Positions 1 through 64,000 of a DNA stretch of 64,000 bases are shown here, piece after piece (the stretch's first letter is position 1; every line of letters begins with the position of its first letter). The stretch comes from Terebella lapidaria (lineage: Eukaryota; Annelida; Polychaeta; Terebellida; Terebellidae). Location of the stretch: assembly GCA_949152475.1 (NCBI GenBank), contig OX424570.1:6374181-6438180 (forward strand), given 5' to 3'. The position numbers and the translations under genes are program-made. The notes under the pieces are model-generated. The model was given only the letters and a program-made list of their open reading frames with translations. It did not search any database and had not been told where the DNA came from.

Positions 1-1690
1 GAGAAGCATTATTTTGGAGGAAGTTTGGAGGGATACAGGGGAAATTAATGTTACAGTTGGATGTGGTATTGTCATTTGATGCCATATTCTGTGATATTCC
101 TGCACAACTTGTGGTCAGTCAGGCTAATCATACATTAAATCAGTTAGTTTTCCCACATTTTTATGTACCGGACAATCCGTGGTTGTGACAGCTATTCGTT
201 CTAGAGTTGTTGAAATGATCCCACAGGAAATATTACATCACACAACTGCTGGTACTTGCTTTCTGATAGCATGGAATTTGTGACAATTTCGGAAGAGATG
301 TGGTATATTGGAATACTGTTGTTCCACATTAGTTTCAGTAAAAACTGTTAATTGGTAGATCAATATTTCAGTGGAAATTTCTGTAAAATGTGTATTGTTT
401 TTGCGGGGAATAGTGTTCATCATTTGATAGAAATAGATCTATATTCATAGAAATTAATGGCTTTCAATATTTCAAACCGTTTAAACAGGCCCATCACTTT
501 CCTCTTCCATCTAATTAATCTGTTTTTTTTGTGGTCCAAAGCATATTAGGTTAACTACAATGGATTGGCTCCAATAAATTTTTGCTCATGACCAAATAAG
601 ATCCAATACTGCCTCTGAACAGTTATCATAACAAAACAGAATCATCCAGTGTTTTCACACTTTTGTGTTGACACGGTAGATGTCTCTGTGTCCCGACTTA
701 GATTTCCCCATTCTGTCTGTGAGTGACTCGTCAGATTCTACAAGGGCGCTGTGTGTTTTACGATAGACGACTCGCTCGGTGTCACAGACTGTGAACCCCT
801 CGGAAAATCTCCAGAAACCGGAGGAAAAACCTTGCTCTAATTAACTTAAGGACTCTTGAGTCAACACAGGATCATCCAAGGGTCGCAATCCTGCGACAGT
901 TAAAACCTGGCTTTATAAAGTTAACTGGGTCCGAGTGAAAGGCGAAGGTGGAGATTTTACGAGGGCAGCAAGAGCGATTCACCACACGTTTTGTCGGGGA
1001 AAAGTGCGGCTCACGATTTCTCTACAGAGGGAGAGTAATTGCTCTTAGATCGTCGTTGATTGTTTCGTTCGTGGGTTGGACCTCGCTGGAAAAATGGAGC
1101 AGTCCCCACGGTGACAATTCACAAGCAGGGTATCGACCAATCAGCTTGTAGTCGTTTCTAAAGGAGCCGTCTCGTGGTTGAACTTCACCCCGCGTGGCTT
1201 CCAGTGCAAGAGAAGACTTGTGTCACGGATATATCGCTGACTGTGGCGGGGCTACTGTACGTCTCACATTTAGCAGTGAGCTGGCCGCGGATAAGTCACA
1301 GGAAGACAACAGATGCAGTTCTTACCGGCAGTAGTGGTGCATTGTGGGATACGTGGCTGTGCTTGGATATGAAATGTCGAGCTTATTGAAAAGTTGGATT
1401 TGTTTGGCATTAGGAGGCGTTTGTGGTGTTTTATCATTGTTGGATAACTGTTGCAGAAATTTGGATATATTGTGCTTTATTGGAAAATGAGAATACAAAA
1501 TGGATAAAAAGTTTTTTTCTGGATGCAAATGGCAGTTGCATTGCACATTACATAAATTGAAGTCAAATGCACTTGGATTATCGACATAAGACCAAATTAA
1601 GTCGTCCAATGTTGGATATGTTGTGTGTGATGTGTTTCTGTGTGGTATCTGTCGTTTGTCACCGTGGGAGACGGCCGTTGTCACGGTGAT
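1..1690 (+). promoter_or_regulatory. Promoter/5'UTR-like CpG-containing segment
   Basis: No gene is recognised here. From about 700 to 1340 the sequence is visibly richer in G+C and CpG than its surroundings. It carries a CCAAT box on the plus strand at 1137-1144 and a TATA-like palindrome (ctttataaag) at 911-920. It lies just upstream of a candidate first coding exon at 1691. The first 700 bases are ordinary AT-rich sequence. Promoter identity is inferred from composition and position only; no start site can be fixed. Confidence 0.3.
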
Positions 1691-1780
1691 ATGGAGCTGT
1701 GGCCCCTCTGTGGCCGCGTCAAGGAAGCCGCCAGATTTCTGCTGCGACCGTTGCTCTGTTGTCACAAGATTGTAGACGCG
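1691..1780 (+). CDS. Candidate alternative first coding exon of the tensin gene
   Basis: An ATG in good context (G at -3, G at +4) opens 30 codons that end exactly at a strong donor (gcg|gtgagt, GT at 1781). The peptide starts MELWPLCGRVKEAARFLL and continues with an Arg/Leu-rich stretch and a CC pair. The exon ends in phase 0, which fits both the C1 exon at 31516 (phase 0) and a possible acceptor at 24063. Vertebrate tensin-2 also begins with a short Arg/Leu-rich leader directly before its C1 domain, so the arrangement is plausible. No similarity search was possible. It could belong to another gene, or be a 5'UTR segment. Confidence 0.4.
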
Positions 1781-2914
1781 GTGAGTTTTGGCGACTTTTG
1801 GGACACGGGTCATACAGTGATTTGATTGGCTCATTGTAATGATTGATTGGTTCGTGTCGGGGACTGGTCCAAGGTGATTGTTCTGCAAGGGATTATCTAC
1901 ATGTAGCATGGGTAGTGACTGATTTCTCAACACTTTGATCCTGTTTACACCCACAAAGTATACTGAACATTGGTTTCATTATATATATACACATAAAGAG
2001 CAGTCAAAGAAAGCTGCGACGCTCTTAAAAGAGAACCCACATAAAAGGCACAGTTGTCACAGTTTCAAGACACTGTTGGTCAATGGTGAGAAAGGAAAAG
2101 TAAACACGACTAATAGCTTTTAATGAGGAGTTAGTAAAAAAAGAAATGTTTCTTTCCCGTTGTGGATTCTTATGTCAGATTCAGGAAATGCAGAGTTGAT
2201 AATTCCCTTTCATCTGATTGCTAAGAACAGGTGACTCGACTAAAAACTTGCTGGCAATGGTGGAGTGGTATAAAACAGTGATATTGAAATGCATGCTGGG
2301 ATTGAAATATCGAGTCACAATACATCAAAATTCAAGCAAAATAGAACAAGTACATTGTATTCAAGGTGGTTTCTGGATATTACCCCAATTAGTCCAGTTT
2401 GAAGCCTGTATCCTTCCCTGACACCTATATAATGGCCAACTCGGACGGATCTGTGGACCGTAAGAATTGAACCCTTGCTGTCACTACAGACAGAGGACGA
2501 TGGTGAATGGAGCTGTCACGACCTGTACTTGTCATTCTTAGCACCGAGCTGTCAGCTTTGTTTATTGGCAACAGTAGGAAAGTCAGTGGGTTCAATGTGA
2601 ACGCGTTGAAATTTGGCTTTTCGTGCGATTGCTTGAATTTCAAAGTTATGTGTCATGTATCCCAGTATATTATAGACCAGGTGTATTATATTAATGAACT
2701 ATGTCTATCAATTCAGTGTGACCTAAATTATGACTCCTGAGTTTGTGTCATTTTTTTGGTGGAGAATCCGGAGATATCTTCGGACACAGTGATGGCCTTT
2801 TCACTTGTAGGCTGTGCAATGTTACAGCATGTCTGATACCAAATGAATATGGAGATGGGCATTCTATTCCTGTAACCTACACGTACATATTACAGCACCG
2901 TCTGCCGCATTCCC

Positions 2915-2980
2915 ACCAAACACCTCCATGTAATGCTCCAGGTATTGACCAAACACCTCCATGTAATGCTCCTGGTATTG
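2915..2980. repeat. Two-copy 33-bp tandem duplication
   Basis: The unit beginning accaaacacctccatg occurs at 2915-2947 and again at 2948-2980 with one visible mismatch. It is a short local duplication with no evident function. Confidence 0.9.
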
Positions 2981-3092
2981 ACCAATACATGAGGAATATC
3001 CTGTAAGTTCGAGTCCTTCACTTTCCTGCTGACGATAATGTCAAGTCAGCTATATATTGCCACGTTCTCTCCATTTATAACACATTGTCAGG

Positions 3093-3131
3093 CCTCACAG
3101 ACAGCGCGGAAATTGTTTTCTGTCTGTGAGG
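3093..3131. repeat. Perfect 12-bp inverted repeat (hairpin)
   Basis: cctcacagacag at 3093-3104 is the exact reverse complement of ctgtctgtgagg at 3120-3131, with a 15-base spacer. It could form a strong hairpin in DNA or RNA. No poly-U tract or gene neighbour suggests a terminator. Confidence 0.85.
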
Positions 3132-6100
3132 TGATATTCACATTTTATTGGTGGACTTGACATTTCAACTTCTTGATGGAAATTGATGTCTTGTGGAATC
3201 ACTCTAGGTCTATGGGTTATTATGACAGGTTCATAAATAGATTTTTGAGAAAAAAATTGCCACAAATTTCAATGCCTTGCTCAATGATTATTTTTGTTTC
3301 AGAATCAATTAAATAACAAAATTTTCCAAATGAAAGCTAATCATTGCAATGATGGATATTAATTAATTGGAAAACAAAAGACAATTGAATTTGGAATTCT
3401 CTGTTAGATTGAAAACATGCAATGTGAACGATTCTTGCAGAGTCTGTTGAGTTGTTTTGAGTATCTCTTGTAAAAGTGTGTAAGGGACAAAGGACTTCGG
3501 TCACTGAACTGTTTCCATCGATTTCCTTGGAATAAATACACCTCAGTGTCCTTGACCAACTTCTTTTGATGTTGTTTTGTTGTGAATAAAATAAGATACT
3601 ACTGTGAGGGAAAATGTGTAGAAATACAGTTTCACAAGAGCAAGACAACTTACATTCAATCATATCTGATGAAATTGTGGGAGTCTGTCATGAGTATTGG
3701 TAGTCTGTAGACCTCAACTTTGTCCAAAGTTTCCCCAGTAGGATTCAGAACATTCGTCAGCTTAATCAGAAGCAGATAACAAGAAAAATATCTGGCTAGA
3801 AGATAACAGCAGCAATTACAAAATGATACATTCTATGTCCCTGCACTTTGTCTAATTCTCCGGCGTCGCAGCTCCACATTCACCTTTGCCAAGTAATTTC
3901 CACGATTGCTTCTTTTGGCTCCTTCACTACAAACCACTGTGACTCTCATATTGGCCTCCACACTAAAATCTCATCCCCGAAGTGACATCCATCAGTTATC
4001 AGGCGACAACCAACTGAAGATGTTCGAGACACTGCGACCGTGACATCAAGGCGACAATTCAGTCGTTGTGTCGGGAATTATCATCGTTGATCTGTCACAA
4101 TCAAAGCGGAATTGACTGATTTGTTAGACAGAAGAAGCGATATTGCAGACTCTTTTGGAAATATTGAAAATAAGATAGAAATGAATGAAGAGAAAAGCTC
4201 ATAAAATGGTTAGTCATTGACATCAAGTCTGATAGAATTGAATTTGAAATATTATCTAATTGTAGTAAAAAATTATCGAGTTTAATGACAATTGTCCAGT
4301 TATCAAAATTGTAATATTACTATGACCCATATCATCAGGTTATTGATAGACTTATATAGAAACCAAACTTTATATAAAATTTGTGTAGCTGATTCAGATG
4401 TCAGATTACTGTAAATAGAAATCGCTTCAGATATTTGCTTTGGTCAATCAAACTCAAGCAAAAGCAACGGAAAAGAACAAACACAGAAAGGAAAACTTGA
4501 ACTATACAGACTGAGTCTTGTAGTTTTAGATTTGACATCTGACAAATTCCCCGTCTCTACGACACCAGAACAAACATCAGGACATATTCCTGGGACGACT
4601 TCTGTCATTGTTCACTCGTTTCCATCGGCAACGGTCCGCTGTCACCCATTCTCGTCTAAAATACTTGGGTTTTTGTGTGGTTTGATGTCGCTTGAAACTA
4701 ACAGATTTGGATTATCTCGGGACTTTTGTCTTCCAACGAGATTTGTGGCCATGAATACGATAAATGTCGGAAAGATTTCTCTATTGCTCATATCAGTTCA
4801 GAGATCTATCTTGGGAAATGTCTTTTGATAGAGAGAAAAGATTTCATGGTATCAGAAATCATACGTTATTGAGTCTTTAGGAGAAGTCTCATTCAGTGCC
4901 AGGGAGAATTCTGTTATTGCGGACAGCAAGGTTATGGAGGGTTAATTGTCTGAGTTCCATGCGATGTCGCTGTTTCATTCCTTCTGTCGACCGTGAGCTA
5001 ATACCGTCACTTTCGGATTTTCAGATGCTAATTTTTTTTGGACAAGACGAAAAAACTTGTAAACCACGTAAGCAAGCAAGGTCAGGGAGTAGAATTTGTT
5101 TCTCAGCTGAACTGTATTAGTGACTTGATATTGCAATAAACCTGGCTTATTATTTCGAGCAATTCCTATTTACTGAAATCTGAATGAATCTCACTTTATA
5201 TTGATATGTGGCCAACCCTTTTTGCGAATATCATATATTTCGGTCATCCATGTTTAACTGGTTTCCTAAATGTTTGGTGACATTTACAATACAGTATATG
5301 TTAGGTAATCATGTTGTATTTACATAATATATCAGTAAATTTATTCATTAAAAATGTCAAATCAAGCTGATCCAGTGACATTTCTATTTGCATAATATTT
5401 ATTTCTTTGTATATATTCATGTATTTATATGTATATAAAATATGTACTTGATTTATACATGACCTGCATCGAAGCGTACATGAAGTGAAAGGCTGATCGA
5501 GAGAACATTTGCGATGCTTAGAATAACAAAAATCATGTCTGGGACAACACTCAACTGTTTAGGAACAATTGAAAACTCATTAGTATTGTAAACATGAAAA
5601 GGGCCGCCCCTTGCTGTGATTTATTCAGTCGTCCGTAAACGAACACATAGATTCTCAGAAGTCGCTCAACAGAATTTCAATGACTGCACCGTGTGCCGAG
5701 AAAAAAAATAGTTCTTGAAGATGAGCGGCTTGGTACATGTAGAAAGAAGTATTGTCATTTTTCCACTGTCACAATTAAACCTGAAATAATGAGTAGCATT
5801 CTTCCAACGTTTATGAAACCCTATATCTATAGGTGTCGCATGTGCCTCGATCTCTTTTATGTCCACGATGATTTCCCTGCCACCCCCCACCACTGTTTGA
5901 AATGTTTAGTTTCTATAGCTGCAAGGCTTTGACGTAGCACATGCAGAGCATGTTTCCAATGTCCAGTTAAGAGCAATGTCAACTGGTCCCCTTGGGTCAA
6001 ACCCTGGGCGAAATTTGATGTATGTACTCGACACACGGTTGTGTATCATTCATTCAACGATCGTGTTCGTTCGTTCGTTGATAGGTATTTGAACATGTTC

Positions 6101-8415
6101 CACAGAGCAAATTGACTTTAGCCCATTTCGTCAATTTTGTTTCTACCGTTAGATTGTTCCATTTTCACGTTGCTGTTTTCATTTGTGCAACGGAATTGAA
6201 TTACACGTGGCATATACAGAGTATCCAGCGAACGTTTTGGATATATGGCATTTTATTGTTGTTTTTTATGGACGTCATATTGTTTGTTTGCATCAGCTAT
6301 GCCATTGCTAAGGACATAAAACCATTGAATGCCGGATAAATTTTCCATTATAGGGAGAATGGTTCAATCACCTAAAGCAACTGGACTATAGTGTGGATAC
6401 TGACATATAATTGATAAAAAAAAGAAAGAAATATTTTTGGGATACAATTCATGGAGTTGCACCTTAGAAGTTGCTCTTCATGCAAAGTTTATTGTAATGT
6501 ACCAACATTATGGGATTGAAGACTTTCTACTTGATAATCATGATGTTCTGACTTGGAACTTTCTCATGTTTGCAATATGAACTATTCGGTGGCATTATGA
6601 TTTATTGCAAGTTTTATTCTTGTGGGCATTATGACAGTATTAGAGCATTTACAAGGACATGAGGATGAATGGCAAAAATCACGGCGAGCGTGTATTCAGT
6701 AGTTCCCCCTTTCACTCTGCCTGTAAAAGGAAGGGACCTAAAAGAAAATACTTCTTCCTTTGAAGTCACAAAGCAAGATAGAGAGGCTAAAAAGTGTACC
6801 AACTGGAGAAAAAAAAAACCTGAAAGGAATCCGAATAAATTTCATGTTTGAGCTGTCGCTAATGTCCATATGAATAGAAAGACTTAAAAAAAAGTCACCT
6901 TATCATAGAAACATCCAAACATATGATCTTCGTGTGAGAGAAACACGGCGAATGATGTCGTCAAAAAAACAGTAACTAGCGTCAATGATATATTGTCAAT
7001 AGGATATCAAAATAAGCGATCGTCGTCCTTCGTGATTTCTACTGTCTTTTCACAACGTGGTCGTTAAACTAGTCATGTTTGTTGGGGTGTCGGACAAGTG
7101 TCAGAGAGATGCCAGTGACATGTTGGTGGTGTCACTGTGGTAAAGTGACATCTGACAGGACAAGGTGTCAGCCGATTGCCACGGATTGTTTCTGCGGGCG
7201 TAAACATCGGCATCATGTTTGGTATTGGCAGGTGAGAGTTTTTTCACATTATGTCTGATACAAATTCTCCTTGTGGGTGATTTGTGAATTACGGTTCAAA
7301 TTCAAAGGGGTTTACATTTCTAAACTTATGCTTTACAATTTGTTAAGATTGTTTATAAGTTGTGTACATATAACTCAAAATGACATATAATTGGTACCAT
7401 GTTGTTAATGCAGCTTTCTCAACACAGAAGAAGATTTTTGATATTTCTGTGAAAGTTTTAAGATGAAGTTTTATCAGGATAATCCACACACAAACTCAAT
7501 GCATAATACATACAGTGGCGACAGACGAATAATCAAAACTCGATCATAAACATATATTTGTTTTACCTTTATTACAACAAATGTAATTCAGTTCATTACA
7601 ATACACCTATGCTAAAACATTATTGAAATGGAACATTCAGACTAACAATTCAGATGCCATCAAGTATGTCCACATATTGACAACAAATGAATAGCTAATA
7701 GTTTACAGTACAATGGGCAATGCAAACTCAACATATTTCAAACAGCATGCATCCATTTACATCTTTGTGTCATTCCAGTCCAAGTAAATACCAGATAGAG
7801 TCCGCACTAGACCCAAGGGACACATTAACTATTGCGTTATGACATACCGCAGTGGGACAGCGTATCCCACATTTTCAATTGACTCTATACATCATTGGCG
7901 ACCTATGGTGCGCTATGGTTTTACAGTGAAAAGCAGGTCGTTTTGTACCAGTTGCTCGCGTTCAAGTGATCACAAACTAACATAAACATTAAGGCGTTCA
8001 GTGACCCCCCCTCCCCCCTACACACACTATACAGGCAATATTCCTGTGGAGGGGGGTGGTGGGGGGGAGTCGTAGTGTCACACATAGCCATGACAAAATA
8101 TAGGCCCCAGTGGTGCCGTTGAGTAGAGCGAGGTGACTAGCTTGAAATCAACGGAGCGTATCCCCCAAGACCTTAAGAGTTCTCAAGCTGGCGGCCTCAT
8201 GATCCATTCCACTTGGAGGAGACTCAAGCCTCCAATAGAGACAGAATACCGCATACCAAATACACACTACACACACGCACGCTCTCAGCTTGTTCGTGTA
8301 CCACAAGGCAAGAAACGAGAGAGAGAAGAAAAACTCCACCCACGACGACGTAGCCCGAGCCTGTCAAACCATATGTAGTTAGGACCCGAAAAAAAATAAA
8401 AGCCTCTTTTAGGTT

Positions 8416-8433
8416 GGGGGGGGGGGGGGGGGG
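8416..8433. repeat. Poly-G tract (18 G), one of about twenty in the window
   Basis: Representative of the homopolymer G/C tracts. Others of at least 10 bases are at 11792, 12183, 18553, 21792, 29520, 30511, 34398, 37042, 37555, 41153, 41239, 51966, 53183, 55510, 56124, 56515, 57610, 58058 and 62849. All lie outside the recognised exons. Confidence 0.95.
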
Positions 8434-9635
8434 TGGGGTCCGCATGGTTGTCGACTTGAAGTATAGACAGTGTAGTTGTTCATATGTTCACTCTTGTCCA
8501 TGTTTATTCATCGTCGTTCGTTCGTTGCTCGGATGTTTTGCGGTGGTGGTGTTCGTTGTGGAACTACCGTCCATCATCGTTTGCAAAAGTAATACCTAAA
8601 AATGCTGGAATAACATTGGATAGAGATATCATCGGTAGCGACCCAGCGAATCCCATATGTATATATGTACATCCGTGCATAACTGACAAGCTATACTGCA
8701 TATGACAGAGGTTAGCGTTCGGAACACACCAAGGACATAGTTGTACTGGTATTGAACCTAACCGATTAGGACTGGTCGTAATCTGATAAGACCAACAATG
8801 TACAACTATGCACAAATGAAAGGATATCATCTGATCTGCAATTAAAGGCTGCTTTTGTTTGGCTTTGATCACTTGTATACATTTTGGATATTAAACTTAT
8901 TCGGATATAACTTTTTTTTCTCCAACTATTTGAATATTTTCAAAGGTGGGTTGAAAATTACAATAAAAGGCAATAACTTAATTTCCTAGGTGAATACCTA
9001 ATAATCCATTGAACATCAACGCCCATGATAAACTTCCAGAAACTAAACATGCTGAAAGTCACATATTGTTATTTGCATGCGTGATTCGTAAAGGTGCAAT
9101 ATTTCCATATCTGATGAAAACCTCACATTATTTTCACACTCTAACAATGAAACGTGACTTTTACCGATCTCATACCAAAAATCAATATTTGGTCATTTGT
9201 GTGATATGTATTGATCGTTGCTGGTTCTGAGTATGTTTGCCAGCAAAAATTGACCAATATAATGCTAGGTTGTCAATAATTATTGATGTATGCCTGACAT
9301 AGTGACCTATCTCCATGATGTAATTAACTCGGCCAAGTCAGGTCAATTACCAGACAGTGAGCGTGATGAATGATCGGAAAATGTAAGACCTTTGATTCAT
9401 GTACATTATGTAATTTGGGGCCGAAGTTCAAGATTTTGACTTTGTCATATATATGTAAACTTCATTTCTTATACATATATGTATTATGTGCAACTGAATT
9501 ATTTGAACATGTACAGTGAGTTTTGAGATGTTGTGAAATGTTCATACCTTGTATTGAACATTTCAACATTTTCAATGTGACTTCATTATATGATATATAT
9601 ACCTATATTATTTATGCATATTCATGTTCATTCAA

Positions 9636-9668
9636 TTTCTGTTCTATTTTTGTATTTTTCAGGTAAGT
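9636..9668 (+). promoter_or_regulatory. Recursive splice site (zero-length exon) candidate
   Basis: A pyrimidine-rich run (ttctgttctatttttgtatttttcag) is followed at once by gtaagt, so a strong 3' splice site directly abuts a consensus 5' splice site at 9662/9663. This is the form of ratchet points used to remove very long introns stepwise in Drosophila and vertebrates. It lies about 7.9 kb inside the proposed 22-30 kb first intron of the tensin gene. The role is inferred; the juxtaposed consensus is seen directly. Confidence 0.5.
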
Positions 9669-12600
9669 CAACTTGGATTATCATGTTTTTCTGCAAATAT
9701 TCTGTTGGTGGTATTGTGTTTGCGAGGAAATTGTGAGTATGAAATCATTGCAAAGAAATAGTGTGACCAGGATTGAATTTACTTTATTCATTCTTGCCAA
9801 GTTGAAGAAGTATGCTTATTAACAAAACTAAACGAAAAATATCAGTACTGGGTGTTCACATTTTGTTTGTGTGTTTAATCTTGGTAATATCAACATGACA
9901 TTGATATGAAATTACATACTGAAAAAAGTTGGTAGAAAAAACATGCAAAAGATAACATCTTGATATAAACTGGACTCATAAAATGAATTTTGCGTCTAAG
10001 TTTATCAAGTTCGAATTTCAAGCACTATCTGTGATGGCTGCACATGTATCTCTCTTATCTTGTTTACGTTATAGTTTCGTTAGATATTTGACATGAAACT
10101 CATAAACACAATATTATAGATGACTGTAATTATTTTGCACTGAGGCCAGCATAGCACGCTTTATTTGGAAAACTGCAATCATTTATCATTATCATTATTG
10201 CAATTCCCATTATCTGCAAAACTAAGTGAGAAAAAAAGATAAAACATTAGATACAGTAGCGCAAATTGCAATCTGATGAATGGTTCGCAATATAAGATAA
10301 GTTAGGTGCCATAAATTTGAAATGAAGCTCAGACATGAAACTTATTCCAGGGCATAATTATATGAAGTCACAAAACATAATGATTGTCCATAATAATTTA
10401 ACTATATCTCGTTCACTTTCAAGTTGTTTCGTTGTTTGAGGTAGCCACCCTGTTGTTCTGTGACAAGTGACAGTCTTTTATGGATCAAGTAACTGAACAT
10501 TGAAAGCAAACGCTGAATGGTTTTGGTGTCTTGTTACTTTCTCTATCCAGTTGATGAAAACACAAACAAGTTGTTTTTGGTGGGGCTGCCTTATTTGGTA
10601 GGCGAAGTGGCAACCTGTTGAGCCACCATTGAAGGCGACGATAAAAAATCGCTTAAAAGTGCCGTTTTAAGGGAAATTCTTTCTTGACGTTTCTCAAAGG
10701 ACGCAGCGTGTATCATGTTTATATGTTGATGTACTTTCAAAAGGAACTTTCAATGGGCGCACTTCAGAAAAAGGCTGATTTGTGACATACAAAGTTACCT
10801 TCATTGGAAGATCGATGTGTGTCTCAAGGCGAAATAGTTTTCCTGAAGAATAGCGACTTTGGAAATTGTCCCAACTGTAAATAACATTTGTGAAGTGTTC
10901 CTTTGGCTAGGAAGGTCAGCGTTTGTCATATATTACACTCGTTCATGGCATATTTCGTGTGAACACTGCTGGTGATTCTGTTTTGAATGATTATGTTTTA
11001 AAGAACTCCGTTTTGTCATTTTGTGTATGGACGATAAGATTCTTCAGTTTAATTGCATGGGACTTTTCACATGAAAATAGAACTTGTCTCTTTGTAATTT
11101 ATACAACACCCACACGGTTTCCTGAATAGGCAAAAATATTTTATTTGCCATAAGTAATTACTAGTTTTACATTTTCTGTGTTGAGTGAAGAGGTCTCAAA
11201 ATCAAACAAAAAAACATCTGACATGAAATAAATCACTGGTGATTTTTACCCTTGAATTAAATTTCAGTCTATTAAACCCTTGACCCCGGTGCTGGATAAG
11301 TTCTATTTATATATATTCTTACCCACAGTAGACTCAACCGCAATGTCATATAGGACTGCACACAGGAAAGCGCCTGCATGACATTATATTACTTCATTAC
11401 TTTTATTACCAACACATTTATCACCTACTAAAGATCGGGAAGTTAATGAATCCAGATTCTAACAAAATTTATGACATAATTAAAGATAAGAAATTTGTGC
11501 TAACGGGGAAAACCCAGGACTTTTCAAACTCACTAATACTGCCTGTGAACAGTCGGCTACAATATATTCTGTATGAACCCGATACCGACTATAATTGCAT
11601 CCTATTAGGTCACCGCATAATAGACTTGCGTTTAATAGTCGCAGACGGAATCACACTGCGAATTGAATCTTGCGGGGTGGCCCGACCTATCACGAAAAAT
11701 AAACGTCCATCTGCGACCGGCAAAACAGTAATTGTACAAAGTTAGTGAGCGAACTGTAGTTCCATACATGTAAACTTTTTTGTCATAGGTTGGGGGGGGG
11801 GTCGAGGATGGAGTTGTAGGCCATTGGCCTTCAGGGCCAAGGGGATATCGGTGGGGAGGGGGTGGGCGTTGAGGGGCATGCAGTAGCGGTCAAGTCAAAA
11901 AGGACACATTCCTTCGGAAATTGGCGTCTACAGGTTCGCAGTATTTGCGCGATCGTTGACCAAACTCCATGCAGTATGGTCGGAGTTCTTGGCAGGCGCG
12001 GCAGGTGACAAAGTGACATATTCGACAATGATGTGCCGTTTGTGACGGGACAATAGGTTCTGCTGCTCGTCACATGCTCGTCGCCATGTTAACATCGGTC
12101 GCCATCCTTTGATCAGTCCCGAGGTTGTGAGTCGGCCAGTTTTTCTTGTTGTTTGATATATTTTATGTTGGTTTGGGTGGGTGGGGGGGGGGGGGGGGGA
12201 GGTCAATGGTTATAATGGCCATGTATGTGATGGACAGTACATGTATATATACATAGATATATATGGGAGATGGTCTGGTTAAGGTCAAAGGTCAAACTGT
12301 AAATATTTGAGTGTTTGTTTGGAAGCATATTTTGGAAATTATTGAAAATTGAGGACAAAGATACGTAATAATTATATTCATGTACATAAATTCCACATGT
12401 TGCTCAAAAATGAAAGTAATGCAGAATTATGTACTAATCACATAATTATGCAACAGAAAAAGTATATTAGATTGAAGAAACCTAAAAAGAGATATTTTGA
12501 AAATGTGAGCCATGTAGAGATTGTTCGCTGTTCGAAAAAAAATTATGGACTGTGTTGGCAACCATTCGCAATTTGACGGACAGGACGGCATCTAGGTTTG

Positions 12601-14039
12601 TGGCAAATGCTCATGAAAACCAGGCCAAAAAACTAATCAAATATAGATTTATTTAGTGTCCACGTATGCATTTGTCAGAATCCTTCAAGATAAAATGTAG
12701 GTTGAGCACTTTTTGTGCCATAATTAATGGCATTTCGCTTGAATTAGCAAGTTGGAAAGTCTGTTTGTGCTTGTCAAGAACCCACCAAAGCCTTCGAAGA
12801 GGGTATCTAGATTTGAATAGCCAGCAGTCTGTTAATAATTTAAAGTCGCCGCCCCTTTCATCTGCAGGGTGGGACATATTTGAAAACGGAACACACAAAA
12901 GATCAAAGATTCACGCGAATACAAAAACTGTAACTGGTATCTGGAAATTTTTTCGATGAGCTGTAGGAGTTGAATATTGTGATCACTACTTATATGCTGT
13001 TGAGCTTTACTTTTGTTTACATATTTTTTCAAGTTTTTTTTTCCAACACAAAGTATTTTTCAGCAGACAGAAAAAAACATCTCACATGACACTTGTGTGA
13101 AAATAGGCAGTTTTAGATGTGTAAATTACTGTTAACTTTTTTAATTCACTTTTCTATATCCATCAACCCATTTAGGATCAGGGGTGGGATAGAGGCTGCT
13201 GCCATCTGGTGGCCATTTTCTGAACTAATTCAAACTGCAATAAAATGATGGAGTTGTGTAGGACCGATCCTTATCTGTCATTGAAATTATTGTATTATGA
13301 TAAGTTGTACATGTTTTAGCATATATGATTATGAAAAAAGTGAGTCGAAAACACATTTCGGATATTGGCAAAGATATTACATTGTTTGTATGCACAATAA
13401 ATCACAAAGTGCTAATTAGAAACGGAACCATTTAAGCACAGAATCACAAGGGAAGAAAACAATTTGATTACATTGCCTGCCCCCCAAAATCATTTATAAT
13501 TCGGATATTCCTTATCAGCGCTGAGACCAGGTAACCTCACTTGACCCTCGCCATACGGTTTTCCCTACTTGTTCACTTAGCGCGTTCACTGGACGGAATC
13601 TCCGCAATTTCCACAGGCATCGTTCCGCTTCCCCAGACACATGACGAATTACGTCCGAGGTCATGTGATCTGTAATGGCAAAGTTATGTCATGAAGATTT
13701 CGTCCGCTGAATTGTCACTTTATCAGTTCATGAACAGAAGGCTTTTATGTGGTTTTTACGTAATTTGTTGCACGCTGCTTCGCCAGCAAATGGGAAAAGC
13801 GTGATATAAAGTTAAGTGGACTGCAGTGAGACAAGTGTATGAAATGGACATTTCTCTCTGCTATGTAAGCCCGGAGTCATTGAGTATAATTTGTGGAAGA
13901 TGGCAGTTTATATGAAAATGGTCCAAATGAAATAAAAATTCCTGAATGCAAGCAAAATTGATGCTATTCATGTTTCATCGAATTGGGTAATTGTATCCCC
14001 CGAACAAAGTTCGGCGGATACTATGGATTTGGCTTCGTC

Positions 14040-14063
14040 GTCCGCGTCCGCGTCCGCGTCCGC
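14040..14063. repeat. (gtccgc)4 hexamer microsatellite
   Basis: Four perfect hexamers lie immediately before the first 168-bp unit. They code for alternating Val-Arg in one frame, which is not evidence of a gene. Confidence 0.9.
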
Positions 14064-14072
14064 AGAGATTTT

Positions 14073-14500
14073 CTTGTGAACGCGCTACAGGCCGCAATTC
14101 TCACCCGATCACCATTATTTTTTGCAGGCACATATATAATGGTAAGATCCCGACACCAATCGATTTTGGTTGCCGTGGCAACTGAATTGGTCGTTTGGGG
14201 ACACATTTTGCATTGAAAACAGCCTGTTTGAGACACATGGCTTGTGAACGCGCTACAGGCCGCAATTCTCACCCGATCACCATTATTTTTTGCAGGCACA
14301 TATATTATGGTAAGATCCCGACACCAATCGATTTTGGTTGCCGTGGCAACTGAATTGGTCGTTTGGGGACACATTTTGCATTGAAAACAGCCTGTTTGAG
14401 ACACATGGCTTGTGAACGCTCTACAGATGGCAATTTTTGACGAATCTCGATAATATTTGGAAGTGTTGTTGGGAAGGGCTGTCACACGAAACCAATCGTT
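14073..14500. repeat. 168-bp tandem duplication plus a diverged third copy
   Basis: The units begin with cttgtgaacg at 14073, 14241 and 14409, exactly 168 bp apart. The first two copies are nearly identical (one visible difference, in the catatata segment), so the duplication is young. The third starts alike, then diverges. Because 168 is a multiple of three, an open frame on the minus strand runs through the copies; this is a by-product of the period. Each full unit contains the palindrome gttgccgtggcaac (14169-14182, 14337-14350). Confidence 0.95.
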
Positions 14501-14679
14501 TTTTAGAATGATCATATAAATATTAATATGTTAACAGCCTAACTTATTACAGAATTTTGAAATATCCATTTTGACATGTACGATCATTCCAATAGCCTGT
14601 ACAGTGGAAGGTAATGACACTGGTTTCTTGTTCAGAATGGAGAACTGAAGTTTTCAGTGAAAACAGGACAATATTACTG

Positions 14680-15975
14680 AATAAGTTAACATTAGTTTTA
14701 TTAGTTAAGTCTATTATTGTCCACAATAAAAATAGTTAAGACGAGAAACGTTTATTATTAAGCTCAACAAGGTAAAGGTTTTGTCCAGTACAAATTTCAT
14801 GGGTGTAACTGAATAAGTTAACATTATTTTTAATAGTTAAGTCTATTATTGACCACAATAAAAATAGTTAAGACAAGAAATATTTATTATTAACCTCAAC
14901 AAGGTAAATGTTTTGTCCAGTACAAATTCCATTGGTGTAACCGAATAAGTTAACATTATTTTCACTAGTTAAGTCTATTATTGACCACAATAAAAATAGT
15001 TAAGTCTACTATTGACCACAATAAAAATAGTTAAGATGAGAAATATTTATTATTATGCTCAACTAGGTGAAAGTATGTCCAGTACAGATTTCATGGGTGT
15101 ACTGAATAAGTTAACATTATTTTTACTAGTTTAGTCTATTATTGACCACAATAAAAATAGTTAAGACAAGAAATATTTATTATTGGGCTCAACAAGGTAA
15201 AGATTCTGTCCAGTAGACATTTTATGTCTGTAACCAAATAAGTTAACATTTTTTTTGCTAGTTAAGTCTATTATTGACCTCAATAAAAAATAGTTAAGAT
15301 GAGAAACAATTATTATTGAGCTCAACAAGGTTAAAGATTTGTCCAGTACAAATTTCATTGGTGTAACCGAATAAGTTAACATTATTTTCACTAGTTAAGT
15401 CTATTATTGACCACAATAAAAATAGTTAAGTCTATTATTGACCACAATAAAAATAGTTAAGATGAGAAATATTTATTATTAAGCTCAACAAGGTGAAAGT
15501 ATGTCCAGTACAGATTTCGTGGGTGTACTGAATAAGTTAACATTATTTTTACTAGTTTAGTCTATTATTGACCACAATAAAAATAGTTAAGACAAGAAAT
15601 ATTTATTATTGGGCTCAACAAGGTAAAGATTCTGTCTAGTAGACATTTTATGTCTGTAACCAAATAAGTTAACATTTTTTTTGCTAGTTAAGTCTATTAT
15701 TGACCTCAATAAAAATAGTTAAGATGAGAAACAATTATTATTGAGCTCAACAAGGTTAAGGTTTTGTCTGGTAGAAATTTCTGGGTGTAACCGAATAAGT
15801 TAACTTTATTTTTACATGTTAAGTCTATTATTGACCACAATGAAAATAGACAAGAAATATTTATTATTGGGCTCAACAAGGTGAAGGCTTTGTCCAGTAG
15901 AGATTTTATGTTTGTGACCAAATAAGTTAACATTATTTTTTTGCTAGTTAAGTCTATTATTGATCACAATAGCTT
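14680..15975. repeat. ~132-bp tandem array with a ~425-bp higher-order unit
   Basis: The anchor ataagttaac (variably ataagttaact) recurs at 14681, 14813, 14945, 15106, 15238, 15371, 15532, 15664, 15795 and 15922. Most spacings are 127-133 bp; two are 161 bp because a roughly 29-bp segment containing ctattattgaccac is doubled inside the unit. The spacing pattern 161-132-133 repeats as 161-132-131, so the block 14945-15370 was itself duplicated as 15371-15794. This is a satellite-type array; no coding function is supported. Confidence 0.95.
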
Positions 15976-15984
15976 TTTATGAAA

Positions 15985-16830
15985 ACATTGATCAACTTTT
16001 ACTTTGAATTTCAACTTGAGACCATGTTTGGCACAAATTATGAGTTAAAATATAACTTATGGTGAAGAATTCGATCTGGCTCCAATTTCGTCATCTTGAA
16101 ATGCAGTTTTGGTCAACTTTTACTTTGAATTTCAACTTGAAAGCATGTTTGGCACATATTATAAGTCGAAATATAACTTATGGCGAAAAGTTCTATCTGG
16201 CTCCAATTTCGTCATCTTGAAATGCAGTTTTGGTCAACTTTTACATTGAATTTCAACTTAATACCAAGTTTGGCACATATTATGAGTTGAAATATAACTC
16301 ATGGCGAAAAGTTTGATCTGGGTCCAATTTCGTCATCTTGAAATGCAGTTTTGGTCAACTTTTACTTTGAATTTCAACTTGAAAGCATATTTGGCACATA
16401 TTATGAGTCGAAATATAACTTATGGTGAAAAGTTCGATCTGGCTCCAATTTCGCCATCTTGAAATGCAGTTTTGGTCAACTTTTAGTTTGAATTTCAATT
16501 TGAAACCAAGTTGGGCAGGTATTATGAGTTAAAATATAACTTATGACGAAAAGTTTGATCTGGCTCCAATTTCGTCATCTTAAAATGCAGTTTTGATTAA
16601 CTTTTACTTTGAATTTCAACTTGAAACCATGTTTAGCCCATACATGTATTATGAATCGAAATATAACTTATGGTGAGAAGTTCAATCTAGCTCCAATTTC
16701 GTCATCTTGAAATGCATTTTTGGTCAAATTTTACTTTAAATTTCAACTTGGAACCAAGTTTGTAAAATATTCTGAGTTGAAATATAAATAGGTGAAAAGA
16801 TTGATCTATCTGTATTTTCGTTATTTTATC
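15985..16830. repeat. 121-bp tandem array, about seven copies
   Basis: The anchor atgcag/atgcat in the phrase cttgaaatgcagttttgg recurs at 16101, 16222, 16343, 16464, 16585 and 16712, a 121-bp period with a final 127-bp step. The unit is unrelated by eye to the ~132-bp unit next to it. Copies differ by several scattered substitutions, and the distal copies (after 16700) are the most diverged, suggesting an older expansion than the 168-bp pair. Confidence 0.95.
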
Positions 16831-18430
16831 AAACATGTCGAATGGAAATTCATATAAAGAGATTTCAGTGGTGATTTTGAATTCGACCTTCAATAACCTC
16901 GGAAAATCAGTGCAGCAGTTTTGGTGGGGAAAAGAAAACAGTTGTGACTTGGGATTTAACATTTCTCTGGTAATCTTTTTTAGCCCTTGCTCTAGTTTTT
17001 CACACTTGACAGTGATATATTTGGGGCAACAGAGATGATAGGGCTACGGGGGATACACCCAAGCGGTCGTAGGCGACCGAAAGCGTCTAGTTTACGATAT
17101 GCAATTACTACCTGAATGCTCTAATGATTTTTCTGACAATTTTACAGTTCAAGCCTAAGCAACTACAGAGGGAAAAATATATCAACCGAAAACAGAAAAT
17201 CAATAGCCGCAAAAAAGCAATCCTATTGATATTCATTTGGAGCTTGCGAAGTCAAGAACTGGGGTGTGATTTATAACTGGCAAATGGAAGGAAATTGGCC
17301 GTAATCTCGCAGTATTTGGACCCTTAAGCCCAGCAGACCATCAGGGTTGACATACAGTGGGCAATCACTGTGGGTCAAGGACATTTAATTGGTCTTGTTA
17401 CCATAGCAACAGGGTTCTCCATGGTGCTGAATTGGAAATTGGGTTAGCATCGAAGGGGATATTCATACATTTGCGATTAATTTACTTTATGCAGTAAATG
17501 ATTGTTATAGGAACTTACTGTCAAATTTATTCAATCATGTATGACAACGGGGTATTGCAGGTTTGGAAAAAAAGGTAGTAAGGAAGTAAGTAATTTATTT
17601 CACACTATACCGGTAATTTTTCGGAACACCATGAATAACAATTTATCACAAAGTGATAATATCAGAATAACTTTAGGTTCATTGCGTTGGTGAATTTGGA
17701 AGTAAGTAAAGTAAAAAAATAGAAATGTGCAGAGGAATTAAAAAAAAGGAAAAATACATTGCTGATAGATGTGTTCAGGCAAACCAAACAGCATAACATA
17801 CCTACTAATGGCATTTACATACACCCAGTTCTGAACTATGCTGTATAGCGCCAATACTGCTAACAGCTGGTCTATTATATAACTGTATTAAATATTATGT
17901 ACAATATATACACAAAAATTGTCAATCGAATAGCACTGACTTACATACACTGGGAATGAGTTGTTGCATTTCTGTGTTGTATGGATGCACTGTTCAGACG
18001 GTCCTGAGACGATTTTGCACTGAATAGGTAAGTTTGTGTGTTTATTAGTGTGTGCCTGTAATGTATTTGGCAGTTGACAACATTAAAATGGGAACAATCT
18101 TCGAATATAGCTGAATATTGGAGAAGTTGTATGATATGTGGAAGTACCATGTAACGACATAGTTAAATACCAGCATATGTTATGATATATGAACTGCGTG
18201 ACAAAAACATGCAGAAAACTGACATTTTAATTAGTCTTTCTTATGAATAATTGACGTCATATTTCAAGAAGAAGCTATCCTAGCAAGACAATATTAAGAT
18301 ATCGGCAGAGAAGAAATCACCAAAATCTTTATCATGACACTGACGTCGATAACAAAAGGCTTCTTGATATCACGTCTTGCTGACTTTCCCTCCAATCCCG
18401 GCCCAAAGTTAATAAGTTTTGTGCAAACAT

Positions 18431-18444
18431 GTTGCCATGGCAAC
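18431..18444. promoter_or_regulatory. Perfect X-box-like palindrome
   Basis: gttgccatggcaac is a perfect 14-bp palindrome and fits the RFX-factor X-box pattern GTNNCC-n-GGNAAC. It lies upstream of the large tensin exon. Binding is not shown. Confidence 0.4.
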
Positions 18445-20856
18445 AACATGAATGGGAGGGTGACGGTTTGATTAATTGACCCTGGGGATGATTTCTAGCC
18501 CGTAGGATTTTGGAACATTTGTCAAATTATTGTTATTGATATCAAGGGAATTGGGGGGGGGGGGGGGGGCGAGGGGGGGCAGTTGAGACGGGGCCCAATT
18601 TTATTGAGCACACCAAAGGCACTATAGCTTGGCGATACTATGAACGTAGTGTAGGCACAGCATATATTGTTGTCCCTGTCGTATTTCTGATGAAAGACCA
18701 TGCCTTGGTGCACATAAATGAACATTATTGAATAGGCCTCATGGCCTGAGGAAATTTTTATTGTGGGCTTTCCTGATCACCGTTGCGAGCAAGTGTATTC
18801 AACGCTTTATACTTGATGGAACATTAGCGTAAAAGATGTTTGTAAATTACAAGGTACAAAACAGTGATTTGTTTAACAAATTTACTATGGGGAAATTACT
18901 ATCAATAGCTAGGCAAGAGTCATTATTTGAGGCACATTTGCGTGTTTGTGTCAGTGGGTGACCAGTGAAAATACGCGAATCGCTGCTGAATTAATGAATA
19001 TTGTGGAAACGTTTCTTCATGCATTTTCAAAACAAACTGCTGATTTATTTGAGTGTTAGAGGTTGAACAGAAGTAAATTCTTCAAGTTGATGTTTACTAA
19101 TGGATGATTGTTGAAGGCGATGCAGGGTTGAGTTGAAGGGAAATAACCATTCAGTTAAAAAACGCAGTAGTTTCTTGAAATTTTCTTTTATTTCTGACAC
19201 AAACAAATCGCGAAACAACTAGAGGGGTACACTTACTAGAGGCAATTTGCACATTTGCACTCTTTTTGAAAAAAGAGCACACCATTGGCAGTATACATGG
19301 CTGCAATGAATGTTGTAGACACCTGTGCAAAAAAGACATGCACATATCAGGAATACATAAGACCTCTCTGCCCATACGGAATTTACATGCGAAAAGAAAC
19401 ATAAGATGTAAAAAGATACAAATTAAAAGATAATTTGAAAATATGGCTCTATCCCCCGGCCCCACCCTCCTTCCTTTCCCCCTTCTTCTACATTCACCTA
19501 TTTGTAAAGAAGATCTATAAAGCAATTGACGATTATAAACATCCTCTCCCAAGCTCCCCCCTCCGTAATAATATCCCCTTCATTGATTGAATAGACTCAC
19601 ATTACAGGGTTGGCCTGGGAGGAACAATGTAAACGGTTTTAATTTTTCCTTCCCCTAAAGAAATCTTATGGCCTGGATAGACAGACATATATCGTGATCA
19701 CGGCACGTCGCGAAGACATCTTTTTTCTACACGCGGGACCTTGGTTGTCATGGTTACGCGTCACATGACCACGCTGTGTCAATGCTACATGACACGCGAT
19801 CCGTCGCCTATATGATTATCATGTGTCAACTCGTGAACGGGCCCTTTGCATGCAATATCGGGATATGGCTATCAAGGAGGGGGGGAGGGGGGGTAGGTCG
19901 GAGCAAAGCTTTAGATATGCAAGGTCAGTGTTTCAAACAGGCTGGCAAAGAGTAATGGCCTGTAATGGACATGCATGATGTAGGAGTTTTGCCAAGGCAA
20001 TGATTATTGCAAGATTATTGCCTGCCAAATGGTTGGTAATGACTTCCCAGGGGAGTGTTGTACCTGTGTTAATCTCAACAGGTTATGGCCTTTTCGTGTC
20101 CTGTTTTGCAGTCTTCTTGATATGAATCTTTTGCTACATTTTTTTCAATTTTATGCATGGTCATGCCATACCAGATATATATGTTTAAATTATGATGTAT
20201 TTGTTGAAGATTGATACCTCTGCATGTGTTTTATTATAAGGCAATTTTCATTACCATGGATTTTCCATTCGTGACGTTCTTTGTAGATCACACACACGCA
20301 ACGCACGTGTGAATGTTTTCTCATGTCATCAAAGCCAAATGCATTATTGTTTGATCTAGCCAAATAAAAACTGTCAGGTCACGTGAGAAAATTTCCTACT
20401 GCACGTCATGTTTTCAAAAGTTAGAAATCATTGAGAAATATTAACATTCAAGATTTTTCTGAAGCCTTAATAGATGTCAACTAGGTGTCATTCATAGGAG
20501 TAAAAAAGTAAAGGGGGTGACTGTTAATAGTATGAAAACGTACTATGACTCACAGAAATTGTAGATCAAATTTCACCAATGTCACATCGTCGTTGGATAT
20601 TTGAGTTGCTTTCACCAGGTTTGGGAAACCCCACAACTTGATAAACACAGACCGCACCTTCACCCAGAGGCAGCAAGGCAGTTGTCAACGGAAACGATCG
20701 GTCTGCTACTGTTATCCCAATATGCCGATTGAACACTGCCACCGCAGGGAATAAGTGAGAGAGAGGAAAAAATTCAGCTTACAGCTTCAGTTTTCTGAAG
20801 CTTCCTAAACAACCACCCTGGTGGAGTGAGTTTTTCTTGTGCAAATACGTAGCCCT

Positions 20857-20884
20857 CCGTCCGTCCGTCCGTCCGTCCGTCCGT
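20857..20884. repeat. (CCGT)7 microsatellite
   Basis: Seven perfect tetramers in a row. It reads through as repeated Arg-Pro-Ser-Val in short open frames, which should not be taken as protein. Confidence 0.95.
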
Positions 20885-22099
20885 CAAACTTTGTTGTCAA
20901 TGTGGGGGAGAAAAAAATATCGGAAAAAGTGGATGGCCAGGCAGGAAGCCCTTGGGCTTTGGTCCCCAAACTTTCGCACCTGCAAAGGATCAGCACTCGA
21001 TAACGATACGACAAAGTCAATCCCAGCGTAAACTAGATCAAACGGACCGCGGGACAAGAAGGGGCACGGAAAGAAATCCTTGTTACTCGCGGGAGGCTTA
21101 CTGCGGCATCTGGGCTTGTATCATTATCATGTAGGCACATGGGAAATGTTTTCCAACGTGTGGATAAGTACAAAGAAGCCACGATTATTACCCATTGCAT
21201 AGGTCAATACAATATGTAGGGCATTCGTGAAAACAGAAGTGTCCTACTTGGAAAGAACTCCAGTTGAGAAAAAAAATACAATATTACATTGTACTGTATA
21301 TATGCAGAATACATTGCATATATGAATATATTACGATAGGCCACACGTGAAAAACGAAGAAAAAATTTCTACCCTAGTAAAATATAGATCTCCAATCCAC
21401 AATGGGTGAATATACCCCCCACCCCACATCCATTGTGCGATGTTCAATAGCTCAAGATGTACTTCCAGTCAATGAGCCTTATTGTCATGATAATGCCCAT
21501 CCATGCCCTCGTCATGCCCTGAGGTTAGATCCAATGCTCCGCAGGTAAGGTACCGTCCTTTGATTTGCAGATCAAAGACCGATGTAACGTTGGTCACGCC
21601 TGGGTAAATCACCATGGCAACTAGTTGATGTACTGGAGTTGATAGCTATAAGCATGTACAGGTCATTAACTTGGGAAGAGTTGTCCCTAGGCCATGGAAC
21701 TATTAGCTTTTTCCTTGTAGAATTGTGAATGATTAGAAAGAGTTATACCCTTCTACACGTTTTGGTTGTAATCAATAATCCCCTCCTTCTGCCCCCCCCC
21801 CCCCCCTCCCCCCCACAACCAACATTTCCCCCACCATCGAGCCAAGCTCTCCACCTGGGATTTCATGCGGTCAGCGTTAGCAAAAGTCATTAGCGACTGT
21901 AAATGCTCCATTTTCGACAAGTGTCATGTTGCATGGAGGAAATGCGATAGTCATCTTACTGTATATTTCCCCTCGTTAATTAGGAATTGCTGGGAGAAAC
22001 AATAGGGATATGTAGGTCATGTGACAGGGATGATCATGTGACCGATAATTGTCATGCCTCATTTGTTGACAATTGATGGCACATTTACCTTAGCCAGGG

Positions 22100-24072
22100 C
22101 GGAAAGCGCAGTTATTTCGATGGATAGGACATGTTGCCTCGTGGAGACAGCTGAATTTCAAACGTTAATTCGCCACTTGAATTCCCGACGTTTTTGACAC
22201 GTGTTGCTTATTGACTGGAATTATCGCTATCATCGCTTCAGTGGATATCGTCACGTTTTTTGGATTACGTGAATCAGCCATAATTTGATGGATATTGTGT
22301 CCACGCATTGCTGTGGATATAGTGAAGTACCTTTGACATACATTTAAAATTGGATCCTACGCATCCCCCCTCTGCTTGCAAAAAAAAAAACGGATAAAAC
22401 TCATAAAGAAATTGGAGATCAAGATCTCAATTCAGTGCGCTGTGGACGTCACCCCTCCGCACTTCCCAAATACAGCCATAAAGGAAAGAAAAGCCAACAC
22501 GGACGCTAGCTAAAGACAACCCTACATGCTTTTAGCAGCTATCCTTCAACATAGCGGGAGATATTGTCCCAGTTATCTCCGTAGGCGCAAACAGTCGTCC
22601 ATTGATCAGGCAAGTTGTTGCTCGGTTCTACGATTATTTCCTCGGGTGAGGTCTTATGTCACTCTGCTTGTTTGAGCAGCGAACCTTGGAGCATGGTGGC
22701 GGGAACCCCACAAAAAAGTCGTGTTTACTAGCGATACCTCACAGGCGCAGAGGAGAGAGAAAAATTGTGGATGTAAACTGCGTCACTTTGTCGGGACATG
22801 ATATCGTTCATCTTGTGCTAAATTTGTGACATTGTTGTTGTTGAATGTGTGTCGCTTTGTATAGCGGCTGTCAACTTGTTGAGATGGGGGCTTGTTTACG
22901 CAGGAGAGCACATTGAATCGATTCCCGCTTGATGGACGTCATTTCAAGTTTGGTGCGCTCGGAGGCACTCGGAGGCAGTATTGGTCGGACAGGCATGAAT
23001 TCACGGGCGATTATGCAGGAATAAATCGGCTTAGAACAATAACAATTTTAAGTACTTTTGCACATTTCCCAGAAATTTTATGACAGACTGCCAGTGGGGT
23101 TTTAATGCTCCGCATTGGGAAATCAGGGGGAATGCCAGAAGCCTTCACTGGTTGTTAGCCAAATGCGACAAAGCAAACGCAATAAAAGTGATCTGGAAAT
23201 TAGTGACTAACTAGTGAAAATGCTCGGGTCTCTGGGACAATGGCCAAATGGTGGGAGAATCGCAGCAGACGAATCAAACGAAAGCAAACTCCCAAAACTT
23301 TGTTTGCATTAATTACAAGCCTGCAAGGGAAAGCGACTCTGGTAGAGCAAGGAAGCTAGTTGTTTTTTTCTTGGAAATCGCTGGAATTCGGTTGACTTTT
23401 TATCATCCGATGGAGATAATGATAACAAGAACGGAGTGATTGAATCAGTGGGAGGGAAGAGGCACGGGCCACCTTCTGTTGTCACACTGTGTCACCGATA
23501 TCCACTCTCTCGTCCGGTGGGACGTGATTTATGCCTTTGTGCCTGGTCACCCCCAAACCCCGCAGACGGAAAGCATCTCTGAAACCCAACAGACAGGACA
23601 TCATTATGCAAATGAGCGCTGGTCATTGTCATTGTAGCTTTGCTACTTTCAGGAATGAATTTAATTAAGCAGAGACAAAGCCTTAATTGGCTTCACATGG
23701 CTTCTCAGTCGAACTCTCGAATAAATCATAGCAACGCTTCGTGTTGAATTCATTTTGGCCAAGAGGTCGTGGGACTTGGAGTCACTTTGTTTTTTTGCGG
23801 TATTGATCGCGTTATCGACCTGTTCCACTCAGTACAAACACGGATAAGATCAGGTCGGGCACTTTGTGGAAGCACGCTCAGGCTCAAGGATGACTGTGTC
23901 ACTTCAAAAAGATAACATTTGTTATGAAATCATTATTCGTTGACAGTTGACGTTGATGCCTGTTAACTTGAGAGAGATGCATCACATTTCTGCCTTGCAC
24001 TGCCCCACGCTCTGGAATTAATAAGATATTTTTTCCGAGCACTAATTATCTGTCGGATATAAGTTGCTCGGC
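22100..24072 (+). promoter_or_regulatory. Possible promoter/5'UTR or intron end upstream of the large exon
   Basis: Composition rises in G+C and CpG compared with the repeat-rich DNA before it, notably 22430-23000 and 23440-23600. It includes a 10-bp doublet (ctcggaggca twice, 22959-22978). An in-frame stop at 24043-24045 closes the reading frame above the first ATG at 24073. A branch-point-like cactaat followed by an AG at 24062-24063 could be a splice acceptor instead. Whether transcription starts here, or the exon is reached by splicing, cannot be settled from sequence. Confidence 0.3.
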
Positions 24073-27000
24073 ATGGATGTGAACCAAAAGTTGATCGCGG
24101 AATTGGAAGCGGTGAAGGTGGATCTCGATAGAATAACTTTCGACACACTGGACTTCCAACAGCTAAGTCCAGTGAAGAGATGCATTTCCCGGTCGGAGTC
24201 CGAGGTCACGAGAATCAATAACATTGACAATCCATTCAAGAAGTACTACAAAGCTGGTCACAACAACGTTTTCGACAAAGATAAGCTTGATGTCAGTCAA
24301 TACTTGACAATTCCACGGTCAAAAACTGAAAGTACTTTCGAGAAGTGGAGTAAATTTTTCGAAAGGAATGCAGCGATGGAGCTTCCCTTAGCAATGGCAT
24401 CTCCAAAGGAGTCGTCTGGATCCAGAGAGTCTCGTATCCGGGTAAGGTCCCACGGATCTGGAGCCAAGCATTCCGGATCCGGTTCGCTGGATAGATCTCG
24501 TGAATGTTCCCCGTCCACATTTCAAATCACGCAGGGAAACAATGCATCACTTCTTGGAAAAGATGGGATGAATGTCACAACTCAAGAGGCAATTAACAGA
24601 GAAAAGGAGGGGAAATGCAATAATATGGAGCCCTTGCATGCAAGGAAAACATGTACAAAGCAAAGGGATCCAATAATGGTTAACACCCTGCGCAAACACA
24701 TGGAGGTGGATCTTATGGAAGGTCGAGGTCAAGTCAGTGAGTCCACGAAGATAATCGGGCCGCGATTCACGCCGGGTATTGACACAGCAAACACAAAACC
24801 ACCTGGACAAGGTTCTATTGTTGCTACATCCCATGCAACGCCAAACAGAGTTCTACTTGACATACATAGAGGTACATGTAACTCACGGCAAGGTATTGCA
24901 CATTATGACGGAGGCGAGCTGCATTCCATCGCACGCAACAGCCGTGGAATTGACGAACATTGCAAGGCAAAAAACGAAAGCATTATTGATGACTTTACGC
25001 AAGGGCGGGAATTAACGGCAAAACACTGCAATCCCGCAGCAGCTGGTTATAAACATGACGGTAAACAGATCGACGCAACACGCTTATCAACCAATAACAT
25101 CCATGCATCGATGTCATCGGTCGCCGGTTGCTGCTCTTCAGAGGACGCTACAAGCCTTCAACGATCAAAGCAAGTCTCAAGTGACCAAGCTGACCATTGT
25201 AAGGAGGTGACCTTAGGATCGGTGACCGGTCAGTTTCCCGACAGTGACCGGAAGCTCCCTAATGAGCTGGTCACTACAGGTGGTGATCAGTTTACCGACA
25301 ACGCTTGCTATATGGAGAGGCACTTTCGGGGGATGGACGAGCGGGATATTTATCCGACGGTCATTCGGAAAGCACACCCAGAGCGCAATCGGCAGTGCGT
25401 AGGTGTCCGCGGTAACGGCAGTGGGACGCCTCATGGGCGGGAAGTCAACGCTAGTGGACCACCAGTCATTAGTGACACTTCTACCGTCACTGCTACTGCT
25501 GACAACGTGCAATTATCGGGAAGTGGTGAGGCCTGTTTGGCCAACCCCCACGTGGAACGTTCACGTCAATGCTGGACAGCTGTAAGTGGGAGAGTAAATA
25601 GTAGTGATTATCACACGTTGGCTTCTGTCGATGTCCTGCCGAAACACTTGCAAACTTGCAGTGCCCGGGCAAGTCCCGAGATGGAAAGTGAAACTGAAAC
25701 TTCCGGATTTGTGTCTTGTGCATCAGGATCGGAGGTCATTAGTGGTTCAACTTCGATGACTTTTCAGTCAGCTTCGCCAGTTTCTGAAGACATGGAGGGG
25801 CCAACCTTTGACAATATTGATGACATTTTGGCAAACTGTTCGGATTATCAGTCACCAGCATCGTTCAATAGAAATTCCACGACAAGTTTCAGTGAACTTC
25901 TTAAAAGGAATGAGAAAAAGTCACAGAATGTCGGAAAAGAGAGAAAGTTTCCCAATGTGGGCAGGATTTGGAAGTCTCCAAGGATTAACCGATCAAAGAA
26001 AGATGGCCAAAGTGGTAAAACATGCAGCAAGAAAGTTGTCGCCCTTACTCCCGACACGAAACACAAGGAAAAACACTTCAATGGATATGTAAAGTGTGTG
26101 GACAAATTAGACAATGTAACCTCTGAACCCAGGTATCAAGAAATTAAACCGAGAAAGACGAGGGCTTCTAATGATGTCTCTCACTCCGTTTCCATGGGAA
26201 CCAATGATGGAAAGAATGGTGAAGGCTCTAAATCACCTGTTTCCATGGTGAAAAATGACTCGCAGATGGTTAGTGCCTGTGGCTGTCACCAGGTGGCATG
26301 TGACAGGAAAAGTTCCGCGACAGAAAAAGACACTACTCGTGCCCTTGGGTGCGAAAACTGTCAAAAACTTCAAACTGTCGGAAGCTTACAGCAAGGGAAA
26401 GTCGCCGACAAAATGTCTACAGCCGCTGTGATAAAATCTAGTCAAAGCGCTAATGAGAACTCCCTGGAAGACTTGCGTAATTGTCCATCAAGGAATTCAA
26501 CTTTGCCCATTTGTGAACTTCCACAGGAAAATGAAGGCAAAGGAAATGATGATAAAAATAGCGAGAGAGATCACTTGCTTCAAAAGAGTCGAGAAAGCCT
26601 CTATGACAATTCCTTGTATGAGGAAATTGATGCATTGTCTGATATCGCGGAAAAGTTGGAAAGTGACAGACAAAAACTTTTACCTGGGGCAACTGAGAAA
26701 CAGTCTAGTCATACTGCAATTGGGCGAGGAAGTGATTGCATTCTCGACAGATTGCGGGAAGAACTTTCGACCAATCAGAGACCAGAGATCATTCCCGGAC
26801 TTGTCACGATGGACTCAAGTGACAGCCATAAATACGTCAATAAATCTTACGTAGGAACTCCACAAAGTAGTATCTACGAGGAACTCTCCTCAAAGAAAAG
26901 TTCGATATCAAGTACGGTGGAGACACCTGGGGGACAATTTGGGAGCGGATGGAGCGAAAAATTTCGCGATAATTCCACTTCACACCTCATCGGTGACGAG

Positions 27001-27093
27001 ACGAAAAAGAAGAAGAAAAAACAAAAGAAATCATTCTGGCAACGGCTTTGTTGTGTTGGTGGGGAGAAAGACGAGATTCAGGATATTGAAAAG
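24073..27093 (+). CDS. TNS: Tensin, giant N-terminal exon (about 1,007 residues)
   Basis: The first ATG is at 24073 (MDVNQKLIAELEAV); an in-frame TAA at 24043 lies above it, and a TTG at 24064 is not a likely start. The frame stays open for 3 kb and ends at a donor (aag|gtaata, GT at 27094) in phase 0, matching the C1 exon at 31516. No folded domain is recognised. The protein is Ser/Thr/Asn-rich and probably disordered, with a short helical N-terminus and a loose internal repeat around the motif ERxRQC. Near its end are candidate SH2-binding tyrosines (Y844, Y849 in YEEI, Y921 in YVNK, Y935 in YEEL), then KKKKKKQKK (978-986) and SFWQRLCCVGG. Vertebrate tensins known to me have only short leaders before C1. 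Without splicing, the frame would stop at 27117 after seven more codons. Joining to C1 is inferred from phase, strand and lack of any other partner; a separate gene is the main alternative. Confidence 0.8.
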
Positions 27094-30000
27094 GTAATAA
27101 ATAGAGATCACATTTAGTGTCCACTGCTGTCAATGTCTATGAAAGGAATATTTTATTGGGAACTATTTATACCCATTTATCCGTTATTTGTGCTATTTCC
27201 ATATTTGGATGTCCGGATATATCGAATGTTTGCGAGGGAGTTAAGTATGAAATATTCAAGTCTATATGCAATATTCACAAAAGCTAACCAGAGAGGAAGC
27301 TAAAATATTCGATTAGACCAAAAAAGACAAAAATTTCATATTTATGATTTCCTTCACTGTTTAATTAGCCATATTCACAAGTATCCATTACAATGCTCAA
27401 GTTGTAATAACACTTGGGATTTTGATGTTTAACAAGTTTGAAGCATTTAATTTTAATTGGTTCCATGTGTTGTCAATTTATCAGCACTTTCCCAGAATGA
27501 AAAGTGTCTCGAAAATTAAGGAGAAATATAACAGTTGCTATCGCCACGTACGTGTGATAAAAATTCCAACTACTCTACATAATGAAATTATGTTCTGTCC
27601 TGAAATCCTGATGTGTAAACGAAGTAGATCACTAAATTTTGTCAAACCTTCATAGGCTTTCTATTGTTCCCCCATCGTTAAAAATGGCTGAAACTTTCAT
27701 GGAAAAACATGAAGTCATATGTTTTTCTGTTATTTTTACATAAATTCAGTAGGCATCATGTCTCCAAAGTGAACACATAAAGTACGTCTTTGCTGGTAAG
27801 TTGACAAAGCAAACCTTCGCTAAACTGAGAGCCCATTGTTGCCACGGTGATGTTTTTGGCCCCCACTGTTGATTTTAGATGGTGGTTTGTCTCCCATCAC
27901 TTGTAAATCTGAGAGAAATGTCCCTAGATAATATGGTTCAGTTGTTACTGGCCCATTAGATGAATATTAAATGCACTTATTACAATGTATCTATATGCAG
28001 GTAACATATCTGAACCTTGGGTTAATAATTATTTAGGTTTCTATGAATATCAGTTTTTGGAAGTTAAACAAGCATTGAAAAAAAGCCAATATTCTATATA
28101 TGTCACGTTATGAAAGTTTTAGGTCAAGGGTTGTATCACATTTCTCCCGTTTAGGAATATCAAGGTATTCACTTGTGGGTATTCAAATAAATTTTTAAAA
28201 AGTTTCAGGATGAGAAAATATTTGGAAAAAATGTGAATGTAATAAAGGTTGAAAATTGTTAAGATTATCCATATTGAGATTCGTGGTATCAACCACTTTC
28301 TAGCGCCTTCAGGGCGGTTTGCTGAGTTTCTTAGCATTTTCAGATTTGATGCAGCAACTTGTTCAGATCGTGTATTGCGGATTAAACTGCCAGGATTATG
28401 CGGATTAATCCCATGAGTAATTTCCTCAGTACCGCTTATCAGTTGCAATCTGTGAGATTTGTTGGAACGAATGAAAAGATTTGAGGATGTGTTTGAGATG
28501 GTCCCCTCAACATGCTCAACCTTTGAGTGTAGGGTTAAGGGGTGATCTCAGAAATTATCAAGTGTACTTCATGGTGTTTGAGATCATTCAGTTATATTAA
28601 AATAGATCGGTAATCCCAAAAAGAGATTTTCATCTGACTTGAAAATTTACTTGAAGTACCTTTCATGGCATTTTCATCTATTTCGATAACACACTCAATG
28701 TCTTGTTGTAATACTTATTGTACTTATAAGAGCAGACTATTTGTAGACATTGGCAGTGAGATCATCCTCATCTATACAACAAGGTATCAATTTTTATTGC
28801 GTATGTTTCTTTTCAGTGCATCCATCAAAATGGAATTACATGTACATGAAAAGAAATTACATATTTCATCAGTTTATTATTATCCAGTTTAACATGCTCA
28901 GAGCATATTAATATATTCAATTTATGGATGAATTTTTCCTGTATATCAAACATGATGTGCGATAATGAAATGATACCAGAATTTATTTATGCAAAGTTGG
29001 ATTACATAATATTCTATCCTTGTGATGCTATAATCAATAATAGTTAATATGATTCATTGCAAAATTACATGTTATATACCTTCTATTGTAAGTTACCCTT
29101 CAATATCATAGCAATATAAATATATTTGGAATGCTAGGTGGAATTTAATGAAATTAGCCCAAAGCATACAGTAAGATCAATATAGCTGCTCATGTGTTGT
29201 TGTTATTAAAAAATAGCTTGATATATGACGCAGCATGCTGGTAACACAGAATATATCAATCGATAAAAATGCCAGTGAAAAGTTGTAACTTTACAAGCAG
29301 ACGCGGCAATAAATCGCATGTGCCGTGCATTTATCTGTTTATGCCAAGATTGGAAATCCATATGTTTACATTTATATGATTTGCAAACATTATGATGATT
29401 ATATCAGTGCCACATGTCTGGGAAAAGTAATCCATGCATGCATTATGCCTAGAAGTGGCTGCAACTTTGCAAAATGAGAGGGAAGGGGGCATTGCTTTTG
29501 TCCATATCTTCCAACTCCTCCCCCCCCCCCCCCCTCCTCTGGGCACTAATAGAATGACCCCTGTCCAGAACTATGCCTCGTAAGTGCAACATAGATCAGG
29601 GAAGTCATTAAAAAAACGAAAACAAGTCTCTAACTGGGTTGTAATGCAGTGTTACCAAATCCCCGAGGAAAACCATCCAATAGGCCGTGTAGAAGCTTAC
29701 TCGTAGCTTGTTTGTGATTCAGTGTTGTGAAGTTTTTTTGCTGGTGATACTGAATTGATCTCCGTGAATGTTTTTGGATTGATGGCAACCGAGTGATGTA
29801 TAACATGATGTTATGTAGACTTGCTTATTAGATGTCAAAGTGGGAACATGTATCATACTAAAATATCGTAACTTCTGCGTGTGTATCCGGCACTAGGGAG
29901 GAATTGATGCTATGTTTTATAATTGTGATGGAAAACGTACTGTCATGGGGTATTGAAAACAGATGAAAATAATTCTGACTTTGCAGAATATCACACTTTT

Positions 30001-31515
30001 TAAGTTGATATTCTTTTCCTCAATACATGCTCAGATATAAGAACACAGAAAAAAAGGAATTTCTAGCATGCGACTTTTAAGTTTTCACTCAGATGTTGGA
30101 TTTGAGGGAAAAAATTTACAGGAATACCACAGAAATGTACAAATTGGATAACTTCGATAAACTGTTCATATGCCTGGAATTTGTTGTGGTTTTCACACTA
30201 CACAATGGGAACAAAGCTTCGGTCAGCTGTTCTGCAGTGGATGGATTAGTCTAAAGACTGCAAAAAACAAAAACAAAAAAAAAAAATTATGGAAGACCAG
30301 AGCACATGGGGACCTAGGAAGGGGAGACAAATAAAAAATATCGAGAATTTGAGATGAATGCGTCATCTTCGACTGCCTGGCTTAAATTTTTAAGCCTTTT
30401 ATCACTGCACGGTGAAAATGGATGATTGGTTATGACCTGACCAGAGCTTGGAGTGTCAAATTTGGCTTCGGCCTGGTGCCAGGCTGCTTGGAATGATCGA
30501 ATGGTCTAAACCCCCCCCCCCCCCCCCCTCTTGTCTCAATAAAATGTAAACAGTTTTGGTCGTTTTTCCGGGAGACAGAAACCACAGTCGCTGTTTTATA
30601 ATCATTTCTCAGACGCAATTTGGAGACTTAAAACGGGACTTTTCGCACGTGGGATTTTGCGCTGGATATTACAGTTTTCTGGACTGATTCTTTGGATATT
30701 TGCAACCCAGCTTGGATATCTCATTTCATAAATCATGTGTTAATAATAAGTTTTAAATCATACACTGCTTCCATGAAAAAATAAAACCAAAATTGGAGGA
30801 TTATGATTGGATCTGAATGGACAATTTGAAAAAAAAAATCTGGAAAAAGCGCTAAGAATTGATGTATTCTACGAATAAAAATTCCCATGTTAACTACCAA
30901 GAATTTATGAACATTGCATCATACTGTATCCATAGCAACAATGAGGAATCGACACAGTGCTTTTATTGATTCTGAGGATTTCACTTTCTGCTCGGTAAAC
31001 TTGCACAAAATCAGTTTTGCCCATCAGGTGCTAAGTGGCAAAGTGTGTCAACATAATTTCTGACAGTTATTGTATGTTTTGTATTCTTTTCCTCTTGTAC
31101 GAATATGTCAACTGAACAACTTCCATCTTTGTTTAGCCGCCTACTTGTATTTTGCGATTGCTTTTCAGGATATTCGATGACTTTCATTAAATTTTGATGG
31201 AAAATATTTGGAGAAACTCATATATGCAGAAATATATACATGTACTGAGCAGGCAGAGGTCTTTTGTGCCTCATGTGAATAATATGTCAAAGCCATGTAT
31301 ATTCGACCTTGACCTCTTGTGTCTTAGATCTTGGAAATTTTCTGTATTTCACTTTGATAAATTCGTATCTGCATATTCGACGATGCCATGACCTGATCTG
31401 ACCTTGACATTGTATCAGAACATTGAAACCGACAATGACTAACTTTGTTCTGCAATGAATAACTATGTTCTTCATTCGACCTTGCCGTGATTTGACCTTG
31501 ACCTTGCCCTTGCAG
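27094..31515 (+). other. Intron between the large exon and the C1 exon
   Basis: Intron of 4.4 kb, GT at 27094-27095 and AG at 31514-31515. AT-rich, with poly-C runs at 29520-29534 and 30511-30528. The end is unusual: the pyrimidine tract is built from repeats of gaccttg. No further exon was recognised. Confidence 0.7.
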
Positions 31516-31627
31516 CCCCAGGACTTGGAGGGCAGGTTACACTCGTTCCGACCTCAGACGTTCAAGCGACCGAGATACTGCGGCCAATGTAAACAGCTCG
31601 TGTGGAACCAAGGCAGCTCATGTCGAG
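31516..31627 (+). CDS. TNS: Tensin exon: first half of C1 zinc domain
   Basis: This exon begins in phase 0 with PQDLEGRLHSF and ends in phase 1 before gtaagg. It carries most ligands of a C1 (protein-kinase-C-type) zinc domain: H1016, then 12 residues, C1029-x2-C1032, then 10 residues, C1043 (numbering from the ATG at 24073). The short 10-residue spacer and the GSSCRVC join with the next exon match the atypical C1 of long tensin-1 and tensin-2. C1 domains bind lipid or protein at membranes; tensin C1 has not been shown to be a classical diacylglycerol sensor, so no ligand is claimed. Confidence 0.93.
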
Positions 31628-31934
31628 GTAAGGATCGGGGCGAATACTCGCATGTTTTCATGCTTGTTTTGGGCTTGAGCTTATGTACATTTTTGGGGGG
31701 GGGTTGGTGGATGGCCCTATATATATTTTGGAAATTATGCTAGTACTGATTAGATATTGTGCATTGTGATATTTGTGATAGATTTGAATTTCGAAAGAAT
31801 ATTAATGTAAATGTAAAGGGATTTGTCATTTTCTATGTGGAAAAAGCTAAATTTTTTAGATGATATTCTGAAGACCTGTGTGTTTTGAAGAAGATGAAAT
31901 TAGTATAGATTTTAATTAATTTTGTTTATTTCAG
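31628..31934 (+). other. Intron inside the C1 domain
   Basis: Intron of 307 bp, GT at 31628 and AG at 31933-31934 after a T-rich tract. Ordinary content apart from a G-run near 31694. Confidence 0.85.
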
Positions 31935-31972
31935 TGTGCAAGTTTGTCTGCCACAAGAAATGTGAACCCAAG
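31935..31972 (+). CDS. TNS: Tensin exon: second part of C1 zinc domain
   Basis: A 38-nt exon flanked by tttcag and gtaagt. It reads VCKFVCHKKCEPK after the split Val codon, giving C1046, H1051 and C1054 of the zinc site in the order C-x4-H-x2-C. It ends in phase 0. The last ligand of the motif is not here but in the next exon, 13.2 kb away. Confidence 0.93.
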
Positions 31973-34900
31973 GTAAGTAGTGCAGAAAAACTCCACCAGG
32001 TGTCAGTGCTGTTCTTAGTGATGGACCTTAAAAAAAATTTTTTCAAGAATTGAAGTTTTTGACGTAATGAGATCTATGATGGGAAATACCGAAACCAGAA
32101 CACCGTAAACAGATAACTCGAAGAATGTTTGTCTTTTTGCATAATATTTCCTCCGCCACCGCATGTACATACATGTGTCACATTTGCGTGACTGGGCAAT
32201 GTTGCGACAGGTTTTCATTGGGTGCTTTCACCGCTAGCTATTAGCCCTCGATTGTAAGTGTTTTATTTGGTCATACAGCAGTCGGGACTTGAACGTTACT
32301 AACTCGGATGAAAGTTGTGATATTTATGGAGATTTTAGAGTGTTTTTCATAGCAATCACATGGTTTTGAGTGTCTTGTGGGAGAATATCAAAGGTGAAAA
32401 TTTTTTTCTCTCGACTGAGGCCAATAAACTTATGGGGCCATGTGCTTGATGTAATTTAGATTATATCACTTTGAATAATGGGCGTCGCTGACAGGAATCA
32501 ATTAATTATGTTAAAAATATATGGTGGTAGAAACACGTGGTCACTAATTATTTCATAGGGCAAATGTTTGGTATCGATATCGCTTTCTTTTTACGGGACC
32601 TTCCCTTTTGTTATTGTTCATGCAAGGAACTTGTTCATGCGTTTTGCACAGTTTGTTTAGCGCTTTCAGAAAACTGTTAGCCAGCCATAAAATTGATAGC
32701 AGGAATGTGATGTAAATTGTCTATACAAATAACCCGAATGAAATGGTGTCAACTCTATCTTATATATGATATAATCTATATATATCAAAAACCAAATCAG
32801 AGATCTATGTTTAATACATATATATCCATATTGAGTTGTCTGTACAAAAAAATACTTGTGGAAACTGTCGCGAACAATTTAGCTCTCCATTCTCGACAAG
32901 CAGTTATACAACCAACCTGTTAACCTTCACGACCTGTGGACCACACTGGTATTTCACTTTCCACTTTGTTCAAATATCGTAATAATCAGCTCGGCACACA
33001 TATCCGGTACTTTGCGGTATTCCATTCCACATGAATTATATCCAACTAGGTTGGGTTTTATATTAACATGTATATAAAACACCACTTAGCTGGATATAGG
33101 TGGAGTATAAGGACCATTGCAGAACACTCAAAATCTTGTGAAATTTATTGAATAATGTGCAAGAATCTTGCTGAAAATTTTTGTTGTAGGGAGGGGATTT
33201 TTTCCATCAGATACGTGTTGTATATGTCTGCCAGTTTTGTCATATTCCAATGAATCATATGTAAATTTCCTACAATATCAGCTCATTTGTCTTGATTTGG
33301 TTTAACAAGCTCATTAGCCTGCTCTAAATATCACAAAAACACAAATAACATGCAGTTATTGTCACAACATTAATACTGTAAAGTACTTGTAATACATGTA
33401 TATATAGTGGAACACATATAAAATTCTGACAGATTTTTAACAGATATTTTACACTGTTATGGGTTGAATGCCTGAATTCAAAATATGCGATGGATAGATC
33501 AATGGGATACATGTTTTAACGATGCAATGTCATTGATTTTCTGAGTTTATTAGGAAGGAAAATCATAGGTTGTCTCAGGAATCAAGATGTTGAAATTTGT
33601 TAAGCATAAATTTCCTTCTGGACAAAGGAAGCAGGTATGTTATATTATTATGCGCTTTAACATTTCAAACCGTATATATATGTCAGTGATATCTTTGAGG
33701 GAATTGCAAATGATTGATGTATTTTTCCTCCATGTGCTGTAATGAACATATTTCAAAATTAATAAAAAATCAATCATTTTCATGGCGGAAATCCACATGA
33801 TTGGTGCAGATTTTGCTTTTAGTTATACCCATAACACTCTCACAGATTTGTATTCAAACTCGGTAGAGAGGTAGAAATCATGAAAACTGTGAATATGCAT
33901 TTGACCTTGGAAATACATCAACAAAGTTTCTTCGCGAAGCAATATTTGTGCGCACAAGGTCTCCAAACATGAAAGCCGAACGCGCTGTGTGCAAACATCG
34001 TGTGCCTCCCTTCGTTTTTGATCACTTGCTTGCTCGTTTTCGTCTGTTGACCAATGGTCAAACACCACCCCCTCAAACTTTCTTTCATGTTGCTTACCTA
34101 GTGCACTTCATGAATTTGTACCGTATGTTATTTTCCCAAATAGGAGGGGCTATATTTCACTCTCAGCAAAATGTGTCACCATCAATATTATAAAAATGAT
34201 AAATTACATTGTAAATATTGATAAAATTTCGTCAAATATGGAAAACAGCCAAATTCACGATAACTTCCTATATACCCCCCTCTCCCAATATTTCGCCTCT
34301 TCAAGTTGACACATACTTGAAACCATATGTCTTATTTTTCAAACTAAGAACTGCTACTTCTATATAAAGCGTGTAACCTACATGTTCCTCGCCCTATCCC
34401 CCCCCCCCCCCCCCCCCGTTTCGTAGTCAATAGTCGAACTTAACAAAACGTTGGGGACAACTTCAGCACAACACACTGTTGTTGCTCAAAACAAGCTAGG
34501 TTCCCCTGTGAGTGCTAAAAACAATAGCGCAGACACATAATGGCTTCCAACAAGTGAACAAGAAAAACACCCGAATAAAAATATAAAAATAACGGCCGAC
34601 ATTACATCAGCTAACGAACGGACGGATTGAATCTACTTCAGTATTAGCCGGCTGTAGACTATCTATCCTTGTCCGAAGTTATGACTGGAAAAGTGGAACA
34701 CTTGTTGTGTAGACGGATGAATTTGCACTGAGATTTTACTCTGTTTCCCTGGATAAATGCGCAGTTAGAGTTTGTTCCAGTTCTGATTTAATCCCAGGAA
34801 AGCTGGTGATCTTATGTTGGATGTCGTGAAAGACAAAATAGTATCGGTGATGATGGACGATGGATTACAGGCCGATTAGGAGTATTTTGCTTGGTGTTTG

Positions 34901-37199
34901 CTGTCCGTATAAGAAATTGTGTTTGGGATGAAATTGAGAGAAGATATGGATATAGGCATTTAACTTGATGATGTTGGATGTGTCTCCTATTAGAAAAGGA
35001 TATCACAGTTGAAAAAATGTGACTAAAATGAAGTTGGAATATGTAATGAACTGAGTGATATTAACATACAATTGAAATGGGTAAATGTGGACTCCAAAAA
35101 CGTATATTTCTGAGGTGAGTCGAAATGACGGAATTTAAAAAAAAAAATTCTTGATTTCAGTTCGATGGACTATGGTCCTTAATACAGTTAAAAAAAAACT
35201 CTTTCTAATATAAGTGATATAACCTTGTAAAACATGTGATTTGCAATGAACCATATATCTCCTTGTGCAAAAATTCCTCGCCCACTAAATTCACATCTTC
35301 CCGTTCAAGTGAAGTGTCTCTTGACATGAAAAGTATTTCCCTTTTTGTCACCGAACATATCAATATCGGTAGACGAACGGCACTTAAAGAACACTGTCCC
35401 CCTGCTATCGATGGTATAGTGAACGAGTGGTCCCTACTTTGTAGTGACAATCTGCTCGTCATAAGGACTTATCACTGTTTATATTTCTTATCAGTGATAA
35501 GTGTGTAAAGTTATTGTTAGAAAGTAGGGCATAGATCAGGTCGATGATCGTACGGTAAAACACTACATGTGTGTGATTATGCATTATTGCTGGTGCACCG
35601 GTGTATTGATAAATTATATGCTTAGTAATGTACAGAAATCATGTTGTTTTGACATTTTTTGGTCACAACTTTATAAACCACAAATATTTAATTACTGAAT
35701 TTCGTTCAGCTTTGTTTTAGAAAATATAACTTGAAAAAAAATATGCTTTCATAGCTTTGCACAATTGTGCCAGTGCTTTGTGAAAATATGTCAAAGTTTC
35801 AAATTCTTCAAAGTCTGGATATTGGAGTTTCATTTGCTGGGAATACCCTGATAATTATAGTAGCAGTGCTGTCTCCATCTGGTGGGGAAAGTAGAAAACA
35901 GGGGAACCAAGTTCATCATTATGATAGATTTCCTACCTTTATGGACGCATTATGATTTTTGCTTTAATCTGCATTGTCTTGTTCTTTGCAGGAAATTTCA
36001 ATTGCAATTGTATTGAGGCATTATCCAATTGCGATGAAGATTTCAATTCTGTTCCTGATGATTTTCGAAGGAATCTGAAATATACAGATATATTGATTTT
36101 CATTGTAATAAAATTAACATGACAGTATCTGAGAAAAGCGAAAAATGTTTGATGCAAGACTCATACTAATATTACATGTAATCATGCCTCTATTTTTAAC
36201 CTCTGCATTTTCCTCAATAGGATTATACATGTGGTTCATTTTGATGCAATGTATGATCTTGTATTAGCTTTGGATCGAGGCTAATTTCCCTAGCAACATG
36301 CCGGAAATCAAGTTGGATGTCATTTTGTCGGAAAGCAGGAAATTTAGGATTGATGTTGGATAAAATGACAATTCTTCCTGAACTATGAAACATTTTATAC
36401 CTACATGTGCGTGAATATATTTGCATTGAAACAGGAACATGTTGGCATTGATATGTTACACATGTGTATTTGCTTGCAGGGCCTGTACAAGAGGAAAGAC
36501 TATGCATGTCCATGAAATGAAATATGGGGAAATAATTGTATGTCCAAATAAGTTTCACATCAATAGGTCCATGAACTGTTTCATGCTGAACAATACCAGG
36601 ATAGACTCGCAAGTTCAGCAACTATTCGTTTCACCGGCTTGATTATAGCATGCCGCCTGCATTTGTTAACATTCTGGTATCATGCACACCGCTGAAAAAA
36701 GCAACCTGCATTAAATATGATCAGTCAATATCGATGAGAAAAGTAACAGAACATTGGCTAAGTGGGTTCTATTTGCACATCCGCATGTTTTGACGGACAA
36801 AAGATCAGAAATTCCTATACAGACGGTTTGTTATCTCGTAATTTAACGTGTTTTATGAACACAATTGAACAGTCGCAGACAGCAAACACGAAGTATCCTA
36901 TCGTGCCACATTTTGTATGATCCTTCGAAGTTCTTTTTTTCCCCCATCCCCTGTCAACGATAAAAGACATTGTGATGCAACTAAACAGAAACAATTATCC
37001 GTGCATCAATCTCGGTCGGTCGCCATTATCCTGTCATATAACCCCCCCCCCCCCATACCAGCCTTTCTTCTTAGCCTCGCCCCCCTCAAATCCAGCTCCC
37101 TAAATCATGGTGATTCCCAGGGATGGTCCTTTGTAAATAGGCGCTACTTCTTCACATCATTTCACTGCGGGTAGCACCCTAACAACTGAGAATTCGAGG
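31973..37199 (+). other. First part of the 13.2-kb intron, no gene seen
   Basis: The intron runs from GT at 31973 to AG at 45191-45192. This part is AT-rich and shows only a perfect 11-bp inverted repeat (35467-35502), an imperfect palindrome near 33055-33082, and poly-C runs (34398-34417, 37042-37054). Short open frames are unsupported. Confidence 0.6.
35467..35502. repeat. Perfect 11-bp inverted repeat
   Basis: acttatcactg (35467-35477) and cagtgataagt (35492-35502) are exact reverse complements with a 14-base spacer. A hairpin is possible; no function is evident. Confidence 0.85.
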
Positions 37200-39254
37200 T
37201 TTTTGCGCTCATCTCTGTTCCATCCCATCGCTACGGCAACTGCAGACGGCCCCGCACTTGTCCGTATCGCCACGCCGCGCCGTACCGTGGTGGGATCCTA
37301 TTGGTTAAACAGTCCGGTCCGCGCGATAAACGATCTATCGGCAATATAACGACAGTTATGCGCTCCGTTACTGTCTTGAAGGACTTGATGAGCATTACAC
37401 GATGTTCGTCCTTTTGGTCTTTTTTTTCACGGGTTGAAGAAGAGTGAAAGATGCGGGAGGTTTGTTATCTTGGTGGGGGGTAGGTTTTATCATGGATATT
37501 GAGCAATTTTTTGTTGGGTTCATAGCGCTTGAATATGAAGAAATTTTTTAAGTTGGGGGGGGGGGGGGGGGGTGCAGGGGGGCTGGTGTTGTGCATATAG
37601 CTTTTTTTTCCGATGGGGGAAGGGGGGTAGAGAAGTGATGGTATGATGTGATATATGGATTTGCGGGGTGGATGAGCATAAGAAAAAAGATCCCATTTTC
37701 GATCAAGCCCACCAAACACACTCACACGCAATCAATAGGAATCTACCGCATGTGATCGACAACGGCATTACGAAGCAACGACTGGATTCCAACAGATCAA
37801 AAGTTCCATCTGAGAAAACCCCGTGTTTATTTATGTTAATGATAAGAAAACAATTCACACCGCGAAGTCGTATGCGATGGGATATTGGGGTCCCTCGTGG
37901 AGATGACTTGAGTCGAGGAGTATTTGGGATTTGGTTCGTCCTAGATTTTTCCCCCTTGTGCCATGATTGTCGAGCCTTCAGCAGGTGCTTGTGATAGTCA
38001 CCGAGATATAACCACGGATTCTCCACTAACTACTACTAGTTTTTATTCCAGACGAATCCCACCCACCCAACCGCCAACAAAATTGTCTCTAATCTAAGAC
38101 ACTGCCCTCCTCTCTCCCCCGCTTCCCCCACCATTGAGCACCCAAGGAGAGGCAGTGAGCATGCATTGAGTAAGATACTCAATCTCGATTGCATAGTTAG
38201 TCTGTCGTCGGTGCTGTGGCAATGCTCAGAGATCAGCCCCGCTGATCAGTTGACGCCTTTCGACAGTTCCTCATACCCACCATCTCAGGATGGTCACATG
38301 GTTTATCGCTAGCTGCTCAATCGGTGTGAAACCATGGCAGCTAGGACAGTTGTCACGGTGACCAAATATCCTTGGAGACCACTTAGTAACAATGCCTCGT
38401 CACTGGCTTTGTGACGGGTAATGAAGTGCCCGTTGAACTTCGCGTTTCTAATGGCAACGGCTCTACTTCATGGAAGGAACACTTTGCCAATTTAGTCGCT
38501 ACTTGTGTCATCGTAAAAACCGTGGGATTTTACGAATGGAACAATGCACACTGTCGCAACCTTACCACAGTGGGCAGTGCGTGATACATCGCTGGTGTGA
38601 GCTGTTTGTATCAGTCTCAATGAAATGGCAGGAAACGCGGACAAGAAATGAGTTGGACTCGCCACTCCTGCAGTAAAAAAGTGAAAAAAGGCACCCCGGG
38701 AAAAGGTAGAAAGTAAGTTATAGACTACCAACTGAGAAAGCAACGAGGAACTGGCGACGATATCATGCTGACCCCAAGCTGAGAGGAGAACTTTGCGAGA
38801 CGAGACGTTGGGGGAAGACGAGACGCAAGCAGGCAGCGGTGTGGTGTCAGTCTGGTAGCTGCGGATCCTCAGTCACACGACACAAGGCAACAATTCTCAG
38901 GTTACAGGTGTGACTACGTCTCGCGGTGCTGGGGCTGTCCATCCATACGTCAGCTGATCGCTTGGACGGTTGTCGGTGGACGGTTGAGGTCGGGAGATCA
39001 CGTCTGGACGCCGGAGGCACGGTTGATCAATGTTCAAGTGACTTGATCGTCCATCGTCGGGAACCAACGACTGGATTTCAAAGCTGCTGTTGGAGTTTTT
39101 TCTTCCTGTGCTGTGATGTTGTCATCGGCGTTGTCGTCGTGGACTTAATTGTGAAACGTGACCGTTGGTTATCAGTCACGGCGCGGGCGACAATCGCATT
39201 TCGGCTGTGACGGCTTTGCTTTGTTTTGGTTTTTTTGGTGTGATTTTTTTTCAG
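37200..39254 (+). promoter_or_regulatory. Candidate intragenic promoter and untranslated exon region
   Basis: Inside the 13.2-kb intron the base composition changes to GC- and CpG-rich segments (37200-37330, 38130-38480 and 38780-39200), unlike the flanking AT-rich intron. It is followed by candidate first coding exons at 39284 and 39899, and an acceptor-like tract (gattttttttcag) ends at 39254. Vertebrate tensin genes use alternative starts just before the PTP domain, which makes an internal promoter here reasonable. No core promoter element can be assigned firmly. Confidence 0.3.
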
Positions 39255-39283
39255 CCGGCTTCCTTCCCCATCCTGTGATCGCG

Positions 39284-39316
39284 ATGGATAACCTGGAATC
39301 AATCGGATGGCGGCCG
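39284..39316 (+). CDS. Candidate alternative first coding exon (MDNLESIGWRP)
   Basis: An ATG in strong context (gatcgcgATGG) gives 11 codons to a possible donor ccg|gtaaca at 39317, phase 0, the same phase as the exon at 45193. Eight bases of polypyrimidine and CAG at 39254 suggest an untranslated exon could splice in just upstream. The donor is weak. If used, the protein would start between C1 and PTP. Confidence 0.25.
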
Positions 39317-39898
39317 GTAACAATGTGGCGGGATAAATAATTTACATGCTAATGCTTTATCGGGATATGTTGTCCGTAAAGGCGGCTAATATGTTGAAAT
39401 ATATCAGTGACAGCCCTTTCCAGCTGTGATTATCGTGGAGTATTGAAGTTTTCATGAGATATGATTCTGATTGGGTGACGAGGAATGGTTTTATCTGGAT
39501 TTTATTCTCGCCTTTTAAGACCATTGTTACATTATATCGCTAATCAGGGTAATAAAGAAGTGGTACCGCCCAGTTCATTCACTTCCGCCCGCAGGGGAAA
39601 GATAACATTCGATACCTTATGGAGTGAAAAAGCATGATCGCAATGGCTCGAATTTCAATTCGCTCACGATAAATACTGGTGTCCAACCAGATCTCAAATA
39701 TCATTGGAAATCACAGAATTTTCACCGGAAAAAGTTATGACATTTTCCGTAATCTGATGCGGTGGTAGAACAATGACACGGAGCGGAGCACGCCAGCCAC
39801 AATGCTCTGTTGGAGCGAATAAACACGATATAGGACCAAGATTATCGAGATGATCTCCGGGATATCGTGATTGAGGCGGAATTCTATCCCTTTCGGCG

Positions 39899-39970
39899 AT
39901 GAATTGGACTTGCTGTACGGGTTGCGAAACAGAAAACATGTCTCCCCGGACTCGACACAAATACGAACAG
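39899..39970 (+). CDS. Candidate alternative first coding exon (MNWTCCTGCETENM...)
   Basis: The ATG at 39899 opens 24 codons to a donor (cag|gtaaat at 39971), phase 0, compatible with the exons at 45193, 45427 or 45669. The peptide start has three close cysteines that could be palmitoylated, which would suit a membrane-acting PTP-C2 protein. The evidence is only phase, donor and position. Confidence 0.25.
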
Positions 39971-42900
39971 GTAAATTACGCCACTATCACAGAGAGAATC
40001 ACGATTAGCGATACAGTGCAACTAAAAGCGAGACAATTAGAAATAATGACCACTAATTGGAAGCGTGCAGACGTTGTTTAGGAAATTACGAGAGTTACTT
40101 TTTAATATTTTTCCATTGCAATGGAAAGGTATGTGCAATAAACCTGGGTATTTCGTAAACATTTCGTGCCAGGATTATATGCAAGATGCGTAAAATGTAG
40201 TAAATATTCATCCCGGAAGCTCTTTGGACAATACTCCTGGGATAATTTACTACACATTGTGTCCACTATGGTCCCATAGGCTTCCATACTCCCTACCGTG
40301 CCGGAAATATTGCTAGAAATATGAATGACCTTTGTGATTTTACTGAATGGGACACCAGCTGTCTAGGAATTAGGTTCTGAGCCGCATACTCCAGCATAGC
40401 TAGTGTTTAATTGTATGCAAATTAGCATCTCGGTTAATTGCCATGCTGTGCAATATGGTCAGTGGAAATAACTGGGGAACGGGTGTCTTGAGCAGTGTCA
40501 ATTGTCGAGGGAAACAAAAACAAAAATGTTTCTTGTTCATCTGATCTAGACATGTTTAGAAACCCTGGGAGTTTTTTTTTTACAGGATTGGTATTGGTAT
40601 TTTGAGTTGTTTTTGTTGTAGCGGAGCAATCAAAAAGAAGGTATTTGAAGGGTGTTTTCAAGTACAAAGCAATTGAGTGTGGTTGTATAAATATTTACCA
40701 ATCAATTGTGTATACCTGAGGCTATGGGTTCAAGAAAAATTATGTATTGATTTTTGTCAATGATATGTTATTTCAGTCATCATTTTCTAACATATTTTTA
40801 TGACCTTTTTGGAAGCAGGTGTCGAAAATACCTAAGCTCAAATATCGGGTGAAATATCTGTCACACAGGAGTGATCGGTTGCTATGGTATCTAGATAAGC
40901 AATTCCTGGTAATCAAAGATAACACAGATATAATTATTGATGAGAAATCAATGTAAAGTTCAGCAAATATCAATAAAAACTAGGGAATAGATGAATAGTC
41001 TCAATAGATGATAGTCTGAAGTAAGCTGGGGCAAAACATCGGCAGTATCTTTGATAGAAGTCAACAGTGTGACCAAATATGGCACAAATTCCTCTACTAG
41101 GGGATTTTGGCCGCGGAATCTAAGCGAATATGATGAATCCATCCGCGATTAAGGGGGGGGGGGGGGGGGGATTGGTTGGTTGATTGAATAATAGGGGTTT
41201 GTGTGAAGAAAAAGCATCGAAGCAGGTTGGAAGGGAGAGGGGGGGGGGGGGGGGGGGTTGTAAAAGAATGTGGTAGAGGAATCAATCAGACAGCACCAGT
41301 CTATTTGGGTTATTGATCTAAAGCTCTTTTAGGTTTTGTAGGGTTCCACACCTACCCCTCTCCCCCACCTCACAACCAAACAGTATTTTTGTGCAATATC
41401 TACAGCATTATGCTAGTATATTATGCATCCATTGCTTTCTTCCCTCCATCATATCATTTTCAAATTGTCAGTATTTTGTCGGCAAAATGTTCGTTACCCA
41501 CTGTTTTCCTAATGAGGCTTGGACATTATCCTTTCCAAATAGACGCGACAAAAATTGCTCCCAAAATGTGAAATCTGCATGATGCTGGTGAAAATATCTT
41601 TTTGCGAGGTGATTCAATTAAGCAACCTGCCATGCCCTTTTCGATGATGTTGCGTTCACGCTGGTCGCAAGCTTGCTTCTTTGTGGATGACGCTACGAGT
41701 CCTATTTCTGATTTGTTATTAAAATGCTCGGTAAATATTTTCTTAGAAGGATTAAATGGTCTCCCATTGGGTTGTTCATAGAAAGGCAAGGTTTGCAATC
41801 TAATTGTACTTTGTTGTGGGGGAAGCTAGGCAATGGATTGGGGCCGAAACGGGAAAAAAGTTCGTAAAAAAGTAATTCCATCTTTTTAATAAGAATTATT
41901 CGTCATAATAAATCTGATTTCTCTCGTAGAAGGCCCAGCAGTTTACAATCAGATCATTGTATTGAAAGCACTATGCATAACCATGGCAACCAAATTTCCA
42001 TAGCAACACCTACAAAACTTGACTCATCGTTCACCCAGCAAGTTTATAATCTTCACGTATTGGATTCAAATCAGCCGAAGAATCAGCTCTTTTATTATCG
42101 ATATCTGTACCTATTGACCTGACAAGGCAAACACTTTCAAGAGGCTATTTGCAGTTATGAAGAACCAATTTATGAAGCGATTTGTCACCTTGAAGCAAGG
42201 CGTGGGTCAACCAGTGAAAATTTATGAGGTGAACTTCCCGAGATGTTTTCAGTTGAAATGCAATATTCGGTCAGACCTTATTGGATATTGAACATCATGA
42301 AGTCAAATGTAGGTAGGCCTTGTGTTATAGTTTTATCGATGAGAATTACAAATTTTCTTTGGTGGTGTGTATTGATTTTAATGTCATTATTTTATCAGTC
42401 CGATGCAGAAAAATCTAATGCAAAAAATGTCCAGCATTTCGCTTGCATTATGATATTTACAATGTAGAGATGAAAATGATAACATTCATGTGACAAAAAG
42501 CAGAACAACAGAATTTGTTTCCGGATATTATCGTCGAATCCAAAGGTTCAATGGGCCGTATTTGCATCGGCCACGTATTTGCACTAGAATTGACCAGTTC
42601 TTGTTTGAGTGTAACTGAGCACCCTTATTGAACCGGACCCTTCACGTCTGTAACCATGGATACAGCGCAGACCTGCCCAGTAGCCATGGAGACGGACAAC
42701 ACTTAGCTCATTGGATGGGTCAAGAACAAACGTCTTTGATCGAGTATCCCAGTGTCGGGTTTTTCGGGTTGTACATGTACTTGCAATGACCAAGATTTTC
42801 TATGTGCAAGTTCTGTTTACAGTTTTAAAGGTCGACTCCAATTTGCAGTTGAATTATAATAACTTACTTCTATAAATTCATGCTTGGTAAAGTTCAATAA

Positions 42901-45192
42901 GACACAATATTTTTGTACCACTTTTGGTCATTTTGATAGGTTTTTTGATCATACAACATGTAATTTTGCTTCATTGCATCAGTGCAGTTTCTGTATGGAT
43001 GATTTGCATAATGACCAATCCAATCATTTCAACCGCAAACACCCAAATAATGAGTTGAATTAATTGATCGACATTCCAAGCAAAAAACGAAAATCACTGC
43101 ACTTGCTCTTATTGTATTTCACCAGAAAAGCCCCGCGAAATTAGAGGCGATTTCTGCCCTGTGTGTGTCCATGCAGTGTATGATTACATTGAATCGCCAG
43201 CTTTCGACTATAGCCGCAACCTTGACCCATCACCCAGTCGAGATCTAGCATTGTTTGCTATTTGAACCCATGTTCCACGAGAGTTGTTAATTAAACATCG
43301 ACCTCCTATAAGCTGCCCGATTGATTGAACCTAGGACAGCGCGAAAAATCGCTTTGCCGTTGGGGTTGTGAGCTGATCAATCGGAGCTCTTCACTAGTGA
43401 AGGAAGTTAATGATCCTTTGACTCCTCATGCGGGCCACAGGGCAGGAAGGCACCATTTCGGTATCCAAGAGCATTTCGCTTCAGTTATGTTGTGGAAGAA
43501 TAATTCGTGGTTTTCACCGATCTCCATATGGTTAGTATTGTTAAGGTGTCATAATCAATTTAGATTCCTGGTGTTGAAAATAGGCTCAGGAGATTTTTAT
43601 TGATTTAAACTTACTCGTTTCATAGTATTATTATCTTTTATATTCCATATGAAAGAGCGGTATAATAAAAGAGGAAGATGGACATTGAAAACCGTCGCTA
43701 TTTATTTCCAATAACCAATACTGTCTATTGTACCTGAATAGAATGTTTTCTGGTTCATTGCACTCCCAAGAACTTCCGCACAAAACCTTTTGTTTTCATC
43801 AGGAAACGATAGTTAATTGGTCTCGGTGCATTGTGGTTAAATTTACATATATGCAAATGAGCTGGTTTTGGTGATTATGAATGAAGTGAGTTCAATAGGT
43901 ACAAATTTGCTTGGGAAAATTGCGTCCAGTGACGGGCCATCGAAGGGTTTGATGAAGATTGAAGAAAATTGATTTGATATTCTGGAAATACATGTATCTC
44001 AAAATTGCATGCCAAACAAAAATTCCAATATTGTGACATTGATTGAAAGGTGGTCTGTTATGCTTATCCTTCAAATGGATAAAGATAAAATCATTACTGA
44101 AATTTTTTTTTTTTTTTAAATTAAATCAAAGAGTAGAAACTGAAATTAAATTTCAAAAGTTACAGAAAAAAAATAACAACACACTTCTCAGTATCAGAGA
44201 TTATAAAACAGCAAGGCAAATCAAGCATTTATATGTACATAAATACAATCAGAATGTCATTATACGAGTACTTCACTTGAATTTTTATGATGTAATGGGG
44301 GTCAGAGATTTGCTAGGCCTACCGACAAATATAACGTGGCAGATTGCAATATTAACTGCTTGATGCATCTCAAGAAATATTCGTCTCGATGGGAACACAT
44401 AAGGTTTCCAAAGTGCTCGCAAAACAACACAAGTTTTGAGTTTCCAATCATGTTAGTGCCATTGTTGGTGGCTTCAAGGGTTCACCACGGGATATTCTCG
44501 GAAAAGATTGCGGAAACTCCGGCAGGTTCATTTGTCACGTCGCTTTTTAGTTTGTCATCGTTTTTTTTTTTCATGCGTGTTTGTGTCTCGTATGTCTTGT
44601 AAGTGCGACACGTGGACAAAAAAAAAGAAACCTCTTTTCCTGCGTAAAATCTCCTTTTGTAATGTTCCTTCCTGACCTCAAACCTACGAAGAGTTGCGCT
44701 TATGTTGTTTTTATCCCCGGGAGTAGTGAAAAAAATCCCACCAAACAAATGTCAGTAATAGATTTTCGGCTTGATTTACGACATTTAATCACGATAATTT
44801 CGGCGGTGGTTTTCATAGCCACAATAATGGTAATAGGGCAGAATTTCATTTATTTCAGCCGACAGTCTGAGGTGATTTCCTTGAGAAACGACTCATTTCC
44901 TTAGAATCAATTTTGTTGAAATTTTGATGTTCCCAACACAAAAAAGTAACTGGTGCAGGTTATGTGTCGATTTATTATGGTGATTAACTGCAAAGTTTAG
45001 ACAAGCCTGAAATCAGCTCGGTATCGTGTTTTCAACTGAGATTGATTTTTATCTGCTATTTCCCATCATAGATCAACTAAAAAGTGTATTTTGCAACTAA
45101 AAAGTGTCCGAATAGATGCTAAAACTAAGGTTTATTGTCTTTGAATGATGTTTTCAATAAGTTATTGATAATATTGATTATTATTTTGACAG
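39971..45192 (+). other. Last part of the 13.2-kb intron
   Basis: Mostly AT-rich DNA with two long poly-G runs close together (41153-41170 and 41239-41257). A third candidate first exon lies at 42157-42228. A pair of related motifs (ccatggcaac at 41981 and ccatagcaac at 41998) sits near 42.0 kb. Nothing else is recognised. Confidence 0.5.
42157..42228 (+). CDS. Candidate alternative first coding exon (MKNQFMKRFV...)
   Basis: An acceptor-like ctatttgcag ends at 42154. The ATG at 42157 opens 24 codons to gag|gtgaac (GT at 42229), phase 0. The peptide is basic at its start. As an internal exon read from the upstream C1 exon it would hit a stop at once, so only use as a first coding exon makes sense. 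Confidence 0.22.
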
Positions 45193-45231
45193 GTGCTGAC
45201 CTCCTGTGTGCCGCCAGTAAACTACGAGTTG
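45193..45231 (+). CDS. TNS: Tensin 39-nt microexon with the last C1 zinc ligand
   Basis: Thirteen codons (VLTSCVPPVNYEL) between gacag and gtgagg, phase 0 at both ends. C1062 completes the C1 motif (C1054-x7-C1062). The microexon follows a 13.2-kb intron, and because it is symmetric it could be skipped without a frameshift. That would remove the final zinc ligand. Confidence 0.88.
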
Positions 45232-45426
45232 GTGAGGAAAATAGGGGGAAAAAATAATAAATATTATTTAATGAATGAATGAAATTTTTGTGTGAATAAA
45301 TACAAATTTTGTGTGAAAGATCCATCAAATATTGGTATCCCTTATCCAGTAGTTACAGTACTATCTATGATATATCTATAAAGTCAGAAATGATTTAAAT
45401 ATATGATGTATTTCCCGTATCTGCAG

Positions 45427-45474
45427 GCGAATAACGATGCAAGTGTAGAAATGCATACAAGCTCAAGAACAACT
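45427..45474 (+). CDS. TNS: Tensin linker exon 1
   Basis: Sixteen codons (ANNDASVEMHTSSRTT) between ctgcag and gtaagt, phase 0 on both sides. It encodes part of the flexible linker between C1 and the phosphatase domain. It is another symmetric exon that could be optional. Confidence 0.8.
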
Positions 45475-45668
45475 GTAAGTATTCTCCTGAACAAAATGAA
45501 TGTGTGTCTTTCGCTAAATAGCAAAATCGATTAATAAAATGATACATCTATCATAAAATTATGTAATCATTTTCAAATTTTTCAAGATACATATTCATCG
45601 ATATCAAATGACAGTACTTTTTAGAACCATTAGAAAGCGGTTTGAAGAATATTTCATTGGTTTTGCAG

Positions 45669-45736
45669 CCTTCGAACCTGTCATCTTCGTCCCCACACAG
45701 TGGCAATATGCCAGGTTTCCATGGCAACACTGTCAA
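45669..45736 (+). CDS. TNS: Tensin linker exon 2
   Basis: This exon starts in phase 0 with PSNLSSSSPHSGNMPGFHGN and ends in phase 2 before gtgaga. It is Ser-rich linker. If the donor is not used the frame stops at the TGA overlapping it, which supports splicing here. The exon contains gtttccatggcaac (45715-45728), an exact match to an RFX X-box pattern. Confidence 0.85.
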
Positions 45737-45928
45737 GTGAGATTAAATTAATTAATAATATTATTAGTAATGATATAACCAAATTTATTCACATATTTTT
45801 GAAAGATTTTCTGTATATACAAAGTATATCGTCAAATTCTCCCAGAATTCATGAACTATTATTATTTTGATAAAATTCATGATATTGCTGTTCAATGTGC
45901 TAAAAGCATCTAATTGCTATGGTTACAG

Positions 45929-45990
45929 AGTTCGGCAGTCAGGGGGACCTTACGACATGGATCTAACGTACATCACAGAGCGCATCATTG
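45929..45990 (+). CDS. TNS: Tensin exon: start of the PTP domain
   Basis: Entered in phase 2 (the split codon gives Lys) and left in phase 1 before gtacgt. It encodes YDMDLTYITERII, the family hallmark that opens the PTEN-like domain of all tensins. The ATG at 45957 (MDLTY...) could serve as a start in isoforms without the linker, as in vertebrate tensins that begin just before this motif. Confidence 0.93.
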
Positions 45991-46781
45991 GTACGTATCC
46001 ATGGCAACATACCCAGTATAGTGACAATACAGGAATATTCAAAACATGTTTATTTCGAAGTAATTGTGAATTGACATCATCATTCGCTCAAACTACATGT
46101 GCACAATATTCACAGGGAAATTTTCATTCCCAAATGACAAAGATTTTATTTATTTACATTATATTTACATTGTTTTACATTACATAACTTCACTTTTAAC
46201 ATCGCATTTTGTCTGAAATATTGGATGTTTTTCGATATGAATTGAAACTGGCTGACACACGGCGTGTCTTGCAAATAGGTCATAAAAAATATTCCCAGAC
46301 TCGATCGCATAAAATGAAATCCTGTCCTTACCGTAGACACATCATTTGCCACAAGATTTAATTTGTCTCAAAATTGCAGAAAATGAGCAACATTTATGTA
46401 TGGGCGACATTTGTGTATGTCGGAAGACTCACTTCATGTCTATGTACAAAAATCATTCAATTTGTCTGTAAAACGTGTGCAATAGATTTGCCTGCAATGT
46501 CACTTTAGTGTGTATAGGCCTAATTAGATTGGAAATGTTTAGTGAAAAAATTTCACTACTAATAATTTCATATCTTGTATCAGCTAGATTATTCTAATGT
46601 TTATGTTATTATTATAATAAAGAAAAAAAATTAATTGTTTTAAATGCAAAGGTGCAATAATGCATCTTTGAAAGATCAAATAAACTGTTGAGAAATGAAA
46701 GTGTTGATTTAGAATATTTTGATCTGATATGTTTCAGTTTGAGATACACTCATGCTCATTCTATTTTCATTTTACTTTCAG

Positions 46782-46879
46782 CGCTGAGCTTTCCGTTCAA
46801 GGGGAGGGAGGTAGAATACCGACGAAACCTGCAGGAAGTTGCTAAAATGCTGAACAGTAAACACAGTGATAACTATACG
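46782..46879 (+). CDS. TNS: Tensin exon: PTP domain, N-terminal helices
   Basis: Entered in phase 1 (split Ala codon), left in phase 0 before gtaagt. It reads LSFPFKGREVEYRRNLQEVA then KMLNSKHSDNYT, matching the tensin pattern SFP...NLxEVAxMLxSKHxxNY. The intron before it is 791 bp. Confidence 0.93.
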
Positions 46880-47265
46880 GTAAGTAGAAAGATTGATATG
46901 CATTCGATACACTGACATATACTTTCAAACTAGTAGTTGTGGAACATTGTGGTATGCAAGACTTTGTAAAAAATAACATGACTTGGTGTCAATGCAGTAA
47001 TTGAATTTCAGTATGATTAATTGTTGTTTTGGAGCAATATCTGCCTTTATATGTATGAAAACTTACTGTAAAATTTTGTACGTTGATTCAACTTTGTATT
47101 GTTTGCAACATGATAATACAATTGAGTCCATTCGCGTAATAATCAGTGGCTCAGAAATATCATCTTTTGTCCAATAAATCACTTTATTTCAGTAGTCTAG
47201 AGTTAATTACAATCAATACTCTGGCCATTCATGCAAAATGTAATGTAATCCTTTAATATTTCCAG

Positions 47266-47319
47266 ATCATAAACCTGTCTGAGAAGCGAGAAGATATACA
47301 ACGACTCAACCCAATGAAG
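47266..47319 (+). CDS. TNS: Tensin exon: PTP domain, central strand
   Basis: Eighteen codons, IINLSEKREDIQRLNPMK, phase 0 to phase 0, between tttccag and gtgatt. This corresponds to the conserved NLSEKR...LNPK segment of tensins. Confidence 0.93.
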
Positions 47320-47657
47320 GTGATTGTATTACCCCTTCACAATAAATATCTCGAGCGACTTTCTTCATGTTGCAGAAAAAAAACCTATCAAATCAGTGGC
47401 AATATTACTAATGGGGAATACGAACAAAACTTGCTAATTTAATGGTTATGATGTAAGTTTTTGTCGGGAATTTTCCAGGAAGCCCAAGAAAGAGTACAAA
47501 ATCTTATCGTTGTAAAAGATTTGACATTACTCCATTTGTCACACTTCTGAGTATTTAATCTTCCAAGAAATTCAACATGAATGAATGAAAAGATGATTAA
47601 ACTTTGAAATTTTACACCATATCTTGCATGTGCCGTTATTTTTGCCTTTTGCCAAAG

Positions 47658-47845
47658 GTGCTGGAATTTGGTTGGCCGGATCACATAGCGCCCCCTGTCG
47701 ATCGACTTTGCAACATCTGCAAGTGTATCGAGTCCTGGCTAAACTCCGACCCTGGGAATGTAATAGTGCTACACTGTAAGGGCGGGAAGGGACGGACGGG
47801 GGTCGTCATAGCGGCGTACATGCGCTACAATAATATATGTGCAAG
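47658..47845 (+). CDS. TNS: Tensin exon: PTP catalytic loop, signature intact
   Basis: This exon carries both catalytic elements of a PTEN-like phosphatase: the WPD segment GWPDH (D1188) and the P-loop [10 protein letters not shown] with the cysteine at C1220 (codon 47775-47777) and the arginine at R1226. PTEN has HCKAGKGRTG, one residue different. Vertebrate tensin-1 has lost the cysteine (Asn in its place), so this protein has more of the enzyme signature than that paralogue. Activity and substrate are not shown by sequence. It starts in phase 0 and ends in phase 2 before gtaagt. Confidence 0.95.
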
Positions 47846-48227
47846 GTAAGTACGGCAGTCTGAGCGTACGTAATTTGTCTACATCGGAGTAATTATGTGA
47901 ATATATTTGTGGGAGTTTTCGTGATTTTTGTCAACGTTGAAATAATTACACCTTGTGGGTGGGAGTGTGTTTCTTTAATATCTTGCCAAAAAATAAATGA
48001 GTTGTTTTAAATATTAATGATATTGTTACAATATAAACATGAATAGTTTAGTTTATTGTTACTTGCTCTGAAATTTAAGTCAGTCATCTAAGCTAAAATG
48101 TTAACCGCAACTGGAGAAGAACGGTTAAAAAAATAAAAAATAAAAATTGTTACATTAATACATAATTTGATCCAATTACATCATACTTTAGCCTCCTGAT
48201 TGTCATGTTTTGTTTTTGTTTCCGCAG

Positions 48228-48485
48228 TGCGGATCAAGACTTGGACCGATTTGCCATGAAGAAATTTTACGACGACAAACTGGGCGGTTTAACGCACCCT
48301 TCTCAGCGTCGATATGTTCACTACTTTGGGGGCTTTCTCTCTGGTGCTATCAAGATCAACTCGAACCCTCTCTATCTGCATCACATGGTTCTGCACGGGG
48401 CGCCAAACTTCGACCTTCGAGGGGGGTGCCGGCCCTACATCAAAGTCTATCAGGCCATGCAGCCTATTTTCATCTCCGGGGTCTA
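48228..48485 (+). CDS. TNS: Tensin exon: end of PTP, start of C2 domain
   Basis: Entered in phase 2 (split Ser) and left in phase 2 before gtatgt. It encodes [18 protein letters not shown], the [10 protein letters not shown] segment, then the first C2 strands ([14 protein letters not shown] and [13 protein letters not shown]). These are diagnostic tensin sequences. The C2 domain packs against the phosphatase and supports membrane binding in this family. Confidence 0.95.
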
Positions 48486-48756
48486 GTATGTACAGTTTGT
48501 ATGATATTTTCATATATGAAAGAAAGATGTATTGATTAGTATTGAGTTATGTGGTGGAAAAAATCCTCGCAATTTTGGGTTTATTCGATACAACAATTAA
48601 ACATTTGTGATCTATCAAATGAAAATCAAAAAAGAGAAAACTTTTATTGCTATTCGATATGAACTGACAGTTAGACTAGCTCTGTTTATAAATATTACAG
48701 CTCATTTGAGACATACAGTAAACAAATTTTTAATTGTCTTTTCCGCCCATTCACAG

Positions 48757-48959
48757 CACAATGACGCCCTCAATGTCACAACTCAGCGTGGCGCTCGAGC
48801 CTTGCCTGCAATTACGCGGGGATATACTCATTAAGTGTTACCACAAGCCCTTGCACACTTCGTCACGAGAACTAATCTTCCGCTGTCAGTTCCACACGTG
48901 CGCCATCGCGCAAAACCAGCTCCTCTTTGACAAAGCCGACTTGGATGAGGCCAGCACAG
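48757..48959 (+). CDS. TNS: Tensin exon: C2 domain, middle
   Basis: Entered in phase 2 (split Tyr of SGVY), left in phase 1 before gtaccg. It contains LRGDILIKCYHK, ELIFRCQFHTCAI and FDKADLDEAST, matching the LLKGDILLKCYHK...FRVQFHTCAI...DLDxA pattern of tensins. Confidence 0.95.
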
Positions 48960-49333
48960 GTACCGGATTTTCTAAATGTGGCTTTAAATTGCAAAAAAAA
49001 AAAAAAACGTGTGGATACTAGCAAGTGGGAGAAAAATATGATATATTTGCTGATGAGGCATATATCTTTAAAAAACGTTAATAAAATATATAATTATGGT
49101 TAAATTTAATGTGAAGTACAAACCAATGTTTGTTTATTATCATCATGTTTCAAATTTTGCTGCAAAATACTTGAAATCATAATGTGCACAATACCATGTC
49201 AGGTCACATTTTTCATCATAATGCATCTGTTCTTAGTTCTTCAACAACTTTTTTGTTACCTTTCTTTACTAGAAGATACTCAATATGTATCAAAAAATTT
49301 TTATCAATACAAATTTTGTTGATTTTGTTTCAG

Positions 49334-49399
49334 ATTCTCGGTTTCCGGAAAGCGCGCGTGTGGAGTTTGTGTTTTCTCAGGGTCAGGATCGTATCATGA
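49334..49399 (+). CDS. TNS: Tensin exon: end of the C2 domain
   Basis: Entered in phase 1 (split Asp) with DSRFPESARVEFVFSQGQ, the last C2 strands (tensins: DDRFPxxxxVEFVFS). It ends in phase 1 before gtgagt at 49400. The total encoded up to here is about 1,418 residues from the ATG at 24073. The next expected family segment (DYNTxDPLIRWDSY) was not found downstream in the window. Confidence 0.93.
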   Translation: MLGFRKARVWSLCFLRVRIVS

Positions 49400-52300
49400 G
49401 TGAGTACAGAAATTTTTTTCTCTTTTTTGCTTTCTTAAATATATTTTGTAGATTTGTTTGCTTTGATAGTTATTAGTTTGTGCTTGAAATTTATATAGTT
49501 TATAGATTGTTTGCTTTTTGTGTCTCTGTAGCAAATTATGTTTCTGTATTCATAGCATATCGCATCAAATCTAGCTTTGTTTATGTTTTATAATATACAT
49601 GTACATGTATGTGTTCAACTTTTTTGGCCAAATTTGTTCAAATTGAATTATACTCTCTTATCTTGATAGTTTGATTTGTGTGCTTTCATTTGCTTGTGTA
49701 TGAATCTGTGAATGTTTTGCCTCCCCAAAAATTATTCCCTTATCTATTACATTTACCAGTACTAAAAACCTGTCTTTCTGTATGTTACTTTGCTTCTTTC
49801 ATATTATGTCGTACTGTGATGGTTTGCAAGTGATCTTGCACTTAAGTTTTCTGTGTGATGTATACTAGCATCTTTGGCAACTACAATCTTACTCATAGCA
49901 AAGGAGATGCAAAGATGGATAACGTACAAATTGGTTTGGAATATGACATGGTTGAATCATCCATCAGTTTTACACCGATGTACAAGAGATACGGTGCAAT
50001 ATGGGGAACGAAAAATGTTAGACAGACTTTTTCGTAGTTGATGATTCATTCACCAGATGTCAGTGCAAGCAGACAGGCTTTCCATTTGTCTGTTCGCTCG
50101 TGCAACCATCTCCAACAAAATCTGGATACAAGAAATCCCAACTAGCCCTTCTTGTCTACGATGCAGCCGCGAAAAAAAAGCCGCTGATTAATCCGGCTTC
50201 CTGTTGGAGGCTTCCCAGCATGCTCTAGGAGGAAGTGGGATTTATTGAAAGTCTCGACTGCAACTGTTCGGCAAAAATCGCGGGGTGTATTTGTGGTGGG
50301 ATAACATTTTTCGGAAAGCGTAATGAACGGTGGACTATTGTGAATGCGACGGGGTCACAGGTTGGTAGCGCAAATGTCAAATGTCAAATTATGTTTTCTC
50401 CTGTTGAGTAATCAAAGGGTTAAGTATTGATCATGTCAGCAAGTTCGTGAATATTGCTGAATGGTTAATGTAATGCCATTAATTTGTTGCCAATTAGGGA
50501 GATGATGTGAACTTTGCATAACTTTGTGAGAAAGTAGCATCAAATTCTTCAAGTTTGGATTATAAATATTCTGTAATTTGGAAGTTTTGTGGCAGAATTT
50601 CCATACCTGTCCTGTATAAAATTTAGAAAGGTATGTGAATCATTAACCATTAACTAATTTTGAGTATTTCACTTGAAACAAATTACTCTGTATAAGGTAC
50701 TTTTCTTTGCAAAGAGGTACGTTGCTTCTTTGAAGGCCTATCTATATACTGCATATTAGATGTTTCATCAAGTTCTCTAGCTAGACGTATACCTGTGAAA
50801 TGTACATCACCATATGAGGTCCAGATGTGTTTAATGTCCATCGTACAAAAGGATGTTACATTCTCTTAGTTTTTGCGTGGGTTGTTCTGTCTTGGCGATG
50901 TTTCAGCATTGCTTTTCCGAACATTATGGAATGCTTATTTTGTACGGGCAAGGTCAAGCCCTCTGCTTTTGTTGCTTAGAAGCCATTTGTTCAAACAATA
51001 CGACCCATACCGGTTAGTTCACATACCTGTAGCAAAAACATAGTGGCAATTTTGTGTCTGTGGGGGTCTTTTCCATGGTTTTCAACTTTTTCGTTGGTAG
51101 TCGTTTAGGCCGAGAATTCAGTTAATGTTTCTCTAATAGGAAGCTTTACATCAAAGAACGGTAAAATTGTGTTGTTATTGCGACAACTATAGTCCACATT
51201 TTAACCCGACACACACAGAAAAAAAAAAAACAGGCAGTAAAACATTTCCTACTATCGTTAAAGACACTTATATGATCATATAGGCCGTCAAATTTTTTTT
51301 TTTTTCATTTTTACAATGACAAAATTTCTGCTACAAAAAATAATCATCATACATGCAACCACATCAAGTCGCTAGAAAAAAAGTCGTCACAAAAGTTTCT
51401 ACGTAGGGACCTGCTTGAGTATAACTTGGCAGACACCACAAAAGGATGTACGCTGTACAAAGGAATACACGAGTACATGTACCGGTAGATATTTAGAGCT
51501 ATGGGCCTTCAGCAATCAGCATGAAAACGCTTTGGAAACTTGTGCGATACTTTGGGTGTCCATTGAGTCTTCTTTGACCTTCTTCACTCAACACCAACGC
51601 GAAATCAGATGCTCCAAATATCTGCAGCAAATCATAGAGATATATTCAGGCTAGACCGATTAAATTCATCTGGCTGAAGCTGGTTGCCTTCCTTGAGAAA
51701 TAGCCTAGAAAAAGGTGAAAACTTTGGAGAACTTTGTGAATTGAATCATCATTAATTGGCCAAAAGAGATGTCCTACCAGGGATACAATAGAAGCTCTGA
51801 CTGCAGCAGTGATTTGGCGTGAGACACAAACTCTCCTCTTGGTTTGGCCTGGAGTTGTTTGCTTACTGGGTACTGAACTGTTGAGAAAAGCCCAGCAAAA
51901 TCTGGACCAGTTTCTTCATAACTTTCTTCTTCCGGAGAGAAGCCACCTGCATTGCAACCAACTATCCCCCCCCCCTCTCCCTCCCCCCCACCTACAACCT
52001 TCTACCATCAGAAGCTGACTTTCCCATCAGCAAAGAAGAACCATTTCACCCGCTGCGGCAAGGCAGCACCTCCAAGACTCCACCAACCATCCCAGTTGCC
52101 TACAATTCCAAGAGTGAGACGACAGCCCCCCTTCCAATCCATTCCGGATAACTCTTGCGGATCAATACACTTGGCTACTGGAAGCCTCTGCAGTTTGCTG
52201 GATAGCACCACAGACGCAGTCTGGATATCCAGATCTCACTGCTGATACCACAAGCGAGGCAAGTGAAGGCATCACAGGCCGCCCCGTTCTCCTAGCTGAT

Positions 52301-55300
52301 AACTTTTCCCTTCGGTGGGGTCTACCTTCATCATCCATCCATCCCTTGGCCGGTTCCGTTCCGTTCTTGTGGGCTTGCAGCAGCAACGCACGGCTTTCTG
52401 GAGGGGTGCATATTTTCTCCTTGCGGAGGTCAAGGAATTAGGAAGAACGAAGGGGGAGAGGTGGATGCCTCGGATGAAATGAACGGAACTTTGCACCAAA
52501 AATAGCCAGGAATCACGCTTGATACCTACGTGCAAGCTAGGCCAAGGCGGAGGGGATAGTTCTCCATGAACCATGGATTTTGTGGAGTTTGGTACCAGTT
52601 TTGACCACTAGGTGGCAGTGGCGATGCCTGTCGATGATGTTGTTTTCTGACGTGATATCATCTGTGGATTATCAGCAAGGATTCAGGGTTTTTTCGACAG
52701 TTTGGATTTCCGATTTGGTTTGATAAAAAAGGTGGGTTTATTTATGCGCCTCGGGGAAAATATAAATATGATATATGATGTGTGATATATTGAACATGAT
52801 GTTTGTGCGCATGTTTTTATCTTGATACTTATAGCGTATTTCTTATGGATTTATGCATGAATTTCCAAGATATATTTTTGCACATGTATTCTTGTCAAAA
52901 AAAGAAAACGAATGGGCATGTTCTGCTGTTTTCCATGGCCCGATGTATAATTAGGGCCGTAATGGAATGGAGCACAAAGAGTATGAATAAATTTCATAGT
53001 CACTCCAGATAAACTTTATCACTTCAAACTGTAATTTCAGCATCAGGAATTTATAACCTATCAGTTACACCTACGGCTCAGTATATCACGGCTCAAAATC
53101 AAGTGATATGCAGCAGGGTGACAGCTTGATAATGAATGAATAATTGTCCCTGATTGGTGAAGGCATGCTCTGGGGGTGGGGAGGGGGGGGGGGGGGTTAG
53201 AAATTGCTTGCCTCTGTAATCTGCCTTGTTTATGACTTGAAAATTTTAATTTCACGTCTGTTTCGTATCTCTTGCTAGAGTGATTTTATGGCTTCGTTGA
53301 TTTTTGTCAGTCATGTTTCCAGGTCAAAGCAAGTACAAATTATCGGCTGTTGTCTTGCACCTATATTTTTGATCCAGCCCTTTCTTTGATATAAGCAGCT
53401 AATGAGAAATTATTGCTTGTGCAACTTATGTATGAACCGCTGCCAGAAATTTGATCTTAGGTGGGTAATTTAATGGGAATACCTTCAGCTAATAAGCTAT
53501 ATAAATATCTTTGAGATTATGATTAACTTCGGGTTTGCACTCATGACAAGTTCATAAACATGTATTTCCAAAGTTCCTTGAATTTGAACATAATGTTGAA
53601 AGATGAACTCAGCTTAACTTTCTCAGTGCAGAGCTGAACACATATTTAGATACACTGTAATAAAACTTGAACCTTTTGAAAATGCGGTAAACATTATTTT
53701 ATGTATATACCCTGGATAGTACTATTACAGTACTGTAAACAACGAAATTATGGGAGGTCAGAAAAGGAACACATAAAAATTATATGGCATTGTGGTTAAC
53801 CATTTTATCTCTGTATAATCAAAGGTATATACGAGACCTAGTGTACCTTGTTCATCAGTTTCACCAAAACATAGTGGCTAAATATATCTTTGTTTACCAT
53901 TTGTGCTACATGGGTACAAAATTAAACGCAGGCGGGTCCTATGAATGTAAAATTATATCGGTTTTATTTGAGATTTTTGTTTCTTATCTGACGTTGAACA
54001 GGTGGCTGCCACATACGATATTTTGTTTCATTGTGACAGAATTCATAAGGGTTTCATCAATCAGCCAGCAAATTTTATATCTTTTCATAAACTCAGTTTT
54101 ATAGCTGGAGTGCTGATATATGTAGTCAGTTGGTTTCACATGAAATGAAGTCTGAAATCATCAAATTTTATGTCTATAAAAGTCAAGGCAGTAAATTGTA
54201 TGTGACAAGATGATTGCATTTGATTTAACCTGTTCTGCGATGAATATTAAACATTGACAAGCAATTTGAGAGAGGTTAGCTTTTATGCGAAATGGGTCGA
54301 TATATTCAACTCAATATATTACCATTTATTGAATCAAAAAAGTGTATTCATTGTACAACAAAAAGCATCCACGTTTTCTCTTGACACACTAAAATTGAAC
54401 CTCCTGCACTCACGAACCAGTTCCACGAAGGTTCTGTTGAAAAATGTTTGAGTATATTAAACAGTTGTGTCTACTAGAATATAAATAAACTATATTCGCA
54501 GATGGTAGCTTACTTACTCTATTGTCAGGTAATTCGCTGTAAATATAAAGTACACTCCAACTAAAAGTATTTTTTTACGTACGTCTGCACATGTGCAAGA
54601 CAAGCCGCCAATTATTCATGACACATAGGCATGATAGGAAATGCTCTGTGTTTTTTCTAACTGCATGATTCAATGCCTGTTTTGTGGTTCATTTTTTGGC
54701 CCATACACAAAATCATCTTCGGGTGCAGATGGTTCGAGTGAAAAGATATGCAAAGTGATGAAATTTTGCCTGTTTCTGAGCTTCAAGTTCCGAAAATTTT
54801 CAAACCAAGTTGAAACATTTATGAGGCACGATCTTCCTCAGAAAGAAAACTAGTTGGACAAAGATTTACCCTTGTATCTTTTTTTTTGTTTTTCACGAAT
54901 TAGAGCAAAGATTTATGAAAACTTGAAAATATTCTTAGTATTTGTGGAGCCATCTCCACGCCATGAGTTTTCAAACAAGATGACTTTTGTCAGGTAAAAA
55001 ATTGAGGTTTTTCTAAAGTGTTAACACCATTTTTCTTCTATGTTTTCAAGTATTTACCGCATTTTTGCAATAAACAAAACCGTAAACCTCCACTTGGGAA
55101 GCTCCAGACATTTTGGCTATTTTATTCCAAGGATTTCCATGGATGCCCTGGTTGCAATTACTGCAGGAAAACCTGACTTCAACTGGGATGAATGATAAAG
55201 ATAGCCCAACAGTCTACAGGGAAAACTCAATTACAAAGGGTTGTGTGTCCTCCATAGGCTAGTTTGATATGAAAAATGACAGAGATTGTGTATGGCTGAG

Positions 55301-58300
55301 ATGGTTCTATGTTATTTGGGTGATTTCCTTGAGGTGGGCGATGGTTGTGAATCAGGAATGGTGGCTCATTCACTGTAAGTTCTGAAATATTACCATCCTG
55401 AAAATTTTGGAATTTTGAATGATTTGAGCACTTCAGCAAAATTTGTGTTTTACTTTCTTATATATATAGTGATAGTGATCGTATTCAACTTTTCTCTTTG
55501 GTAGGGGGAGGGGGGGGGGGGGGGTAGTCAAAACATGTATTGTTCTCGTGTTGAATATAGAGTCAATTTAATTTTTTTCAGGGTTTATGGTCAATGTATC
55601 ATCTTTTCTGTTCCCAATCAGACCGACCCACGTGAAGTGACTTTGTTGCGAAAATACTTTGATTTTCCATCCAATCTTTCGAGAAATCTCCCTGTGAGAT
55701 TCCCGAGTAATCGCTGCATTCCAAACATGGTTTTCCCAGCTCAGCATGCGAACAATAGCGAAGTTCTTACGGGAAAATGACTGTGATCTATACATCATAA
55801 GACAGAGATGGGAAATTTCATAGGGGAAGAAGATTACAGCTGACCTTGTAAATGGCAGGGCAAGATTTTAACTCTTGACACTTGGAAGATGATTCTGTAT
55901 CACTGTTTGACTTTTAGACCTCAACTGAACAATACTGAAAGCAAACGAAGTATCTTTCGAAAAAGTTCATGACAGTTATCGGTACTTTAGCCTGATTAGC
56001 AATGGAAAATTTTTTTGAAAAGGAATTTTTCTTATTTGTAAGTGAAGAGCTAAGTCTGATAGGTTTACATGATAATATATGCACACAGAACAGAAAATAG
56101 GGAAGTAAATCTTTTTTGGGGATGGGGGGGGGGGGGGGCAGGGGGGATTCAAAATAAAAAGGGCAGTGACATATTGTGGGGGCTAAGGCTGGCTAATGTT
56201 ACTGGGAGGTATTAGAGTCTGTAAATGTGTATACCTGGACTGATCAAAACATCGCCATAAATACCATGTTGATTTATTGGTCTAGTAGTAAAGATCATGA
56301 TCTATGAACTTTTCCTGCCTCTGGGAACCCCGCCGACCCCCACCCAACCTTATGGAACCTCCCACATTCATGTAAAAATAAAAAGATACGGGATTTACCT
56401 GTGCTGTGTGCGTGAACATTGACTCCTCAATAAAAATCTGAAGTAAAATCTACCCTTATACTTAGAAATTCATAAGAGAGATTGTGGATTTCTGATGTAA
56501 TGTCGTTAGACCGACCCCCCCCCCCCCCCCCCCCAACTCCTTCCCATAATCCTGATTAATTACTTTGAAGTACTCCCTTCTATTCGTACTACCCCATGCT
56601 ACCCAGTCAACCATGCCAGGGGAGAGGACATTATAGCAATCTGGAGTTGCCATTCATCCATCGGGTAATGGTCAGTTCACATCTGCAGCAATATTGCGAG
56701 ACACGGGTAAACGTGTTTTCTCTATGGGTAGAAATTCCGCTGGAATAATATAGTTAAATGGCCGTTCCACCACCGGTAGATTCTATCCTTCAATATATAG
56801 TGTACACTTCTGGGGCCCATCTGGATATCGTTCGGTACATGTTGTGTATCTAACAAGCTTATGGGTTTAGTCTTGGGTCTAGCCATTTTCTGCAGTTCGT
56901 TCATCCAATGGTTCGGGTGTCTGCCCGTTCGTTTGTCTGTAGTTGCGAATACCATAGAAAAACCACAAGGTTGGTTCTTGAACAGGGAGTTAGATCAGCT
57001 TCCATAATATTGCAGCACCTATGATCTGGATTTAGTCAGGTGCAATGATATGGACTTCCGTAATATGTGGAAAATACGTGTAATCTTTATCTGGATATGC
57101 GAGAAATCTCAGGGAATTTGACATTGGTTCATGTGCAAGTTTTCTGGATATCTCTACACTGGCTTGTACCAATAACGTCTTGCTTAGAACAGCTTGTGTA
57201 TTAGATATTTGGGTAAGTTCTACTGCAGTATTTTTCCCTGACGCTTAGTAGATTACCATCAATGGGAAATGCCAATTCTTCCCTGGGATGGGAAAATTAC
57301 ATCTAACTATGCCCTGTGTTTTGCAGGGGCCATTCATTATAAATTACTGCTATTCCTTTGGGAATAAAAGCCTATTATAAAGTGATACGTGGATGATTTG
57401 CATGTTATTGTACCTTTGGGACAAATAAAGCCACTGGATGGTTTTCCCAGATGTGTCTGGATGTTACAGTAATGGGCTTAGACTGGAGAAAATGGCAAAA
57501 CTATGACATTTTTACATTGATCCCTTGTCAGTTTTGTCGATAAGGCATAATACTTGTAGACTGTAAGGAAAATTGGGATATACAATACATGAAATATAAG
57601 GGGGAGAGTGGGGGGGGGGGGTCATTCAGATGTAGTTCAGTGCCTGAATTTTCCCAGAATGTTGGTTGCTTATCAATAATGTACATGAACTGTTTTGTGG
57701 CACTTAGTTGAAATTCTTAATTGATTGAATTCTTTAATATAAGTATTCGTGAAATTTCTCACTTTGTTCAATGCAATAAATGTAAAATCATGGGAAGTCA
57801 AGTTGTACTCCACCAACACTCAATTCCATTAAAATTGTATAAAATTTCACCAGGATAAAAAAAAAGTGACGTCAAAAACTATGTACAATCTCAAGTTAAA
57901 ACAAATAAAACTCAGATAAGAAAAAAATCACAGAGCCTTTCTTGGAATATATAATCTCCATTAGCTCACCTGGGGCTGGTGACCATGGCAACCAAATTCC
58001 GCTGGGGGTTAGTACATCAATGCGAAACACATGTGCTTCTTGTTTGGATAGATAGGTGGGGGGGGGGGGGGGGCACATAGATGAAAAGGTACAATATATT
58101 TCTATCTACTACATGTAGTACATTAACTGTTCATATGTATGTATATATCGGAACATATGTATGAGCATCGAACATGACCTAGCGTGCCAGCGTATGATGT
58201 TTATGAAGGGATATTGCCAATGTAGGTTTTGGGATGTACGTTACCCATTGTATGGTACAGTTATAGTACAGTAGCGGTAGAGGTGGATTTACGAATGTTT

Positions 58301-61300
58301 GGGCAGGTCATAGGTAGGAAAGGGTGGGATACGTAAACGTGGTCTGTCTATCCTTGGGCATCCTTTGGTATTGTTTAGCCTCTCTGTGTTGTGGGCGTGT
58401 CATTATTGCGAAAGAACTCGGGACATAAATCTTAGGTACGTGTAACTGGTCCCGTAGAGTGGTTATTAATCATGTATATTATTAACAAACTTTGTCAATA
58501 CATGTATAGTTATGATAATATTTATGATAACATTAAGTTAGGTGCTTTGGGTATTTTCATGGGAAGGACATGGCTATTCTCAGAAATTAGTATTTATTCG
58601 GAATAATACAACAAAATTCATGATAATCTAGGCAAAATGAGTAAGTTGTGATATATTTACAAGTGCAAGATAGGCCTAATACAAACAAAGAAGTTGCATA
58701 GTAATAATTCCACTAGCAACAAAAAATCCCCTGGAATTATAACAGACTTTGTGACTGCAACAAGCATTCGCCTAATTACGAATCGCTGACAGATGAATAT
58801 TTTATGTCCCAAAACAATCGCCGCTTTGGTATAAAACGCAACGTAATTTTGTGCAAGACACACATCAGCGAAAAACTGGCAAATTGTTCATTTACGTAAT
58901 TGAGTGGTTTTTTGCTGCATTTATATAGCAATTGGCTTTTGGTTTCTGGCCGTTCGTTCCCTTGTCCAATATTGCATAATGAAACAAACATTAAATGCCT
59001 TGCGCAGAAATTTACCCACCCATATTTTACAAACAAAAAGTATGATTAGGTTCGATTTTTTTCATGATTTAGGGATGTGTGTTTTGTTAGATAACTGTTG
59101 ACCTAACAAATTATAGACCATTGCGTGAATTCGCATGGAAAATGGGGCCTCAATTTGCATGATTTGATGCCAGTAGATAATATTTTCACACAGACAATTC
59201 ACTTTGTTGTATCGTATCTCTCCATTCACTGCAACTGATATACCACACAAGGCATATTGTCACGCGGACCGCTACATAAAACTTTTTTGTTCTCGCTGAA
59301 AAAAAGACGTAGGAAAGTCATTTCCTATGCAGCTAGTTACTAGTTTTGGCACGCGGGGCGGTCAGTGTCCCGATGTTTCGTTCACTGCGTGTGTAGGATG
59401 AACAAGTAGTTGTGAAGCGTGTATAGGGACAATTCTATCACGCACATAGTGCCAATGGTAGTTTTCGCTGGACCCCCCTGAGAATTTCTGGGTGTTTTTA
59501 CTGTAACAGTGTTGGTTCACGATGTCTGATAGATTCACAATGGTATCTTTGTATGTCTGCAGGTTGGGTGTTGTGTGATATTATCGTTTTTTGGGGGGGA
59601 AAATTACATGCAGGAATTACCTAAATATGCATCTGGCATGAAATCTAATAATACATGACGTAGTAAAAAAGTATAATCAAGGGTATCAAATTCGTGAAAT
59701 TAGATTATGTTCATCTGTCATATTTTGTGTTTTTGGCAGTGCAAAAAGGTTAAAAAAGAAAATATGACAAACATCATTATGAACTAGTCTGTTATACCAG
59801 GTTAGTGGGTAGGTGTTATGTGAAGTTGATTTTAGGTTGAGTTGGGGGGAGGATGGGAGTTCAGATGTAGGCCCTGATCTTTAAATTTACAGAAGTCCAT
59901 GCACATGTTCTATACATAATACACTGACAGTCTGACACCTTTTGACTTGGACAAACAATACCGGTATTTTTGGTCGTCCCCGTCACTTGCCAAGATCATA
60001 AAACCTTTGGGTACTGCCGATGATACAAGAAGCGTCCTCATCCAAAACACAGACATATAATATCACACATAATGACACCGTCTGTTGCACAGGCGTAAAC
60101 TAAAGAGCCTTTCTGTCGGTGAAAGCCTTTTATGGGTGAGTAGACTTTTGGCTAGGGTCCCATTCCATAAGTGGGTATTTAACGATGGTTAAACAACAGG
60201 GTCGTTAGCCCATCATGAAGACACTTGGAGTTTTGGGCTACATATTTGTGGCGATAGCAAAGCTCTGAAATAGGAATACGTTAGAAAAATGTGTATTATG
60301 TGAACAGTTTTGTCGGCTCTGTGTGAAAAATAAAATCTGGGGCAGTTCCAGGTCAGATTAACCTGTACCAAATTTATTTCTTCCTTCAGTGCTGATATTA
60401 TATACTTGAATGGCAGTTTCCAACGATTTGTTATGTATTCAGCTCAGGAATAGAAAAACTTAATGGGTTCTAATTACTTTGCACTTAATTGCTCAAAGGA
60501 AAAAGAAAAAGAATTGAAAAACTCTTGATTTTATAATTATACAATGATGGGTCCCGACAATTCTTGCATCTCGTACAATACATAACGGCCTCAGTGCATC
60601 AATCAGAAAAAGGTGACTTCAAAGTTTTTTGCCCTATACCAAGGCACACGGATACTTGGGCATGTCACTTTCGTCAATGCATAATGTATATATTATGTGA
60701 GAGGTTCGCGCAGTGACACTTTTATTAGCTGACACTGACTGTGTCTAGTTGAGGAGCGGGGTGAAGGGTTCAGGGCAGGTTATATTTGTATATTTTGGCG
60801 ATATTTGCTACCGGCGAAAGGTGTTCACGCAAGCCTGTATAAGCTTTAGGACGCATGCACCTCTGGCACATGGACCAGATAAATGGGGTGCCCGTGGATG
60901 TCACCAATGTGGTCGCAAGGCGCGATATAAATTCTCCAATGTCAGTTTGTTTTGGTTCGAGTCAAGTGTTTCTGTTTTCTCCTCGGAGTGTTCTTCAAAC
61001 ATAAACAGCCTAGACGTTGAGGATTTCTCTCGGGCAAAGGAGTTCCTTGGTGCAAGGCAATGCGACATTGGCAGTGTCTATGTTGAGGCCATAAAGGTTT
61101 TAGAGACTGGAGCGGCAGTGCTCTTCAACCGTGCTTTTAGAGTTATGAAAAGTCTTGTCACTGATCCGTGTCATGATTATTTCTAAAGTCTAATGCTTTC
61201 TATTCTAATGGTGGCATGCTAAGGGCATTCTATTATATTCACCTCTGGCATGCAGGGGGGCATACCCTACATAGGTGTGCATTTTATATTTGACGGGCTA

Positions 61301-62126
61301 CACTGTGAACTGAAATGAGTAAACAGCGAAAGATCATTCCGCCATAAAGCGAGCCAGTGCAGTTACCTCGGAATAAACAAAAACGCACTAAGAGAAACTG
61401 GTTTCATCGAGACTTTGGAGTTACACCCTCACAGAATCATGCACGACGGAAATACTAAACAAACATGAAATCAGGACTGTAATATTCAGCAAATGTCCAC
61501 CTCAATCGAATTTAAATAGTTGTAGCTGCACAAAGGAATTTATTCACTGCGACTGGCGGCAGTGTCATGTTACATGCCACCCCACAACTGATAACGGAAT
61601 ATATCCATAAACGCTTTGTGTCAATACATGAAATGATTCGGATCATATAATTATTTCATAAACTATGGAGGAGTTTATTTGCACAGGGCTACAAACGAAA
61701 CACTAAATGGTGACTAAGTACATCGGAATTAGGAGTACGCACAAATGTTGCGGTGACAATGTCGTTATTTCCAGCGTAACACAAACGAGAGATGTTCGTG
61801 CGATCAAAGAGGAGATTGTGTGACAAAAAGGGTCTTCATTTCGGCAAACGAGCGTGAAAAAAATGTCCTTATGGATGCAAACACAATGAGCTGAGTAGTT
61901 CGCCGTAGACTGCAAACTAATTGGACTTTCGCAATTAATCTATTGTTTTGTTTCTGCCAGTTTTTCCCCCGTTGTTTTGTGCGTGATCAGTGGAGATTAC
62001 AGCTTGGTATTCACTTGCAATTGGGTCAGGCAGTCGGCGGACGGTATTTTGTTTCAACATTTCGTCATTACTATGCGAGGAATTAACTAACAATTGAAGG
62101 ATTTTCGACTAGTGCAACTTGGAACA
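49400..62126 (+). other. Long intron after C2, no recognised exon
   Basis: No tensin exon, transposase or reverse transcriptase was found. Visible items are many poly-G/C runs (51966-51975, 53183-53196, 55510-55524, 56124-56138, 56515-56534, 57610-57621, 58058-58073), an X-box-like ccatggcaac near 57983, and a GC-richer stretch at 51950-52570 that is open in several frames but matches nothing I know. A phrase near 60920 (aaggcgcgatataaat) resembles the 3' tails of some L2-type LINE or SINE repeats; this is too little to call an element. Confidence 0.5.
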
Positions 62127-62190
62127 ATGGCTACTCCTCCTTACGGATTACGAAAAACTAACGGACTGAACTATTACCATGGAAACTATG
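62127..62190 (+). CDS. Candidate alternative first exon for a short tensin isoform
   Basis: An ATG in good context (aacaATGG) with an in-frame TAA upstream (62088-62090) opens MATPPYGLRKTNGLNYYHGN, then Tyr and a split codon, ending at a donor (atg|gtaggt, GT at 62191) in phase 1. The last C2 exon also ends in phase 1, so both could join the same downstream exon. The result would be a tensin lacking C1, PTP and C2, as known for short vertebrate tensins. It could instead be the first exon of another gene. Confidence 0.45.
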
Positions 62191-64000
62191 GTAGGTAGCA
62201 GAAATTACCCATATCTTGGATATAAAATCAACTATAAATTTTATTTTATCGTGGAAAATTCCCGAAGCCTGGCGCCAATTTGATCCAGTTTGGTGTCCAG
62301 CTGGCTTTGACGTTCTGTATTTCTCTACAAGCTTCTCTCTCTTTATATGGGTTTGTTCAATCTGTCTGAAGCTGGGACAACATTTTCGCTTCTGACTGAA
62401 TTAACTTTTGACAGTGGTATATTGCAGTACAAAGTCATCTTTTGCCAAGTTTATTGGGAAAAATTGTGAAGGGAACTTTGATTGACGGGAGTAAATCTCC
62501 TCGCTTCATTGAAAAAATAGGGTGATATTTGGATATACTTCTAGAAATCAGTTTAGCGACTGGAATTCCCAGTTTCCTACTGGCGAGTGCACCTAGTTCC
62601 ATCCCTATTTCCCTGCCGATCCCCTCTGTATTCGGACGATGAATGAACGTCCTTCACGCATTATTCAGTGGGTTTACCCATCCCCTGATTCATTCATCGA
62701 ATTAGGTCATTGTGTTAGGTAGGGTGCCTACAAAAACCAATGAACCTCAAACATTACCCCCCTCCCCCTCCCCAACCCTAGAATCTACCGTTCCCATCTC
62801 CCATGATGTAGATCTATTTATCCTGTACCCCCCACAAACCGAAACACTCCCCCCCCCCCCCTCCCCTCCACCCCACCCCAGAAATGCCTCAGCACCCGCG
62901 AAATAACCCCAATATCACTCCGACCCCCGTTAACGTCCCAAACCCAACTCTGCCAATTTGCCGTAGCAAGGACGTGACAGTCACTACATTACTCTATCAC
63001 TTTGTTGATCAAGCGCACCGTGGACCGAAAGTGTCCCATGAACTCCCGCTGGATTCCACCGCTGTTATTTCCAATTCGCTTTCCCGACCGATTATTGATC
63101 TGTGGACAAAAATCGTGGGCCTGAAACCCCCAAACAGGACCCAAACGCCAGGCGGATTTGTTATCTATTAGTAGAACACCCCAAATGCATCCACCATGCG
63201 ATACAGCCCGCAAACCCCCTCATGAAGTCATCCTGCTTCGAGCCGACATCCTCTAACACTGCTAGCGGGGATAAGGGAGAAAAAACTGAACAAGATCGCT
63301 TATTCCCTTCGTAGTCTTGGCGACAGAATTCTTGGGATGTCGCTCGAGCGTCTCGAACCAGAGGGAGAAAAATCAAAGAATTTCAGCGACTTTTCTCGGG
63401 TGTCCTGCCGATTGTAGACGCGTTTCCATCTCTCATGCGACATTGCATGGATTTAGTCGGCCTAAAGGGACGTGCCGCAGGATAGAATCATGGCCCGAGA
63501 TATGAGCGATAGTGTACCAGGCGGGATTATTTCGGGATAAGTGGAGTATGGTGTATCATTTATGGATTAATGTCGTTTAGGCCGAGAGGGACGAAGTGGT
63601 TAAGTGGCAGCTTCATGATTGCCGATTGGCGAAGTGCCTGCACATGTATTCGTCTAAAATCAAAAGTGAGTCTTTCATTGATTATATAAAAATGTGTACA
63701 TTTTTTGTGAAAATTCTACGTATGACCCACTGCCTCATATTGCAAAGTGCTGCACTGTGTCTATGATAAATGCTATGCAACTGGGGCTCATCGAAGCTTT
63801 ATGATTTCATAGCTATAAAAAAACTGCTCCGTAGTTGTTTAGTCTGCACAAGAATTGATTTTATAAGCAGATCTACCTCGGTCGGAAGAAGATGAATAAA
63901 CGTAAAGCTCTAAAAATCCGAAGTTATATTTGAGAAACAACCATAGCTCCAGCCTGCGAAGGATCCCTGGTGAATGTACCTCTGTGTTATTTCAGTTTTA
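62191..64000 (+). other. Intron or upstream DNA to the window end
   Basis: Contains a poly-C run (62849-62861) within a C-rich segment (62750-62890), then a GC-richer part (62880-63560). A possible further first exon is ATG at 63615 to a strong donor (aaa|gtgagt, GT at 63666), 17 codons in phase 0, which does not match the phase-1 exons on either side. No family similarity was seen. Confidence 0.35.

Follow-up and report, generated by a model that had tools for sequence, protein, structure and literature searches.

Tensins connect sites of cell adhesion with the cytoskeleton. Animal scaffold proteins often carry long, disordered extensions that change fast in evolution. PTEN carries no C1, SH2 or PTB domain and no leader, and only tens of residues precede the C1 domain of the tensin TNS2. 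In the excerpts of two papers considered here (PMC12383349, PMC10315744), vertebrate TNS2 is described with C1 just ahead of PTP, followed by C2, SH2 and PTB. The excerpt of the former calls C1 exclusive to TNS2, a late or lineage-specific gain, and describes TNS1 as lacking the catalytic Cys, and that of the latter mentions a tensin 3 isoform containing C1. According to the excerpt of a third paper, the disordered region of tensin 3 docks partners such as talin R11 (PMC9462884). Among the literature matches listed, the titles and abstract openings held no description of a long N-terminal extension of a tensin or of an annelid tensin.

Here, we analyzed a window of 64,000 nucleotides (G000:C17:6374181-6438180) from the annelid Terebella lapidaria, whose genome comprises 762 Mb in 438 contigs. 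Judging from the sequence, positions 24073-27093 of the plus strand probably form the exon with which coding begins in a long isoform of tensin, for which a single gene was found in this annelid. The donor after 27093 would be spliced to the C1 exon at 31516, and the product would read leader (1,007 aa)-C1-PTP-C2-linker-SH2-PTB. Such a protein would resemble TNS2 in the order of its domains, and would differ from it in the roughly 1,000 residues proposed before C1, as against tens. Unlike PTEN, the proposed annelid protein would have C1, SH2 and PTB domains in addition to the leader. It would also resemble tensin 1 and tensin 3, with their PTEN-like PTP-C2, long disordered linker and SH2-PTB, but in those proteins the long disordered stretch separates the PTEN-like part from SH2 and does not precede C1, as the excerpt of PMC9462884 describes for tensin 3.

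The open frame itself is real. Both the ORF listing and reading of the sequence gave a plus-strand frame free of stops from 24046 to the stop codon at 27115-27117, whose first ATG, at 24073, stands in good context (CTCGGCATGG, with G at -3 and +4) and is followed by 1,007 codons without a stop up to 27093. The whole stop-to-stop frame amounts to 1,023 aa; the window has 32 stop-to-stop ORFs that attain 100 aa, and the next longest of them has 217 aa. When the same 3,072 bases were subjected to 1,000 mononucleotide shuffles and read in six frames, the longest ORF obtained was 220 aa (median 118), so a frame of 1,007 codons is far beyond chance. Codon-position asymmetry was present in all six 504-base blocks of the exon, with G at 0.29-0.36 in the first position and 0.19-0.27 in the third, and T at 0.10-0.21 and 0.24-0.33, respectively; this bias was absent from the 504 bases past the stop codon (first-position G 0.17, T 0.35). 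The 3-kb exon is real and very probably coding. Taken per 1-kb block, CpG ran at 0.76-0.95 over 22-26 kb and at 0.50-0.60 over 27-31 kb; this was set aside as a promoter sign, since coding sequence confounds the profile.

Downstream on the same strand, ten tensin exons were placed, with C1 in three and PTP and C2 in seven (about 45929-49399), and their phases are consistent in the working model. Exon C1a (31516-31627) encodes the first half of the C1 domain, enters in phase 0 and leaves in phase 1, and contains no Met codon. Exon C1b (31935-31972; VCKFVCHKKCEPK) runs from phase 1 to phase 0 and was located by a looser regular expression, a stricter one having found no match to the second half of C1, and exon C1c (45193-45231), with an uncertain 3' end, supplies the last Cys of the domain. 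The first PTP exon (DMDLTYITERII; 45929-45990) starts at 45929 by acceptor score or at 45939 by phase, and is followed by PTP exons at 46782-46879, 47266-47319 (IINLSEKREDIQRLNPMK) and 47658-47845, the last of which holds the P-loop. The end of PTP and the start of C2 share an exon (48228-48485), and C2 continues at 48757-48959 and 49334-49399, the latter with an uncertain donor (TGA/GTGAGT, 1.0 bits). At the junction from 45231 to the first PTP exon, the start at 45939 fits the phase and scores -1.8, and that at 45929 scores 8.8 and needs a phase 0-to-2 exon, none of which was present in 32,000-45,929 at an acceptor score of at least 6 and a donor score of at least 4.

Splicing of these exons, with the start at 45939 used throughout the Pfam and structure comparisons, yielded a C1-PTP-C2 model of 369 aa. 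It matched PTEN_C2 at 6.1e-34 (positions 1-132 of 133), PTP families, C1_1 at 2.4e-11 (43.7 bits; cut-off 26.5) and PTEN structures at 8.3e-40, and it has the PTEN-like PTP followed by a PTEN_C2 domain by which we recognize a tensin. In the spliced model, the C1 zinc pattern H-X12-C-X2-C-Xn-C-X2-C-X4-H-X2-C-X7-C is complete, with a 10-residue spacer within it, and lies ahead of PTP. When the whole genome was searched with C1_1 and 150 of 173 candidates were scored, the tensin C1 was not among the 16 matches listed; its division into three exons is the probable cause. The C1-PTP-C2 tensin that an earlier note on this DNA had placed downstream is therefore real, and the C1 exon at 31516 does begin in phase 0.

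The putative C-terminal part lies further along the same strand. The only PF08416 (PTB family) matches in the genome, among five candidates scored, fall at C17:6461841-6462017 and 6462578-6462730, equivalent to 87661 and 88398 on the scale of the window, and an SH2-like exon (FVVRDSNSF), recognized by regular expression only, lies at 84807 on that scale. These SH2 and PTB exons are 35-39 kb beyond the C1-PTP-C2 exons, and a tensin gene running from the leader through the PTB exons would span about 64.5 kb. Neither the PTEN_C2 nor the PF08416 matches in the genome revealed a second tensin gene.

Several observations favour placing the large exon in this gene. The open frame of C1a has a single in-frame ATG further upstream, but this ATG precedes the acceptor and so falls within the intron. 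C1a enters in phase 0 and lacks a start codon that could be used; C1, if translated, therefore needs an upstream coding exon that ends in phase 0. No competing 0-to-0 exon of 15-600 bases was found between 27093 and 31516 (acceptor at least 5, donor at least 2). Five rows running from an ATG to a phase-0 donor were obtained in 15,000-31,516, and three of them are alternative short frames at 17541, 21503 and 22526 (15, 14 and 40 codons; donors 4.78, 7.45 and 4.26), which could serve as short leaders that skip the large exon. It is also conceivable that tensin transcripts open with the Met encoded in the first PTP exon and lack C1. Homologues provided no tie between leader and tensin in Pfam or PDB. 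The best reading of the locus is nevertheless the one suggested before, in which a single exon supplies a long leader that precedes a C1-PTP-C2 tensin and is in phase with it, given the coding leader that C1a needs, the in-phase donor at the end of the frame and the lack of a rival 0-to-0 exon at these thresholds. The expectation that such a leader would roughly double the N-terminal half understates the enlargement: 1,007 aa would stand before a C1-PTP-C2 part of 369 aa.

The 3,021-bp frame ends in phase 0 at a donor, as claimed previously; the site is AAG/GTAATA after 27093, 21 bases ahead of the stop codon, with T at +5. Its score of 4.02 bits, on a generic metazoan matrix, is weak to middling. 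The ten other donors of the working tensin model, of which some low-scoring ones are putative sites picked by phase and homology, range from 0.66 to 8.68, five above and five below the donor at 27093. Only two of the 167 GT dinucleotides in the ORF score at least 4.0, namely those at 24441 (5.08) and 27093, and both are in phase 0. As a control designed after the site was seen, with the threshold fixed at the observed value, we took both strands of an extended region of 93.7 kb, which contain 718 stop-to-stop ORFs with a length of 50 aa or more. A phase-0 donor of at least 4.0 occurred in the last 30 bases of seven of them, the large frame counted in; the number rose to 14 when the last 60 bases were allowed, and to 25 when phase was disregarded within the last 30.

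The donor after 24441 (CGG/GTAAGG) raises the possibility that the main tensin mRNA leaves the exon early. The segment 24073-24441 would then serve as a leader of 123 codons and the rest of the frame would rarely be included, which is compatible with a joined long exon. We regard this as a tenable though minority reading: the site outscores that at 27093 and is likewise in phase 0, but the stop-free frame and the codon-position pattern run about 880 codons past 24441. Because both persist there, translation of that region should be frequent enough to preserve it.

It is less likely that 24073-27117 is an independent, intronless gene that stands upstream of tensin on the same strand by chance and encodes a 1,014-aa, mostly disordered protein with a polybasic CysCys membrane anchor near its C-terminus. 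The frame from ATG to stop is a complete ORF: seven codons past the donor at 27093 come to a TAG stop (27094-27117, a read-through tail if the donor is unused, with an AATAAA at 27096 inside it), so the frame also makes sense as its own gene, and this counts against joining. The donor, moreover, reaches just 4.02 bits, and poly(A) signals follow downstream (ATTAAA at 27966 and AATAAA at 28186). This reading, however, leaves the C1 exon without an obvious nearby leader, and places by coincidence at the extreme end of the frame a kind of donor that occurred in few of the control ORFs. Between the stop and 27966 there is no AATAAA or ATTAAA, which is only mildly unusual in AT-rich DNA.

The earlier note had further suggested that an acceptor at 24063 could make 24064-27093 a symmetric, 3,030-bp optional cassette with coding exons upstream. 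The length is a multiple of three and positions 24062-24063 do read AG, but on a matrix built from this gene's own acceptors (nine for acceptor scoring, ten for the exon scan) this AG scores -1.0, which 27.7% of AGs in the extended region match or beat. The nine acceptors that built the matrix lie in the top 1.1% of AGs, favoured by having made it, and the acceptor at 45939 of the working model is also at chance. The AG ahead of 24040 is at chance level too (-0.3; 23.9% of AGs), and the in-frame stop at 24043-24045 comes next, so that any intron ending there could lie only in the 5' UTR. With a site that scores like a random AG, the cassette is without support, and we consider it highly improbable; a well-placed ATG follows nine bases past the proposed acceptor, and 24073 is better read as the start of the frame.

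The leader had no family in Pfam and no chain in PDB at E values up to 1, and pattern matches in prokaryote (582) and viral (460) contigs were in no case confirmed, an absence that is expected. That the frame has no function and is decayed or derived from a transposon, as this absence of known homologues might suggest, is scarcely credible in view of 1,007 stop-free codons with codon-position bias and no second copy: a six-frame protein search of the genome (E up to 1, six candidates scored) and a DNA search with 23400-27700 (E up to 1e-5, one candidate) both returned the leader's own locus only. The proposed first coding exon of the long isoform draws on the open frame, the shuffles, the codon-position composition, the lack of a second copy in these searches and the donor statistics.

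We then considered what this leader would add to the protein. Disorder-promoting residues make up 54.0% of it, and FoldIndex is negative in 659 of 956 windows of 51 residues and not negative in the other 297; by its composition the leader is likely disordered, though not uniformly, and the disordered module of about 1,000 residues proposed beforehand should be qualified to that extent. AlphaFold2, run on the leader alone as a single sequence, gave a mean pLDDT of 34.1, with 951 of 1,007 residues below 50, values that without an alignment are no evidence of disorder. Helices were predicted only at residues 2-13, 89-97, 831-841, 847-869 and 882-900, and residues 1-123 hold two low-confidence ones.

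Two tyrosine motifs occur in the C-terminal part of the leader, YEEI at residues 849-852 (26617-26628) and YEEL at residues 935-938 (26875-26886). YEEI is the classical ligand of Src-family SH2 domains, and both motifs may act in this way. The pair exceeds what composition would yield: at least two YEE[ILV] motifs arose in one of 20,000 shuffles in one run and in none of 20,000 in another, the motif having been chosen after the sequence was seen. An LD-type motif, IDDILANC at residue 582, was also noticed; a match of this kind was present in 357 of 5,000 shuffles and is not claimed. A polybasic-aromatic-dicysteine patch (KKKKKKQKKSFWQRLCCV) occupies residues 978-995 (27004-27057) and may be a membrane contact or palmitoylation site. 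The last 30 residues of the leader, which open with KKKKKKQKKSFWQRLCC, would bring this polylysine-Trp-CysCys patch beside C1.

If the large exon is joined to tensin, the leader would probably act as a mainly disordered scaffold arm that offers YEEI and YEEL as tyrosine sites for Src-type SH2 domains, and the Lys-rich Trp/CysCys patch, directly ahead of the lipid-binding C1, PTP and C2 domains, could add membrane affinity. Use of the donor at 24441 could produce a second isoform with a short leader, in which residues 1-123 remain and the arm, 884 residues, is missing. Known tensins dock partners through a long disordered region, so another such arm ahead of C1 would vary an established pattern. 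The annelid P-loop (47658-47845) is one residue off the HCKAGKGRTG of PTEN, and alignment to PTEN structures placed an Asp-His pair in the region of the WPD loop. The catalytic Cys is present, unlike in TNS1 as described in the excerpt of PMC12383349, and the annelid tensin looks catalytically competent, perhaps on PIP3. A fuller scheme, at this stage decidedly speculative, would make it a membrane-tethered, PTEN-like phosphatase scaffold with a 1,007-residue disordered arm, Src-SH2 docking sites, a polybasic CysCys anchor and a competent-looking P-loop, its arm being removed or retained through in-phase splicing at 24441 or at 27093, respectively.

Joining of the large exon would mean that a tensin can bear a second large disordered region, ahead of its lipid-binding domains, and would place the C1-PTP-C2 order in a protostome, contrary to the account of C1 in the excerpt of PMC12383349. 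The complete C1 zinc pattern of the annelid protein and its TNS2-like placement suggest that this order is old, which on sequence grounds argues against C1 as a late, TNS2-specific gain. The locus would also carry a lesson for annotation, as such a 3-kb exon might readily be miscalled as a separate gene.

Elsewhere in the window, ten long ORFs of the 32 listed (one at 28 kb on the minus strand, the other nine at 1-20 kb and drawn from both strands) gave no match above the curated Pfam cut-offs. On the minus strand at 14021-14530, an ORF with repeated segments (AFTSHVSQTGCFQCKMCPQTTNSVATATKIDWCRDLTIIYVPAKNNGDRVRIA...), whose Pfam matches were all below cut-off, is probably a tandem repeat and not a gene.

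PTEN_C2 had five matches in the genome, two of them from this tensin gene. Another was carried by a frame of contig G000:C184 with one TAG and two TAA codons inside. Of the 15,782 bases of this contig, 9,000 were read; when TAA and TAG were decoded as Gln they contained nine frames of at least 200 aa, and when the standard code was applied they contained none, although a code that leaves one stop codon makes long chance frames easier to obtain. In a 61-kb contig, at G000:C417:44633-46450, lies a divergent cox1 that bears an insertion and an internal TGA. The assembly thus seems to hold foreign contigs, and a worm-associated ciliate is their likely source. On mitochondrial contig C438 the genes follow one another as nad4L, nad4, nad1, nad3, nad2, cox1, cox2, cox3, nad6, cob, atp6 and nad5, with a single strand encoding them all (named by eye from translations, with atp8 and the RNA genes left out). 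This is the conserved order of annelids and places the animal among them. Between atp6 and nad5, at about 13190-13600, lies a long alternating repeat (MYMYMY in code 5) that is probably the control region.
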